Source of the DNA: Vibrio sp. NTOU-M3
Lineage (GTDB): Bacteria; Pseudomonadota; Gammaproteobacteria; Enterobacterales; Vibrionaceae
DNA length: 64,000 nucleotides
Reading direction: 5' to 3'
Assembly (NCBI RefSeq): GCF_040869035.1
Contig: NZ_CP162100.1
Coordinates: 1,674,001-1,738,000, forward strand
Shown: piece by piece, positions 1 to 64,000 of the stretch
Numbering within the stretch: the first letter of the stretch is position 1
Layout: the number at the start of each line of letters is the position of its first letter
Position numbers and translations under genes: made by a program
Notes under the pieces: model-generated
The model's input: the letters and a program-made list of their open reading frames with translations, nothing else
Told to the model about the DNA's origin: nothing
Databases searched by the model: none

Positions 1-3000
1 CAGCTCGAACGTGGCAAGTTAAACAAGCGGTTACGCTCTTCCCAGCCTTTAGCAGAATCTGGATTTGGATCGATGAAAATATGTAAATGGTTAAACGCAG
101 CTTGCAATCGAATATGTTTCGACAACAGCATTCCGTTACCAAACACATCACCGGCCATGTCTCCGACACCTACCGCAGTAAAGTCCGTTGTTTGGCAGTT
201 AATTCCCATTTCTCTGAAATGGCGTTTAACGGACTCCCAACCACCTTTTGCCGTGATGCCCATGGCTTTATGGTCATAACCATTTGAGCCACCAGAGGCA
301 AATGCATCTCCTAGCCAGAAATTGTATTCTTCCGACACAGAGTTAGCGAGATCAGAAAACGTTGCGGTTCCTTTATCCGCCGCCACCACGAGGTATGGAT
401 CATCTTCATCATGACGAACAACATTTTTAGGAGGGATCACTTCGCCTTCAATGATGTTGTCTGACACATCAAGCAATGCTCGGATAAAGCGTTTGTAGCA
501 GCGTTGTCCTTCAGCAAAAATCTCATCTCGGGATGTCAGCATGTGTTGGCGTTTGCAGACAAAGCCCCCTTTAGCGCCAACTGGGACAATAACCGTATTC
601 TTAACTTGCTGTGCTTTTACCAGCCCGAGAATTTCTGTACGGAAATCTTCTTGGCGATCAGACCAACGCAAGCCACCACGAGCAACTTTACCACCACGTA
701 AATGCACACCTTCAATATCTGGAGCATAAACGAAGATCTCAAATGCAGGCACTGGTTGAGGAATTTCAGGAATGTCACTTGGCTTCATTTTCAATGCCAA
801 CCAAGGCTTATTCTGTTTATTCGTATCGAGCTGATAATAGTTGGTACGTAATGTAGCCGTAATCATTTCCATGTAACGGCGAATGATCCGGTCATCATCA
901 AGACTTTCTACATGATCAAGCTGTTCCATCATTTTCTTGATCAGGTCTTTTTGTCCTTTCTCACTTCCTTTGTGTTTCGGATCAAAACGTTTAACGAAAA
1001 GATCCACCAACCCTTTAGCAAGATCAGGATAATGACTTAGGGTTTCCTCGATATAATGTTGACTAAATGGGAAACCAACTTGGCGCATGTAGCGAGCATA
1101 AGCTCGAAGAATCGAGATCTCTCTTCCTGTGAGTGATGCACCTAGCACCAAGCGGTTAAATCCATCGCTTTCAAGCTCACCAGCCCAAATTGCAGCAAAA
1201 GCTTGTTGGAAACGATCGCGAGCTTCACGTAGATCAACACTCTTATCGCTCTTATGAAGCATAGAAAAATCTAGGATCCAATAAATCTGTCCATTCGCAC
1301 TTCTTACTTCATAAGGTGATTCACCAATCACTCGAAGCCCCAAATTCTCCAACATCGGCATGACATCAGATAAATGGATAGGTTCGTCGCGATGATAGAG
1401 TTTCAATCGGACGGCTTTGGAATCACTACCCAACTCCTGCGGACGATAGAACAACATGCCCAACTTGTTATCATCGCTTAGTGACTCAAGTCGTTCAATG
1501 TCGGCAACCGCCGATCCCGGCATCACATCTTCTTTATACGATCGGGGGAAAGCACGCATATAATCTTTCGATAGCGGTAATCCTTTGCTTTCACCAAAGT
1601 TCGCAATGATCGCTTCTTTCAAACGATCATCCCATGTAGAAGATGCTTCCATTAAGTTTTGCTCAATTGTTTTTACGTCGATATCCATGTTGTTATTATC
1701 GACACGGACGATGTAATGCGTTCTAGCTAAAGGACTTTCAGAAAAATATGTTGTGAACTCAACTTCTTGTTCACAACCAAAATACTGCTGCAAAATACGC
1801 TGAGTCTGACGTCGTAATTCGGTGTTGTAACGATCTTTGGTGACATAAACCATGCAGCTAAAGAAACGACCAAACGGATCTTTTCGTACGAACAAACGAA
1901 GCAAATCACGATCCTGCATCTGAACGACACCCATGCCGACTTCTAGCAGCTCTTCTTCTTTTGCTTGCAGCAGTTCGTCCCTTGGGTAGTTTTCTAGAAT
2001 ATTGTGTAGCGCTTTATAAGAATATGAACCTTCACGATAACCACTCGCTTCAAGAATTCGCCCTACCTTTTCACGTATCAGCGGAATACCGGACACACTT
2101 TGGTTATATACCGCAGACGTATACAAACCAGTGAATCGATGTTCCCCAACCACTTTACCGTTCTTATCAAACTTTTTAATCCCGATATAATCGGTATACG
2201 CTGGACGATGAATGCGACTCGGTGTATTGCCTTTAGTCACAATAAGTAAGAATGGCTTTTTCGCTTCTAGTCTGGCTGAGTCAGGGAAGTTTGAAAGTTT
2301 AACGCTACGAACACGATGTTCATTCGCGAAAAGACCTAGCCCTTTCTCTTTGGTTGGGCGCAACTCGGTGTCACCATCAACCGTAACCAAGTCATATTCT
2401 TTGTAACCCATAAAGGTAAAGTTGTGATTCCCTAGCCAACGTAAAAACTGGATAGTTTCATCCCAACGATCTCGCTCAATATCAAACTTACCTTGTTTCG
2501 ATTCAACTTGGTTCGTTACTTCTTCCAGTTTTTCAACCATCAGCAGCCAATCTTGAACGACAAGGCCCGTATCAAGCAAAATGGATAGCAGCTCTTCTTT
2601 CAGAGAAGCCATTTCTGATTTATCCGTTAAGCGGTCTACTTCTACGTGGAATAAGGACTGCATTACACCAGTACCATTATTCAGGTTGATGATCTCTCCC
2701 TGCTTTGAGCGCTCAACTTGTGTTGGACCATGCAACATTAAGTGAGAGTCTAATCCAAGGCGGCTTAATGCCATTTTGGTTGAGTCAACGAGAAACGGGC
2801 TGTCAGGTACGACGATTTCAACGATAGTATGAGTCGATTGCCAGCCTTGACGACTGACTGATGGGTTAAATACTCGAACGGAAATATCTTCCGGTTTTTT
2901 TTCATTTATATGATGCCAAAGACTAACAACGGCACCATACAAATCAGATTCATTTCTTTCCACAAGATCATCTTGAGAAATATTGCTGAAAAGATGCTGA

Positions 3001-3104
3001 GCAAGTTGAGTGACTAAAGGCTGATGAGCAAGCTCGAGTTTGTCTTGAATAAGCTTATATACTTTTTCAAGCAGAACCGGCATCAGTGTTTCACGCGCGG
3101 TCAT
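1..3104 (-). CDS. gdhB: NAD-specific glutamate dehydrogenase, large type (partial, 3' end off window)
   Basis: Oxidative deamination of glutamate to 2-oxoglutarate with NAD, in the cytoplasm. About 1,034 codons are present, and the frame runs off base 1 without a stop. Proteins of this large class are usually near 1,600 residues, so about a third is missing. The start ATG at 3104 is preceded by GGAG. The N-terminus begins MTARETLMPVLLEK. The catalytic half is recognisable in the translation of bases 500-700, with GLRWSDR and PVGAKGGF, followed by a DEDDPYLVVAADKGTA stretch typical of the family. I followed the frame through several stretches and saw no frameshift. The gene lies downstream of the DUF2835 gene and pepN on the same strand, an arrangement I associate with Vibrio and Shewanella. 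The family assignment is firm; the gene symbol varies between annotations. Confidence 0.93.
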   Translation of the reverse strand, partial: MTARETLMPVLLEKVYKLIQDKLELAHQPLVTQLAQHLFSNISQDDLVERNESDLYGAVVSLWHHINEKKPEDISVRVFNPSVSRQGWQSTHTIVEIVVPDSPFLVDSTKMALSRLGLDSHLMLHGPTQVERSKQGEIINLNNGTGVMQSLFHVEVDRLTDKSEMASLKEELLSILLDTGLVVQDWLLMVEKLEEVTNQVESKQGKFDIERDRWDETIQFLRWLGNHNFTFMGYKEYDLVTVDGDTELRPTKEKGLGLFANEHRVRSVKLSNFPDSARLEAKKPFLLIVTKGNTPSRIHRPAYTDYIGIKKFDKNGKVVGEHRFTGLYTSAVYNQSVSGIPLIREKVGRILEASGYREGSYSYKALHNILENYPRDELLQAKEEELLEVGMGVVQMQDRDLLRLFVRKDPFGRFFSCMVYVTKDRYNTELRRQTQRILQQYFGCEQEVEFTTYFSESPLARTHYIVRVDNNNMDIDVKTIEQNLMEASSTWDDRLKEAIIANFGESKGLPLSKDYMRAFPRSYKEDVMPGSAVADIERLESLSDDNKLGMLFYRPQELGSDSKAVRLKLYHRDEPIHLSDVMPMLENLGLRVIGESPYEVRSANGQIYWILDFSMLHKSDKSVDLREARDRFQQAFAAIWAGELESDGFNRLVLGASLTGREISILRAYARYMRQVGFPFSQHYIEETLSHYPDLAKGLVDLFVKRFDPKHKGSEKGQKDLIKKMMEQLDHVESLDDDRIIRRYMEMITATLRTNYYQLDTNKQNKPWLALKMKPSDIPEIPQPVPAFEIFVYAPDIEGVHLRGGKVARGGLRWSDRQEDFRTEILGLVKAQQVKNTVIVPVGAKGGFVCKRQHMLTSRDEIFAEGQRCYKRFIRALLDVSDNIIEGEVIPPKNVVRHDEDDPYLVVAADKGTATFSDLANSVSEEYNFWLGDAFASGGSNGYDHKAMGITAKGGWESVKRHFREMGINCQTTDFTAVGVGDMAGDVFGNGMLLSKHIRLQAAFNHLHIFIDPNPDSAKGWEERNRLFNLPRSS

Positions 3105-3291
3105 AATCACACTCCACAATTAGAATTGTATGTTTTTGTTGGGGATGTTGTAAGCATAGTGCTTAACACGGGTAATGCAGGGTTATTGTAAAAGCTTTAT
3201 TGACAAAAGGTTAATTATTTAAACCTTTAAGAAGATGAAATGTTTGAGAATGTGATTAAGGTTCTATTTAAAGCTCTATTAAATCAGTTGC

Positions 3292-3510
3292 TCACAGAAC
3301 TTCTAACTTAATAAATTTGTTTTCTTGGTCAGTTGTCAGTCGAAAGCGCCCTTTAACTCCGATTTGGGTTAAAAAAGGCCGAAATCGTGTTGCAGGAAGC
3401 TGTAGCCGTAACCCATTGTCTGTAATCACTAATACTGAGCTTGCTGCCCCTGAATAATGAGAAAGGAAGGTTTGATATGAAATGTTCAGTGAGAAATAGT
3501 AATAGTTCAT
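3292..3510 (-). CDS. DUF2835 family small protein
   Basis: A 72-residue protein of unknown function. I recognise it as DUF2835 from the pattern FSLNIS near the N-terminus, the central LRLQLPATRFRPFLT and GRFRLT near the C-terminus. It has no signal peptide or membrane segment. It sits between pepN (upstream on the same strand) and the large glutamate dehydrogenase, the usual place for this family in vibrios. A perfect 11-bp hairpin lies just before its start codon, and the ribosome-binding site is weak, so expression may depend on read-through from pepN or on RNA structure. No function can be deduced from the sequence. Confidence 0.8.
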   Translation of the reverse strand: MNYYYFSLNISYQTFLSHYSGAASSVLVITDNGLRLQLPATRFRPFLTQIGVKGRFRLTTDQENKFIKLEVL

Positions 3511-3547
3511 CGAGATAAAGAGCCGGTAACTGCCTTAGTTACCGGCT
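3511..3547 (-). terminator. Hairpin between pepN and the DUF2835 gene
   Basis: A perfect 11-bp inverted repeat, 3521-3531 with 3537-3547, and a 5-base loop. On the minus strand it is followed by CTTTATC rather than a clean T-run. It is either a weak terminator for pepN or a structure covering the translation start of the next gene. Confidence 0.5.
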
Positions 3548-3555
3548 GTCATATT

Positions 3556-6162
3556 TTAAGATTCTAATGCTTTAGACACTTTTTCAAACAAGTCCTTAGC
3601 TAGGTTATCTAATGCTTTCAGTGATTCCAACTCAGCCTTGATGAGAACTTGACGCTCTTCATCATATTTGCGGAATTTCAACAATGGATCGATTAAACGT
3701 GACGCCACTTGTGGGTTGCTGCTGTTAAGTTCACGTAGAATTTCGCCCGCGAACTTATAACCTTCACCACTTTTCGCATGGAAACGAACAGGGTTCATAT
3801 TCAAGAATGAGCCAATTAAACTTCTCGTACGATTTGGGTTTTTCAAACTGAATGCTTCATGGCCCATCGTTTGTTTAATAACATCCAAAACATCTTCTGA
3901 AGGGTTTGCACCTTGTAACGCAAACCATTTATCCATGACTAAACCATCATGTTTCCATTTTGCACTGTAATCTGCCATCAACGCTTCACGACATTCAAGC
4001 TGTGCGCTGTTCACTGCTGACATTGCGGCAATCGTATCTGTCATATTGTTTGCTTGCTCATATTGAGCTTTCGCTAACTGATTTCCTTGCTCGGTATACG
4101 CAAGATAAGAAAGTGCGGTGTTACGTAGCGAACGTTGACCAATTGCTGAGTGTTCTATCGAATAGTTCGCTTGTTTCAAGCTGTGGTAAATTGCACTGAA
4201 CTCGTCTTCCAGCTCAGTTGCCAATTTAACTTTGATTGACTTTAGGACGGATGCTACAGCATCAACATCAACTTGCTTATACCAACCGAAAACTTCATTG
4301 TGACTTGGAAGCGATAACATTTCCGTGATGAACGCATGTTCGAGGTTTTCGTTTAATAGAACACCGCGGAATGCATCGATAACAGAGTCTGGCAAATCAA
4401 ACTGTTCATCATTTTGAACGGCTTGTACATTACTGCGAATGTATTTTGCCAAGAGCATCTGCCCTGCATCCCATCGCGCAAATTCATTACGCGCGTGAAC
4501 CATTAGGAAAGTCAGCTCTTCATCACTGTAATCATATTCCATAACGACTGGTGCTGAGAATTCTCTAAGCATTGATGGAATTGGTTTTTCATTCACGTTT
4601 TCAAAAACAAATGTTTGCTTGTCTTTAGTCACATTCAAAACATTGTTTACTAGAGAATTGTTACGGCGTAACTCAACTACATCACCATTTGCTTGATACA
4701 GTTCAATATCAAACGGAATATGTAATGCTTGTTTGTCATTTTGGTCTTGTGTCGCTTCCGTTGATTGCTCAACCGTCAGCGAATAAGTTTTATCCAGTTC
4801 ATTGTATTCACTCGACACTTTTAGCTTTGGTGTACCCGATTGGCTATACCATAAACGGAATTGTTTTAAGTCCACACCAGAAGCATCTTCCATCGCAGAA
4901 ACAAAGTCTTCACAAGTAGCCGCCGTACCATCGTGACGCTCGAAGTACAACTTCATGCCTTTCTGGAACCCTTCTTCACCAAGCAAAGTGTGCATCATTC
5001 GAATGACTTCGCTGCCTTTTTCGTACACGGTTAGCGTGTAGAAGTTGTTCATCTCAATCACTTTCTCAGGTCGAATTGGATGAGACATCGGGCTAGCATC
5101 CTCGGCAAACTGAGGACCACGAATAATGCGAACATTGTTAATTCGATTCACAGCCCTTGAACCGAGGTCAGAAGAAAACTCTTGGTCACGGAATACGGTT
5201 AAACCTTCTTTAAGGCTTAGCTGGAACCAATCTCGACATGTCACTCGGTTCCCTGTCCAGTTATGGAAATACTCATGGCCAATAACCGCTTCAATGCCTA
5301 AATAATCCGTATCTGTTGCCGTTTTATCATTTGCTAGGACAAATTTAGAGTTAAAGATGTTTAACCCTTTATTCTCCATTGCGCCCATGTTGAAGAAATC
5401 GACAGCAACAATCATATAGATGTCGAGATCGTACTCTAGGCCAAATCGTTCTTCGTCCCACTTCATCGAGTTAATCAGCGATGTCATTGCGTGTGGAGCA
5501 CGGTCTAAATTCCCTTTATCAACGAAGATTTCAAGCTCAACATTACGACCAGATCGTGTGATGTATTTGTCACGTAATACATCAAAATCGCCAGCAACTA
5601 GGGCAAACAAATAAGCTGGTTTAGGGTGCGGATCTTGCCATTGAACCCAATGACGACCTTCTTCAAGTTCACCTTCTGCAATTCGGTTACCGTTACTTAA
5701 TAGAAATGGATACTCAGCTTTATCAGCAATCACTTTCGTTGTGTACTTTGCTAGCACATCCGGACGGTCCATATAATAAGTGATACGGCGGAAGCCTTCG
5801 GCTTCACACTGAGTACAGAATGCGCCACCTGATTTATAGAGCCCTTCTAAAGCCGTGTTCGCTTCAGGGTTTATTTCAGTAATAATGGTTAAATTAAACT
5901 GCTCAGGTAACTGGTGTAACTCTAAACACCCTTCAGCCTCTTGGTAGTTCGTCCACTCTTCACCATCAACTTCTACGCGCTTTAATACAAGACCTTCACC
6001 GTCTAATTTCAGTGAGGTGTTATCTGATACTTGTTTGACGTTAGAAACTGCCGTGACGGTTGTTGCAGTATCATGCAAATCAAATGTTAGCTCGATATCG
6101 GTAATCGTGTGACTTGGTGATTGATAATCTTTACGATATTTGGCTTGTGGTGTTAGAGCCAT
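3556..6162 (-). CDS. pepN: Aminopeptidase N
   Basis: M1-family zinc aminopeptidase that removes N-terminal residues from peptides during cytoplasmic protein turnover. Its 868 residues match the usual bacterial PepN length of about 870. The substrate-binding motif GAMENKGL (about residues 258-265) and the zinc site HEYFHNW (about residues 294-300), followed by the second zinc ligand in LKEGLTVFRDQEF, are all intact. An N-terminal beta-sandwich domain precedes the catalytic domain, and a long helical C-terminal domain follows it. There is no signal peptide. The first gene downstream is the DUF2835 gene, separated by a hairpin. Upstream is a terminator belonging to the next gene, so pepN probably has its own promoter in 6163-6213. 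Confidence 0.97.
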   Translation of the reverse strand: MALTPQAKYRKDYQSPSHTITDIELTFDLHDTATTVTAVSNVKQVSDNTSLKLDGEGLVLKRVEVDGEEWTNYQEAEGCLELHQLPEQFNLTIITEINPEANTALEGLYKSGGAFCTQCEAEGFRRITYYMDRPDVLAKYTTKVIADKAEYPFLLSNGNRIAEGELEEGRHWVQWQDPHPKPAYLFALVAGDFDVLRDKYITRSGRNVELEIFVDKGNLDRAPHAMTSLINSMKWDEERFGLEYDLDIYMIVAVDFFNMGAMENKGLNIFNSKFVLANDKTATDTDYLGIEAVIGHEYFHNWTGNRVTCRDWFQLSLKEGLTVFRDQEFSSDLGSRAVNRINNVRIIRGPQFAEDASPMSHPIRPEKVIEMNNFYTLTVYEKGSEVIRMMHTLLGEEGFQKGMKLYFERHDGTAATCEDFVSAMEDASGVDLKQFRLWYSQSGTPKLKVSSEYNELDKTYSLTVEQSTEATQDQNDKQALHIPFDIELYQANGDVVELRRNNSLVNNVLNVTKDKQTFVFENVNEKPIPSMLREFSAPVVMEYDYSDEELTFLMVHARNEFARWDAGQMLLAKYIRSNVQAVQNDEQFDLPDSVIDAFRGVLLNENLEHAFITEMLSLPSHNEVFGWYKQVDVDAVASVLKSIKVKLATELEDEFSAIYHSLKQANYSIEHSAIGQRSLRNTALSYLAYTEQGNQLAKAQYEQANNMTDTIAAMSAVNSAQLECREALMADYSAKWKHDGLVMDKWFALQGANPSEDVLDVIKQTMGHEAFSLKNPNRTRSLIGSFLNMNPVRFHAKSGEGYKFAGEILRELNSSNPQVASRLIDPLLKFRKYDEERQVLIKAELESLKALDNLAKDLFEKVSKALES

Positions 6163-6214
6163 GTCTAAATCCTTCTGAACACAAAGTATGTCAAAGAAGC
6201 TTACAACTCTAAAT

Positions 6215-6250
6215 GCAAAAAAACGAGGTATAAACCTTAAATACCTCGTT
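6215..6250 (-). terminator. Rho-independent terminator of the exported hypothetical gene
   Basis: Stem 6222-6230 with 6242-6250 (9 bp). On the minus strand it is followed by a run of seven T. It ends the transcript of the gene at 6314-6970 before pepN. Confidence 0.8.
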
Positions 6251-6313
6251 ATTTTGCTATCAAAACTCTATCAAACAATCATATTGACTATTTTTTAATC
6301 CATCTGTAGATAG

Positions 6314-6970
6314 TTAACGTATCCTATTTAGGACTGCGTACATACCGCCTTCCTCAATCTCTAGCGTTAAAGTATCACTGTTTAAAGTGTAGCGAGTATC
6401 ATGCTCTCCATTTTCATACAGCAGTACCAAGTGATTACCTTCGGTGTAATAAACACCTCTATGTACCGCTTCATCACCGGATTGATTTCTCACTTTGAAC
6501 ATAAAAATAAAGTCTGGTTGCAACACTAAATCCATCCGATGTGCATCATGGATATCCTCGCCAGAAAGGTGCTTACTTGACCAGATCCCTGCTAATGAGT
6601 TGGATAACGCTTTAGTAAACGTTACACCATTCAGATTCAGCAAGTTGTGGTTAACTGAGTATTCATACAGTTGTGGTTCTGATGAATCCACTCCCAAGAT
6701 AATTGTATTGTCGTTTGCAGTGTAGAGCCCTTCCCAATGATCCACACTATAATCTTTCTTCTGGATATCGATCTTGAAGTTATAGTTTGAGTCCAGTGTT
6801 AATTTGATCGCCAAAAAATTCTCAGAAGACTTTTCAGGTTCTGGATTTATCAAATACCAATCCCCAATCAAGAATGGCGAGTCAAATTGTGTTAAATCAT
6901 TCTTTTTCTTTGTGTCGTTCGCTGAAAGCGAAAAGCTTAAGCAAGCTAAAACAATAATAATGAATCTCAT
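6314..6970 (-). CDS. Hypothetical exported protein
   Basis: 218 residues with a likely Sec signal peptide: MRFIIIVLACLSFSLSA, then charged mature sequence, with cleavage probably near residue 17. There is no lipobox cysteine. The mature part is rich in beta-strand-like stretches with repeated W/Y/G patterns: GDWYLINPEP, then VDHWEGLYTANDNTI, later GIWSSKHLSGEDIHD and HRGVYYTEGNHLVLLYENG. This suggests two similar beta halves, possibly a lipocalin-like or META-like sandwich. I do not recognise a named family. The gene is probably monocistronic, between its own terminator and the prc terminator. Confidence 0.75.
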   Translation of the reverse strand: MRFIIIVLACLSFSLSANDTKKKNDLTQFDSPFLIGDWYLINPEPEKSSENFLAIKLTLDSNYNFKIDIQKKDYSVDHWEGLYTANDNTIILGVDSSEPQLYEYSVNHNLLNLNGVTFTKALSNSLAGIWSSKHLSGEDIHDAHRMDLVLQPDFIFMFKVRNQSGDEAVHRGVYYTEGNHLVLLYENGEHDTRYTLNSDTLTLEIEEGGMYAVLNRIR

Positions 6971-7054
6971 AGCGCATCCCTCACTTACCTTTTAAGCGTA
7001 GGTTGCCGTTCTGAATAACGCTAAATTTTCGATCTAAATCACATTAATTATTGG

Positions 7055-7086
7055 CATAAAAAAAGCGAGCTATATAAGCTCGCTTT
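7055..7086 (-). terminator. Rho-independent terminator of proQ-prc
   Basis: Stem 7062-7071 with 7077-7086 (10 bp), 5-base loop, followed on the minus strand by a T-run. It lies 20 bases after the prc stop codon. Confidence 0.85.
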
Positions 7087-7106
7087 GTATTTCAATAAGT
7101 TAGAGA

Positions 7107-9101
7107 TTAACGAATCATATCAACCATAATCGCAACTGACTCATCCAGATACGCATCTGGTGCTTCATAGTCTTTTGGCACATCATCAAGCGTTTTGAAG
7201 GCTTTCAGCCCCTGAGCTTTTTGACGCTGGTTAATGCGTTGTAAACGTTCATCATCCGCTTTATCACTCTCTTCTTTGCGCATTTTTTCATTTAAAGACA
7301 ACATATTGTCGTCTTTTTCTGCTTTGTAGCGCTTGATATCCTCAGCAATAAATCGGAACTCTAAATCTTTAGCAATTCGCACCTGATGCTTAGCCGTCAG
7401 TTTACCAATAAGTGCTTCGTTACCTTGTAACTTAAGATACTTGGCATGATCAATACTGTCCCATGGTAATGCATTGTCTTCCACACTTTCACCAGTTTCA
7501 CTTGGATCCACTGCTGTAGGGAATGCAATATCCGGAGCCACACCTTTGTTCTGTGTACTTCCACCATTAATGCGGTAGAACTTCTGAATCGTATACTGAA
7601 CATAACCTAATTCGTTATCAAACAGGTCATAAATATGATTCAAAGAACGATGTTGCTGTACGGTTCCTTTACCAAATGAGTTCTCACCCAAAATAATGCC
7701 ACGACCGTAATCTTGCATTGCTGCCGCAAAAATCTCAGAAGCCGAAGCACTATAACGGTTAACCAAGACCATTAGCGGTCCTGTGTAGCTGATTTTGCCA
7801 TCGGTATCGCTGTTAACATTAACCCGGCCGTAACTATCACGGACTTGCACAACAGGACCACTCTCGATAAACAGTCCAGATAATGCAGTCGCTTCCGTTA
7901 ATGCACCACCACCGTTATTTCGCAAATCAACAATAATGCCTTCAACACCATCTGATTTAAGCTGAGTGATCAGTTTATCTGTATCTTTTGCTAGTCCAAC
8001 ATAAAAGCTTGGTACCTCTAAGACACCCACCTTTTTGCCGTCCTTCTCAAAGACTTCAGATTTAACGGCGCGATCTTCCAGACGAATCTTGTCGCGAATC
8101 AGCGTAATCACTTCCGCTTTCGCATCTTTACCCTCAGGTAACACTTGCAAGTTAACTTTTGTGCCTTTAGGCCCTTTGATAAGCTGAACAACATCATCCA
8201 ATCGCCAACCAATGACATCAACAAGCTCTTCGCCTTCTTGACCAACACCGATAATGCGATCGCCTTCAGCGAGCTGCTTGCTCTTAGAAGCAGGACCACC
8301 AGCAACTAATGAACGAATAACGGTATAATCATCCGTCATTTGCAATACAGCACCAATCCCTTCTAAAGATAGATTCATTTCTGTTTGGAATTGATCTGCG
8401 CTTCGAGGACTTAAGTAACTGGTATGAGGATCGACTTCACGCGCAAACGCATTCATGTAGAGCTGAAATACGTCTTCGTTATGCGTTTGGCTCAAGCGTT
8501 TTAATGCGTTGTTATAACGTTTGCCTAAAATCTCTTTGATTTCTTTCCAGTCTTTGCCAGTCAGTTTGAGATTCAACGCGTCATACTTCACCCGCTTACG
8601 CCACAACTCATCAAGCTCTGCTTTGTCTTTCGGCCAGTTCGCTTCACTACGGTCGAGCTGAATGGACTCATCGACATCAAACGACATTTCTTTGTCGAGT
8701 AACGATAACGCATATTTAAAGCGTTCATAACGACGCTTCATTGATAAATTGTACACATCAAATGCGATCTGGTTATCACCAGATTTCAATTGATCATCAA
8801 TAGCAACCGCGTATTTATTAAACGAATTGACATCAGCTTGCGTAAACACATTTCGATTGTAATCCAACATTTCGATATAACGCTCGAAAATGGCTTGAGA
8901 AAACTTGTCGTCAAGGGAAAAGTGTTTGTAATGAGAACGGGTAAAGCGAGAAGTAACTCGTTTACTAGCAGTTTGGTGTTGAGCTTCAGGAACAAGAACC
9001 GGAAGGTCCTCTAGTTTGATTTTAGCATCAACGGCGTGAGCTGAAGACGCTGCTAGCCATAGGCTAGCAGCAATCAGCGACATTTTTGAACGGCATTTCA
9101 T
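7107..9101 (-). CDS. prc: Tail-specific (carboxy-terminal) protease
   Basis: Periplasmic serine protease of the S41 family that processes or degrades envelope proteins from the C-terminus. In E. coli it trims FtsI and degrades envelope substrates with the NlpI adaptor (family knowledge). It has 664 residues against about 680 in E. coli. A signal peptide is visible (MKCRSKMSLIAASLWLAASSAHA). A PDZ region at about residues 240-330 contains the LEGIGAVLQ and GDRIIGVGQ stretches. The catalytic serine is in NRYSASASEIFAAA at about residue 451, and the general-base lysine is in GENSFGKGTVQ. The C-terminal helical DUF3340-like part is present. It starts 17 bases after proQ, so the two are almost certainly cotranscribed, as in E. 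coli. Confidence 0.97.
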   Translation of the reverse strand: MKCRSKMSLIAASLWLAASSAHAVDAKIKLEDLPVLVPEAQHQTASKRVTSRFTRSHYKHFSLDDKFSQAIFERYIEMLDYNRNVFTQADVNSFNKYAVAIDDQLKSGDNQIAFDVYNLSMKRRYERFKYALSLLDKEMSFDVDESIQLDRSEANWPKDKAELDELWRKRVKYDALNLKLTGKDWKEIKEILGKRYNNALKRLSQTHNEDVFQLYMNAFAREVDPHTSYLSPRSADQFQTEMNLSLEGIGAVLQMTDDYTVIRSLVAGGPASKSKQLAEGDRIIGVGQEGEELVDVIGWRLDDVVQLIKGPKGTKVNLQVLPEGKDAKAEVITLIRDKIRLEDRAVKSEVFEKDGKKVGVLEVPSFYVGLAKDTDKLITQLKSDGVEGIIVDLRNNGGGALTEATALSGLFIESGPVVQVRDSYGRVNVNSDTDGKISYTGPLMVLVNRYSASASEIFAAAMQDYGRGIILGENSFGKGTVQQHRSLNHIYDLFDNELGYVQYTIQKFYRINGGSTQNKGVAPDIAFPTAVDPSETGESVEDNALPWDSIDHAKYLKLQGNEALIGKLTAKHQVRIAKDLEFRFIAEDIKRYKAEKDDNMLSLNEKMRKEESDKADDERLQRINQRQKAQGLKAFKTLDDVPKDYEAPDAYLDESVAIMVDMIR

Positions 9102-9118
9102 GCGTAGGAGTATCTCCT

Positions 9119-9745
9119 TTATGCGCGCAGGTGCTCCGCTTTAACAACCATTTGTAGGCCGTTAGTCAGTTGAACGCGCACATCTTCCTTATTAATTTCA
9201 ACGATAGTCGCAGCCATATTTCCTTTGCCCATATTTACGTTCACTTCGTTACCAATGGTAATTTCATCAGCATTAAGTGCACGTGTTTCTACTGGCTGTT
9301 TGGCCTTTGGTGCTTTATTCGCTTGTGGGCGACGGTTTTGTGGCTTTTTAGCTGGTTTCGCTTTCGCCTTACCCTCTTCACGAGCCTTCTGTGCTTGCTC
9401 TTTACGACGAGCTTGCACCTTTGCTTTACTTTCAGCTAGTGCAGTTTGCGCGTGTTCAACATGTTCTGCTTCAAGTTCACCACATGGGTTACCATCTAGA
9501 TCAACACGTACAGCACCCGGTTTAACACCGTGTAGGTAACGCCATGATGAAGTGTACTGTCTTAACGCTGCACGAAGCTGTGTCTTGCTTACTTTCGGGT
9601 CGTCGGTTAGACGCTCCGCAAGATCTTGAAAAATACCAATTTTAAGTGGTTTTGCTTCACCTTCCAAAGTAAAGCACTTAGGGAAACATTCAGCAATATA
9701 TGCGATAACTTCTTTGCTGTTTTTTAACTTTTCAGTGTTTTCCAT
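9119..9745 (-). CDS. proQ: RNA chaperone ProQ
   Basis: Global RNA-binding protein of the FinO/ProQ family that binds structured small RNAs and mRNA 3' ends (family knowledge). It has 208 residues. The N-terminal FinO-like domain (about 1-120) contains [19 protein letters not shown] and the conserved [16 protein letters not shown] lysine/arginine/alanine/proline-rich linker follows (about 120-155), then a C-terminal Tudor/KOW-like domain ending in [12 protein letters not shown]. It lies directly upstream of prc with a 17-base gap. The start ATG at 9745 is preceded by AGGA on the minus strand. Confidence 0.97.
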
Positions 9746-9843
9746 GAGGATTCCTGGTTATAGCGGCCTTTCCGCGAGCATTAAGATAAATATTTCAGGT
9801 ATTATAGTGACCTGCAAGCGAAAAACCACAGGGAAAGGTTAAT

Positions 9844-10317
9844 TTATGCCTTGATAGCGTGTGAATTAAGCAGGTTTTCTACTTCCTTCATCAAAAATGT
9901 CAGCCCTTCTTCATCAACTTGTGAGAATCGGCCAACTTTTGGGCTGTCTATATCGAGCACTCCTGCAACGGTGCCTTTTAATGAAAAAGGAATCACGATC
10001 TCAGAATTACTTTCAGCATCACAAGCAATGTGACCTTCAAACTCATGCACATCATAAACACGCTGCACCTGATTAAACGCGACAGCAGTACCACATACAC
10101 CTCGACCTACAGGAATTCGTACACAAGCTGGCTTCCCCTGAAAAGGACCAAGAACAAGCTCATCTTCTTTCATCAGGTAAAAACCAACCCAATTGAGATC
10201 TTCGAGTTCCATATTTAGCAAAGCACTCAAGTTAGATAAATTAGCGATTAAGTCAGTTTCATCTTCCAGCAATGCTAAAGCCTGCTTGGTTAAGCGCTGG
10301 TAATGCTCTATTTTCAT
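9844..10317 (-). CDS. msrC: Free methionine-(R)-sulfoxide reductase (GAF domain)
   Basis: Reduces free methionine R-sulfoxide using a GAF-domain active site; E. coli YebR/MsrC is the model. I chose the ATG at 10317 because it has GGAAG at a good distance. The frame stays open 11 codons further upstream, but no family-like sequence is found there. The product has 157 residues. The three conserved cysteines are present in PACVRIPVGRGVCG and GHIACDAESNSE, with spacings of 10 and 24 residues as in the E. coli enzyme. The C-terminus VAGVLDIDSP is typical. It is transcribed divergently from the ABC exporter. Its position beside proQ-prc and letA-letB-rsmF matches the E. coli yebR neighbourhood. Confidence 0.93.
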   Translation of the reverse strand: MKIEHYQRLTKQALALLEDETDLIANLSNLSALLNMELEDLNWVGFYLMKEDELVLGPFQGKPACVRIPVGRGVCGTAVAFNQVQRVYDVHEFEGHIACDAESNSEIVIPFSLKGTVAGVLDIDSPKVGRFSQVDEEGLTFLMKEVENLLNSHAIKA

Positions 10318-10408
10318 AATAACTTCCATTTGAAAACGAGAGACTTGCATGCCGGATGTGCGTACAATCCCTCGCAGACATTAAATACTAAGCATTCTCA
10401 TTTAAGTA

Positions 10409-12205
10409 ATGAATAAAAACGATAACACAATTAGCCGCTCTTGGCTGATTACACAAGTGAAATTACACAAGCGCAAACTGATTGGGGCGAATATCATCGC
10501 CATCATCGCGACGCTTATCAGTGTCCCGATCCCATTAATGATGCCATTAATGGTTGATGAAGTGCTACTAAACCAACCCGCTACTGGGTTAGAAATCATG
10601 AATGCTGTACTCCCAGCTTCATGGCACACACCAACCGGATATGTCTTTTTTACTCTTTTCCTCGTCATCTTAATGCGTAGCGCTAGCCAAGCATTAAATA
10701 TTCTACAAAGCCGCCAGTTTACACTTGTTTCCAAAACCATTACCTGTCGTATGCGTCAGAAAATGATTGAGAAACTTGGTAAGATCAGTATTCGCCAATA
10801 TGAAACGAGAGGAAGCGGCGGTATCAACGCCCACTTGGTTACAGACATCGAAACAATTGATCAGTTCATTGGCTCAACATTAAGCAAATTTCTGATCAGT
10901 CTGTTAACCGTTATTGGCACCGCTGCAGTGTTGCTTTGGCTTGAATGGCGACTAGGTCTGTTCATTTTGCTGGTCAACCCAATCGTCGTCTACTTCTCAC
11001 GCAAACTTGGGAATAAGGTTAAGCACTTAAAAAAGAGAGAAAACCAGTCTTTCGAGCGTTTTCAAAATCGTTTAGTTGAAACGCTTGATGGTATCTATCA
11101 GCTGCGCGCTGCAAACAAAGAACGTGAATTTCTCAACCAATTAAATGCCCATGCAGACCAAATTCGCTCCGATGCGGACAAATATGCGTGGCAGTCTGAG
11201 GCTGCGGGACGGGTTTCATTTTTACTCTTTTTGCTAGGCTTCGAATTATTCCGAGCCGTCGCAATGCTGATGGTATTATTTAGCGACTTAACCATTGGCC
11301 AGATTTTTGCGGTCTTTGGATACCTTTGGTTTATGCTCGGTCCAGTTCAAGAAATCTTAAGTATCCAGTTTTCTTGGTATAGTGCAAAAGCTGCGTTAAC
11401 GAGAATCAATACTCTGTTGGAGTTGGAAGAAGAGTACCGGCCTAATAGCAAAGTGAACCCGTTCTCTCCAGAGAAAGAGGTCGATGTTCGAGTAGAAAAC
11501 GTAAATTTCTCCTACAACCAAGATCATAAAGTACTAAATGACCTCAGCCTAACTATTCCTGCAGGAAAGAAGGTGGCATTAGTCGGGGCAAGTGGTGGTG
11601 GTAAGTCCACGTTAATTCAACTACTTATTGGTGTTTATAGACCTGATTCAGGCTTAATTCGCTTCAACGGTGAAACAAGCGACGATATCACTTTTGATAT
11701 TATTCGCGATAAAATAGCTGTCGTATTACAGCAACCTATACTATTTAACGATAGCCTGAGGCATAATCTGACCTTAGGTTCCGACTACAGCGATCTTGAA
11801 TTGTGGCGAGCCTTAGAAGTTGCGCAAATGCAAGATGTAATCACTCAACTGAGTGATGGGCTTAATACACAAATAGGACGAAGCGGTATCCGTCTATCTG
11901 GTGGTCAACGACAACGTTTAGCGATCGCTCGAATGATTTTGAGCAATCCTCAGTTTGTTATTCTAGATGAAGCAACTTCCGCTTTGGACACTGCAACAGA
12001 AGCAGCCTTACACACAGCCCTATCGGAGTTTTTGAAAGGTAGAACCACATTGATTGTGGCGCACCGCCTTTCAGCGGTAAAACAAGCAGATTTAATTTAT
12101 GTACTAGAAGACGGTCAAGTGAGTCAGGCTGGTACACATGGAGAGCTAGTTGAACAAGAAGGCTTATATCAAACCTTATACGGCAGTGCACAATCTCACG
12201 CTTAA
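10409..12205 (+). CDS. ABC exporter, MsbA/multidrug-like half transporter
   Basis: 598 residues with the membrane domain and ATPase fused in one chain, the layout of homodimeric exporters. About six membrane segments fall within residues 20-310. The ATPase part has Walker A GASGGGKST, signature LSGGQRQR, Walker B FVILDEATSALD and switch-histidine motif IVAHRLS. There is no N-terminal C39 peptidase-like domain, so it does not look like a type I secretion ATPase. The substrate is unknown. The stop is 39 bases before letA on the same strand. The gene therefore sits inside the msrC-letA-letB-rsmF block, where E. coli has no such gene, so a role in envelope lipid or glycolipid export is possible but only inferred. 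The start ATG has no strong ribosome-binding site. Confidence 0.88.
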   Translation: MNKNDNTISRSWLITQVKLHKRKLIGANIIAIIATLISVPIPLMMPLMVDEVLLNQPATGLEIMNAVLPASWHTPTGYVFFTLFLVILMRSASQALNILQSRQFTLVSKTITCRMRQKMIEKLGKISIRQYETRGSGGINAHLVTDIETIDQFIGSTLSKFLISLLTVIGTAAVLLWLEWRLGLFILLVNPIVVYFSRKLGNKVKHLKKRENQSFERFQNRLVETLDGIYQLRAANKEREFLNQLNAHADQIRSDADKYAWQSEAAGRVSFLLFLLGFELFRAVAMLMVLFSDLTIGQIFAVFGYLWFMLGPVQEILSIQFSWYSAKAALTRINTLLELEEEYRPNSKVNPFSPEKEVDVRVENVNFSYNQDHKVLNDLSLTIPAGKKVALVGASGGGKSTLIQLLIGVYRPDSGLIRFNGETSDDITFDIIRDKIAVVLQQPILFNDSLRHNLTLGSDYSDLELWRALEVAQMQDVITQLSDGLNTQIGRSGIRLSGGQRQRLAIARMILSNPQFVILDEATSALDTATEAALHTALSEFLKGRTTLIVAHRLSAVKQADLIYVLEDGQVSQAGTHGELVEQEGLYQTLYGSAQSHA

Positions 12206-12244
12206 TTGTGACAATGTAACTATCCATTTAGGCGCTTCAGCATT

Positions 12245-13507
12245 ATGAAGCGCTATAGTTCTCCTTTGGTTTCTCATGAAGCCACACCTACCTCCATTCG
12301 CCTTTGTCAGGGTTGCGAATTACCCGTTGATGTATTGGATGTAAAGCAAGGTAAAAGCGCTCATTGTCCACGATGCGGCACCCAACTCTATCGAGGTGGC
12401 AGCCCATCCTTGTCCGGTAACTTGGCAATATCCATCACCTGTCTTTTACTTTTATTCCCAGCGCACTTTTTTGACTTCATTAAAATTCGCTTATTTGGAG
12501 TGATGATACCGGCAACGCTCCCATCAGGTGTATTCACCCTACTTCAAGAAGGATTTTATTTCCTATCTCTACTTATTATTTTCTGCAGCTCTATTGCACC
12601 ATTTTTGGTCTGCTCTTCGGTTGCCGGGGCTCACTTCGCACTTAAAATACGCTCTTTCAAGTTACTCAAATGGTCACTAAAAACAGTCCACCACCTCAAA
12701 CACTGGGTAATGATTGATGTTTTCTTAGTGAGCGTAGCCATCAGCTGTTTTAAACTGCAAGATTATTCCGATATTTTTGTTGGGCCTGGGTTATACAGTT
12801 TATTATTACTGCAACTATTTACTGTATTGTTACTCAGTCGCGTCAGTGTGAGGCGATATTGGGAAGCTTGGGATCAAGAGAAAAACTACCAGTTCGAAAA
12901 GAAAGAAATCCATTGCCATAGCTGTCACCTGTCACAGCCTGAAGGGGAACAATGTATACGATGCCACAGCCCTCTTCACCACCGTAAGCCCCGTTCATTA
13001 CAAAAAACATGGGCCTATTTAATCGCGGCTACCATTGCTATTTTTCCAGCTAACCTCATCGCCATATCTGTGTTGCTGACGAATGGACAAAGGCTGCAAG
13101 ACACTATTTTTTCCGGTGTTGCCTCACTTGTAAAAAGTGGTATGACAGGCATCGCTATCATTATTTTTGTTGCAAGTATCGTTGTCCCTGTCGCTAAAAT
13201 TTGTGGTTTGGCTTACATCTTACTCGCAATTAAATTCAAACGTTCGGTATACCACAGACAACGCATGGCCATCTATTTCCTTGTGAAATGGATAGGTAAA
13301 TGGTCAATGATGGATCTGTTTGTGATCTCGATTATGATGACCCTGCTCGACAGAGGCCAAATACTCGACTTTACGCCGGGATACGGAGCCGTAGCCTTTG
13401 GCATGGTGGTCGTTCTTACAATGCTTGCTGCTGAAAGTATCGACCCAAGATTTATTTGGGATAACTATCCCCAACCGTCAGAAAAAGAAGAGACTTTGAA
13501 TGAGTAA
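12245..13507 (+). CDS. letA: LetA/PqiA-family inner-membrane protein
   Basis: Inner-membrane partner of the MCE protein LetB (formerly YebS), part of a lipid-transport pathway between the two membranes. It has 420 residues in two similar halves. Each half starts with a zinc-ribbon-like pair of cysteine motifs (CQGC ... CPRC near residues 20-43, CHSC ... CIRC near residues 226-240). Each is followed by about four membrane segments. The second half contains VPVAKICGLAYILL and MMDLFVISIM, matching VISCFKL-type stretches of the first half and the PqiA family. It overlaps letB by 8 bases, indicating translational coupling. PqiA is the paralogue alternative; the size of the neighbour (seven MCE domains) favours Let over Pqi. 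Confidence 0.92.
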   Translation: MKRYSSPLVSHEATPTSIRLCQGCELPVDVLDVKQGKSAHCPRCGTQLYRGGSPSLSGNLAISITCLLLLFPAHFFDFIKIRLFGVMIPATLPSGVFTLLQEGFYFLSLLIIFCSSIAPFLVCSSVAGAHFALKIRSFKLLKWSLKTVHHLKHWVMIDVFLVSVAISCFKLQDYSDIFVGPGLYSLLLLQLFTVLLLSRVSVRRYWEAWDQEKNYQFEKKEIHCHSCHLSQPEGEQCIRCHSPLHHRKPRSLQKTWAYLIAATIAIFPANLIAISVLLTNGQRLQDTIFSGVASLVKSGMTGIAIIIFVASIVVPVAKICGLAYILLAIKFKRSVYHRQRMAIYFLVKWIGKWSMMDLFVISIMMTLLDRGQILDFTPGYGAVAFGMVVVLTMLAAESIDPRFIWDNYPQPSEKEETLNE

Positions 13508-16139
13508 CCAATCTTCTAACCAAAAATCCCATATGCCAGATATCAAACGAAATCGTGGCATATCTCCATTGTGGATTCTCCCGATATTAACGATGCTGCT
13601 GGCCGGCTGGCTCGTGGCAAAGGCCATTCATGACGCAGGTCAACGAGTTCAAATCTACTTCTCAGATGCGCAAGGGCTGGTGGCTGGTCGCACGACCATT
13701 CGCTATCAGGGTTTAGAAGTTGGGATGGTAAGAGAAATTAACCTGACTGAAGATCTGGAAAGCATCTACGTCGATGCCGATATCTACCCTGAAGCGACTA
13801 AATTGCTTTCAAAAGAAACTCGATTTTGGATGGTTAAGCCAACCGCAAGTTTGTCGGGTATCTCCGGCCTTGATACGCTTGTCTCGGGTAATTATATTGC
13901 CATTCAACCAAGCGATTCAGCCGAAGAGTCGGAGCCAGAAACGGTGTTCCATGCTCTTGAACGCGCTCCTTCAGACATTCTGACTAAAAATGGGCTCAAC
14001 ATTACGCTGAAAGCACGTGACCTTGGTGGAATATCCGTCGGCTCTCAGATTGTGTACAAAAAGATCCCTATCGGTGAAGTATACAACTATCAGCTTAATA
14101 ACGATGCGAAGAGCGTTATTATTCAAGCGTCAATCAAAGATGAGTACCGCAAGATCATTACCGACGAAAGTCGATTTTGGAACGTCAGTGGCATCGGTGC
14201 GCAAATTGGGTTCGAAGGCGTTGACGTGCGCCTTGAAAGCCTAAGTGCTCTCATTGGTGGCTCTATCGCTGTTGACTCTCCTGATGATGGCCAACCAGTT
14301 GCGGACAATACTCAATTTCGCCTTTACCGAGATTTGAAAACGGCTGGGCGCGGTATTCCAATCAAAATCACCTTACCTGATGAAAACCAAATCAGTGCTT
14401 CAGGTGCACCAATCATGTATCGCGGCATTGAAATTGGCCAAGTGACTGATTTGCAACTCAGTGAAGGTCGCAAAGAAATCATCGCTTCAGCGGCAATCCA
14501 ACCTGCATTTAACGATATGTTAAATAAAGGCAGCCGATTTATCCTCGAAGAAGCCAAAGTTTCTCTTTCTGGGGTAGAAAATTTATCCAATCTAGTTAAA
14601 GGTAACTTCCTAACACTCGTACCGGGTAAAGGTGACCGTTCAAGATACTTCACTGCCGTCCGCAAAAATGATTTCGCTAAGCAACAAGCTCGCTCAACAA
14701 GCGTTAGCTTGGTTTCTGATAACTCATTTGGTTTAGATGTTGGGGCAAATATTCTCTACCGAGGGATCACTGTCGGTTCAATCACTGAGGTTTCACTTGA
14801 TGGTGATAAGGTTCGATTCGACACACTCATTGACAACCAGTACGCACATCTTATCAAGTCACAGAACCGATTCTTTGTTACAGGCAGTGCAAGCGCTGAG
14901 CTCACTGAATCTGGACTTAATATTACTGTTCCGCCAGCCAAACAGCTTTTAACTGGTTCAATTAGCTTTGTTAGTGAAGGCAGTAATAGCGCACTGGAAG
15001 AATACCGTCTATTCCAAAGTAAATCCCTAGCTGAGCTAGCCAAATATAACCTATCAGGATCAACAAAAATCACGCTGTTTGCTCATGAGCTTCCACCAAT
15101 TTCGAAAGGCAGTCCTCTACTCTACCGAAACCTTCAAGTAGGTAATGTCGCTGACTTCCATTTGGTTGATGGCGGTGTCTACATCACTGCAAGTATCGAA
15201 AAGCAATACCAGCACTTAATTACAGCACAAACCGTGTTTTGGAACCGCTCCGGTGTGGAAGTGAACGCGAGCCTTGCTGGTGTAAGTGTCAAAGCCGCGC
15301 CATTAAAAACTATGATTCAAGGTGGGATTGCTTTCGACTCCCTACCGGGTGTGGAAAACAAGCAAAACGGCAAGTGGCTACTTTATGAAGATTTCAATAC
15401 CGCAAGAAAATTTGGCCATCTGATTACATTAATGTCGAAGGGTGAAAATACCATCACTCAAGGCACCGCAATCAAATATAACGGTGTAAAAGTTGGTGAA
15501 GTCACGCTTGTCATTCCAAACTTTACAAATGATAAAGTGGAGATTAAAGCCCGAATTATGCCGGAGTACGCCGCCAAACTTGCAAAAGCAGGCTCCTATT
15601 TCTGGATTCCCAAGACAAAAGTTGGCTTAGATGGCGTGAAGAATTTGCAGAACTTGTTATCGCAATCAATTAATGTTCTTCCCGGCACTGGTGCTGCCCA
15701 CAGTGAGTTTGAGCTCCATCATCAAGCTCAAATTACAAAAGGGGTTAAGTTTACCCTTCAAAGTGAAACCCGAGGCTCTGTCACCGTAGGTACGCCCGTG
15801 CTTTACCGTGAAATTGAAGTCGGAAAAGTTACGGATGTTAAATTAGGTGATTTCGCAGATCGCGTTATCTCTACCATTATTATTAAACCTGAATACGCAT
15901 ACCTTGTAAGACAAAACAGTGTATTCTGGAATACCTCTGGCGTTGATGTTTCGATCGGTTTGTCTGGAGCAAACATCAAAGCAGGAACATTAGACAGTAT
16001 TGTACGAGGTGGAATAACCTTTGGAACACCGGAAAATGCACACCTGCAATCTCCTGCTCGTTCAGGTCATGCTTTCTACTTGTATCCAACACCGGAAGAA
16101 AGTTGGCCTAAATGGCGAACCGCAATTCCTAAGCCGTAA
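13500..16139 (+). CDS. letB: LetB, seven-domain MCE lipid-transport protein
   Basis: Anchored in the inner membrane and thought to form a hexameric tube across the periplasm that carries lipids (E. coli LetB/YebT). It has 879 residues. One N-terminal membrane anchor (ISPLWILPILTMLLAGWLVA) follows about 22 cytoplasmic residues. I count seven MCE repeats, each marked by an (I/V)xYxxxxVG-type core: TIRYQGLEVG, QIVYKKIPIG, PIMYRGIEIG, NILYRGITVG, PLLYRNLQVG, AIKYNGVKVG and PVLYREIEVG. Seven is the LetB number (PqiB has three). It is coupled to letA by an 8-base overlap and followed by a strong terminator, so letA-letB, possibly with the ABC exporter, form the operon. Confidence 0.95.
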   Translation: MSNQSSNQKSHMPDIKRNRGISPLWILPILTMLLAGWLVAKAIHDAGQRVQIYFSDAQGLVAGRTTIRYQGLEVGMVREINLTEDLESIYVDADIYPEATKLLSKETRFWMVKPTASLSGISGLDTLVSGNYIAIQPSDSAEESEPETVFHALERAPSDILTKNGLNITLKARDLGGISVGSQIVYKKIPIGEVYNYQLNNDAKSVIIQASIKDEYRKIITDESRFWNVSGIGAQIGFEGVDVRLESLSALIGGSIAVDSPDDGQPVADNTQFRLYRDLKTAGRGIPIKITLPDENQISASGAPIMYRGIEIGQVTDLQLSEGRKEIIASAAIQPAFNDMLNKGSRFILEEAKVSLSGVENLSNLVKGNFLTLVPGKGDRSRYFTAVRKNDFAKQQARSTSVSLVSDNSFGLDVGANILYRGITVGSITEVSLDGDKVRFDTLIDNQYAHLIKSQNRFFVTGSASAELTESGLNITVPPAKQLLTGSISFVSEGSNSALEEYRLFQSKSLAELAKYNLSGSTKITLFAHELPPISKGSPLLYRNLQVGNVADFHLVDGGVYITASIEKQYQHLITAQTVFWNRSGVEVNASLAGVSVKAAPLKTMIQGGIAFDSLPGVENKQNGKWLLYEDFNTARKFGHLITLMSKGENTITQGTAIKYNGVKVGEVTLVIPNFTNDKVEIKARIMPEYAAKLAKAGSYFWIPKTKVGLDGVKNLQNLLSQSINVLPGTGAAHSEFELHHQAQITKGVKFTLQSETRGSVTVGTPVLYREIEVGKVTDVKLGDFADRVISTIIIKPEYAYLVRQNSVFWNTSGVDVSIGLSGANIKAGTLDSIVRGGITFGTPENAHLQSPARSGHAFYLYPTPEESWPKWRTAIPKP

Positions 16140-16160
16140 GCCACGCTTCATTGTTACTAA

Positions 16161-16189
16161 AAACGCAGCATATCCGCTGCGTTTTTTTA
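16161..16189 (+). terminator. Rho-independent terminator after letB
   Basis: Stem 16162-16169 with 16176-16183 (8 bp), followed by seven T. It separates letB from rsmF. Confidence 0.85.
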
Positions 16190-16238
16190 TCCATTTCGCT
16201 ATAATCCCACTCCTTTACACCTAATCGAGATTAACTCA

Positions 16239-17663
16239 GTGCACCAAAACGTTTATCTGCCAGACGACTTCCTCACCATGATCGAGTCCATCCTGCCATC
16301 ACAGCTAAATATGGAGGACTTTATTCAGGCATGTCAGCGCCCATTACGTAAAAGTATTCGCGTGAACACCTTAAAAATATCGGTCGAGGAATTTTGTCAA
16401 CGCGCAGAATTAAAAGGTTGGCAGTTGTCCCCAGTTCCTTGGTGTAAAGAAGGTTTCTGGATTGAAGCAGATGAATCAAAAGTACCTCTGGGTAATACCG
16501 CAGAACATATGGCAGGCCTTTTTTATATCCAGGAAGCCAGCTCGATGATGCCCGTCTCGGCACTTTTTAACTCAGATGATGCACATTTTACCGCGGTGTT
16601 GGATATGGCAGCCGCACCCGGTTCCAAAACAACGCAAATAGCAGCTTTGATGGAAAACAACGGCATTTTAGTTGCGAACGAGTTTTCATCAAGCCGTGTC
16701 AAAGTTCTCCACGCGAATATCGAACGCTGCGGTATCCGCAATGCCGCGCTGACGAACTTTGATGGAAGAGTCTTTGGCGGGTGGCTACCTGAACAATTTG
16801 ATGCCGTACTTATCGATGCACCTTGCTCTGGTGAAGGTACTGTGCGTAAAGACGCAGACGCCATGAAAAATTGGAGTAAAGCATCCGTTCTTTCGATCTC
16901 AGACACTCAAAAAGCGTTGATAGAAAGTGCATTTCACGCGTTAAAACCCGGTGGTAGCCTTGTATATTCAACCTGTACGTTGAGCGTAGAAGAGAACCAA
17001 CAAGTTTGTAATCACTTAAAAGAAACGTTTGGAGAAGCGGTTGATTTTGAACCTCTAACAGGCTTATTCCCACAAGCAGAAAAAGCGTTAACAGATGAAG
17101 GGTTTTTGCACATATTCCCTCAGGTGTACGACTGTGAAGGATTTTTCGTCGCTAAAATCAATAAAAAACAATCCGTGACACCTCCCGCAGTAAAAAAGCG
17201 TTTAGGTAAATTCCCATTTGAAAAAGCGTCAAAAAAAATCCATTCAGAGATCGCGACACAGCTGGAGCAAACACTAGGTATTGCTTTACCAGCAAATAGC
17301 TCAGTCTGGTTAAGAGACAATGATGTTTGGCTGTTTCCTGAAAATTTAGAACCTATGCTTGGCGAACTGCGTTTCTCACGGATGGGGATAAAAATCGCAG
17401 AAGCACATAAGAAAGGTTACCGTTGGCAGCACCAAGTAGCCACAACGTTAGCAACCGGAAATGAGCCTTGTGCTATAGCACTTTCAGTTGATGAAGCCAG
17501 AGAATGGTATATGGGACGAGATGTTCGACCAGAACAACAATCAGGTAAAGGGGAAGTGATTGTTAAACTCGGTAACGATGTGATTGGTTTAGGTAAATGG
17601 GTAGGAAATCGTGTAAAAAACGGTCTACCAAGAGAGCTAGTTAGAGATAAAAATCTTTTCTAA
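16239..17663 (+). CDS. rsmF: 16S rRNA (cytosine-1407-C5)-methyltransferase RsmF
   Basis: SAM-dependent methyltransferase that makes m5C1407 in 16S rRNA (E. coli YebU). It has 474 residues and starts with GTG at 16239. The N-terminal RNA-binding region contains RPLRKSIRVNTLKISV. The catalytic core contains the SAM loop MAAAPGSKTTQIAAL, the DAPCSGEG motif and the second cysteine in YSTCTLSVEEN, so both active-site cysteines of the m5C class are present. A C-terminal PUA-like region ends in PRELVRDKNLF, as in E. coli. It has its own promoter region after the letB terminator. The next transcription unit on the plus strand is the SdsR-like RNA. Confidence 0.97.
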   Translation: MHQNVYLPDDFLTMIESILPSQLNMEDFIQACQRPLRKSIRVNTLKISVEEFCQRAELKGWQLSPVPWCKEGFWIEADESKVPLGNTAEHMAGLFYIQEASSMMPVSALFNSDDAHFTAVLDMAAAPGSKTTQIAALMENNGILVANEFSSSRVKVLHANIERCGIRNAALTNFDGRVFGGWLPEQFDAVLIDAPCSGEGTVRKDADAMKNWSKASVLSISDTQKALIESAFHALKPGGSLVYSTCTLSVEENQQVCNHLKETFGEAVDFEPLTGLFPQAEKALTDEGFLHIFPQVYDCEGFFVAKINKKQSVTPPAVKKRLGKFPFEKASKKIHSEIATQLEQTLGIALPANSSVWLRDNDVWLFPENLEPMLGELRFSRMGIKIAEAHKKGYRWQHQVATTLATGNEPCAIALSVDEAREWYMGRDVRPEQQSGKGEVIVKLGNDVIGLGKWVGNRVKNGLPRELVRDKNLF

Positions 17664-17719
17664 TCGATAAACGTTAGTATGAAATTCTTACATAAGCCAG
17701 CATACGCTATATGATGTAC

Positions 17720-17823
17720 TACAATTAAATCATGGTTACATGAAGTATATCAAAAAGTTAGCGCAGGCTCTGTAGGAGCCCTTCCCCTAGACCCAGAACA
17801 AAGACGTTTTGGGTCTTTTTTTA
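17720..17823 (+). ncRNA. sdsR: SdsR (RyeB)-like Hfq-dependent small RNA
   Basis: From memory of the E. coli SdsR 3' half, the same blocks occur here in order: TTAGCGCA, a short GGCTC...GAGCC hairpin (17766-17780), CCCTTCCCCTAGACC, then a terminator hairpin (17789-17799 with 17806-17816, one G-U pair) and seven T. A candidate minus-10, CTATAT at 17707-17712, would start transcription near 17720. That gives a length of about 104 bases, the same as E. coli SdsR. A CTATA-type minus-10 suits sigma-S control, known for SdsR. The position downstream of rsmF agrees with the E. coli yebU...pphA-sdsR order. The 5' end is uncertain by several bases. In enterics SdsR represses porin and other mRNAs; targets here are unknown. 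Confidence 0.8.
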
Positions 17824-17827
17824 ACAA

Positions 17828-17852
17828 TAAAAAAGGCGCTAAATGCGCCCTT
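17828..17852 (-). terminator. Terminator of the cvfB-like gene
   Basis: Stem 17835-17839 with 17845-17849, followed on the minus strand by CTTTTTTATT. It faces the SdsR terminator only a few bases away. Confidence 0.7.
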
Positions 17853-17867
17853 TCAACTCAATCAATT

Positions 17868-18701
17868 CTAAACAAGGCGAATGCCATCTTTCTCGATGAT
17901 AATTTTACCTTGTTTGTACAGACCACCGATTGTTTTCTTGAATGTTCCCTTGCTGGTACGAAATGCAGAGAAGATCGCTTCCGGTGTAGATTTATCATTA
18001 AGTGGTAAGAAGCCACCTTTCTTTTCTAATAACTCTACAATTTTGCTGCTTAGATCATCCATTTTGTCGACACCGACTTTCTGCAACGCTAAATCGATTT
18101 TACCGTCTTCACGAACTTGCTTGATATAACCCTTCACCTTTTTACCAATGAACAGCTTACCAAAGACATCCGATTTGAAAATCACGCCCCAATGCTGACC
18201 ATTGATGATTGCTTTATAACCAAGGTCACTTCGTTCAGCAATAAGTAAATCAACCTGCTGGTTTTGTTGGTAATTTGCAGGGGTTTTATCCAACAGTTTG
18301 TTGAATTTTGTTGTACCAACAATACGCCCCGAAGCCTTATCCGTATAGACATACACAAGAATGTTCTGGCCCGCACTCAACCGACCACGTTGTTCACTAA
18401 AAGGCACTAATAGGTCTTTACCCTTAATTCCCCAATTCACGAACGCACCGGTACTATTAACCCCTTCAATTTTCATCAGCCCCCACTCCCCAACTTGGGC
18501 AATAGGTGTTTCAGTGGTTGCAACCAACTGATTGTCAGAGTCAAAATACAAGAAAGCATCAAGTGATTGGCCGACTTCGGTCCCTTCAGGCACAAATCGG
18601 TTTGGTAGCAGCGTCATCCCATAGTCGCCAGCTTCTAGAAACACGCCAAAATCAGCACGTTTCACAACTTCCAGATGATTTATCTGACCTACTTTAATCA
18701 T
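17868..18701 (-). CDS. cvfB: CvfB-like S1 RNA-binding protein
   Basis: 277 residues. It resembles the CvfB/YitL family: tandem S1-type OB folds followed by a C-terminal winged helix. The N-terminal stretch MIKVGQINHLEVVKRADFGVF and the later GAFVNWGIKGKDLLVPFSEQ are S1-like. A third RNA-binding-like region contains GKKVKGYIKQVREDGKIDLAL. The C-terminus (AFRTSKGTFKKTIGGLYKQGKI) is the winged-helix part. In Staphylococcus this family affects virulence-gene expression through RNA binding; the role in Vibrio is unknown. It is a single gene, convergent with the SdsR-like RNA. Confidence 0.88.
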   Translation of the reverse strand: MIKVGQINHLEVVKRADFGVFLEAGDYGMTLLPNRFVPEGTEVGQSLDAFLYFDSDNQLVATTETPIAQVGEWGLMKIEGVNSTGAFVNWGIKGKDLLVPFSEQRGRLSAGQNILVYVYTDKASGRIVGTTKFNKLLDKTPANYQQNQQVDLLIAERSDLGYKAIINGQHWGVIFKSDVFGKLFIGKKVKGYIKQVREDGKIDLALQKVGVDKMDDLSSKIVELLEKKGGFLPLNDKSTPEAIFSAFRTSKGTFKKTIGGLYKQGKIIIEKDGIRLV

Positions 18702-18952
18702 TTCAATTTATCTCTTTTTTTGTCCGTAGCATTGCTACCAACAAGGTAATTCTCAAAAAGCTCTATCGCAGCTCTTACATTGACTATAGCGTTCTACCCA
18801 TTTATTCCACCGATCCAGTCTGTCGATGCATGATCATTCAAATATTAAAAAGTGCTTAGAAGGCGGAAGGTTATACGCTACAAATTTGCGGTGATTATAC
18901 CTAAAGTCTGATATGCTTTCGAAAGATAATTCTATATTTTCTGGAGCTTTCA

Positions 18953-20338
18953 TTGATCACCGTTGACAAGCATGACGGCATAACACTAAAAATCGCTCAT
19001 GCCATGGCTTCGACCAAGGAGTCCGACCTCGATCTCTACTTTTTTATTCCAGGCGAACTTGGACTTTCACCAGAAGTTCTCAAGGAAAGCGATTTCTACT
19101 ACAGCTCAATAACCCAAAAACGAGCATATTACAGTGACAAAACACTACTTCCCTTAGTACACAGCCGATTAGCGAAACGTGGCCAGCTATCATCCACTCA
19201 ATACCGAGTCAGTTTGAGTTTGTTCGCCTATCAATATGTGATTGCGCTAGACAAAGCGGTTAATGAACTTAATAAACACAATAAGGATAGTGTCACCACC
19301 GAAGAAGTCGACGAAGTCATAGAGCTTGCTCTCGATATTCTTAAACGTTTAAGACGTAGTATTCCCTACGAAGAGAGTCTTAAACGCTACTATGCCAATA
19401 TTGACAATTACCTCTCTTGGTATACAGAGCAGCGTTTTATGTCGCTTGTTGCTCATATGCCGCGTGAAGGTGACTATAAAACGGTAAAAGAGCGTCTCAT
19501 CACTATTGTGGAGCGTGAGAAAGCGCATCGTAAACTCAATAACTATAATTCTCAAAGTGTACGTGACGACGTAACGCGAATGAGCAATAAAATGCGACTC
19601 CTTAGACGCTTAATTGAGCACCCTATCGTTTTGAAGGAGAAAACGATTTCTCTTGGCAATAACATGAAGCGGATGGTGAAAGGTTTAGCAACTGGATTCG
19701 TGATGTTATTTGTCACCATTACAGTGATTCTCGCCCGAGATTACTGGGGGGAAATTACTGCTTCTTTCATTGTTGCTATGTCATTTGTTTACGCGCTGAG
19801 AGAAATATTCAAAGATGATCTGCGCGATGTTCTTTGGCGCGTTATTCGAAAAGGAAAACCTAAATGGCGCAAGCGGTATAAAGATCCAACAACCAATAAA
19901 GCCGTTGGGCAGAAACTGGAGTGGCTAGAGTATACCTCGCTGTCAAAACTGCCTGATAGAATCAAAACCATTCGTAAGAAACGAGTCGTTCAACGAGAAG
20001 AGCAAATCCTGCATTACCGATCTGAAGCTGAAATGTCGACCTCTAAGTTTTTGAGTGGTTATGAAGAAACACGCGAATCATTAATGGTCAGCATGCGCCC
20101 ATTGACTCGCCTGATGGATAAGGGTTCAAGCAAGATTTATACATTGAATAATGGGCAAGTAACCAAAGAATCTGTAGAAAAACGCCATCTGATTAACCTA
20201 ATTGCCAAAGAAGACAACCATGACGGTAAACCAAAATTTTATCGTTGGAAAATCGTACTTAACCGAAGCAAGATTGTCGCTATCGAGCAGATGGAGGTTG
20301 AAGACCCATTTAATCCATTCGCTTCAGTGACAAAGTAA
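18953..20338 (+). CDS. Conserved-looking membrane protein of unknown function
   Basis: 461 residues; I do not recognise the family. The start is TTG at 18953, with CTGGAG 7 bases before it. The first 240 residues are hydrophilic and helical, with many Arg/Lys/Glu (DILKRLRRSIPYEESLKRYY, VKERLITIVEREKAHRKL). Two adjacent membrane segments follow at about residues 243-285 (GFVMLFVTITVILA, ASFIVAMSFVYAL). A very basic segment (RVIRKGKPKWRKRYKDP) then leads into a C-terminal soluble domain. Both large domains are probably cytoplasmic, joined by a membrane hairpin. The 3' end overlaps the convergent DUF4442 gene by 29 bases. Confidence 0.8.
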   Translation: MITVDKHDGITLKIAHAMASTKESDLDLYFFIPGELGLSPEVLKESDFYYSSITQKRAYYSDKTLLPLVHSRLAKRGQLSSTQYRVSLSLFAYQYVIALDKAVNELNKHNKDSVTTEEVDEVIELALDILKRLRRSIPYEESLKRYYANIDNYLSWYTEQRFMSLVAHMPREGDYKTVKERLITIVEREKAHRKLNNYNSQSVRDDVTRMSNKMRLLRRLIEHPIVLKEKTISLGNNMKRMVKGLATGFVMLFVTITVILARDYWGEITASFIVAMSFVYALREIFKDDLRDVLWRVIRKGKPKWRKRYKDPTTNKAVGQKLEWLEYTSLSKLPDRIKTIRKKRVVQREEQILHYRSEAEMSTSKFLSGYEETRESLMVSMRPLTRLMDKGSSKIYTLNNGQVTKESVEKRHLINLIAKEDNHDGKPKFYRWKIVLNRSKIVAIEQMEVEDPFNPFASVTK

Positions 20339-20786
20339 GATCAAACTCGGCCATTGGTTCCATACCATGTAGTGTGGGGCAAATGGCCGTAATTTTTACC
20401 ACTTCGTTTACCCTTTCTCCTGAGCTTATCGTTTGATCCAACATGTCGTCGATAAGTGCGCCATCGTTACAAATAAAATGAACATCAGCTTCAGGTCGTT
20501 TCAAAAAGTGTCCTTCCACAGCCTTAAATGCAAGTGAAACCTTGTTCCCTCTAGACTGTGCTTTGCTCATCGCCATAAAACCACCGGCAACATCTGCACC
20601 AACCGCCAATACACCAAAATACATGCTATTCAGATGATTTTTAGTCCGGCGACGTAGAGGAATTTTCACTTCAACAGATTGCGAATTTAATTTAATAATC
20701 TTTGGCCGGCATAGCCAAATAAGAGGAACTTTAAAGAATCCAAAACACTTGAGATATAAGTTGGCTTTATTCAACGGTGAAAGCAT
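20310..20786 (-). CDS. DUF4442 hotdog-fold (thioesterase-like) protein
   Basis: About 158 residues from the ATG at 20786. An in-frame TTG at 20825 would add 13 residues, but it has no ribosome-binding site. I recognise it as DUF4442, a hotdog-fold family related to acyl-CoA thioesterases, from the opening LSPLNKANLYLKCFGFFKVPLIWLCRPKI and from HLNSMYFGVLAVGADVAGGF. In the latter, the Asn and Asp/Glu-type residues sit where hotdog thioesterases keep the active site. The activity is not established. The last 29 bases overlap the convergent membrane-protein gene. Confidence 0.75.
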   Translation of the reverse strand: MLSPLNKANLYLKCFGFFKVPLIWLCRPKIIKLNSQSVEVKIPLRRRTKNHLNSMYFGVLAVGADVAGGFMAMSKAQSRGNKVSLAFKAVEGHFLKRPEADVHFICNDGALIDDMLDQTISSGERVNEVVKITAICPTLHGMEPMAEFDLTLSLKRMD

Positions 20787-20883
20787 AAACTGGTCCGATG
20801 TCGTGTAACAATAAGACCAGTTCAATGCTTTTGGTTTATTAGATCAACATATTCTTAACATAACTTTGAAGCTGCGCACTAAG

Positions 20884-21765
20884 TTACATTGTAACAACAA
20901 CTTGAATGTTGTTATATTCTAAAGCGAGTTCTTGTACTTTAGGATACTCAGCGAGGTTAGTACTGAGCAAAATCGCTGGTTTATTATTACTGCTTGACGT
21001 TTTAAATACTTGTTCAAGCAATGAGAGCACAGCCTCATTTTGTGGATCAAACAGGTACTGAAGATTTTCTGAGTGCCTATCTACACCCAATGCATATTGC
21101 GTAAGGTTCTCTAAATTGATCACTACACCATCAAAGTAATGCAATAATCGTTCGGTTAATAAAGCCGCTGCTGGAACTTCTGCAACATAAAGTACTTTCA
21201 GACCATTCAACCCTCTAGGTAGCCCCTGCTCTGCAAGTAAATCAATCACCTTTGCCGCATCGGATAGTGTTCGAACAAAAGGGACAACAATTTCAATCTG
21301 ATGGCCAAGGGATTGAAGCTGTTTGATAACATCACATTCCAATGCAAAAATTTTGTTGTATGAAAGAGATGCATAGCGAGAAACGCCACGAACCCCAAGA
21401 GCTGGGTTGTCTTCTGTTTCTTCGACACCGCCACCAAGTAATGACCGCATGGCAAGACTATCCGCATTATTTAAACTAACTCGAATCGCTTGATAAGCAT
21501 CAGATATCTGACTAGAAACGCTGGTAACTAAAGTACTGACAAAATGTTCTGATGTTGACTGTGAGCCAAGTATTGCGTCAATTGATGAACGCTCAATGTC
21601 AGTCAAAGAGGCATGATCATAAGCTGGGTGATAAAAAATATACTCCATAATCAAGTCTGCAATCGAAACGTATAGGTGCTTACCAGTACTCGTTGTTTCA
21701 GTCGAAGGCAATGCTTGGCCTAACACTAAATCCGGATGCAAACCGCCATGATTCTCGTAACTCAT
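20884..21765 (-). CDS. Degenerate PEP-synthase C-terminal-domain-like protein
   Basis: 293 residues from the ATG at 21765, which has GGAGC upstream; an open stretch further upstream shows no family similarity. It resembles only the PEP-binding barrel of phosphoenolpyruvate synthase (PpsA): ENPALGVRGVSRY, IVPFVRTLSDAAKVIDLLAEQGL, GLKVLYVAEVPAAALL and ALGVDRHSENLQYLFD all align with PpsA. The ATP-binding and phosphohistidine domains are absent. The Arg (residue ~126) and Glu (~196) ligands remain. The metal-binding Asp of the SNDMTQ motif is replaced (LENLTQ). The catalytic cysteine loop (GICGQGPSD in PpsA) is replaced by LLSTNLAEYPK. It is therefore probably not a working synthase, and a binding or regulatory role is possible. 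It is divergent from the DAHP synthase gene. Confidence 0.82.
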   Translation of the reverse strand: MSYENHGGLHPDLVLGQALPSTETTSTGKHLYVSIADLIMEYIFYHPAYDHASLTDIERSSIDAILGSQSTSEHFVSTLVTSVSSQISDAYQAIRVSLNNADSLAMRSLLGGGVEETEDNPALGVRGVSRYASLSYNKIFALECDVIKQLQSLGHQIEIVVPFVRTLSDAAKVIDLLAEQGLPRGLNGLKVLYVAEVPAAALLTERLLHYFDGVVINLENLTQYALGVDRHSENLQYLFDPQNEAVLSLLEQVFKTSSSNNKPAILLSTNLAEYPKVQELALEYNNIQVVVTM

Positions 21766-21976
21766 TATTGCTCCATTGATATTATTATTGAGATCCTCAC
21801 TCGAACATACCGATTGAGATAACTGAACACAAGAGAAAATCGCATTATTACAACGGATTAGTGCATAAATTTTCACTTTTACAGCTGCAAGAAAAGAAGT
21901 TTATAGATAAGTAGTTTATTCCTTTAGCCGTTTCCGCTATCTTTACCGCTTCGCAATAAAAAGAACAGGCTATGGT

Positions 21977-23029
21977 ATGCCACTTAAAACCGATGAATTA
22001 AGAACCCAACCTTTGGGTCCGATGCCTACTCCGGCAGAGCTAGGAAGCGCACATCCAATCACGGAAGATGTAGCAGAACGCATAGCTCAATCTCGTAAAC
22101 AAATCGAAAAAATTCTTATCGGGCAAGATGAACGTCTACTGGTTATCGTAGGCCCTTGTTCCGTTCACGATCCAGATGCCGCACTCGACTACGCAGCGCG
22201 TTTAGCTGCAATCCAAGATCAGTATAAAGATGAACTTTTCATCGTTATGCGTACGTACTTTGAAAAACCTCGTACTGTAGTTGGTTGGAAAGGTCTCATT
22301 ACAGACCCTAATCTCGATGGTTCTTATGCTCTGGAAGCTGGTTTACACAAAGCACGTAAACTGCTACTTGATATCAACAAACTTGGCTTAGCTACTGCGA
22401 CTGAGTTTCTAGATATGATCACTGGCCAATATATCGCAGACCTTATTACTTGGGGCGCAATTGGCGCTCGTACTACAGAGTCTCAAATTCACCGTGAAAT
22501 GGCTTCTGCGCTTTCTTGCCCTGTTGGTTTTAAGAATGGCACAAACGGTAATATCAAAATAGCAATCGATGCTATCCGTGCATCTAAAGCTTCGCATTAC
22601 TTCTATTCTCCTGATAAGAATGGCCGAATGACGGTCTATCGCACTAGTGGTAACCCTTATGGTCATGTGATCCTCCGAGGTGGTGATAAAGGGCCAAACT
22701 TTGATGCAGAATCTGTAGAATTAGCGTGTAAGCAACTTGCAGAGTTTGATCTGCCACAGAAGCTCATTGTTGATTTCAGCCACGCCAATTGCCAAAAGCA
22801 ACATCGAAAGCAGCTGGACGTTGCAAAAGATATTTGTGAGCAGCTTAAATCCGGCAAAAGCTACATCGCTGGCATCATGGCCGAAAGCTTTATTGAAGAA
22901 GGCAACCAGCCGATGGATGACATCGACGCATTAAAGTATGGCCAGTCTATTACCGATCCATGTCTTAGTTGGAAAGATACCGAGATTATGCTTGAGTTGC
23001 TAGCAGACGCTGTAAAAGCTAGCCGTTAA
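21977..23029 (+). CDS. aroH: Class I DAHP synthase, AroH-like
   Basis: Joins PEP and erythrose-4-phosphate, the first step of the shikimate pathway. It has 350 residues. Family motifs are IVGPCSVHDPDAA, RTYFEKPRTVVGWKGLI, WGAIGARTTESQIHREMAS, PVGFKNGTNG and HVILRGGDKGP. Among the E. coli isoenzymes it looks most like the Trp-sensitive AroH: TDELRT at the start, SRKQIEKIL, DMITGQYIADL, TSGNPYGHVI and SITDPCLSWKDTE. It may still be labelled aroG elsewhere. yajQ follows after 19 bases on the same strand. No Trp-operator or leader peptide was found upstream. The start ATG has only a weak ribosome-binding site. Confidence 0.92.
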   Translation: MPLKTDELRTQPLGPMPTPAELGSAHPITEDVAERIAQSRKQIEKILIGQDERLLVIVGPCSVHDPDAALDYAARLAAIQDQYKDELFIVMRTYFEKPRTVVGWKGLITDPNLDGSYALEAGLHKARKLLLDINKLGLATATEFLDMITGQYIADLITWGAIGARTTESQIHREMASALSCPVGFKNGTNGNIKIAIDAIRASKASHYFYSPDKNGRMTVYRTSGNPYGHVILRGGDKGPNFDAESVELACKQLAEFDLPQKLIVDFSHANCQKQHRKQLDVAKDICEQLKSGKSYIAGIMAESFIEEGNQPMDDIDALKYGQSITDPCLSWKDTEIMLELLADAVKASR

Positions 23030-23048
23030 TTTGTAGAGGAACTAACCA

Positions 23049-23534
23049 ATGCCATCATTTGACATTATTTCTGAAATCGATGCTGTCGAACTACGCAATG
23101 CAGTAGACAATGCAGCACGTGAACTATCTACTCGTTTTGACTTCCGCAATGTGGAAGCAAGCTTCGAGCTACAAAAAGACGACTCAGTTAAAATGAGCGC
23201 TGAGGGTGACTTTCAGCTCCAGCAAATGCGAGATATTCTTCGTTCAAACCTGACTAAACGTGGTGTCGATGTAAACGCGATGGAATCTAAAGATGCAGAA
23301 GCAACAGGTAAAAACTGGCATCAAATCGTCGTTTTCAAGCAAGGCATTGATGCACCAACAGCGAAGAAAGTAGTGAAACTCATCAAGGATGCCAAGCTTA
23401 AAGTCCAAGCTTCCATCCAAGGCGAGAAAGTTCGCGTTACTGGAAAGAAACGTGATGACTTACAATCTGTCATTGCTCTAATGCGAGATGCAGAACTGGG
23501 GCAACCTTTCCAGTTCGAAAACTTCCGCGACTAA
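23049..23534 (+). CDS. yajQ: YajQ family nucleotide-binding protein
   Basis: 161 residues, full length for the family (UPF0234). It starts [22 protein letters not shown] and contains [23 protein letters not shown] and the C-terminal [34 protein letters not shown] pattern, all typical. In Xanthomonas a YajQ protein binds c-di-GMP and acts with a transcription factor; whether that holds in Vibrio is not shown. It follows the DAHP synthase after 19 bases and is probably cotranscribed, ending at a strong hairpin shared with the convergent gene. Confidence 0.95.
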
Positions 23535-23540
23535 TGGCAA

Positions 23541-23568
23541 AAAAACCGCTCAATGAGCGGTTTTTTTT
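23541..23568. terminator. Bidirectional terminator, yajQ / CysG-like gene
   Basis: Perfect stem 23541-23551 with 23555-23565, A-rich on the left and T-rich on the right, so it works in both directions. The stop codon of the convergent CysG-like gene (23567-23569) overlaps the T-run. Confidence 0.9.
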
Positions 23569-24499
23569 ATTTTGCCAGTTGTAAGTAGAGGTCGTCTCCT
23601 TGCAACAGACGATATCTCGATACTGAAGCGGGTATAAATATACAAACCCTTAATTGCTCTTCTCTAGCCAAAGACAACTTAGATGAGAGTTCACCTTCAT
23701 CACTAAAACTCTCACGTTCAGCATCCCTTCGAACAAGATCGACAAATTCAAACGGACAATCTTTTTCATAAAAGACCAGTTCAGCCTGCTGCATCAATCG
23801 CAGTGCCTTTAACGAGAGAAGTTCCACGTCACTCCCATACTCCAACCAAGTAACAAAATGGCTGTGCACCTGCTTTCCTGCTAACTGAGCTTGATAAACC
23901 ACCTCCAATGACTCTCGATTCGTCGCATGCTCAACTTCTGAAGTCGCAAAAAATACTTCCCAAAACTTACGCCGCGTATCAACATCAGGTAAAGACTGTT
24001 TTATATCATTTCTTTTAGACGCGCCAAACTCAGCGAGTAATGACAAATTTTGTGGTAAAACACTTTCCAACTGCTGTCTGATGTTTCTCACTAAAATAGG
24101 AGACGCTCCCCCACTTGAAATTGCCAGTTGAATTCGACCGCGGTTAATCATTGAAGGAGTAATAAAATCACAATAAGGTTGATCATCAACCACGTTAACC
24201 AAAATGCCTAACGCTTTCGCATCATGATATACCTGATGATTTAAATCTGGATTATCAGTCGTCGCCCAAACTTGAATATATCGAAAGTTAAGCAGCTCCT
24301 TTGAATAAAAATTCTGCACCCATTCTATCTCGCCATGTTCCGACAGAGACCGTAAATGTGATTCTACTTTCGGTGAGATTAGTGTAACTCTTGCTCCTGC
24401 CCTTACTAAACTGTCTACTTTTCTGCAGGCAACTTCCCCACCACCAACAACCAAAACAGGCTTATTATTCAGATCTAAAAAAAGTGGAAAATACTGCAT
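23567..24499 (-). CDS. Siroheme synthase N-terminal (precorrin-2 dehydrogenase/ferrochelatase)-like protein with a remnant methyltransferase segment
   Basis: 310 residues from the ATG at 24499, which has CAGGGA upstream. Residues 1-200 are the CysG N-terminal/Met8p-like enzyme that oxidises precorrin-2 and inserts iron: YFPLFLDL, the NAD-binding VLVVGGGEVACRKVD, NVVDDQPYCDFITPS with the catalytic Asp, and AISSGGASPILVRNIRQQLE. Residues 213-285 still align with the start of the CysG methyltransferase domain (VELLSLKALRLMQQAELVFY, LVRRDAER). The SAM-binding glycine motif (GAGPGD) has become WLEYGSD, and the rest of the domain is missing. The gene therefore looks like a CysG that lost its methyltransferase half. 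No separate cobA or other methyltransferase is visible nearby. Confidence 0.85.
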   Translation of the reverse strand: MQYFPLFLDLNNKPVLVVGGGEVACRKVDSLVRAGARVTLISPKVESHLRSLSEHGEIEWVQNFYSKELLNFRYIQVWATTDNPDLNHQVYHDAKALGILVNVVDDQPYCDFITPSMINRGRIQLAISSGGASPILVRNIRQQLESVLPQNLSLLAEFGASKRNDIKQSLPDVDTRRKFWEVFFATSEVEHATNRESLEVVYQAQLAGKQVHSHFVTWLEYGSDVELLSLKALRLMQQAELVFYEKDCPFEFVDLVRRDAERESFSDEGELSSKLSLAREEQLRVCIFIPASVSRYRLLQGDDLYLQLAK

Positions 24500-24862
24500 T
24501 TCTATCCCTGTTAAAGAAAAATAACTATTCACGCTAGCTTAACAAAGCTAGGACATCATTCTCACTAACTTTTTGCCCAACAAGCAATATAACACCAAAT
24601 TTACACTTCATTACGAAACATTATTTTGTAAAGGTAGTAAAAAACCCTTAATAACAACTAACACAATACCATGATTATACCCTTCTATTCTAATTGAAGC
24701 TGGGCATTACCTCATTGCTATTTACATTTACATAACATTTCGTCATCCTAACTACTGTGCGGTTTGTGAGTTTAGTCAAAAATCTTTTTAAATTATACAT
24801 TTGAGAAAACTCAAAACCTTACCTACGCTTATAAATGTTTGATTTAACGGGTGTGTAATGCA

Positions 24863-24876
24863 CTGATTTGAATCAA
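24863..24876. promoter_or_regulatory. FNR-like dyad upstream of aapJ
   Basis: CTGAT-N4-ATCAA matches 9 of 10 bases of the FNR consensus TTGAT-N4-ATCAA. It lies about 80 bases before the aapJ start. It is only a motif match. Confidence 0.35.
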
Positions 24877-24912
24877 GCAACAACAAAACACAACATATTT
24901 TATACGTTGTAT

Positions 24913-24925
24913 CAGGTGTCACCTG
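24913..24925. promoter_or_regulatory. 13-bp perfect palindrome before aapJ
   Basis: CAGGTGTCACCTG is a perfect inverted repeat with one central base, 31 bases before the aapJ ATG and just upstream of its AGGAAGG ribosome-binding site. It could be an operator or a small leader-RNA hairpin. The protein that would bind it is unknown. Confidence 0.35.
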
Positions 24926-24956
24926 GTTTAACACGGATTATACAGGAAGGATACAA

Positions 24957-25985
24957 ATGACAAACAAACTAACACTTCTAGCTTCGGTTGTAGCTGCATC
25001 TACTGCTCTGATGTCTACAAATGCAGCGGCTGCAGACAGCACTCTGGATAAAGTAACCAAACAAGGCTTTATAACTTGTGGTGTCAGTACCGGCCTACCA
25101 GGGTTTTCTAACCCAAATTCAAAAGGTGAATGGGAAGGAATTGATGTTGAGTATTGTCAGGCGTTAGCTGCCGCTGTGCTTGGTGACAAATCAAAAGTAA
25201 AATATGTACCACTAACAGCAAAAGAGCGTTTCACTGCACTTCAATCGGGTGAGATTGATGTTTTGTCACGCAACACCACGTGGACATTACACCGTGATAC
25301 TGCTCTTGGACTCAACTTTGTCGGCGTAAACTATTATGACGGCCAAGGTTTCATGGTTAAGAAAGATCTAGGCATCTCAAGTGCGAAAGAGCTTGATGGT
25401 GCATCCGTTTGTGTTCAATCCGGAACAACGACTGAATTAAACCTTGCGGACTACTTCCGTAATAGCGGTATGACCTATAAACCAGTGGTATTTGATACCG
25501 CAGCTCAAACCTCTAAAGGTTTTGATGCGGGCCGTTGTGATGTTCTCACCACTGACCAGTCAGGCCTCTATGCCCTGCGCCTAAACCTTCAAGATCCAAA
25601 GTCTGCTGCAGTTCTTCCTGAAATCATTTCTAAAGAACCTCTTGGTCCTGTTGTACGCCAAGGTGATGACCAATGGTTCAACATTGCAAAATGGACATTA
25701 AATGCAATGGTGAATGCTGAAGAATATGGCATCAATTCAAAAAATGCAGATGAGATGCTGAAGTCAAAAGATCCAAACATTAAGCGTATCCTTGGTGTTG
25801 ATGGTCCAAAAGGACAAGGCTTAGGTATTCGCGATGACTGGGGTTATCAGATCGTCAAACAAGTAGGTAACTATGGCGAGAGCTTTGAGCGTACAGTCGG
25901 TAAAGGCTCACCACTACAAATTTCTCGCGGTGTAAATGCGCTATGGAATGCGGGTGGCTTCATGTACGCGCCACCAATTCGCTAA
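24957..25985 (+). CDS. aapJ: General L-amino acid ABC transporter, periplasmic binding protein
   Basis: 342 residues. The signal peptide is MTNKLTLLASVVAASTALMSTNAAAA. The mature protein is a family-3 solute-binding protein: TLDKVTKQGFITCGVSTGLPGFS, then EGIDVEYCQALAAAVLGDK and RFTALQSGEIDVLSRNTTWT, the last diagnostic for AapJ/BztA binding proteins. It delivers amino acids to the AapQM permease. AGGAAGG precedes the ATG at 24957, a strong ribosome-binding site. A terminator-like hairpin separates it from aapQ, a usual way to make more binding protein than permease. Confidence 0.95.
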   Translation: MTNKLTLLASVVAASTALMSTNAAAADSTLDKVTKQGFITCGVSTGLPGFSNPNSKGEWEGIDVEYCQALAAAVLGDKSKVKYVPLTAKERFTALQSGEIDVLSRNTTWTLHRDTALGLNFVGVNYYDGQGFMVKKDLGISSAKELDGASVCVQSGTTTELNLADYFRNSGMTYKPVVFDTAAQTSKGFDAGRCDVLTTDQSGLYALRLNLQDPKSAAVLPEIISKEPLGPVVRQGDDQWFNIAKWTLNAMVNAEEYGINSKNADEMLKSKDPNIKRILGVDGPKGQGLGIRDDWGYQIVKQVGNYGESFERTVGKGSPLQISRGVNALWNAGGFMYAPPIR

Positions 25986-26005
25986 TAAAACTATTATCAG
26001 AAAAT

Positions 26006-26029
26006 GGGCGGTATTAGCCGCCCTTTTTT
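26006..26029 (+). terminator. Attenuating terminator between aapJ and aapQ
   Basis: Stem 26006-26011 with 26018-26023 (GC-only 6 bp plus a G-U pair), followed by six T. It lies inside an apparent operon, so partial termination with read-through to aapQMP is likely. Confidence 0.75.
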
Positions 26030-26057
26030 ACACAAATGGATTTGAGGTTATAGCTGT

Positions 26058-27263
26058 ATGAAACCTGCTGATAAAGTTGCGTCTACGCCGGAAAGCAAAC
26101 CGGTGAAAAACGCTAGCCTTATTTATAATCCCACCTTTCGTTCGGTTGTATTTCAGATTGTTGCCATCGCGGCATTAGTCTTTTTCTTCTATACAATCGT
26201 CAACAACGCCCTTACTAACTTAGAATCTCGCGGCATCGCTACGGGGTTTGGTTTCCTCCAACAAGAAGCAGGCTTTGGGATTGGCCTAACTCTAATTGAA
26301 TACGATGAAACATTTTCTTATGGCCGCACGTTTGTCGTCGGATTACTGAATACCGCTCTCGTGTCAGTATTGGGGATCATATTTGCCACAATACTCGGCT
26401 TCATTATGGGTATTGCAAGATTATCGTCGAACTGGTTAGTGAGCCGATTTGCTGCAATCTATATCGAGACATTCCGAAACATACCGCTACTCTTACAGAT
26501 ATTCTTTTGGTATTTCGCTGTCTTACAAGCGCTCCCTTCCCCGCGTCAAAGTATGAGTTTGGGTGAAGCCATCTTCCTTAATGTACGTGGCTTATACTTC
26601 CCTGCTCCTGTATTCGAGCAAGGTTCAGTATACGTACTGACCGCGTTTATTATTGGAGTAATTGCTTCGATCCTTATTGGAATTTGGGCCAAGAACAAAC
26701 AACGGCTGACCGGGCAACAAACTCCGATGGGGCGAATAATCTTCGGATTATGCTTCGCATTACCTGCCGTCGTGTACTTCTTATCAGGATCTCCAATTAG
26801 CGCTGAGTACCCTGTTTTAAAAGGGTTTAACTTCCGTGGAGGCATAAGCATCATTCCTGAGCTTGCTGCCTTATTCATCGCTCTAAGCATTTATACAGCA
26901 TCATTCATTGCTGAAATTGTGCGATCAGGTATCAATGCGGTGAGCCATGGACAAACAGAAGCAGCGATGTCGCTGGGCCTGCCACGCTCACGTACTTTGA
27001 AGCTTGTTGTCATTCCACAAGCCCTCCGGATTATCATTCCTCCGCTAACCAGTCAGTATCTTAATTTGACAAAAAATTCCTCACTCGCCATGGCTATCGG
27101 TTACCCCGATTTGGTCTCGGTGTTTGCAGGAACAACACTCAACCAAACGGGTCAAGCAATAGAGATCATTGCAATGACAATGGGTGTTTATTTGACGTTA
27201 AGCCTGCTTACATCTGCCCTGATGAATATCTATAACCGTAAAGTCGCACTGGTGGAGAGGTAA
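26058..27263 (+). CDS. aapQ: Amino acid ABC transporter permease AapQ
   Basis: 401 residues, an inner-membrane permease subunit of the polar amino acid importer. Its size and two-part membrane layout match AapQ/BztB, with a long insertion after the first segments (FLQQEAGFGIGLTLIEYDETFSYG). The inner-membrane coupling motif is EAAMSLGLPRSRTLKLVVIPQALRI (EAA loop, about residues 305-330), which contacts the ATPase. ETFRNIPLLLQIFFWYF is the typical start of the permease domain. The stop codon is 1 base before the aapM ATG, so translation is coupled. Confidence 0.94.
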   Translation: MKPADKVASTPESKPVKNASLIYNPTFRSVVFQIVAIAALVFFFYTIVNNALTNLESRGIATGFGFLQQEAGFGIGLTLIEYDETFSYGRTFVVGLLNTALVSVLGIIFATILGFIMGIARLSSNWLVSRFAAIYIETFRNIPLLLQIFFWYFAVLQALPSPRQSMSLGEAIFLNVRGLYFPAPVFEQGSVYVLTAFIIGVIASILIGIWAKNKQRLTGQQTPMGRIIFGLCFALPAVVYFLSGSPISAEYPVLKGFNFRGGISIIPELAALFIALSIYTASFIAEIVRSGINAVSHGQTEAAMSLGLPRSRTLKLVVIPQALRIIIPPLTSQYLNLTKNSSLAMAIGYPDLVSVFAGTTLNQTGQAIEIIAMTMGVYLTLSLLTSALMNIYNRKVALVER

Positions 27264-27264
27264 T

Positions 27265-28362
27265 ATGAACGTACATCAATTTCAACCTGATTTACCACCT
27301 CCATCAAATACAGTTGGACTTGTTGGGTGGTTGCGTAAGAATCTTTTTAATGGACCCGTTAACTCCGTTTTGACCGTCATTATTGCTTATTTTGCCTTCA
27401 TGGGAATTTGGGCAATTATTGATTGGGCATTTTTAAAAGCTGACTGGATTGGCACGACACGAGATGCTTGTAGTCGTGAAGGCGCGTGTTGGGTATTTAT
27501 TAGCGTCCGATGGGAACAGTTCATGTATGGGTTCTACCCACAAGAAGAACTGTGGCGCCCTCGTTTGTTCTATATCACACTTGCCATATTTACCGTACTG
27601 CTAGCCTATAAAAAAACGCCAAAACGCATGTGGATATGGTTATTCTTCGTCAATATCTACCCCTTTATCATTGGCGCACTTTTGTATGGCGGCGTCTTCG
27701 GATTAGAAGTAGTCGATACACATAAATGGGGTGGATTACTAGTCACACTTATTATCGCCCTTGTTGGTATTGTGGTATCACTCCCCATCGGCGTCGCTCT
27801 GGCATTAGGTCGACGCTCAGAAATGCCTATCATACGCAGCATTTGTACGGTCTATATTGAGATCTGGCGGGGTGTTCCGTTGATCACAGTTCTGTTTATG
27901 GCGTCAGTGATGTTGCCACTATTCCTCGCAGAAGGTTCTGAGACCGATAAGCTGATTCGTGCGCTAATTGGTGTCGTTATGTTCAGCGCAGCGTATATGG
28001 CAGAAGTTGTACGTGGTGGCCTTCAGGCGATTCCAAAAGGACAATATGAAGCGGCAGATGCCCTTGGATTGAGTTATTGGAAAAAGATGGGACTTATTAT
28101 TTTGCCACAAGCGCTTAAAATCACGATTCCATCGATTGTAAATACTTTTATCGGACTCTTTAAAGATACAAGCCTTGTCCTTATTATCGGTATGTTTGAT
28201 GTACTGGGTATTGGACAAGCCGCGAATACCGATCCCGAATGGCTTGGTTTTGCTACTGAAAGTTACATATTTGTCGCGTTAGTGTTCTGGGTATTTTGTT
28301 TCGGCATGTCGAGATACTCGATATGGCTAGAGAACAAACTTCATACCGGTCACAAACGATAA
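27265..28362 (+). CDS. aapM: Amino acid ABC transporter permease AapM
   Basis: 365 residues, the second permease subunit. Several membrane segments lie in the N-terminal half ([30 protein letters not shown]). The permease domain opens with [32 protein letters not shown]. The EAA loop is [24 protein letters not shown], followed by [18 protein letters not shown], typical of this family. It is immediately downstream of aapQ (1-base gap), and the ATPase gene follows after 22 bases. Overall it resembles AapM/BztC. Confidence 0.94.
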
Positions 28363-28384
28363 TCATAAAGCTCAAGGACGTATT

Positions 28385-29134
28385 ATGACGCAACAACAAG
28401 AACACATGATCCAAATTAAAGACATGAATAAGTGGTATGGAGAGTTCCATGTCCTTAAAAACATTAATCTCGACGTAAAGAAAGGCGAAAAAATAGTTAT
28501 CTGCGGCCCTTCTGGTTCTGGCAAATCAACAATGATTCGCTGTATCAACCGTTTAGAAGAACATCAAAAAGGGCAAATAATTGTCTCAGGTAATGAGCTT
28601 ACTGACGATCTCAAAAACATCGAAGCAGTTCGCCGTGAAGTCGGCATGTGTTTCCAACACTTTAACCTCTTCCCTCACCTTACGGTGCTTGAGAACTGCA
28701 CTCTAGCACCAATCTGGGTTAAGAAGATGCCTAAAGACGAAGCTGAAGCCATTGCGATGAAGTATTTGGAACGTGTAAAAATTCCTGAGCAAGCAGACAA
28801 ATACCCAGGTCAACTCTCTGGTGGTCAGCAACAACGCGTGGCGATTGCACGTTCACTGTGTATGAACCCACAAGTCATGCTGTTTGACGAACCCACTTCA
28901 GCACTCGATCCTGAAATGGTACGTGAAGTACTAGATGTTATGGTAGAGCTTGCAGAAGAAGGCATGACTATGTTGTGTGTGACACACGAAATGGGATTTG
29001 CAAAGGAAGTCGCTGATCGGGTTATTTTTATGGATGCCGGTGAGATTATTGAAGAGAACAACCCGGTTGATTTCTTTGAGAACCCTCAATCCGACCGCAC
29101 TCAAAACTTCTTGGCACAAATCTTACATCACTAA
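28385..29134 (+). CDS. aapP: Amino acid ABC transporter ATP-binding protein AapP
   Basis: 249 residues, the cytoplasmic ATPase of the importer. Walker A is GPSGSGKST, the Q-loop region is [19 protein letters not shown], the signature is LSGGQQQR, Walker B is [12 protein letters not shown], and the switch histidine is in CVTHEMGFA. This is the GlnQ/AapP class of polar amino acid importers. It is the last gene of the operon and is followed by a terminator. The ATG at 28385 comes 22 bases after the aapM stop, with AAGGACG upstream. Confidence 0.95.
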
Positions 29135-29150
29135 TATTGAATTTGCTCTC

Positions 29151-29177
29151 AAGGGGTGACTTATGTCGCCCCTTTTG
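29151..29177 (+). terminator. Terminator of the aapJQMP operon
   Basis: Stem 29151-29160 with 29165-29174 (10 bp, one G-U pair), 4-base loop, then TTTT-GC. It lies 16 bases after the aapP stop. Confidence 0.75.
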
Positions 29178-29326
29178 CATTGTTATATTGTGTTACATCT
29201 TTCAAAATACTTAAGTTTTTATTTCTATTATTATTTTATCTACAGCTACACCAATTGGGGCTTGATTTTTTTGCCTTTCGACCTCATAAATGTAGATATA
29301 AACATAAAACCCTTACGAGGAAGATT

Positions 29327-29989
29327 ATGAACAGTCCTATGTTTACCCGCACTTCTACTCAAGAAAGTGCACTGCAAACAAATAAAGTATTGCGTAACAC
29401 TTATGCACTACTTTCTATGACATTACTTTGGTCAGCCATCGTTGCTGGTGTCGCTATGGTGATGAACCTTCCTCACCCTGGCCTAATTATTACTTTAGTT
29501 GGCTTTTATGGCCTACTTTTCCTAACAGAGAAAAACCGCAATAACGGAATGGGCTTAGTGTTCACATTCCTTCTCACAGGTTTTATGGGTTACACTCTAG
29601 GTCCAATTCTGAACGCATACGTTGGCGCTGGAATGGGTGATTTGATTGTTACCGCATTAGGTGGTACTGCATTATCATTCTTGGCAGCCTCTGCTTATGC
29701 ACTGACAACTAAGCGTGATCTGTCTATGATGGGTGGCCTGATGCTGTCTCTATTTGTGGTACTGGTTGTGGGTATGATCGCAAGCTTCTTCATCCAATCC
29801 ACTGTACTTCATCTAGCTCTGAGCAGCCTATTCATTGTTTTCTCAACAATGGCAATCCTGATGACAACGCAAAGCATTGTACGTGGTGGCGAAACTAACT
29901 ACATTTCTGCAACCGTGACGCTTTACGTATCTATTTACAACATCTTCATTAGCCTACTTCAAATCTTAGGCATTATGAATGATGACTAA
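29327..29989 (+). CDS. yccA: Bax inhibitor-1 (YccA/YbhL-like) membrane protein
   Basis: 220 residues, an inner-membrane protein with seven hydrophobic segments. I chose the ATG at 29327 because GAGGAAG precedes it; the open frame extends upstream into non-homologous sequence. The N-terminal MNSPMFTRTSTQESALQTNKVLRNTYALLSMTLL pattern is typical of YccA, and the C-terminus SIYNIFISLLQILGIMNDD carries the conserved acidic end of the BI-1 family. In E. coli YccA interacts with and inhibits FtsH. In E. coli yccA lies beside tusE, as here. A strong terminator follows, so it is monocistronic. Confidence 0.92.
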   Translation: MNSPMFTRTSTQESALQTNKVLRNTYALLSMTLLWSAIVAGVAMVMNLPHPGLIITLVGFYGLLFLTEKNRNNGMGLVFTFLLTGFMGYTLGPILNAYVGAGMGDLIVTALGGTALSFLAASAYALTTKRDLSMMGGLMLSLFVVLVVGMIASFFIQSTVLHLALSSLFIVFSTMAILMTTQSIVRGGETNYISATVTLYVSIYNIFISLLQILGIMNDD

Positions 29990-30010
29990 TTAACGTCTTA
30001 CTGATTAAAC

Positions 30011-30045
30011 AAAGCCCGAAAGAATACTCTTTCGGGCTTTTTCTT
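30011..30045 (+). terminator. Terminator after the BI-1 gene
   Basis: Perfect 13-bp stem, 30011-30023 with 30028-30040, followed by TTCTTTATTT. Confidence 0.88.
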
Positions 30046-30116
30046 TATTTGTATATTGTGAAATTGGTCTTGGCTAAGCTACCCTATTCCATATCGTTGA
30101 TTTTAGGTTTAAGAAG

Positions 30117-30446
30117 ATGTTCGAATACAACGGCAAACAAATCGAAACGGATGCTCAAGGCTATTTACTTGACTATACGCAATGGGAAGAAGGCATGATC
30201 AAGGTGCTGGCTCAAGAAGAAGGTATTGAGTTAACAGAAGCGCATCTTGAAGTTATTCATTTTGTGCGTGACTTCTATGAAGAATTTAATACATCACCTG
30301 CTGTTCGAATGCTGGTCAAAGCAATGGAAAAAGCACATGGTCCAGAGAAAGGCAACAGCAAATACTTATTCAAGCTGTTTAAGCAAGGACCAGCTAAACA
30401 AGCAACAAAACTTGCAGGTCTGCCAAAACCAGCGAAGTGTTTATAA
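30117..30446 (+). CDS. tusE: Sulfur-carrier protein TusE (DsrC family)
   Basis: 109 residues. It takes persulfide sulfur from TusBCD and passes it to MnmA for 2-thiouridine in tRNA. The DsrC family signature is complete: [52 protein letters not shown], and the C-terminal LPKPAKCL with the sulfur-carrying penultimate cysteine. The tusBCD genes are not in this window. The neighbours (yccA, acylphosphatase, rlmI) match the E. coli region. Confidence 0.96.
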
Positions 30447-30451
30447 TATGG

Positions 30452-30480
30452 TCCTGTAGCTTTTGGTAGCTACAGGATTT
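30452..30480. terminator. Bidirectional hairpin between tusE and acylphosphatase
   Basis: Perfect 10-bp stem, 30452-30461 with 30468-30477. It lies between the two convergent stops and overlaps the acylphosphatase stop codon. The T-run is short. Confidence 0.6.
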
Positions 30481-30742
30481 CAAACCCTTTGAATATCATA
30501 AAATCTATTGATTCTCTTGTAACCGTATCAACCCTTGCGGTTCGTGGTCCAACCTCTAACCACTTTGCCATTTGCTCTATCGCCCCCGAATCACCATTCA
30601 CGATAACTTCTACATCACCATTATTTAGATTCTTTGCGTAACCTACTAAACCAAGGCGCATTCCCTCATACGACGTGTGATAACGAAACCCCACCCCTTG
30701 AACTAGACCTGACACGATAAATTTTTCACACTTTTGAACCAT
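30470..30742 (-). CDS. acyP: Acylphosphatase
   Basis: 90 residues, hydrolysing acyl phosphates. I used the ATG at 30742, which has GAGGT upstream; the frame is open further, but the extra 44 residues do not belong to the family. The signature [18 protein letters not shown] contains the catalytic Arg, and [17 protein letters not shown] contains the catalytic Asn. The C-terminus is shorter and more divergent than usual ([13 protein letters not shown]). It is divergent from the chemoreceptor gene and convergent with tusE. In E. coli the homologue is yccX, also beside rlmI/tusE. Confidence 0.9.
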
Positions 30743-30833
30743 TCCGTATACCTCTCTGAATAAGTCTTTGATATATTTGCTTCGTTTATCAATACCCGCG
30801 AAGGAAAGCGGGCCTCTCCTGGAAGTAAATATT

Positions 30834-32237
30834 ATGAAAGAAATATCGTTTCGTTGGATCGACAAATACCTCATTCATCTTAAAATACAAGAAAAGTTTT
30901 ATTTGCTCTTCTTGCTCCCTGTATTGGCGCTCATCATATTAACTGCCGTACTAAACAATGCCACAAACGGCCTCATTGATTACCTGTATAAAGGTGAACT
31001 CATATTGATGCGCGATCTCATTGAAGCTGGCGATCTGACAAAACAACAAGTTGTAAACATCTTAGCCACTTCAGATACGATTTCTCTTGGTAGTGGTTCC
31101 GGTGCAATTTCAGTTTCCAATGGTGCTTTTAGTATAGTTGCCAGTCATAAACAAAGTTTATGGGGTGCACTGAATACCACGCATATCACTATAATTCTCG
31201 TTACACTAAGTATCATCGCAATGGGTGTTTACTACATCATGACATTCATTGGTGGAGCAATGTTTGCGATGAACAAAGCTCTCAACACATTGGCTGAAGG
31301 TGATCTTACCAACCGCATGAACTATTTTGCTGTCAGAGATGAATTCAGCACCATCGCTATTACCATTGATAAAGTAGCAGACCGCGAACAGAACTTAGTC
31401 CGTTCAATTCAAGAATCCATTGCATTGATGCAAAAAATTAGTTCAGATTTAAATGTATCAACACAACAAAGTTCCGAGGTATCAAACCATCAGCAGGAAC
31501 ATCTCAATTCACTAGCAAGTGCAACGGAGCAAATGGCTTCAACCATACGAGAAGTGGCTAACTTAGCCCATGATTCAAGCTCTCAAACGGATGATGCTCG
31601 CCGTGTCGCAGAGCAAGGCCAAGAAAAAGTCGGCCACACTTTAGGGTCCATTTCAGAACTGTCTCGCGAAATACAATCAGCCTCAGAAGCAGTCGCAGAG
31701 CTTGATGCAAATGCAGCCCAAATAGATGAAGTCATCACAGCAATTAATGGTATTTCAGAACAAACTAACCTTCTGGCTCTTAATGCCGCAATAGAAGCAG
31801 CACGAGCAGGTGAACAAGGGCGCGGATTTGCAGTCGTTGCAGACGAAGTTCGCGCGCTTGCAGGTAGAACTCAACAGTCAACGGTTGAAATCCAATCGAT
31901 GATCGAGGCGCTCCAGCGTAACAGTCAGTCACTGACACGTTTAATGGAAACAACTGTCACAAGTGCTAATAGTGGCCAAAAATTAATGAGTGAAGTTAAC
32001 ACTGAAATAGGTTCACTAGCAGATAAAAACCAAAGTATTTCTGATAGCAGTGTCCAAATTGCTACTGCCGCAGAAGAGCAAGGCGTCGTCGCAGACAACA
32101 TTGCCGCAAGTGTCGAAGAAGTGCGAAATCAATCTAATATGATTTGTGACATGATCAGCTCCACGAACAATAACATTGAGCAGCTAAGAGCTCAGAGTAA
32201 TTCCATGGAATCACTTTTAACCGGACTACGAGCATAA
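30834..32237 (+). CDS. Methyl-accepting chemotaxis protein
   Basis: 467 residues from the ATG at 30834, preceded by GGAAG; an upstream in-frame ATG at 30768 would extend into the acylphosphatase promoter and lacks a good site. Two membrane segments at about residues 23-43 and 128-150 enclose a small periplasmic domain of about 85 residues that I cannot assign to a sensor family. A HAMP-like region follows ([21 protein letters not shown]). The signalling tip is [20 protein letters not shown] followed by [20 protein letters not shown]. There is no C-terminal pentapeptide for CheR/CheB tethering. It reports to CheA/CheW; the ligand is unknown. Confidence 0.93.
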
Positions 32238-32240
32238 CCA

Positions 32241-32269
32241 AAAGAGCCACCGCTAAGGTGGCTCTTTTA
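32241..32269 (+). terminator. Terminator after the first chemoreceptor
   Basis: Perfect 11-bp stem, 32241-32251 with 32257-32267, 5-base loop, T-rich right arm. Confidence 0.85.
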
Positions 32270-32334
32270 TTTGCTTTTCATAAACAGTTCAATGAAAATA
32301 CCCCACCTTTTCGAACAACCAATCGAGCATAATA

Positions 32335-33528
32335 ATGACGCCAGCAATCTACTTAGTAAAAGGCCGTGATAAATCTCTTCGTCGCAAACACCCATGGGTT
32401 TTCTCAAGAGGTATTAGTAAAGTCGAAGGCGAACCTGCATTAGGCCAAACCGTCGATGTTCTTGCTCATGACGGAAAGTGGCTTGCAAAAGCAGCATACT
32501 CACCCCATTCACAAATTCGAGCTCGCGTATGGAGTTTTGAAAAATGCCAAATCGACAAAGCATTTTTTATCAAACGGATTCAAGATGCACAGCTTCTTCG
32601 TGAAGATATTATTCAACGAGATGGGCTAACAGGATACCGATTGATAGCAGCAGAATCTGATGGCTTACCAGGGATTACCATTGATAAGTATCAAGATTTT
32701 TTAGTTTGCCAATTACTAAGTGCAGGTGCTGAGTACAATAAGTCTCTACTGGTTGAAGCGTTAAAAGAAGTTTTCCCAAGTTGTAGTGTTTATGAACGTT
32801 CTGATGTTGCAGTACGTAAGAAAGAAGGACTGAAAGAAACGACTGGCGTACTATTTGGTGATGAGCCCCCAAAATCTGTTGTTATCGAAGAAAATGGCGT
32901 AAAGATTAGCGTTGATATCGTTGAGGGACACAAGACTGGCTTCTATTTAGATCAGCGAGACAGCCGTCAGCAATCAATGAAATATGTTGAAGGTAAAGAA
33001 GTACTAAACTGCTTCTCTTATACAGGTGGCTTTGGCCTCTATGCTCTTAAGGGTGGAGCAAAACGTGTTATTAATGCGGACGTATCTCAACCAGCCCTTG
33101 ATACTGCAAAATACAATGCCGAACTGAACGAATTTGATATTTCAAAAAAACGTGCTGTATTCTTAAATGCTGATGTATTTAAACTGCTACGTGAATATCG
33201 AGATCAAGGTACTAAGTTTGATGTTGTCATCATGGACCCACCAAAGTTTGTTTCAGGAAAACAAAACCTAACATCGGGCGCTAATGGTTATAAAGATATC
33301 AACATGCTTGCTATGCAAATCCTAAAGCCTGGCGGTACCCTCCTAACCTACTCATGCTCGGGCTTGATGGGTGCAGATCTGTTCCAAAAAGTTATCGCCG
33401 ATGCCGCCGTTGATGCAGGAAGAAGTGTTAAGTTTGTTGAACGTTTTGAACAAGCGGCTGATCATTTGACTGATTCCGCATATCCAGAAGGCTTTTACCT
33501 AAAAGGCTTCGCGTGCAAAGTTCTTTAA
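32335..33528 (+). CDS. rlmI: 23S rRNA (cytosine-1962-C5)-methyltransferase RlmI
   Basis: 397 residues. It methylates C1962 of 23S rRNA (E. coli YccW). The N-terminal PUA domain ([24 protein letters not shown]) is followed by an EEHEE-like middle region. The methyltransferase core has [34 protein letters not shown] and the catalytic MDPPKF motif, and the conserved cysteine lies in YSCSGLM. It is monocistronic, between terminators, in the region corresponding to E. coli yccX-yccW. Confidence 0.96.
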
Positions 33529-33560
33529 TGGAAGTTGAAGTGAACGAAGAATAAACAATA

Positions 33561-33584
33561 AAAAGGGCCTTTCGGCCCTTTTTA
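33561..33584. terminator. Bidirectional terminator, rlmI / giant adhesin
   Basis: Stem AAAAGGGCC (33561-33569) with GGCCCTTTT (33574-33582), TTTC loop. It is A-rich on one side and T-rich on the other, so it serves both convergent genes. Confidence 0.88.
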
Positions 33585-33585
33585 T

Positions 33586-36500
33586 TTAGTCTACATTTTT
33601 GACTGAAACCAGTTCGTTTAATAAACCAGTCATATCATTACTACTGATATAATCAGAGAATTGGCTCGCAGCATCTTGAAGAACAATGACTTGTGTATCC
33701 CCATCATGTTCAACCGTTAACTTCAAATCTGCTGATGATGAGTTAATATCACCTTCTACAGAAACAATAGTACTCGCCAATAAATCATCCATGGTCTCGT
33801 CTTCAGTTAGAAGTTCAGACAAATCTATTTGATCTTGCTGACGATTGAAGTCTGTGATGACATCTTCATGAACAGAGAATGGTTCATCTACCCATTTGAA
33901 AATGTCGTACCCTTCACCACCAGTAAGCAGGTCATCACCCGTTCCACCAATTAAGATGTCGTTACCAGCCCCGCCAACAAGCCTGTCGTTACCACTGCCA
34001 CCACGTAAACCGTCGTTGCCTTCACCGCCATCGAGCACATCGTCACCCGAACCACCAAACATAATGTCAACGCCGCCTTGACCATAAATATGGTCATCGC
34101 CACCGCCTCCATGGCCTAAGTCGACAAAGGCATTGCTGGTTCCGGAAATGCTCATAGCACTATCTTCGACATTGGAGTCTTCAAGGAAATCACCATCGTT
34201 ACCTTTCGAGAATGTTTCCAATACAGTTTGAGCATTATCTTGTTTGATTTTGGCTTGTTCATGGTCATCAATATTTGCATGGCTATCACCAAGATAAATG
34301 GTGTCATCACCCGATCCCATAAAGACATCATCACCCGCAGCACCCACATCAACCACCATTCCATTGATCGTTTCTTGATGTGTGAAGCTTTCAGTTGTCG
34401 CACCTGTGCCACTGATTCCTGAAGTTGACCAATACGCATACTCGCTTGACGAGTTTGCGTGAACAATTTGAACGGTATCAACTACATCACCTTCAGACTT
34501 AATATCAGGCGTAACGTTCACGCCATCAATTTCGAAGGATAATATACTTTCACTGCTGTCACCGTCGTTATCTTCCAGTTTGTAATTGAAGTTAACTTCA
34601 ACAGGTCTATCATCAGCTGCGCCATAGAACGTGTAGTTACCATCGTCCATATCGATTACTAATGAATGCTTAGAGTCAACATAAATAGAAAGTGTGTTTG
34701 TCGCGCTATCAAAGTGCGACGAAATCATCGAACTCGTTCCAGATTGCGATACAGAAGAGCCATTAAAAGTAAATGTTACCCCTTCAATCGTAATTGATTT
34801 CACGATAGCCCCATCACCACCAGAGTGAGAAGACAACAAGTTACCACCGACGTCTTGAACTACGGACTGAAGTAAGACTGGAGGTAAGTCGTTAACATCT
34901 GGAACCATAATTGCGTCGCTATCAACTTCTAAGAAGCCATCATAAGCGACTAGATCTAGTTGATCCGAATCCAAGTTCTCGCCAATACCGTAAGCTAACG
35001 CCGTCACATCGTACTCTTTTAGGTGATCAACCCACGTTTTCAGTTCGTCAGATTGTATCGAGTTAGGATCCCCATTATCGGAACCAGTCGGTTCACCGTC
35101 AGATAGGAAGTAACTTATATTAGAACCATTAGTGACCATGTTACCTTGGTTATCATCCCAAGCATTGTCCGCTCGCCAAAGTGCTGTGTCATAGTCAGTA
35201 CCACCTCCAGCACCTAATGATTCAATGTAATCTATTGCATCTTCAACGGAGACCCAAACGCTTGAACCGCTGCTATATACACTCGCAGTATATGAGAAAA
35301 CGACTATTTGAACTTTAGTATCCCCAAGAGCTTGATACTGATTCAGCATTTCGATGGCTGCATCTTTCATAACTTGTAGACGTGATACATCAACATTTGT
35401 ACTTGAACCAGTTTCAGCATCCCAGTTCATAGAACCGGAAATATCAAGTACAAGCTGTACATTTGCGCCAACCTTGGTTTCTGCATCAACATCATGGTGA
35501 ATTCGCTCAGCAACAGGCGAATCGTCTTCGACATTAATCGCAATATTACCAGAAGCATTGATACCAGCCTGATCTTCCACATTAATAGGCACATTAATGG
35601 TTAATGAATCTTCACCATTGGCGTTAGAATGATCAATACCACCACTTAGCTGCGTAGAAACTTGGCCATTATTGTCAACACTAATAGTAATAACATCTTC
35701 ACCTGAAGCACTACCTGTTAGCGTTTTACCATCCGATGACAATGTCCATGTTACCGTAGCACCATCACTTGTCAGTGTATCTGTTGGAGTGCCTAACGTA
35801 ACGTCAGCAATATGACCGCTTAAACTAACTGTTCCAGCATCTGTTACACTATTTGTCGTATCAGAATGACCTTCCAATGCTTGATCATCCACGATTCCAA
35901 GTGACAACCCTTCTTCAGAGACGTTTAGCTCAAGATCACCAACTGAAGGAGGCATATACGGATTAACCGCAAACGCTCCTGTGACACTATCTCCATCACC
36001 ATCAACTGCGGTAAACGTAAAATCAATATCCCCATCTCCTTGTGGGTTGGTCATAGGTTTATACTGGAGATATTCCCATTTACCTGTCGCAGGAGTTAAT
36101 TGGACGTCAAATACCAATTCTCCGTTTTCATCGCGACCAAGTAAACGATTCGGGTTTTGAGAGTCGATTGAAATAGTGATATTAGAACCATCAGCGGTTT
36201 GCAAACTACTTTCAGCACCCGTTAACTTAAGGCTTCCAAAACCATCTGCACCAAATTCAATCTGCAAGTTCCCCTCAGAACTCGCTATAGGTGTTTCGTT
36301 TGGCCCCAATAAGGAAACATTAACTGCAGAGCTGTCTGTTACTACTGGTCGATCGTCTTCTACCACAATGGTTAAGTCACCCGTAGAAGCGACCTGCCCA
36401 TCTGAAACAACGATGCTAAAGTTAAATGTAACAGTATCCTCAACCGTAGCATCTGGATGATCAATCGGGTGAGAAAGAGCTATATCGTAATTCCACGTCC

Positions 36501-39500
36501 CTTTACCTGACGTATTTGGCTCAGATAATGAAATTTCTGCCACGTTTCCTAAACTACTTGTCGAACCGACAAGTGTTTGAGATGTCGCATCCCAACTCCA
36601 TACGATAGATTCACCACCACTCATTAATCCTGTAGGACCAGTTAGAGATACAGAAAGTGTGTCACTATCAACGTCTCCTACTACAAATGAACCGCTTGCT
36701 GAGGCTGAGTTAGTCGTATCAGAAGAACCCTGACTATCTGCAATACCGTCGGCCAATCCCTCTTCAGAAACAACACTACCTTGAATCGATGTGATTGTTG
36801 GTGGCGCGTCATTATCTATAATCGTCGCGGTGCCGGTATCACTGCCTACCGTGCCGTCGCCCGCTGTTGCGGTAACCGTAAAGTCTTCGTTACCTTCGAA
36901 TACGGTATCGTTAGTCGTTGGGATAGTCACCGTCAGGTTGGTTTGACCCGCAGGGATGGTGTAGCTGCCATCTGTATTTGGATTCACCACCGTGCCATCA
37001 ACGGTAGTCACCACCATAGTACCAAAGTCATCAGCCTCTGCACTGCCCGTTTGGCTTGCAAGGTTGACGGTGACATCGGTATCCGCGGCTTGTGATAGGC
37101 TCACAGTAAAGACCGCGTCATCACCTTCGCTGACAGACACCGTCTCAGTGATTGAGACAGTTGGGCGATCGTCATTGCCGCCGTTCTCACCACCATCGGT
37201 GATGGTTGCGGTGCCAGTATCACTGCCCACTGCACCGTCGCCCGCTGTTGCCGTGACCGTGAAGTCTTCGTTACCTTCAAAGACCGTATCGTTGGTGGTT
37301 GGAATAGTGACTGTTAGGTTCGTTTGACCTGCTGGGATGGTGTAGCTGCCGTCTGTGTTTGGATTGACCACTGTGCCATCAGCGGTAGTCACCACCATGG
37401 CGCCAAAGTCGTCGCTGCTTGCTGAGCCAGTCTGGCTTGCAAGGTTAACGGTGACGTCGGTATCCGCGGCTTGAGACAAACTCACGGTAAAGACCGCGTC
37501 ATCGCCTTCGCTCACAGATACCGTTTCAGTAATTGAGACAGTTGGGCGATCATCATTGCCGCCGTTCTCACCACCATCGGTGATGGTCGCGGTGCCAGTA
37601 TCACTGCCCACGGTGCCGTCGCCCGCTGTTGCGGTAACCGTAAAGTCTTCGTTACCTTCGAATACCGTATCGTTGGTTGTAGGGATGGTGACTGTTAGGT
37701 TCGTTTGACCTGCTGGGATGGTGTAGCTGCCGTCTGTATTTGGATTCACCACCGTGCCATCAGCGGTGGTCACCACCATGGTACCGAAGTCGTCGCTGCT
37801 TGCTGAGCCAGTCTGGCTTGCAAGGTTGACGGTCACATCGGTATCCGCGGCTTGTGACAGGCTCACAGTAAAGACCGCGTCATCGCCTTCGCTGACAGAA
37901 ACAGTTTCCGTGATGCTAATGGTCGGGCGGTCATCATTGCCACCGTTCTCACCACCATCAGTGATGGTCGCCGTGCCGGTATCACTGCCGACAGTGCCGT
38001 CACCAGCGGTTGCGGTTACCGTAAAGTCTTCGTTACCTTCGAATACGGTATCGTTAGTCGTTGGGATAGTCACCGTCAGATTCGTTTGACCTGCTGGGAT
38101 GGTGTAGCTGCCATCTGTATTTGGATTCACCACCGTGCCATCAGCGGTGGTCACCACCATGGCGCCAAAGTCGTCGCTGCTTGCTGAGCCAGTCTGGCTT
38201 GCAAGGTTAACGGTGACGTCGGTATCCGCGGCTTGAGACAAACTCACGGTAAAGACCGCGTCATCGCCTTCGCTGACAGACACCGTCTCAGTGATTGAGA
38301 CAGTTGGGCGATCGTCATTGCCGCCATTCTCACCACCATCAGTGATGGTCGCCGTGCCAGTATCACTGCCCACCGTGCCGTCGCCCGCTGTTGCGGTAAC
38401 CGTAAAGTCTTCGTTACCTTCGAATACCGTATCGTTGGTGGTTGGGATAGTCACCGTCAGGTTCGTTTGACCTGCTGGGATGGTGTAGCTGCCGTCAGTG
38501 TTTGGATTAACAACGGTGCCGTCAGCGGTAGTCACCACCATGGCGCCAAAGTCGTCGCTGCTTGCTGAGCCAGTTTGGCTTGCAAGGTTAACGGTGACGT
38601 CGGTATCCGCGGCTTGTGACAGGCTCACGGTAAAGACCGCGTCATCGCCTTCGCTCACAGATACCGTTTCAGTAATTGAGACAGTTGGGCGATCATCATT
38701 GCCGCCGTTCTCACCACCATCAGTGATGGTCGCGGTGCCAGTATCACTGCCCACGGTGCCGTCACCAGCGGTTGCCGTTACCGTAAAGTCTTCGTTACCT
38801 TCGAAGACCGTGTCGTTGGTGGTTGGGATAGTCACCGTCAGGTTCGTTTGACCTGCTGGGATGGTGTAGCTGCCGTCAGTGTTTGGATTAACAACGGTGC
38901 CGTCAGCGGTAGTCACCACCATGGCGCCAAAGTCGTCGCTGCTTGCTGAGCCAGTTTGGCTTGCAAGGTTGACGGTGACGTCGGTATCCGCGGCTTGTGA
39001 CAAGCTCACAGTAAAGACCGCGTCATCGCCTTCGCTCACAGAAACAGTTTCAGTAATTGAGACAGTTGGGCGATCGTCATTGCCGCCATTCTCACCACCA
39101 TCAGTGATGGTCGCGGTGCCGGTATCACTGCCCACTGTGCCATCGCCAGCCGTCGCCGTTACCGTGAAGTCTTCATTACCTTCAAATACGGTGTCATCCG
39201 TGGTTGGAATGGTCACCGTCAGGTTCGTTTCACCCGCTGGAATGGTGTAGCTGCCATCTGTATTTGGATTGACCACCGTACCATCAGCGGTAGTCACCAC
39301 CATGGTGCCAAAGTCGTCGCTGCTTGCTGAGCCAGTTTGGCTTGCAAGGTTAACAGTGACGTCCGTATCCGCGGCTTGTGACAGGCTCACAGTAAAGACC
39401 GCGTCATCACCTTCGCTCACAGAAACGGTTTCCGTGATGCTAATGGTCGGACGGTCATCATTGCCGCCATTCTCACCACCATCAGTGATGGTCGCCGTGC

Positions 39501-42500
39501 CGGTATCACTGCCCACTGTGCCATCGCCAGCCGTCGCCGTTACCGTGAAGTCTTCATTACCTTCAAATACGGTGTCATCCGTGGTTGGAATGGTCACCGT
39601 CAGGTTCGTTTGACCTGCTGGGATGGTGTAGCTGCCGTCTGTATTTGGATTCACCACAGTGCCATCAACGGTAGTCACCACCATGGTGCCGAAGTCGTCG
39701 CTGCTTGCCGAGCCAGTCTGGCTTGCAAGATTGACCGTGACATCCGTATCCGCGGCTTGTGACAAGCTCACGGTAAAGACCGCATCATCACCTTCGCTCA
39801 CAGATACAGTTTCCGTGATGCTAATGGTCGGGCGGTCATCATTGCCGCCGTTCTCACCACCATCAGTGATGGTCGCCGTGCCGGTATCGCTGCCCACTGT
39901 GCCATCGCCAGCCGTCGCCGTTACCGTGAAGTCTTCATTGCCTTCGAATACGGTGTCATCCGTGGTTGGAATGGTCACCGTCAGGTTCGTTTGACCTGCT
40001 GGGATGGTGTAGCTGCCGTCTGTATTTGGATTCACCACAGTGCCATCAACGGTAGTCACCACCATGGTGCCGAAGTCGTCGCTGCTTGCTGAGCCAGTCT
40101 GGCTTGCAAGGTTGACGGTCACATCGGTATCCGCGGCTTGTGACAGGCTCACAGTAAAGACCGCATCATCGCCTTCGCTGACAGAAACAGTTTCAGTAAT
40201 TGAGACAGTTGGGCGGTCATCATTACCGCCGTTCTCACCACCGTCGGTGATGGTCGCCGTGCCGGTATCGCTGCCCACTGTGCCATCGCCAGCCGTCGCC
40301 GTTACCGTGAAGTCTTCATTGCCTTCGAATACGGTGTCATCCGTGGTTGGAATGGTCACCGTCAGGTTCGTTTGACCTGCTGGGATGGTGTAGCTGCCGT
40401 CTGTATTTGGATTCACCACAGTGCCATCAACGGTAGTCACCACCATGGTGCCGAAGTCGTCGCTGCTTGCCGAGCCAGTCTGGCTTGCAAGATTGACCGT
40501 GACATCCGTATCCGCGGCTTGTGACAAGCTCACGGTAAAGACCGCATCATCACCTTCGCTCACAGATACAGTTTCCGTGATGCTAATGGTCGGGCGGTCA
40601 TCATTGCCGCCATTCTCACCACCATCAGTGATGGTCGCGGTGCCGGTATCACTGCCCACTGTGCCATCGCCAGCCGTCGCCGTTACCGTGAAGTCTTCAT
40701 TACCTTCAAATACGGTGTCATCCGTGGTTGGAATGGTCACCGTCAGGTTCGTTTGACCTGCTGGGATGGTGTAGCTGCCGTCTGTATTTGGATTCACCAC
40801 AGTGCCATCAACGGTAGTCACCACCATGGTGCCGAAGTCGTCGCTGCTTGCCGAGCCAGTCTGGCTTGCAAGATTGACCGTGACATCCGTATCCGCGGCT
40901 TGTGACAAGCTCACGGTAAAGACCGCATCATCACCTTCGCTCACAGATACAGTTTCCGTGATGCTAATGGTCGGGCGGTCATCATTGCCGCCGTTCTCAC
41001 CACCATCAGTGATGGTCGCCGTGCCAGTATCACTGCCCACCGTGCCGTCGCCCGCTGTTGCGGTAACCGTAAAGTCTTCGTTACCTTCGAATACCGTATC
41101 GTTGGTGGTTGGGATAGTCACCGTCAGGTTCGTTTGACCTGCTGGGATGGTGTAGCTGCCGTCAGTGTTTGGATTAACAACGGTGCCATCAGCGGTGGTC
41201 ACCACCATGGTGCCAAAGTCATCAGCCTCTGCACTACCCGTTTGGCTTGCAAGATTGACCGTGACATCCGTATCCGCGGCTTGTGACAGGCTCACAGTAA
41301 AGACCGCGTCATCGCCTTCGCTCACAGATACCGTCTCTGTGATTGAGATAGTTGGGCGATCGTCATTGCCGCCATTCTCACCACCATCAGTGATGGTCGC
41401 GGTGCCAGTATCACTGCCCACTGTGCCATCGCCAGCCGTCGCCGTTACCGTGAAGTCTTCATTGCCTTCGAATACGGTGTCATCCGTGGTTGGAATGGTC
41501 ACCGTCAGGTTCGTTTCACCCGCTGGAATGGTGTAGCTGCCGTCTGTATTTGGATTCACCACAGTGCCATCAACGGTAGTCACCACCATGGTGCCAAAGT
41601 CATCAGCCTCTGCACTACCCGTTTGGCTTGCAAGATTGACCGTGACATCCGTATCCGCGGCTTGTGACAGGCTCACAGTAAAGACCGCGTCATCGCCTTC
41701 GCTCACAGATACCGTCTCTGTGATTGAGATAGTTGGGCGATCGTCATTGCCACCGTTCTCACCACCATCAGTGATGGTCGCCGTGCCGGTATCACTGCCG
41801 ACAGTGCCGTCACCAGCGGTTGCGGTTACCGTAAAGTCTTCGTTACCTTCGAATACGGTATCGTTAGTCGTTGGGATAGTCACCGTCAGATTCGTTTGAC
41901 CTGCTGGAATGGTGTAGCTGCCATCTGTATTTGGATTCACCACCGTGCCGTCAGCGGTGGTCACCACCATGGTACCGAAGTCGTCGCTGCTTGCTGAGCC
42001 AGTCTGGCTTGCAAGATTGACGGTGACGTCGGTATCCGCGGCTTGTGATAGGCTCACGGTAAAGACCGCGTCATCACCTTCGCTGACAGACACCGTCTCA
42101 GTGATTGAGACAGTTGGGCGATCGTCATTGCCGCCATTCTCACCACCATCAGTGATGGTCGCGGTGCCAGTATCACTGCCCACCGTGCCGTCGCCCGCTG
42201 TTGCGGTAACCGTAAAGTCTTCATTGCCTTCGAATACGGTGTCATCCGTGGTTGGAATGGTCACCGTCAGGTTCGTTTGACCTGCTGGGATGGTGTAGCT
42301 GCCGTCTGTATTTGGATTGACAACGGTGCCATCAGCGGTAGTCACCACCATAGCACCGAAGTCGTCGCTGCTTGCCGAGCCAGTTTGGCTTGCAAGGTTA
42401 ACAGTGACATCGGTATCCGCGGCTTGTGACAGGCTCACAGTAAAGACCGCGTCATCGCCTTCGCTCACAGACACCGTTTCAGTAATTGAGACAGTTGGGC

Positions 42501-45500
42501 GATCATCATTGCCGCCGTTCTCACCACCATCGGTGATGGTTGCGGTGCCAGTATCGCTGCCCACCGTGCCGTCGCCCGCGGTTGCGGTAACCGTAAAGTC
42601 TTCGTTACCTTCGAATACCGTATCGTTGGTGGTTGGGATAGTCACCGTCAGGTTCGTTTGACCTGCTGGGATGGTGTAGCTGCCGTCTGTATTTGGATTC
42701 ACCACCGTGCCATCAGCGGTGGTCACCACCATGGTACCGAAGTCGTCGCTGCTTGCTGAGCCAGTCTGGCTTGCAAGGTTGACGGTCACATCGGTATCCG
42801 CGGCTTGTGACAGGCTCACAGTAAAGACCGCGTCATCGCCTTCGCTGACAGAAACAGTTTCCGTGATGCTAATGGTCGGGCGGTCATCATTGCCACCGTT
42901 CTCACCACCATCAGTGATGGTCGCCGTGCCGGTATCACTGCCGACAGTGCCGTCACCAGCGGTTGCGGTTACCGTAAAGTCTTCGTTACCTTCGAATACG
43001 GTATCGTTAGTCGTTGGGATAGTCACCGTCAGATTCGTTTGACCTGCTGGGATGGTGTAGCTGCCATCTGTATTTGGATTCACCACCGTGCCATCAGCGG
43101 TGGTCACCACCATGGCGCCAAAGTCGTCGCTGCTTGCTGAGCCAGTCTGGCTTGCAAGGTTAACGGTGACGTCGGTATCCGCGGCTTGAGACAAACTCAC
43201 GGTAAAGACCGCGTCATCGCCTTCGCTGACAGACACCGTCTCAGTGATTGAGACAGTTGGGCGATCGTCATTGCCGCCATTCTCACCACCATCAGTGATG
43301 GTCGCGGTGCCAGTATCACTGCCCACCGTGCCGTCGCCCGCTGTTGCGGTAACCGTAAAGTCTTCGTTACCTTCGAAGACCGTATCGTTGGTGGTTGGGA
43401 TAGTCACCGTCAGGTTCGTTTGACCTGCTGGGATGGTGTAGCTGCCGTCAGTGTTTGGATTAACAACGGTGCCGTCAGCGGTAGTCACCACCATGGCGCC
43501 AAAGTCGTCGCTGCTTGCTGAGCCAGTTTGGCTTGCAAGGTTGACGGTGACGTCGGTATCCGCGGCTTGTGACAGGCTCACAGTAAAGACCGCGTCATCG
43601 CCTTCGCTCACAGATACCGTTTCAGTAATTGAGACAGTTGGGCGATCATCATTGCCGCCGTTCTCACCACCATCGGTGATGGTTGCGGTGCCAGTATCGC
43701 TGCCCACCGTGCCGTCGCCCGCTGTTGCGGTAACCGTAAAGTCTTCGTTACCTTCGAAGACCGTATCGTTGGTGGTTGGGATAGTCACCGTCAGGTTCGT
43801 TTGACCTGCTGGGATGGTGTAGCTGCCGTCAGTGTTTGGATTCACCACCGTGCCATCAGCGGTGGTCACCACCATGGTACCGAAGTCGTCGCTGCTTGCT
43901 GAGCCAGTCTGGCTTGCAAGATTGACCGTCACATCGGTATCCGCGGCTTGTGATAGGCTCACAGTAAAGACCGCGTCATCGCCTTCGCTCACAGATACCG
44001 TTTCAGTAATTGAGACAGTTGGGCGATCATCATTGCCGCCGTTCTCACCACCATCGGTGATGGTTGCGGTGCCAGTATCGCTGCCCACCGTGCCGTCGCC
44101 CGCTGTTGCGGTAACCGTAAAGTCTTCGTTACCTTCGAAGACCGTATCGTTGGTGGTTGGGATAGTCACCGTCAGGTTCGTTTGACCTGCTGGGATGGTG
44201 TAGCTGCCGTCAGTGTTTGGATTAACAACGGTGCCATCAGCGGTGGTCACCACCATGGTGCCAAAGTCATCAGCCTCTGCACTACCCGTTTGGCTTGCAA
44301 GATTGACCGTCACATCGGTATCCGCGGCTTGTGACAGGCTCACAGTAAAGACCGCGTCATCGCCTTCGCTCACAGATACCGTCTCTGTGATTGAGACAGT
44401 TGGGCGATCATCATTGCCGCCGTTCTCACCACCATCGGTGATGGTTGCGGTGCCAGTATCGCTGCCCACCGTGCCGTCGCCCGCTGTTGCGGTAACCGTA
44501 AAGTCTTCGTTACCTTCGAATACCGTATCGTTGGTTGTAGGGATGGTGACTGTTAGGTTCGTTTGACCTGCTGGGATGGTGTAGCTGCCGTCTGTATTTG
44601 GATTCACCACCGTGCCATCAGCGGTAGTCACCACCATAGTACCAAAGTCATCAGCCTCTGCACTGCCCGTTTGGCTTGCAAGGTTGACGGTGACGTCGGT
44701 ATCCGCGGCTTGTGATAGGCTCACAGTAAAGACCGCGTCATCACCTTCGCTGACAGACACCGTCTCAGTGATTGAGACAGTTGGGCGATCGTCATTGCCG
44801 CCATTCTCACCACCATCAGTGATGGTTGCGGTGCCGGTATCGCTGCCCACTGTGCCATCGCCAGCCGTCGCCGTTACCGTGAAGTCTTCATTGCCTTCGA
44901 ATACGGTGTCATCCGTGGTTGGAATGGTCACCGTCAGGTTCGTTTCACCCGCTGGAATGGTGTAGCTGCCGTCTGTATTTGGATTCACCACAGTGCCATC
45001 AGAGGTGGTCACCACCATGGTGCCGAAGTCGTCACTGCTTGCTGAGCCAGTTTGGCTTGCAAGGTTAACCGTGACGTCGGTATCCGCGGCTTGAGACAAA
45101 CTCACGGTAAAGACCGCGTCATCGCCTTCGCTGACAGATACCGTTTCAGTAATTGAGACAGTTGGGCGATCGTCATTGCCGCCGTTCTCACCACCATCGG
45201 TGATGGTCGCCGTGCCGGTATCACTGCCGACAGTGCCGTCACCAGCGGTTGCGGTGACAGTAAAGTCTTCGTTACCTTCGAATACCGTATCGTTGGTTGT
45301 AGGGATGGTGACTGTTAGGTTCGTTTGACCTGCTGGGATGGTGTAGCTGCCGTCAGTGTTTGGATTAACAACGGTGCCGTCAGCGGTAGTCACCACCATG
45401 GTACCGAAGTCGTCGCTGCTTGCTGAGCCAGTTTGGCTTGCAAGGTTAACCGTGACGTCGGTATCCGCGGCTTGTGACAAGCTCACAGTAAAGACCGCGT

Positions 45501-48500
45501 CATCGCCTTCGCTCACAGAAACAGTTTCAGTAATTGAGACAGTTGGGCGGTCATCATTACCGCCGTTCTCACCACCGTCGGTGATGGTCGCCGTGCCGGT
45601 ATCGCTGCCCACTGTGCCATCGCCCGCTGTTGCGGTAACCGTAAAGTCTTCATTGCCTTCGAATACGGTGTCATCCGTGGTTGGAATGGTCACCGTCAGG
45701 TTCGTTTCACCCGCTGGAATGGTGTAGCTGCCGTCTGTATTTGGATTCACCACCGTGCCATCAGAGGTGGTCACCACCATGGTGCCGAAGTCGTCACTGC
45801 TTGCTGAGCCAGTTTGGCTTGCAAGGTTAACCGTGACGTCGGTATCCGCGGCTTGTGACAAGCTCACAGTAAAGACCGCGTCATCGCCTTCGCTCACAGA
45901 AACAGTTTCAGTAATTGAGACAGTTGGGCGATCGTCATTGCCGCCATTCTCACCACCATCAGTGATGGTCGCGGTGCCGGTATCACTGCCCACTGTGCCA
46001 TCGCCAGCCGTCGCCGTTACCGTGAAGTCTTCATTACCTTCAAATACGGTGTCATCCGTGGTTGGAATGGTCACCGTCAGGTTCGTTTGACCTGCTGGGA
46101 TGGTGTAGCTGCCGTCTGTATTTGGATTCACCACAGTGCCATCAACGGTAGTCACCACCATGGTGCCGAAGTCGTCGCTGCTTGCCGAGCCAGTCTGGCT
46201 TGCAAGATTGACCGTGACATCCGTATCCGCGGCTTGTGACAAGCTCACGGTAAAGACCGCATCATCACCTTCGCTCACAGATACAGTTTCCGTGATGCTA
46301 ATGGTCGGGCGGTCATCATTGCCGCCGTTCTCACCACCATCAGTGATGGTCGCCGTGCCGGTATCGCTGCCCACTGTGCCATCGCCAGCCGTCGCCGTTA
46401 CCGTGAAGTCTTCATTGCCTTCGAATACGGTGTCATCCGTGGTTGGAATGGTCACCGTCAGGTTCGTTTGACCTGCTGGGATGGTGTAGCTGCCGTCTGT
46501 ATTTGGATTCACCACAGTGCCATCAACGGTAGTCACCACCATGGTGCCGAAGTCGTCGCTGCTTGCTGAGCCAGTCTGGCTTGCAAGGTTGACGGTCACA
46601 TCGGTATCCGCGGCTTGTGACAGGCTCACAGTAAAGACCGCATCATCGCCTTCGCTGACAGAAACAGTTTCAGTAATTGAGACAGTTGGGCGGTCATCAT
46701 TACCGCCGTTCTCACCACCGTCGGTGATGGTCGCCGTGCCAGTATCACTGCCCACTGTGCCATCGCCAGCCGTCGCCGTTACCGTGAAGTCTTCATTGCC
46801 TTCGAATACGGTGTCATCCGTGGTTGGAATGGTCACCGTCAGGTTCGTTTCACCCGCTGGAATGGTGTAGCTGCCGTCTGTATTTGGATTCACCACAGTG
46901 CCATCAACGGTAGTCACCACCATGGTGCCGAAGTCGTCGCTGCTTGCTGAGCCAGTCTGGCTTGCAAGGTTGACGGTCACATCGGTATCCGCGGCTTGTG
47001 ACAGGCTCACAGTAAAGACCGCGTCATCGCCTTCGCTGACAGAAACAGTTTCCGTGATGCTAATGGTCGGGCGGTCATCATTGCCGCCATTCTCACCACC
47101 ATCAGTGATGGTCGCGGTGCCAGTATCGCTGCCCACTGTGCCGTCGCCCGCGGTTGCGGTGACCGTAAAGTCTTCATTGCCTTCGAATACGGTATCGTTG
47201 GTCGTTGGAATAGTGACTGTTAGGTTCGTTTCACCCGCTGGGATGGTGTAGCTGCCGTCTGTATTTGGATTGACCACCGTGCCATCAGCGGTAGTCACCA
47301 CCATGGTGCCGAAGTCGTCACTGCTTGCCGAGCCAGTCTGGCTTGCAAGGTTAACCGTGACGTCGGTATCCGCGGCTTGTGACAAGCTCACAGTAAAGAC
47401 CGCGTCATCGCCTTCGCTGACAGACACCGTCTCTGTGATTGAGACAGTTGGGCGGTCATCATTACCGCCGTTCTCACCACCGTCGGTGATGGTCGCCGTG
47501 CCGGTATCGCTGCCCACTGTGCCATCGCCCGCTGTTGCGGTAACCGTAAAGTCTTCATTGCCTTCGAATACGGTGTCATCCGTGGTTGGAATGGTCACCG
47601 TCAGGTTCGTTTCACCCGCTGGAATGGTGTAGCTGCCGTCTGTATTTGGATTCACCACCGTGCCATCAGAGGTGGTCACCACCATGGTGCCGAAGTCGTC
47701 ACTGCTTGCTGAGCCAGTCTGGCTTGCAAGATTGACCGTGACATCCGTATCCGCGGCTTGTGACAAGCTCACAGTAAAGACCGCGTCATCGCCTTCGCTG
47801 ACAGAAACGGTTTCCGTGATGCTAATGATCGGACGGTCATCATTGCCGCCATTCTCACCACCATCAGTGATGGTCGCGGTGCCAGTATCACTGCCCACCG
47901 TGCCGTCACCCGCTGTTGCGGTGACAGTAAAGTCTTCGTTACCTTCGAATACGGTATCGTTGGTCGTTGGGATAGTGACTGTTAGGTTCGTTTGACCCGC
48001 TGGGATGGTGTAGCTGCCGTCTGTGTTTGGATTGACCACGGTGCCATCAGAGGTGGTCACCACCATGGTGCCAAAGTCGTCGCTGCTTGCTGAGCCCGTT
48101 TGGCTTGCAAGATTGACCGTCACATCGGTATCTGCCGCTTGTGACAAGCTCACAGTAAAGACCGCGTCATCGCCTTCGCTGACAGACACCGTCTCTGTGA
48201 TTGAGACAGTTGGGCGGTCATCATTACCGCCGTTCTCACCACCGTCGGTGATGGTCGCGTCAGCATCAGTATTTTCTGAATTAACAAGTCCATCAACAGC
48301 ATCAACCGTTAATATAAAGGACTCATCCCCTTCATATGTATCATCTTGTACGGTTTCTACATTTACATTGAGATTGGTTACTCCGGCGGGTACAACGACT
48401 GTCCCATCAGGTGCTACGGTTAATTGAATACCAGTATCTGTCGTAACAATGATATTGCCAATATCGTCTGACTCAGCAGTTGTTGGCGTAATATCAAGCT

Positions 48501-49344
48501 TTAAAGTTGTATCTTGGTTTGATGGTTTATCAAATTCAATCGTGAAGACCGCATCATCGCCTTCACTCACATTGCCACCACCAGTAACAGAAATTTCAGG
48601 TATCGGATTTACAACAACGATAACTTCTATTTCGTCGCTGCCTCCTTCACCGTCTGTAACGACAACCGTAAATGAGTCATTGCCATCAAAATCTTCATCT
48701 GGCGTATAAGTCCAACTGCCATCAGGGTTCACTGTCACCTGACCATTAGAGGGAGGCGTAGCTGTGCTAAATGTTAATTCATCATCATTGACATCGGTTG
48801 CGATCAATTGACCACTTATAGAAGTATCTTCGTCGGTCGAAACAGTGATACTTTCCCCAAGCGGAGATTCATTAATATCAACAAATTCTGGAGGTAATTG
48901 CGCTAGACGAAACTGGTCAAGTAAAGTCAGGCTTTGTGTTTCTGATAGGCCTAATGATGCGAAACCTTCGGTAACAAAATTGGTCGATGCAATAGTTTCA
49001 CTTCCATCACGACTTACTGTCCCTGACGAGGTTAAGCTCGAACCGCTTTGTCCACCTGCAGCGGGAGCTAATTCTCCATCTAGTAATGTGGGATCTTGAC
49101 CCTGTTCTAATGCCGCGAGTATCTCATTCACATCATCAGTAATATTTTGAGGTTCATTAGCATTATCAACACGAGCTACTGACAACACTGATGCTTCTTC
49201 AGTTTCTCCATTGGGATATAGAATCACCTCTCCAGGTAAAAGAGTGTCTCCTTCTCTAAAGACTCGTATTTCACCTGCAGCATTTATTATTACTACGTTT
49301 ATATTCGCCAGGCTTCCCGACAAAACCAAAGTACCAAGTTTCAT
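33586..49344 (-). CDS. Giant LapA-type RTX adhesin with 30 Calx-beta-like repeats
   Basis: 5,252 residues, a type I-secreted surface adhesin. The N-terminus (1-150) is a retention module of the LapA type (MKLGTLVLSGSLANINVVII) with a PAAG motif at residues 94-97, matching the di-alanine site cut by LapG proteases. Next come a cadherin/VCBS-like domain (165-255) and a divergent Calx-beta unit. Thirty 127-residue units follow (375-4184), each with SVSEGDDAVFTVSLSQ and FEGNEDFTVTATAGDG. The C-terminal 1,068 residues hold further VCBS-like domains and a von Willebrand A domain with MIDAS motif LDISGSM (about 4633). Seven or eight GGxGxDxL RTX nonapeptides follow at about 5080-5150, then an uncleaved secretion signal. 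AGAGG precedes the ATG. TolC-like and OmpA-like genes lie divergently upstream. Relatives include LapA and V. cholerae FrhA. Confidence 0.95.
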   Translation of the reverse strand: MKLGTLVLSGSLANINVVIINAAGEIRVFREGDTLLPGEVILYPNGETEEASVLSVARVDNANEPQNITDDVNEILAALEQGQDPTLLDGELAPAAGGQSGSSLTSSGTVSRDGSETIASTNFVTEGFASLGLSETQSLTLLDQFRLAQLPPEFVDINESPLGESITVSTDEDTSISGQLIATDVNDDELTFSTATPPSNGQVTVNPDGSWTYTPDEDFDGNDSFTVVVTDGEGGSDEIEVIVVVNPIPEISVTGGGNVSEGDDAVFTIEFDKPSNQDTTLKLDITPTTAESDDIGNIIVTTDTGIQLTVAPDGTVVVPAGVTNLNVNVETVQDDTYEGDESFILTVDAVDGLVNSENTDADATITDGGENGGNDDRPTVSITETVSVSEGDDAVFTVSLSQAADTDVTVNLASQTGSASSDDFGTMVVTTSDGTVVNPNTDGSYTIPAGQTNLTVTIPTTNDTVFEGNEDFTVTATAGDGTVGSDTGTATITDGGENGGNDDRPIISITETVSVSEGDDAVFTVSLSQAADTDVTVNLASQTGSASSDDFGTMVVTTSDGTVVNPNTDGSYTIPAGETNLTVTIPTTDDTVFEGNEDFTVTATAGDGTVGSDTGTATITDGGENGGNDDRPTVSITETVSVSEGDDAVFTVSLSQAADTDVTVNLASQTGSASSDDFGTMVVTTADGTVVNPNTDGSYTIPAGETNLTVTIPTTNDTVFEGNEDFTVTATAGDGTVGSDTGTATITDGGENGGNDDRPTISITETVSVSEGDDAVFTVSLSQAADTDVTVNLASQTGSASSDDFGTMVVTTVDGTVVNPNTDGSYTIPAGETNLTVTIPTTDDTVFEGNEDFTVTATAGDGTVGSDTGTATITDGGENGGNDDRPTVSITETVSVSEGDDAVFTVSLSQAADTDVTVNLASQTGSASSDDFGTMVVTTVDGTVVNPNTDGSYTIPAGQTNLTVTIPTTDDTVFEGNEDFTVTATAGDGTVGSDTGTATITDGGENGGNDDRPTISITETVSVSEGDDAVFTVSLSQAADTDVTVNLASQTGSASSDDFGTMVVTTVDGTVVNPNTDGSYTIPAGQTNLTVTIPTTDDTVFEGNEDFTVTATAGDGTVGSDTGTATITDGGENGGNDDRPTVSITETVSVSEGDDAVFTVSLSQAADTDVTVNLASQTGSASSDDFGTMVVTTSDGTVVNPNTDGSYTIPAGETNLTVTIPTTDDTVFEGNEDFTVTATAGDGTVGSDTGTATITDGGENGGNDDRPTVSITETVSVSEGDDAVFTVSLSQAADTDVTVNLASQTGSASSDDFGTMVVTTADGTVVNPNTDGSYTIPAGQTNLTVTIPTTNDTVFEGNEDFTVTATAGDGTVGSDTGTATITDGGENGGNDDRPTVSITETVSVSEGDDAVFTVSLSQAADTDVTVNLASQTGSASSDDFGTMVVTTSDGTVVNPNTDGSYTIPAGETNLTVTIPTTDDTVFEGNEDFTVTATAGDGTVGSDTGTATITDGGENGGNDDRPTVSITETVSVSEGDDAVFTVSLSQAADTDVTVNLASQTGSAEADDFGTMVVTTADGTVVNPNTDGSYTIPAGQTNLTVTIPTTNDTVFEGNEDFTVTATAGDGTVGSDTGTATITDGGENGGNDDRPTVSITETVSVSEGDDAVFTVSLSQAADTDVTVNLASQTGSAEADDFGTMVVTTADGTVVNPNTDGSYTIPAGQTNLTVTIPTTNDTVFEGNEDFTVTATAGDGTVGSDTGTATITDGGENGGNDDRPTVSITETVSVSEGDDAVFTVSLSQAADTDVTVNLASQTGSASSDDFGTMVVTTADGTVVNPNTDGSYTIPAGQTNLTVTIPTTNDTVFEGNEDFTVTATAGDGTVGSDTGTATITDGGENGGNDDRPTVSITETVSVSEGDDAVFTVSLSQAADTDVTVNLASQTGSASSDDFGAMVVTTADGTVVNPNTDGSYTIPAGQTNLTVTIPTTNDTVFEGNEDFTVTATAGDGTVGSDTGTATITDGGENGGNDDRPTVSITETVSVSEGDDAVFTVSLSQAADTDVTVNLASQTGSASSDDFGAMVVTTADGTVVNPNTDGSYTIPAGQTNLTVTIPTTNDTVFEGNEDFTVTATAGDGTVGSDTGTATITDGGENGGNDDRPTISITETVSVSEGDDAVFTVSLSQAADTDVTVNLASQTGSASSDDFGTMVVTTADGTVVNPNTDGSYTIPAGQTNLTVTIPTTNDTVFEGNEDFTVTATAGDGTVGSDTGTATITDGGENGGNDDRPTVSITETVSVSEGDDAVFTVSLSQAADTDVTVNLASQTGSASSDDFGAMVVTTADGTVVNPNTDGSYTIPAGQTNLTVTIPTTDDTVFEGNEDFTVTATAGDGTVGSDTGTATITDGGENGGNDDRPTVSITETVSVSEGDDAVFTVSLSQAADTDVTVNLASQTGSASSDDFGTMVVTTADGTVVNPNTDGSYTIPAGQTNLTVTIPTTNDTVFEGNEDFTVTATAGDGTVGSDTGTATITDGGENGGNDDRPTISITETVSVSEGDDAVFTVSLSQAADTDVTVNLASQTGSAEADDFGTMVVTTVDGTVVNPNTDGSYTIPAGETNLTVTIPTTDDTVFEGNEDFTVTATAGDGTVGSDTGTATITDGGENGGNDDRPTISITETVSVSEGDDAVFTVSLSQAADTDVTVNLASQTGSAEADDFGTMVVTTADGTVVNPNTDGSYTIPAGQTNLTVTIPTTNDTVFEGNEDFTVTATAGDGTVGSDTGTATITDGGENGGNDDRPTISITETVSVSEGDDAVFTVSLSQAADTDVTVNLASQTGSASSDDFGTMVVTTVDGTVVNPNTDGSYTIPAGQTNLTVTIPTTDDTVFEGNEDFTVTATAGDGTVGSDTGTATITDGGENGGNDDRPTISITETVSVSEGDDAVFTVSLSQAADTDVTVNLASQTGSASSDDFGTMVVTTVDGTVVNPNTDGSYTIPAGQTNLTVTIPTTDDTVFEGNEDFTVTATAGDGTVGSDTGTATITDGGENGGNDDRPTVSITETVSVSEGDDAVFTVSLSQAADTDVTVNLASQTGSASSDDFGTMVVTTVDGTVVNPNTDGSYTIPAGQTNLTVTIPTTDDTVFEGNEDFTVTATAGDGTVGSDTGTATITDGGENGGNDDRPTISITETVSVSEGDDAVFTVSLSQAADTDVTVNLASQTGSASSDDFGTMVVTTVDGTVVNPNTDGSYTIPAGQTNLTVTIPTTDDTVFEGNEDFTVTATAGDGTVGSDTGTATITDGGENGGNDDRPTISITETVSVSEGDDAVFTVSLSQAADTDVTVNLASQTGSASSDDFGTMVVTTADGTVVNPNTDGSYTIPAGETNLTVTIPTTDDTVFEGNEDFTVTATAGDGTVGSDTGTATITDGGENGGNDDRPTVSITETVSVSEGDDAVFTVSLSQAADTDVTVNLASQTGSASSDDFGAMVVTTADGTVVNPNTDGSYTIPAGQTNLTVTIPTTNDTVFEGNEDFTVTATAGDGTVGSDTGTATITDGGENGGNDDRPTVSITETVSVSEGDDAVFTVSLSQAADTDVTVNLASQTGSASSDDFGAMVVTTADGTVVNPNTDGSYTIPAGQTNLTVTIPTTNDTVFEGNEDFTVTATAGDGTVGSDTGTATITDGGENGGNDDRPTVSITETVSVSEGDDAVFTVSLSQAADTDVTVNLASQTGSASSDDFGAMVVTTADGTVVNPNTDGSYTIPAGQTNLTVTIPTTNDTVFEGNEDFTVTATAGDGTVGSDTGTATITDGGENGGNDDRPTISITETVSVSEGDDAVFTVSLSQAADTDVTVNLASQTGSASSDDFGTMVVTTADGTVVNPNTDGSYTIPAGQTNLTVTIPTTNDTVFEGNEDFTVTATAGDGTVGSDTGTATITDGGENGGNDDRPTVSITETVSVSEGDDAVFTVSLSQAADTDVTVNLASQTGSASSDDFGAMVVTTADGTVVNPNTDGSYTIPAGQTNLTVTIPTTNDTVFEGNEDFTVTATAGDGAVGSDTGTATITDGGENGGNDDRPTVSITETVSVSEGDDAVFTVSLSQAADTDVTVNLASQTGSAEADDFGTMVVTTVDGTVVNPNTDGSYTIPAGQTNLTVTIPTTNDTVFEGNEDFTVTATAGDGTVGSDTGTATIIDNDAPPTITSIQGSVVSEEGLADGIADSQGSSDTTNSASASGSFVVGDVDSDTLSVSLTGPTGLMSGGESIVWSWDATSQTLVGSTSSLGNVAEISLSEPNTSGKGTWNYDIALSHPIDHPDATVEDTVTFNFSIVVSDGQVASTGDLTIVVEDDRPVVTDSSAVNVSLLGPNETPIASSEGNLQIEFGADGFGSLKLTGAESSLQTADGSNITISIDSQNPNRLLGRDENGELVFDVQLTPATGKWEYLQYKPMTNPQGDGDIDFTFTAVDGDGDSVTGAFAVNPYMPPSVGDLELNVSEEGLSLGIVDDQALEGHSDTTNSVTDAGTVSLSGHIADVTLGTPTDTLTSDGATVTWTLSSDGKTLTGSASGEDVITISVDNNGQVSTQLSGGIDHSNANGEDSLTINVPINVEDQAGINASGNIAINVEDDSPVAERIHHDVDAETKVGANVQLVLDISGSMNWDAETGSSTNVDVSRLQVMKDAAIEMLNQYQALGDTKVQIVVFSYTASVYSSGSSVWVSVEDAIDYIESLGAGGGTDYDTALWRADNAWDDNQGNMVTNGSNISYFLSDGEPTGSDNGDPNSIQSDELKTWVDHLKEYDVTALAYGIGENLDSDQLDLVAYDGFLEVDSDAIMVPDVNDLPPVLLQSVVQDVGGNLLSSHSGGDGAIVKSITIEGVTFTFNGSSVSQSGTSSMISSHFDSATNTLSIYVDSKHSLVIDMDDGNYTFYGAADDRPVEVNFNYKLEDNDGDSSESILSFEIDGVNVTPDIKSEGDVVDTVQIVHANSSSEYAYWSTSGISGTGATTESFTHQETINGMVVDVGAAGDDVFMGSGDDTIYLGDSHANIDDHEQAKIKQDNAQTVLETFSKGNDGDFLEDSNVEDSAMSISGTSNAFVDLGHGGGGDDHIYGQGGVDIMFGGSGDDVLDGGEGNDGLRGGSGNDRLVGGAGNDILIGGTGDDLLTGGEGYDIFKWVDEPFSVHEDVITDFNRQQDQIDLSELLTEDETMDDLLASTIVSVEGDINSSSADLKLTVEHDGDTQVIVLQDAASQFSDYISSNDMTGLLNELVSVKNVD
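36793..48222 (-). repeat. Tandem array, 30 x 381 bp, inside the adhesin gene
   Basis: The same position of the unit (the codons for DDRPT) falls at 48222 in the first copy and 37173 in the last, a difference of 11,049 = 29 x 381. The period therefore never slips. The array is 11,430 bp. Protein-level variation is limited to a few positions: ASSDD or EADD, T/A before MVV, S/A/V before DGT, Q/E before TNL, N/D in TxDT, and V/I in RPxSI. Synonymous differences are scattered in blocks. The last unit ends with IIDNDAPP instead of the GGENGG linker. Confidence 0.95.
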
Positions 49345-50464
49345 AACAACCTCTAGATGACCTTATTAACTTCGACCAATTTGATAATAAAGTTTTGGAA
49401 TAAAACATTTATCCTATTTATAAATTAACACCCTTAACATGACACTCAAAGGCATTTTTTGCACACAGTTAACACTTCCATGCAATTGAGATGATAAAAA
49501 ATACATATTTGAAATACATAACCACCCTTTCATTTAAGCCTTCAAAAAGAAAATAAAACCCAACAAAATCAACAACAAAGAAAGAAAACCCTCTTAATTC
49601 TCTTACATGATAAAGAAGCAAATACAGAAAAAATAAGCATTAATAAAAAACGAAAAGATAAAATAATGTTGATATTTTTAACAACAATTCTCAAATTCAA
49701 GAAAATGAAGGATTTATAAGCATATCTAGTTCCCCACCATCAAGGCACAAACAAAAGAACCACTCATCACAAAATTACAACACCACAATACTCCTCTGAG
49801 CGCTATCAATTAGCTGCTTCAAAGCACTCAACAATTCTCTCACTGTGGAAAAACAAGACTGACTACGTTGTTTGATCTACTTCGAATGGGTATATAACGC
49901 GCACAGACTCAAAACTTTCGGTAGGGTTTGACTCATAAGCTTGCTTGATTTGAAACAAACCAAATGTTTAAAAACACTCGCTATAAAAAAGTTCACCTCT
50001 ACTCATAGTAATTAGCATGACGTACCCAAACCCCATAAAGACAAAACCAAAGCACCACTCTTGAAGCCATAAAAAGCCTTTAATTAGTCAAAACCGTATT
50101 AAATCAAAAGACTTAGCAACGAACAATATTCCGTAAACTAACACTTGAGTAACGTTATTTAAAGCAATTTAATGAACAAATATCACATTCAGTTAACACA
50201 ACTTGAAGTAGTGCACAGTTATTAAACTGGACGAATATCACGAAGTTTAATGATTGATAATCACCGTTAAACAGTAATAAAATCATGAAAATAAATTGGC
50301 AAAAGCCAGTTTTAAAAGCGTTACGGATTCAGGAATCATTAAAATCAATAAGGCAAACCGTGACTTAAAATAGAATTTATTGATGAATTTAATGAAAGTT
50401 CTCAATAATGAGACGGAATAGAAAGTAGTATTTTCTGTCTAGGAGAATCTCGAGGAGAGACAAA
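49345..50464. other. 1.1-kb AT-rich intergenic region between the adhesin and tolC-like genes
   Basis: It separates two divergently transcribed gene sets. I found no supported coding sequence; the longest ATG frames are chance-sized. The DNA is clearly richer in A+T than its surroundings, with many A-tracts that could suit H-NS binding. On the minus strand TATAAAT near 49425 could be a minus-10 for the adhesin. I see no clear sigma-54 or CRP site. Confidence 0.6.
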
Positions 50465-51769
50465 GTGAATTTGAAAAAGCAGATAACGTTAAGCTGCTTA
50501 GTTGCTCTTAGCCTGCCGGCATATAGCCAAACTTTAGAACAAGCAGTCGCTTATACAATTAATAATAACCCTGAGATACGTGCCTCATACAATGAGTTTA
50601 TAAGTAAAAGGTACGATGCTGATGCTTCGACTGGGGCGTACTTACCTAAGGTTGATTTGGATGCAGGCATTGGTTATGAAGCAATAGATCCAGTTAACGG
50701 TTCAGATACTGAACTAACCCGAAAAGAAGCTACCTTGTCACTAACCCAATTGATTTGGGATGGTTCTGCCACATTAAACGATATGGATAGAACTGCCGCA
50801 GACGCCGAATCCGTTCGTTACCAACTATTAGCAGATGCTCAAGACATTGCACTTCAAGTTACTAAAATCTATCTCGATGCAACAAAAGCATACGAAGTAC
50901 TGTCCTTATCGGAGAGTAATCTTGCTGTTCACAAAGAGATATTTAAAGACATTAAAAGACGTGTAGACTCAGGTTTAGGTTCAACCGCTGACCTTTCTCA
51001 AGTTGAAGCTCGATTAGCCAAAGCACACGGAAACCTTCTTGCGGCTCAAAATAACCTTTTCGACGTCCATACCCAATTTAAACGTATTGTAGGACAAGCG
51101 CCTCAAGGGCTCATTTTCCCTCGAGCTGATCAAAATGCGATTCCATACAGTGTTGACGACGCGCTTACACTAGCCTTTGAACGCCATCCTGTGATCAAAA
51201 TATCTCACGCAGACGTTGATTCTGCTCGTTTTCAGTATGATCAAAGTAAAGGGGTAAACTACCCTACGCTTTCAATTGAAGCCGCTCAAACATGGCGTGA
51301 TGATGCCGCAGGTATTGAAGGTCGCAGTGACGAGTTAACAGCAATGCTACGCATGCGTTATAACTTGTACAATGGTGGTTCAGATGCAGATCGTAGTAAG
51401 AGTGCTGCATACCAACTTAATAAAGCAAAGGATTTTCGCGACAGAACATTCCGTAGTGTAGAAGAAGGCCTGCGTTTATCTTGGAGCGCGTTAGATTTAA
51501 CTCTCCAACAGAAAGAGTTTTTAGCTGACCATGTAGACTCGGCATCTGAAACCGTAATTGCCTATGAAAAGCAATACAAGCTAGGCAAACGAACTCTCCT
51601 TGATTTACTCAACACTGAAAATGAGTTGTTCGAAGCCCGCAAAGGCTACCTTGATGCAAAATACGATGAGCAATATGCGAAATATCGTGTTATGAATGCA
51701 ACTGGTGGTCTGTTAGATGCGTTGCTTGTGGATACCCCTGAAAATTGGTCAAAGCCGGTGGAGTACTAA
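50465..51769 (+). CDS. TolC-family type I secretion outer-membrane protein
   Basis: 434 residues with signal peptide MNLKKQITLSCLVALSLPAYS. It forms the trimeric outer-membrane channel of a type I system, of the LapE/AggA kind. The TolC repeat structure is visible: LEQAVAYTINNNPEIRAS opens the first half and VDDALTLAFERHPVIKISHAD the second. YNLYNGGSDADRSKSA and YKLGKRTLLDLLNTENELFEAR are family hallmarks. The start is GTG at 50465 with GAGGAGA upstream. It is divergent from the giant adhesin and 4 bases before the OmpA-like gene. It is probably the adhesin's export channel, inferred from position. The ABC and membrane-fusion partners are absent from the window. Confidence 0.92.
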   Translation: MNLKKQITLSCLVALSLPAYSQTLEQAVAYTINNNPEIRASYNEFISKRYDADASTGAYLPKVDLDAGIGYEAIDPVNGSDTELTRKEATLSLTQLIWDGSATLNDMDRTAADAESVRYQLLADAQDIALQVTKIYLDATKAYEVLSLSESNLAVHKEIFKDIKRRVDSGLGSTADLSQVEARLAKAHGNLLAAQNNLFDVHTQFKRIVGQAPQGLIFPRADQNAIPYSVDDALTLAFERHPVIKISHADVDSARFQYDQSKGVNYPTLSIEAAQTWRDDAAGIEGRSDELTAMLRMRYNLYNGGSDADRSKSAAYQLNKAKDFRDRTFRSVEEGLRLSWSALDLTLQQKEFLADHVDSASETVIAYEKQYKLGKRTLLDLLNTENELFEARKGYLDAKYDEQYAKYRVMNATGGLLDALLVDTPENWSKPVEY

Positions 51770-51773
51770 TTAA

Positions 51774-52394
51774 ATGAATAAGAAACTTTTCACTTTTACA
51801 ACATTAGTATCTTTGCTGTCTGCTCCAGTATTTGCAGATAAACTCGATGATGAATACGAGTATATTGAAACACCAACCTCCAACCAAATCGCGGATCTAC
51901 AAGATGACGATCGAGATGGTGTGATTAACGCTCGCGATCTTTGTCCTGAAACGCCATTAAAAGCAGAGATTGATAATGATGGTTGTGGCACCTATATAAA
52001 AACCGAAGAAGAAGTCAAACTGCATATCCTATTTGCCAATGACTCTTCAGAAATCCAACCAGTCTTTCTTGGTCAAATCAGAGAAATGGCGGATTTCTTA
52101 AAAGAATACCCTTCAACCTCTATTGAAATTCAAGGTTTTGCTAGCAAAGTAGGTACCGCGGAGTACAACCTTGCTCTTTCTAAGCGCCGCGCAAATGCTG
52201 TTGAGGCTACGCTCATTGCCAATGGCATCAGTAGCTCTAGAGTTCGAATTGTGGGTTTTGGTGATACCAAGTTATCAGAGCAAGGAGATGACGAAGTCAG
52301 CCATGCTATGAACCGAAAGGTTACTGCGACTGTCGTTGGCCACAAAGGCAGCGTAAAAGAAGAATGGACTATCTTTACGAAGAAAGCGAAATAA
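51774..52394 (+). CDS. OmpA-family lipid-free outer-membrane/peptidoglycan-binding protein
   Basis: 206 residues with a signal peptide (MNKKLFTFTTLVSLLSAPVFA) and no lipobox. A short thrombospondin-3-like calcium motif (DDDRDGVINARDLCPETP, DNDGCG) precedes an OmpA C-terminal domain (about 80-190). In that domain, ILFANDSSEIQPVF, IEIQGFASKVGTAEYNLALSKRRANAV and VRIVGFGDTK carry the peptidoglycan-binding Asp/Arg pattern. It begins 4 bases after the TolC-like stop, so the two are an operon. It may help anchor the secretion channel or adhesin to the wall (inference). A strong terminator follows. Confidence 0.9.
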   Translation: MNKKLFTFTTLVSLLSAPVFADKLDDEYEYIETPTSNQIADLQDDDRDGVINARDLCPETPLKAEIDNDGCGTYIKTEEEVKLHILFANDSSEIQPVFLGQIREMADFLKEYPSTSIEIQGFASKVGTAEYNLALSKRRANAVEATLIANGISSSRVRIVGFGDTKLSEQGDDEVSHAMNRKVTATVVGHKGSVKEEWTIFTKKAK

Positions 52395-52410
52395 CCGTTA
52401 TTTAAGAGAA

Positions 52411-52437
52411 AATAAAGGGGGCATTGCCCCCTTTATT
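52411..52437 (+). terminator. Terminator of the tolC-like/ompA-like operon
   Basis: Perfect 12-bp stem, 52411-52422 with 52426-52437, 3-base loop. Confidence 0.88.
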
Positions 52438-52499
52438 TGTTTCCAGAGAGAAACACTAAGTGATACTCTATGCCTGATTTAACTTTAGAGACAGAAAAC

Positions 52500-52853
52500 A
52501 TGAGCAAATTAACTGCTGATTTACAAGCAAACCTAGCATTGTTTGTTGAAGAGACAAAGCAAAACCAATTAGTTTGGGGTTTAAGAAATGAAGAGGGTTG
52601 GTTATCTTGCGACTCTACTGAGTTTGAAAATAGCGAAGTTATGCCTTTTTGGTCTTCTAAAGAAGATGCAGAAACACACAATGTAGAAGAGTGGGCAGAT
52701 TTTAACGTACTGGAGATCCCACTGGACATTTTTGTTGAAGACTGGCTTCTAACATTGGATGAAGATGGCGTCTTAGTTGGTACAAACTGGAATGCTCAGC
52801 TTGAAGGGAAAGAAGTGGAACCTTCAGATCTTGCAAAAATGTACCTAGACTAA
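52500..52853 (+). CDS. DUF2750 family protein
   Basis: 117 residues, cytoplasmic, function unknown. I recognise DUF2750 from QNQLVWGLRNEEGWLSCDS, VMPFWSSKEDAETHN, PLDIFVEDWLLTLDEDGVLVGTNWN and the GxEVEPSDLA end. It is acidic and Trp-rich, like other members. The ATG at 52500 gives the family length; an ATG at 52470 would add 10 residues. It is flanked by terminators on both sides and has no obvious partner. Confidence 0.85.
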   Translation: MSKLTADLQANLALFVEETKQNQLVWGLRNEEGWLSCDSTEFENSEVMPFWSSKEDAETHNVEEWADFNVLEIPLDIFVEDWLLTLDEDGVLVGTNWNAQLEGKEVEPSDLAKMYLD

Positions 52854-52862
52854 TTCATTAAC

Positions 52863-52886
52863 AAGCGCCCTTCTTTAAGGGCGCTT
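52863..52886. terminator. Bidirectional terminator after the DUF2750 gene
   Basis: Perfect 10-bp GC-rich stem, 52863-52872 with 52877-52886, CTTT loop. On the minus strand it sits exactly at the stop of the putative Cys-rich peptide. Confidence 0.75.
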
Positions 52887-52948
52887 TAGTATTCGCGAAG
52901 TAGCTCACATTCAGTACAGCGTACACAACATTCTCTTATTGCTTCCAT
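52886..52948 (-). CDS. Possible 20-residue cysteine-rich peptide
   Basis: ATG at 52948 with a consensus AAGGAG ribosome-binding site 6 bases upstream, 20 codons, TAA, then immediately a GC-rich terminator-like hairpin. The predicted peptide is MEAIRECCVRCTECELLREY: four cysteines in a CCxxCxxC pattern between charged ends. This could bind metal or form disulfides. It is antisense to nothing annotated and lies divergently upstream of the GGDEF gene. I do not recognise a family. The length is short enough to be chance; the ribosome site, cysteine pattern and hairpin together are the case for it. Confidence 0.4.
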   Translation of the reverse strand: MEAIRECCVRCTECELLREY

Positions 52949-52998
52949 GCACTCTCCTTTACAATACATCGCAATATCAGTAAGCACTTCAAATTTAT

Positions 52999-54948
52999 AT
53001 GTTTCTCCGTTTTACTACTTTATTGGTTTTTAACCTTATCACTATTGGTTTTACCCCGTACATCAGTGCTAGTGAACGAACTCACTGGGAAGAAACTTAT
53101 GCTGCTGCCTTACGTATTGATGAGCACAACGCTCTCTCACTGCTACAAAGCCATTACGCATCCTTAGCACCAGGCTATGAAAAACTCTACATCAGCTCAA
53201 AAATCCATAGCTTTATGTTGGTAAGAGGACAACCTTATTACGGCAATAAGCTAGTTTATGACGAATCATATACCACGCTGGAGCAAAGCTTCATCGAAGC
53301 ACTGAATAACGAAGAGCAACTAAATATTAGTGAAGCCAAACAAGCGCTCACTGCATTGTTGCAATCAGCCAGTGACATAGATGGCAAGATTTTATTTGAA
53401 TACCACTTGTGCCGACTGCTTAATCGACAAGGAAAATCTAAACAAGCTCAGTTTTACTGTAATAATCTGAATGAACACTTAACTCTGGTCAACGACCCTA
53501 TCGTGCCACGACATTTGGCATTGCGAGTATACGCCAATAACCAAGAGTATATTGGCAACTACCAGCAGGCTATTGAAACGTATCAAACTATTATTAAAGA
53601 CCTGCCATCTTATGAAGACCCATCAGGTATATACAACGATGCAGGTTTACTGTTAAAAACACTTGGTCGAATAGAGCTTGCTAAAGAGTATCTCGCTCAT
53701 GCGCTAACGCTACGCAGAGCCATCGGTACTCCATTACCTATGGCTCAGTCCCACCACAGCCTTGGTGATATCATGCTCTCGGATGGTCAATATGAGCTGG
53801 CTATTTACCACTTCGAACAAGCTAAGGCTATTGTTGAAACGCATAACCACCCTATCGGCCTCACCTATGTATTGTTAGGACTTGGAAAAGCGTACATCGC
53901 AAATCAACAGTTCAGTCAAGGCGTTGAATACCTGCTAGATGCGCTAGAAAATGCACTAATACAAGACAATGCAGAAGTTAAAGTAGATATCTACATGGCC
54001 TTGGCACGCTCATACCAAGCACGTGCTGAGCTAACTACTGCAAGTTCTTATGCGAATCAAGCATACAAAATCGCTCAATCTAATCACATAGAACGGCTGG
54101 AAGCACAGACACTGGAATTGCTCTCTAATATTTCGGAACAAAAAGGCGATCATGTACAAGCGCTCATATATTATAAGGATTTTGCTAAGTCAGAGCTGCT
54201 CCGTCGAGACAATCACCATAACCTTGCTTTTCTAGCATTAGAATCTGAACGCACACAGTTTACTGAAAACCTTGAAATAAGCCGTTTAGAAGCGCAGAAC
54301 ATCATTCTGGATAAGAAATTGGGCAATGCAGACAAGCTAAACAAGTTTTATTTGTTCTTGTTTATTGTCTCATTACTCTGTATTGCAGCTTTGGTGGCGA
54401 TCCGACGAAGAGAGAATGCGCATTTCAAATTGGATGCATTAACACACTCATACAACCGCACGGCGGCAATCAGGCATATAAAGAAACAACAGAAAGTGTC
54501 TGACGCAAACCAAACACATCTCTTAGTTTTGTTTGATCTGGATGATTTCAAAAACATTAATGACTTATATGGTCACTCTACTGGAGATAAAGCCCTACAA
54601 GTAATATCTGAATCGATCAACACTGAATTGAGCTCACTAGATATGCTTGGCCGCTTTGGTGGTGAAGAGTTTATTGTATTGATACCGGGAATCGATGAAA
54701 TCGAGGTAGTAGACCGGGTGGAACGTTTGCACCATATCATTGCAAACACATGCTTTACATCAGAGACCGGCAAGTCACTCAATGTCACGGCTAGCTTGTC
54801 TTACTTAATAACACCAAGAGCATTGAGTAACTTCGACGTACTCTATTCCATTCTTGATCAAGCACTATGCCAAGCGAAAAAGAATGGGAAAAACACAATT
54901 ATCGATGCAGATAACAACCCTATTAGTCATTCTGCTTCTGTTTTCTAG
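52999..54948 (+). CDS. TPR-containing sensor diguanylate cyclase (GGDEF)
   Basis: 649 residues. The signal peptide is [25 protein letters not shown] periplasmic region of about 420 residues carries TPR-like helical repeats ([56 protein letters not shown]). A coiled coil and one membrane segment follow ([19 protein letters not shown], about 450-470), then a cytoplasmic GGDEF domain. The active-site motif is GGEEF (about 552-556), and [16 protein letters not shown] has the metal ligands. It should make c-di-GMP. The upstream RxxD inhibitory site is not evident. The last 26 bases overlap convergent queC. The signal sensed is unknown. Confidence 0.92.
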
Positions 54949-55618
54949 TTAGGCTATCCATCAAAGCTTCACGATTATCCAGATAATCTTGAAGACCGAT
55001 CGAACGAAGGTCGCACGCAGGGCAATCACCACACCCATCTCCGATGATGCCGTTGTAACAGGTTAATGTTTCCTCTCTAACCAACTGCAACGCATCATTC
55101 TGATCGGCTAAAGCCCAAGTTTCGGCTTTGTTTAACCACATCAATGGCGTTTTAATCGTTAGTTCCCTATCCATCCCTTTAACTAAAGCGGAATTCATCG
55201 CTTTAACAAAGTCATCACGACAATCTGGGTATCCTGAAAAGTCAGTTTCACACACACCTGTAATCAAAGAGTCGGCACCGATTTGATAGGCGTAAATACC
55301 TGCTAAAGTAAGGAATAAAATATTGCGCCCTGGAACAAATGAATTTGGAAGACCATTCTCTTGAAGCTCATGAGATACCGGAATGTCATCTCTCGTCAAT
55401 GAACTGATAGCAAGCTCGTTTAACAGACCCACGTCCATTACTTTATGTGCCTTTACACCAAGTTTCGTCGCTAGCTTTTGTGCAACTTCGATTTCCAACT
55501 TATGGCGCTGCCCATAATCAAAAGTAATCGCGTGTACTTCATCATACTGTTTTAAAGCCTGAACCAAGCATGTGGTCGAGTCCTGACCACCGCTGAAAAC
55601 TACTACCGCCGTTGACAT
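54923..55618 (-). CDS. queC: 7-cyano-7-deazaguanine synthase
   Basis: 231 residues from the ATG at 55618, preceded by AGGAG; the open frame extends into queE but without homology. It converts 7-carboxy-7-deazaguanine to preQ0 with ATP and ammonia. The P-loop is [16 protein letters not shown], followed by [13 protein letters not shown]. The C-terminal zinc site is [19 protein letters not shown], with four cysteines. It starts about 12 bases after queE, forming a queuosine-precursor operon. The 3' end overlaps the GGDEF gene. Confidence 0.96.
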
Positions 55619-55629
55619 TTTTCTTTCTC

Positions 55630-56313
55630 CTAAGCGATGCTCAAATACTTGTGAGTTTGGATGGACAAACGCCAGTTTCGCTTTATGCATGTATCAATAC
55701 ACAACTGCGTTGCACGAGGCTTTTGGCTAATAGGTTGTAAAGCGATCGTCGTCTTTTCAGAAACATTAGCACGCTGTATAAGCACGTCTAACTGCTCGAT
55801 GTCTTTATCTGTTGCCACTGGGTGTTTTATTTCATTTGCTCGTTGAAGCGCAATATCCAAAACAGGCAGCTTACCTTTCATTGCCACTTTAGGTGACACT
55901 GTCACCCAGGTTGAATCTGTTGCCTGAATTTCATAGGTACCACTGGTTTCGATTTGGCAATAGCAACCTATCGCTTCGAATGCGGACGTTAGAGCACGCA
56001 AATCGTATATGCAAGGCTCTCCACCTGTAATAACAATGTGATTAGCATTAAAACCGAGTTGACGATATTGTTCGATGATATCTTCAGCGCTCATACGACA
56101 CCACGTAGGTGTATCAATCGTCTTAGTGAGAACTTCTTCAACGGAACGTTCGTCTTGAGGAGTCGCATCCCATGTTTGCTTGGTGTCACACCATGCGCAG
56201 CCCACAGGGCACTCTTGTAAACGGACGAACACTGCAGGTACGCCAGTAAACACCCCTTCTCCCTGAATGGTCTCGAACATTTCATTAATTTTGTACAACG
56301 TTGCCCAACCCAA
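55630..56313 (-). CDS. queE: 7-carboxy-7-deazaguanine synthase (radical SAM)
   Basis: 227 residues from a TTG at 56313; a TTG at 56298 (giving [10 protein letters not shown]) is equally plausible and closer to the usual start. It rearranges 6-carboxytetrahydropterin to the deazaguanine core. The radical-SAM cluster is [14 protein letters not shown] (C-x3-C-x2-C). [21 protein letters not shown] is the family N-terminus, and [11 protein letters not shown] carries the SAM-binding GGE. The stop is 11 bases before the queC ATG. queD is not in the window. Confidence 0.94.
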
Positions 56314-56609
56314 GCTATCTTCAAAATTTGCAGGAACGAGACCTTAAATGACTCCAACTAGAACGTCAAATTTATTGATAGTAAAAACACTGTTCTTCTC
56401 GTCAGCTTAGTTAATTACAACGCAGTAACATCCCCCCAAAATAATGAGAACACCGTTCCAATAAATCCATAATAATTGCAAACAGATATGGTTACGACAA
56501 ATGACTTTTGTCGTAAAAACATGCATTTACGCGCAAGATCATAAACATTTAGTACCAATTTCATAGATAATGCTTTGGCACCATTGCAATAAATAAAGGT
56601 ATTAACTAA

Positions 56610-58247
56610 ATGCTTAAAAACATGCCAATCAAATGGAAAATATCGTCACCAATTCTTCTCATCATTTTCCTTTTTTCAGCAAGTTCAATGTTCAATGTAT
56701 TTCAAACAAACATACAGCGTGAACTAACCCATCAACTGCATCAAGAGATCCAGCCTATCATCTTCAATATTGAAGATGCATACAGGGATTTGTATCAAGC
56801 TACCTCTGCGATTCAAGGTCTGGTATTAGCGAGTTCACCAGAAGAACACGAACACCACCTTTTTGAATATAAAGACAATGCTTATAAAGCTATTCCACGT
56901 ATGGAATCTGTAAATTCTCTAATTCAAACTGGCTTACTCAGTAGCCGCTCCCAAGCAGAAGTCGATAAACTAGTATCGCTTGCTAAAACTTGGCTAAATA
57001 GCTACGAAACTTTTATCTCTTTACCTAATAGCAATCAGGCGGATTACTACCACGCAAACAAACAGGTATTTGAAGACCAGTTTGGTGCCGTTCGTAAGCA
57101 GCTCAACGTCGTCAAGGACATCATTGAAGATAGACAGAGCAAGATGCTTAAAGACATAAACAATGCTTCTGAACGAGCAGAGTTAGCGCTTGAAGGCGGT
57201 ACAATTTCAGTTGTCGCACTTGCGATTTTTACTGCTTGGTTCCTTGTTAATATCATCGTTAAGCCTATTAAGGATATTGAATCAGCGATGAGTGAAATCG
57301 CTTCAGGTGATGGCGACCTAACCCAACGGATCCCAGTAACTTCTCAAGACGAGATTGGCCATTTAGCAAAAGCATTCAACCAATTCGTCCAAAAGATCCA
57401 AATGACGATCGAAAGTGTTGTTCTTACCACTCAAACAGTTCGTCAACAAATGGAACAAATGAAAGAGATTTCGGGAACAATCTCTTCTTTTACTGAGCAG
57501 CAACAACAAGAGAGTGAGCTCGTTGCAGCAGCAGTGCATGAAATGCAGGTAACCAGCCAAACCGTCAGCAGTAATGCCAATGACGCGGCAGTTGCTAGCC
57601 AAAGTGCAAATCATGAAGTTCGAATGACAAGCGAAGTCGTCAACTCAACCGTCTCTTCCATTAGTGCTCTCGCTCAAGACATTGATAATGCGAGTCAAGT
57701 AATCCATACGCTGGATCAAGATGTAAACAATATCGCATCTATTCTTGATGTAATCCGCGGTATTGCAGAACAAACCAACCTGCTTGCTTTGAATGCAGCG
57801 ATTGAAGCAGCCCGTGCTGGTGAACAGGGCCGCGGTTTTGCCGTGGTTGCTGACGAAGTTCGCTCTTTAGCCAGCCGTACACAGGAAAGTACGGGTGAAA
57901 TTCAAAATATGATTGAGAAGTTACAACAAGGAGCTCAACAAGCTGTACGTGTAATGGAAGCAAGTAAAGTCAGTGGCGAGCAAACCATCGAACAATCTGG
58001 CAGTGCGATGACTTCTCTCAATGAAATCCTTAATGCTATTAGCTTAATGAACGATATGAACTCACAAATAGCAACTGCTGCAACCCAACAAACCAGTGTT
58101 AGTGAAGACGTTAATACCAACGTCCAACGCATTGCTGATAACAGCAGCGACATGGTTAATATGGTCAGCCAGAGTGAAAACGTACTTATCGATTTAGCGA
58201 AGCAGTGCGAAACACTTGAACATCAAGTATCACAATTTAAATTGTGA
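56610..58247 (+). CDS. Methyl-accepting chemotaxis protein (4-helix-bundle type)
   Basis: 545 residues. The first membrane segment ([19 protein letters not shown]) is at 13-31. A periplasmic helical bundle of about 155 residues is followed by the second segment ([19 protein letters not shown], about 197-215). HAMP follows ([24 protein letters not shown]). The signalling hairpin tip is [40 protein letters not shown]. There is no CheR-tethering pentapeptide. It is monocistronic, with about 300 bases of upstream sequence. The ligand is unknown. Confidence 0.93.
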
Positions 58248-58300
58248 TACTTGATTGTAAAAAATAAATTAATTTTATAAAATTAGCTTAGAGAAAAAAT

Positions 58301-58330
58301 AAAAGCCAAAGATTTAAATCCTTGGCTTTT
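58301..58330. terminator. Bidirectional terminator, chemoreceptor / NUDIX-PAP2 gene
   Basis: Stem 58301-58309 with 58322-58330 (9 bp), A-rich on the left and T-rich on the right, between two convergent genes. Confidence 0.75.
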
Positions 58331-58335
58331 ATTAA

Positions 58336-59769
58336 TTACTTTATCATCCTTCGTTGTAAATTAACAAAAAATACCAACATTATGATCGGATAACGAAGTG
58401 TTTCAAATAATAAAGTTATAATACCACTATAATTATATTCACTGGATATATATTTGATAACTTCATTAACCAATAAAAGTACTAATATATCAAATACACA
58501 ATAACTTAATTTATTATTTCCATTTCCATTTCCATTTCCATTTCCATTTCCAAACATTGAAAATACGCACATTGAAATAAACACACCAAGCCACATAGAG
58601 TATACTGGCGCCTTCCATAAATAACATATTCCTGCTGTTATTATTACCAGTATCCCCCAAAGACCAACAAAGCTAAATATTGATGTGGCCATCAATTTCT
58701 TCTTAGCTCTTAATATATGCCATGAAACTAAAGTCCCTAATACACCACCAACAATCATATCCAATAAAAAGGCATCACGATTATAGAATTGCGTTAGTAC
58801 CATTACTAAAAATAATATAGAAGAAAACCATATTAATTTAGATTTATATGGTTTAGATATCTGACTAGCAATAATTAAAGATACACATGTATAAATAGCG
58901 CTAGATAAATCGGGAAAATTATATCCATATGTATGGTTTATATAACCTCCTGGAAAGTAAACATGAGGCCTAGGCATTTCAAAACCATATTGAGCGGTCA
59001 TTGTAAATAATGAAGTTATTGATATCGAGAAGAATAACATAAAACCAAATTCTCGACCAAATAATGAAAATACCAAAGGAAATATTACAATTAAAAATTC
59101 TGGTTTAACTATAATATTAGTCAATATCGTTATATGATTAATTATTTTATCAAATTTTAACGAGGTTTTATTTAACATCAGATTTAACTGATTCATCAAT
59201 TTTATTTCATATTGATAAAATTGAGGAGCTGCTTCTATTAAATCATCCACATACTGCACTGATTGTGAGCTAACTCCTTTATATAGTTCTTGGAAATAAG
59301 GCCAAGCTTTAGGGTATCTATATTGAGAGTTTTGAACTTCATTTGGCTCTATCAACATCGCAGAAGCTATTTCAATACCAAAGTGTGGAGAAAACCACGA
59401 AGGTAATTCGTGACCAGAATAGAAGTTCTCACTATTGTATGCAATTATCTCCGAGTCTGAAGAACAGCTAAAGACTAAGGTATTTCCAAGATTAGCCAAC
59501 AGCTTGTCTATCGATACAACTAACCCTGTTTCTTCCCATACTTCTCTTTGTGCAGCTTCTTCTGGAGATTCACCTGCATCAATCAGTCCTCCAGGTAGTG
59601 AAAGTTTGTTTGTTAATATTTCATCAACAAGTAAAATTTTATTGTCAGCTTTGATTATACATAAAACTCCACTTAAATCATGAGCTTCATCGTTCGCACT
59701 GGACAAAAGAGGACACATTCCAAGTAAAAATGTGGTAAGGAAAATTGATAGACTTCGTAATAAACTCAT
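58336..59769 (-). CDS. Membrane protein with periplasmic NUDIX domain and degenerate PAP2-like domain
   Basis: 477 residues. After a signal peptide (MSLLRSLSIFLTTFLLGMCPLLSSA), residues 33-190 form a NUDIX domain with a complete NUDIX box: GGLIDAGESPEEAAQREVWEETGL, fitting GX5EX7REUXEEXGU. A membrane part of about seven segments follows, laid out like a PAP2 phosphatase. FEMPRPHVYFPGGY and FPDLSSAIYTC correspond to the first two PAP2 motifs, but the PSGH histidine and the Arg-x5-His-x3-Asp motif are not intact (NRDAFLLDMIVGG). Fused NUDIX-PAP2 proteins exist; this copy probably keeps only NUDIX chemistry. A (GN)6 stretch lies in a loop. The gene is more AT-rich than its neighbours, hinting at transfer. 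The GNAT gene is 20 bases upstream on the same strand, so they may be cotranscribed. Confidence 0.8.
   Translation of the reverse strand: MSLLRSLSIFLTTFLLGMCPLLSSANDEAHDLSGVLCIIKADNKILLVDEILTNKLSLPGGLIDAGESPEEAAQREVWEETGLVVSIDKLLANLGNTLVFSCSSDSEIIAYNSENFYSGHELPSWFSPHFGIEIASAMLIEPNEVQNSQYRYPKAWPYFQELYKGVSSQSVQYVDDLIEAAPQFYQYEIKLMNQLNLMLNKTSLKFDKIINHITILTNIIVKPEFLIVIFPLVFSLFGREFGFMLFFSISITSLFTMTAQYGFEMPRPHVYFPGGYINHTYGYNFPDLSSAIYTCVSLIIASQISKPYKSKLIWFSSILFLVMVLTQFYNRDAFLLDMIVGGVLGTLVSWHILRAKKKLMATSIFSFVGLWGILVIITAGICYLWKAPVYSMWLGVFISMCVFSMFGNGNGNGNGNGNNKLSYCVFDILVLLLVNEVIKYISSEYNYSGIITLLFETLRYPIIMLVFFVNLQRRMIK
58516..58551 (-). repeat. Hexanucleotide microsatellite (ATTTCC)6
   Basis: Six perfect copies of ATTTCC, read on the minus strand as GGAAAT and encoding (Gly-Asn)6 inside the NUDIX/PAP2-like protein. 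The unit is six bases, so copy-number change alters loop length without shifting the frame. Confidence 0.95.
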
Positions 59770-59789
59770 TGATACAACTTACTAAATAC

Positions 59790-60263
59790 TTAAATTGGTT
59801 TTCTTAACCAATGGATGTGGTGAGCAAAGCCACCTTCCATATAAAAATTCAATGCTCTTTCGTTGAAGTTCCATACCTCAACAAACAATTGAGTTACACC
59901 ATACTCAGCAAATCTTTGCTCTATCTTCTGGCATAATTCTTTCGCAATACTCTGCTTCCGATACGAAGGTAGAATATACAACTCATCAATACTGCCCATT
60001 TGGACAGGTTTACTTACTGTAGAGACCAGTTCACAAAAATGCCCGGTAACAAATCCAACAATGATGCTCTCCACTTCTGCTACAAAGACAACACTGTCGG
60101 GACCGTCGATATACCGAGCAATACTCTTTTCCTGTTCGATCTCTTCAGCCGTCTTAAAATGTTCCGGTTCACATTGATGGTGTTCATCATGAAGCAAGTA
60201 CATCAACTCATTTAGCTGCTCTAAATCTGATGTATTCGCCGTTCTCACTTGGACATTTGGCAT
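59790..60263 (-). CDS. GNAT-family N-acetyltransferase
   Basis: 157 residues. The acetyl-CoA-binding pattern is present: VVFVAEVESIIVGFVTGHF (beta strands 2-4), SIDELYILPSYRKQSIAKELC (the R/Q-x-x-G/A loop, here RKQSIA), and VEVWNFNERALNFYMEGGF (motif B). The substrate cannot be read from sequence; the RimI-like ELYI-P and NxxAxxFY patterns are common to many GNATs. It is 20 bases upstream of the NUDIX gene, same strand. Confidence 0.87.
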   Translation of the reverse strand: MPNVQVRTANTSDLEQLNELMYLLHDEHHQCEPEHFKTAEEIEQEKSIARYIDGPDSVVFVAEVESIIVGFVTGHFCELVSTVSKPVQMGSIDELYILPSYRKQSIAKELCQKIEQRFAEYGVTQLFVEVWNFNERALNFYMEGGFAHHIHWLRKPI

Positions 60264-60313
60264 ATCTATCTTCGTATTACGAATAAAGTTTTCGCTATAT
60301 TAACAATTGCTAT

Positions 60314-60344
60314 AAAAAAAAGCCCCTTATACTGGGGCTTTTTT
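60314..60344. terminator. Terminator after the secreted protease gene
   Basis: Stem 60316-60326 with 60334-60344 (AAAAAAGCCCC/GGGGCTTTTTT). It works for the protease on the minus strand; there is no plus-strand gene to need it. Confidence 0.82.
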
Positions 60345-60413
60345 GTGTCTAAAGATATAAGAATTCATCGATTTAAATGGCTGTCTCAAATCCAAAGCGC
60401 ACTTATTTCTTCA

Positions 60414-61958
60414 TTAAAGCTGTAACCACGCATCTTGCCAACTGGTACCAACTCCCGGCTTATAAGCACTGGGGGTCGAACTACACCACAAGCTATAAGG
60501 CCATGGTTTACACTGATAAGTGGTTCCATTATTAGTGACAACATCTCCTTCGGAGTAGCTAGTCCCGGCTTGATAAGCTGTACCATCTGTAGGCGGCAGT
60601 GCTGGTGGTTCAGTAGGTGGTGGCGTGGTTGTCGAACTGCAGTCAGATGGACTCACCGCTTGCCAAACACCCCATGGCCCGGATTCTGAAGGGTTATCTC
60701 CTTGAGTCCACCACTGAGCCTGCCAAGTTTGACCATTCCAGCTAACTTGTTCACCTGTCTGATAAACCTGTGAAGGTAGCCACTCATTCTGGCAACTGCC
60801 CGTTGGAGGCACGTCACTATTTGCGGTAGCTGAAACGTTTGCACGGTAAGTGGTGGTCGTTTTATCAATACCAAAGTTCATTTGTACGTTTGCAGTACCC
60901 ACTGCACTTGCTCCAAACTCAACTGTAACACCACATTGTGCCCCCGAAGATAGTGTCGTCATGGAACAACGATCTTGTGCAACCACTGGATTCAACGCAA
61001 CACCTGATCCTACTAATGAAACATTATCTACCGTAAAATTCGCAGTTCCATTGTTTTTAACCATAAAGACATGTTGCTTAAGCTCGCCAACTTTAAATGA
61101 CGTTAATGTTTGATTGGTGGTGTAACCAACTGAAACGGTTTCTGATGGAGGGTTAGAACCCGTTACTTGATTCACAAAACTACGTAATGCAGCAATGTCA
61201 CTGTATACCCCATATTTACCCGGTCGAGCACAACCAATTCCCCAACTGACAATACCGAGTTGAGTGATAACACCAGAACGGTTGATGACTATCGGACCGC
61301 CACTGTCACCTTGGCATGAGTCAATTCCACCTTCAGGGACGCCAGCACAGAATGACACCGTACCAACGTTGCTATAACTACCTCCTGCTTGACGACAAGT
61401 TGCATCAGAGATAAGTGGTACATCGACCTCTTGAAGAACACTCGGAGAACTTCCACCTTCACTTGTCCTGCCTAAACCAGCCACAGTCAACCAATCACCC
61501 ACCATTGCATATTGACTAAGGCTTCCATCTGCAATTTCAACAGGTACAGCACCTTGCGGGATCGACGCAAGTTTTAATAAAGCGATATCATTGTCGAGGT
61601 TAATGCTGTTGTACGATGGATGAACATGTATTTCACTCACATTCTCACGGACTCCATCCGTTCCATTGTAAATTACGCCACCAATTTTAACGGCTATCTG
61701 GCTAGGGGCATCTCCATCTACACAGTGCGCTGCTGTCAAAACATATCCGTTACCGATATAACTAGCACCACAATAGGAACGGTTGCTGCTGCGGCTCACA
61801 ATCTGGGTGTAAAATTTCCAATCTTGTGCTGCAGCTGGTCCCCCTCCTACAATCCTTGGTTCCACTTCTGTGTATTCGATTTGTGTAATGTCTTCTGCGA
61901 AAGCCATGCCTGATGTGACAGAAACAGCCAACAGAGAAATAGTCCATTTTGATTTCAA
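60414..61958 (-). CDS. Secreted trypsin-like serine protease with chitin-binding-type modules
   Basis: 514 residues. The signal peptide is MKSKWTISLLAVSVTSGMAFA. A zymogen junction PR-IVGG at 35-36 starts the S1 protease domain. The triad is His78 (TAAHC), Asp124 (LDNDIALLKL) and Ser219 (CQGDSGGPI). Asp213, six before the serine, predicts cleavage after Arg/Lys. An Ig-like choice-of-anchor domain follows (about 270-375). A CBM5/12-like module is next (WLPSQVYQTGEQVSWNGQTWQAQWW). A Thr/Pro-rich linker then leads to a second module (YQAGTSYSEGDVVTNNGTTYQC ending WQDAWLQL), like the C-termini of Vibrio chitin binders. There is no GlyGly-CTERM anchor, unlike VesB/VesC. Type II secretion and attachment to chitin are inferred. 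Confidence 0.9.
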   Translation of the reverse strand: MKSKWTISLLAVSVTSGMAFAEDITQIEYTEVEPRIVGGGPAAAQDWKFYTQIVSRSSNRSYCGASYIGNGYVLTAAHCVDGDAPSQIAVKIGGVIYNGTDGVRENVSEIHVHPSYNSINLDNDIALLKLASIPQGAVPVEIADGSLSQYAMVGDWLTVAGLGRTSEGGSSPSVLQEVDVPLISDATCRQAGGSYSNVGTVSFCAGVPEGGIDSCQGDSGGPIVINRSGVITQLGIVSWGIGCARPGKYGVYSDIAALRSFVNQVTGSNPPSETVSVGYTTNQTLTSFKVGELKQHVFMVKNNGTANFTVDNVSLVGSGVALNPVVAQDRCSMTTLSSGAQCGVTVEFGASAVGTANVQMNFGIDKTTTTYRANVSATANSDVPPTGSCQNEWLPSQVYQTGEQVSWNGQTWQAQWWTQGDNPSESGPWGVWQAVSPSDCSSTTTPPPTEPPALPPTDGTAYQAGTSYSEGDVVTNNGTTYQCKPWPYSLWCSSTPSAYKPGVGTSWQDAWLQL

Positions 61959-62266
61959 TTTATTATCCTCTTTTTTAATAGGTGACCTTTGCGGTCAACT
62001 TTTAATCAAGCAGATAACCTGTCTTTTCCAAGCAAAGATTATGAAAATGAACTCATAATGTGAACACACAAACAAACACACAAGACATTCAGACAACAAA
62101 TGCAAACGAGTCTTATATTGCCATCACAGATTTACCAGTAAAATCAATAACTAACTTCATCACAAATTCTACTTAAGTTTTTACAACTGGATATACATCG
62201 TTGTGAGCATCATCGTCTTTTAGGATCAAAAAAGCCACTCAGTTTAAGTGGCTTTTTTACTAGTAT
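61959..62266. other. 308-bp gap between protease start and prpE stop
   Basis: It holds the protease promoter region (minus strand) and the prpE terminator. I see no gene in it. Confidence 0.6.
62228..62258 (-). terminator. Terminator of prpE
   Basis: Perfect 12-bp stem, 62228-62239 with 62247-62258, giving a T-run on the minus strand just after the prpE stop. Confidence 0.85.
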
Positions 62267-64000
62267 TTATTCACGGTTAAGTGCTTTTTCTATTTCTTCT
62301 AAGCTGCTTGGGTCATCAATAGTGGATGGCACCACGTATTGTTCACCATCGGCTATTTGACGAATGGTTCTTCGCAAGATCTTACCCGAGCGAGTCTTTG
62401 GCAAACGGTCAACAACAAGCGCATGTTTAAAGCACGCTACTGCGCCAATCTCGTTGCGTACTTTACCAACTAGCTCGCCCTCTAGCGTTAGATCATCAAT
62501 CTTCACACCATCTTTAAGAACCACGAAACCAAGTGGTAGCTGCCCTTTTAACTCATCATGAATACCGACTACCGCACATTCCGCAATCGCTGGGTGACCA
62601 CCAACGATTTCTTCCATCTCGCCAGTAGACAGGCGGTGACCTGCAACGTTAATTACGTCATCAATACGACCCATGATAAACAGGTAGCCATCTTCATCTA
62701 GGTAACCGCCATCTCCCGATACGTAGTAACCCGGGAATTGACTTAGATAACCGGTTTCAAAGCGATCATGGTTGCGCCAGACAGTCGGTAAACAGCTTGG
62801 TGGTAATGGGCGCTTCAGAGCCACAAAACCTTGCTGATTTGCGCCCACTAGCATGCCCATTTCGTTGAGAATCTCGACCTGATAGCCAGGAATCGGCTTG
62901 GTAGCGGAGCCTGCTTTTACCGGCATCATCTCAATACCGGTCAGATTGCCCGCGATAGCCCATCCAGTCTCGGTTTGCCACCAGTGGTCAATGACCGGCT
63001 TATCTGCTTTGCTTTCTACCCATTCTAGTGTTGGTGGGTCAAGACGTTCACCTGCCATGAAAATAGAATCAAGGTTCGACAAGTCGTATTGCTTAATGAA
63101 CTCGCCTTCTGGATCTTCTTTCTTAATTGCACGGAAAGCAGTTGGCGCGGAGAAAAGCACGTCCACTTTGTATTCGTCACAAACACGCCAGAATGCACCC
63201 GGGTCTGGTGTTCTCACCGGTTTGCCTTCAAACAAAATAGTGGTACAGCCATGAATCAGCGGCGCGTACACAATATATGAATGACCAACGACCCAACCTA
63301 CATCCGATGCAGCCCAGAACACACCATCTTGAGGAATGTTATAAATCGATGTCATCGAATATTTCATCGCTACAGCATGACCACCATTGTCACGCACCAC
63401 GCCTTTTGGTTTCCCTGTTGTGCCAGAGGTATAGAGAATATAAAGAGGATCTATCGCAAGCACAGGGACACACGCATGAGGCAAGGATTGCGCGTATTCT
63501 TGCTGCCAATCTAAATCACGCTCAAGGTTAAGTTCGGCTTCGCACTGCGAACGTTGAAGAACAAAGACTTTCTCTGGCTTCCAACGGCTGTCCATAATGG
63601 CTTTATCAACCATTGGTTTGTATGGAATTACCTTATTGATTTCGATGCCACAAGACGCCGTCATGATGACTTTGGGTTCTGCATCTTCAATTCGAACGGC
63701 AAGCTCATTCGGGGCAAAACCGCCAAACACCACCGAATGAATCGCGCCCAATCGAGCACATGCTAGCATGGCCATTGCCGCCTCTGGGATCATCGGCATG
63801 TAGATAACCACACGATCGCCTTTGGTAACACCTTGGTTAGAAAGCATACCCGCGATTTTTGCTACTTGGTCGCGCAAAGCTTGATAGCTGTAAGTTTGTT
63901 TTTGCCCCGTCACTGGCGAATCATAAATCAAGGCGGTTTTATCGCCTCTTCCTTGCTCGCAATGATAATCCAACGCAAGCCATGACGTGTTCATTACGCC
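62267..64000 (-). CDS. prpE: Propionate-CoA ligase (partial, N-terminus off window)
   Basis: Activates propionate to propionyl-CoA for the 2-methylcitrate cycle. About 577 codons are in the window, and the frame stays open to base 64000. The family is near 630 residues, so roughly 50 N-terminal residues are missing and the ATG at 63994 is internal. The AMP-forming motif is YILYTSGTTGKPKGVVRD, followed by VFWAASDVGWVVGHSYIVYAPL. DHWWQTETGW and the hinge region SGDGGYLDEDGYLFIMGRIDDVINVAGHRL are intact. The C-terminal catalytic and acetylation-type lysine is in PKTRSGKILRR. Acetyl-CoA synthetase is the alternative, but the details match PrpE better. The gene is normally last in a prp operon. 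Confidence 0.9.
   Translation of the reverse strand, partial: GVMNTSWLALDYHCEQGRGDKTALIYDSPVTGQKQTYSYQALRDQVAKIAGMLSNQGVTKGDRVVIYMPMIPEAAMAMLACARLGAIHSVVFGGFAPNELAVRIEDAEPKVIMTASCGIEINKVIPYKPMVDKAIMDSRWKPEKVFVLQRSQCEAELNLERDLDWQQEYAQSLPHACVPVLAIDPLYILYTSGTTGKPKGVVRDNGGHAVAMKYSMTSIYNIPQDGVFWAASDVGWVVGHSYIVYAPLIHGCTTILFEGKPVRTPDPGAFWRVCDEYKVDVLFSAPTAFRAIKKEDPEGEFIKQYDLSNLDSIFMAGERLDPPTLEWVESKADKPVIDHWWQTETGWAIAGNLTGIEMMPVKAGSATKPIPGYQVEILNEMGMLVGANQQGFVALKRPLPPSCLPTVWRNHDRFETGYLSQFPGYYVSGDGGYLDEDGYLFIMGRIDDVINVAGHRLSTGEMEEIVGGHPAIAECAVVGIHDELKGQLPLGFVVLKDGVKIDDLTLEGELVGKVRNEIGAVACFKHALVVDRLPKTRSGKILRRTIRQIADGEQYVVPSTIDDPSSLEEIEKALNRE

Follow-up and report, generated by a model that had tools for sequence, protein, structure and literature searches.

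A Vibrio adhesin gene with thirty in-register Calx-beta repeats that are uniform in protein but not in DNA

The adhesin locus and its neighbours

The window analysed here is a 64,000-nucleotide stretch of the Vibrio sp. NTOU-M3 genome (contig NZ_CP162100.1, positions 1,674,001 to 1,738,000), and it contains a giant gene whose product is, judging from its predicted domains, a Vibrio RTX adhesin of the FrhA/LapA type (Table 1). The greater part of the gene is an array of 30 units, each exactly 381 bp (127 aa) long. All 29 intervals between units measure exactly 127 codons and the array totals 11,430 bp within one open frame; TRF reports 30.0 copies with 90% matches, 0% indels and a score of 16728, figures that exclude a chance origin of the periodicity. 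The initial annotation was therefore correct as to period, unit number and total length, and its register (36793-48222) describes the same array as that used here (36796-48225), offset by one codon.

One unit alone matches the Calx-beta profile PF03160 (31.6 bits, above the cut-off of 27), and a two-unit structure model also matches this fold; unit 30 together with the stretch downstream of it scores under the cut-off (24.6 bits). An alignment-based sequence search of solved structures gave a single weak match (9xg1_A, E 7e-5), which was set aside. Unit 0 shares 45.6% identity with unit 1 across 125 aa.

The N-terminus matches the retention_LapA profile NF033682 (32.8 bits, E 7e-8) at a score under the curated cut-off of 50, and the PAAG at aa 94-97 is likely to be a LapG cleavage site. 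An xAAG motif is present in the same context in 15 of the 17 N-terminal loci scanned, including this gene (14 of 16 relatives); these are 17 of the 20 loci from a search with the N-terminus, and the two that lack the motif are L018 and L024. The C-terminal part has matches to TIGR03660 (101.7 bits) and PF13519 (42.5 bits), and contains the RTX repeats associated with type I secretion (PF00353, 59.2 bits, cut-off 23).

The TolC-family channel encoded next to the adhesin would be LapE-like by role. Profile searches of a second contig (C2), presumably chromosome 2, identify HlyD, PF06035, PF16448+GGDEF+EAL and ABC genes, with the LapG, LapD and secretion ABC/HlyD genes grouped together. LapB/C/D/G-type genes and an outer-membrane channel are thus both present in the genome.

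Table 1. Features of the adhesin locus (window coordinates).
Feature	Coordinates	Strand	Basis or remark
Giant adhesin gene, 5252 aa, ATG start at 49344	33586..49344	-	Single open frame; Pfam/NCBIfam domains
Retention-module-like N-terminal region, ~aa 1-155	48880..49344	-	NF033682 retention_LapA
PAAG, likely LapG cleavage site, aa 94-97	49054..49065	-	Motif and its context in relatives
Big_9/cadherin-like domain, ~aa 156-246	48607..48879	-	PF17963 70.3 bits, PF17892 54.7 bits
Divergent unit 0, aa 247-373	48226..48606	-	Fourfold-site GC 0.36
Array of 30 units	36796..48225	-	Calx-beta/LapA-type domain per unit; single-unit fourfold-site GC 0.51-0.68
Unit 30	36796..37176	-	7 of the last 8 residues differ from other units
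C-terminal part: T1SS-143-type repeats, von Willebrand A domain, RTX Ca2+-binding repeats	33586..36795	-	Profile matches
TolC-family outer-membrane channel	50465..51769	+	TIGR01844 411.6 bits, cut-off 225.15; divergent from adhesin gene
OmpA-family protein beside TolC-family gene	51774..52394	+	PF00691 70 bits

Divergence and exchange among the units

The uniformity of the array sits in the protein and not in the DNA. Among units 1-29 (unit 30 is omitted from these means) protein identity averages 97.7%, whereas DNA identity averages 89.6% (82.7-100%). A pair of units differs on average at 2.97 residues (maximum 8), but at 36.1 of 127 codons (0-57) and at 39.7 nucleotides, 86% of them in third positions; the initial description of units that differ at a handful of codons is therefore accurate for amino acids but not for codons. 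Of the 406 unit pairs, three share the same DNA sequence and 359 have at least 25 nucleotide differences. The units have a dS of 0.51 and a dN/dS of 0.037, which in recombining units is an average over several histories.

The units are mosaics. Linkage falls off within tens of bases, and the four-gamete test gives an Rmin of 35; such counts can be inflated by repeated mutation, and only the decay with distance tells the two apart. Segregating alleles are at intermediate frequency and singletons are scarce (7 of 116), a shortage that is not general among arrays with scrambled silent sites, as L071 and L097 show a surplus (0.66 and 0.51 singletons). Near-identical tracts (932 and 916 nt, no more than three mismatches) link units 13 and 17 positions apart; some tracts of ~0.9 kb are recent copies, and with the three identical pairs they indicate that some copying is recent. 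Neighbouring units are more alike than others. The longest run invariant across units is four codons (shuffle p 0.60). A conserved DNA element at the unit junctions, suggested by a 30-nt match of 97% in the Vibrio genome G128, was rejected, as silent variation extends to the junction codons as well.

G128 carries the nearest ortholog found, the best match among 148 Vibrio genomes searched with the adhesin N-terminus, and its best unit is 71% identical to unit 14 at the amino acid level. Within-array identity exceeds this value, and continuing homogenisation within the lineage, as originally proposed, is therefore upheld; the recent 0.9-kb tracts agree with it. The G128 frame has two units, protein-identical except at their ends, in a draft of ~90 contigs in which collapse of repeats is possible. 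When 227 Vibrio genomes (this one included) were searched at the DNA level with two units as queries and no more than two candidates scored in each, 13 others gave matches, the best being 68% over 542 nt (G128) with higher identities confined to shorter stretches, and in this search a donor of the divergent silent blocks was not found.

We consider it probable that the array encodes a stalk of Calx-beta domains, which a Lap circuit anchors and releases, and that its repeats are old, constrained and reshuffled. The 30 domains, which have Ca2+-site-like acidic residues near their ends, would project the VWA/RTX part at the C-terminus outward from the cell; the TolC-family channel of the adjacent gene probably retains the N-terminus, and the adhesin would be released when LapG, under the control of LapD, cuts at PAAG. 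Residue uniformity looks to be maintained by selection on the protein and by mixing among the copies and not by a recent burst of copying: purifying selection would act on most residues, with short-tract exchange between units continuing by gene conversion and occasional unequal exchange. Because the lineages of DNA blocks appear old (dS ~0.5), the array is better described as reshuffled and aged than as a fresh amplification of a single unit. Several points weigh against this explanation. Selection at silent sites that lowers repeat instability would likewise give a high dS, and weak selection of this kind is possible; and the retention module scores under its curated cut-off.

Silent-site composition and the history of the array

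Other Vibrio adhesin arrays were surveyed in 58 stretches picked by hand from matches of the N-terminus and DNA searches, chiefly long open frames from genomes close to complete, and the proportions are therefore not those of a random sample. Five stretches were left out, four that continue others (L068, L119, L120 and L121) and one that is the lap cluster (L070), and 53 stretches plus the window (54) were examined, with arrays of at least five units in 35 of them. To be counted, neighbouring units had to match at 65% of residues or more, and any unit whose median identity fell under 70% was discarded; because no stretch exceeded 20 kb, some unit counts are lower bounds. The 39 initial rows correspond to 37 arrays: L099 and L100 each have a second row, which for L099 reads the same DNA in a different frame and for L100 follows the same repeat onward into a different frame. 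Nineteen of the 37 arrays are DNA-identical or nearly so, six are intermediate, and 12 are scrambled like that in the window; 16, all from other species with this gene family, have no DNA difference between counted units.

The array also has an unusual silent-site composition. Its fourfold-site GC is 0.61, compared with 0.325 elsewhere in the gene, with a shift at both borders, and a standardised excess relative to the remainder of each gene is positive in 35 of the 37 arrays (the second row of L100, which had been counted twice in one fourfold-GC tabulation, was dropped here, and in L075 and L109 the remainder includes a second array). The excess is larger in more identical arrays (Spearman 0.46, p 0.004), although p values in this comparison are too small because the species are related and the sites linked. 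In nine genomes (this one and eight hand-chosen for identical arrays, with ORFs called mechanically) ribosomal-region ORFs have a fourfold GC of 0.19-0.22 and the arrays 0.61-0.85, such that the arrays lean opposite to ribosomal-region composition in 9/9; these ribosomal-region values rule out translational selection as the driver of GC-rich silent sites. Beyond Vibrio, Calx-beta matches are present in 82 of 281 genomes of the class, and of 10 stretches fetched three have arrays of 3-6 units, all three with fourfold GC above the rest of the gene by 0.04 to 0.15, although these are too few.

These patterns raise the possibility, about which we are doubtful, of a GC-favouring process, either gene conversion or selection, that pushes the silent sites of recombining arrays toward G+C. 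Among segregating sites C outweighs T, and G outweighs both A and T, in favour of such a process, but at A/C sites the lean is toward A, without reaching significance (0.592, n 14). In identical arrays the gain falls chiefly on G at fourfold sites and on C at twofold sites, with T losing more than A, which differs from the prediction for a symmetric process. Furthermore, the mean GC-allele frequency is below 0.5 in three of 15 arrays (L096, L107 and L112) and the excess is individually significant in three of 15. The process leaves the protein uniformity unexplained, and it would supplement the constrained and reshuffled stalk and not supplant it. More speculatively still, Vibrio adhesin arrays may alternate between a reset state (one unit amplified, dS 0) and an aged state (protein held, silent sites scrambled and reshuffled), the window array being aged, with GC-biased gene conversion lifting silent-site GC during recombination. 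If so, these arrays would be natural, replicated recorders of GC-biased gene conversion in bacteria. Both DNA states, together with the higher GC of arrays relative to their own genes, provide replicates for addressing whether biased conversion operates in bacteria, which is disputed (PMC8153448; PMC6867656).

A reading offered in the initial annotation, that the array grew lately and owes its uniformity to the youth of its units, is unlikely. The identical pairs and the long copy tracts could be so explained, as could the lack of close unit DNA in other Vibrio genomes within the limits of the 227-genome search, and the few singletons would permit renewed growth at a late stage from several founder units that had already diverged. 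However, the dS, the 359 divergent pairs and the intermediate allele frequencies count against it, and arrays of relatives that do look recent have a dS of 0. The version with a single founder is strongly disfavoured, as neither a dS of 0.51 nor the scarcity of singletons fits recent star-like growth. Least probable is a natural codon scrambling in which silent differences are selected to lower recombination and keep stalk length stable: the contrast of protein and DNA identity and the 12 scrambled arrays would suit it, and laboratories deliberately recode such repeats against recombination (PMC7493085), but two expected signs of such selection, shorter exact runs and broader codon choice, were tested and not seen (exact inter-unit runs are longer than when the same differences are placed at random, 54.8 vs 37.4 nt in 359 pairs, and codon choice is narrower than in 20 other window genes, 1.343 vs 1.663 bits), and similarity is higher between neighbouring units, not lower. 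Where bacterial surface repeats are uniform in protein, recent amplification and variable length are easily assumed; this array demonstrates that such a reading may fail, and silent sites thus need to be checked.

Comparison with known systems

A close likeness is to FrhA (VC1620) of Vibrio cholerae, as judged from its published description. FrhA is described as an RTX-family adhesin with a retention region, a PAAG motif cleaved by LapG, and cadherin and Calx-beta repeats, with LapD and LapG encoded away from the adhesin gene (PMC6890996). Among RTX extender regions, the repeats of MpIBP are reported to be 100% identical in DNA, and those of MhLap and AhLap to vary in amino acids (PMC7493085); the window array differs from these in being uniform in protein but not in DNA. 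DDxP proteins, of which Vibrio members are reported (PMC7730722), share the Asp-Asp-x-Pro motif, present as NDDRP at all 30 unit starts and thus at each unit boundary. However, the 127-aa unit lies outside their 136-215 and 243-309 aa classes, being shorter than the former, and the DGDGD motif found 11-19 aa before DDxP in those proteins was looked for throughout the array and not found.

The idea of length tuning raised in the initial annotation is that of the Periscope proteins, whose stalks have high coding-sequence identity and vary in length between strains (PMC8201768, PMC9704523). The adhesin resembles these in its long presumed stalk of near-identical globular repeats, but its units lack very high coding-sequence identity (mean 89.6%, dS 0.51). 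Polyubiquitin-like evolution yields protein-identical repeats with many silent differences, and the array is similar in that purifying selection keeps the repeats alike while silent sites diverge; unlike polyubiquitin, its units also exchange tracts, and its product is a presumed structural stalk. According to a published survey, new repeat copies undergo strongly relaxed selection and are then conserved, with repeats overall under purifying selection (PMC5120217), and the within-array dN/dS of 0.04 at a dS of 0.5 is a strong case of this conserved phase.

Repeat units of the adhesin gene

The adhesin gene contains 30 repeats in exact register, as the initial annotation had stated; they are of Calx-beta type, and an independent method (TRF) returns 30.0 copies without indels; the source genome comprises two contigs. 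The array is uniform at the protein level, not at the DNA level. Mean identity among units 1-29 is 97.7% in protein and 89.6% in DNA, and pairs of units differ on average at 36.1 of 127 codons, so the description of units differing at a handful of codons does not hold. Third positions account for 86.3% of the 16,110 differences totalled over 406 unit pairs, with dN of 0.019 and dS of 0.513 (ratio 0.037), and nine of the 87 variable codons (of 127) change the residue. Among the open-access titles and abstract openings listed, none described adhesin arrays that are uniform in protein yet scrambled at silent sites, or a GC excess in such arrays, which is weak evidence of absence.

Features in the window and at two other loci
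Feature	Sequence	Coordinates	Strand	Remarks
Adhesin gene	window	33586-49344	minus	codes for 5252 residues
Repeat array	window	36796-48225 (aa 374-4183)	minus	30 units, each exactly 127 residues (381 bp)
Hexanucleotide run	window	58516-58552		ATTTCC, 6.2 copies, in frame; gives the 58336-59769 protein its Gly-Asn run
Protein with Gly-Asn run	window	58336-59769		resembles NUDIX plus membrane phosphatase, by eye
Trypsin-like serine protease	window	60414-61958		Trp-rich end module
Chitinase-like protein	L070 (lap cluster)	14982-17522		near the lap cluster; Trp-rich end module
Identical array, two open frames	L100	667-10200, 9987-12998		frame break inside the array, either genomic or assembly-made

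The Trp-rich end modules of the protease and the chitinase-like protein are alike, as judged by eye.

Mosaicism and the age of the variation

The units are mosaics. Linkage drops to about 0.1 past 25 nt, a distance decay unmatched in 5000 permutations. When each unit is reconstructed from the others, about one third as many switches and one quarter as many mismatches are needed as in shuffled controls. Two tracts, 932 and 916 nt long and with no more than three mismatches, are recent copies. Singletons make up 7 of 116 alleles (about a quarter is the neutral expectation), and Tajima's D, at 1.32, exceeds that of every other scrambled array with at least 8 units (lowest -1.36). The variation in this array is thus old, with few young private changes; two other scrambled arrays, L071 and L097, have the opposite pattern. 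Selection for silent scrambling in the repeats is quite improbable, as it predicts an even spread of differences and broad codon use, and the window array displays the reverse. The recent expansion initially proposed, if from a single founder unit, is strongly disfavoured by the high dS and scarce singletons, the reverse of its predictions.

The closest ortholog found, in genome G128 (the best of 147 other genomes searched), is 59% identical in amino acids in its N-terminal part and 55.5% in its C-terminal part, and a DNA search across the genus gave no closer long-stretch match to the units. Because silent sites are saturated in this comparison (pS 0.755 and 0.773, respectively) and the best unit identity, to window unit 14, is 71%, the units are younger than the split from G128. 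Their much closer likeness to one another supports the proposal of continuing homogenisation, which would have occurred within the lineage.

Silent-site composition

At fourfold sites the window array has a GC fraction of 0.61, against 0.325 for the remainder of the gene, with steps at both borders (0.36 to 0.60 from the divergent unit 0 to unit 1, and 0.58 to 0.24 after unit 30). An excess, standardised for amino-acid boxes, is present in 35 of 37 Vibrio arrays (mean 0.23) and grows with array identity (Spearman 0.46, p 0.004). Across nine genomes, values are 0.19-0.22 in ribosomal-region ORFs, 0.29-0.45 in single 20-kb samples and 0.61-0.85 in the arrays. Array values mostly lie far above the remainder of their own gene and run contrary to ribosomal-gene codon preference.

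At segregating silent sites pooled across arrays with at least 8 units, C is favoured over T (mean 0.584, n=226), G over A (0.568, n=67) and G over T (0.677, n=22), with p values that are too small owing to linkage within arrays; A/C sites tilt to A without significance (0.592, n=14), and A/T and C/G sites lack significant bias. The mean GC-allele frequency exceeds 0.5 in 8 of 10 arrays. Identical arrays have lost more T than A, which counts against a simple symmetric process.

Array states across Vibrio

Our survey, of chosen loci, covers 37 arrays from 54 examined loci. dS is below 0.01 in 19 (16 with zero DNA difference between counted units), 0.02-0.17 in six and 0.31-1.0 in 12, the window array among the last. 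Six of the arrays with identical counted units (L078 to L083), and others, have 24-60 units each. At L109 a single gene carries two arrays in different states, one of 6 units that is scrambled (dS 0.52) and one of 41 units that is near-identical (dS 0.004). Assembly polishing could in principle produce apparent copy identity in some genomes; we see no way for it to produce the scrambled silent-site pattern.

Among the 12 scrambled arrays dN/dS is 0.036-0.20, and the window array has the highest protein identity and the second lowest ratio (0.040 in the survey pipeline). Similar unit types occur in different states between species: scrambled L075 and identical L088 (86% aa), scrambled L097 and identical L083 (74%), and scrambled L071 and intermediate L072 (dS 0.04; 90%). 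We read these contrasts as arrays that may be reset by amplification and then age, an inferred order of events.
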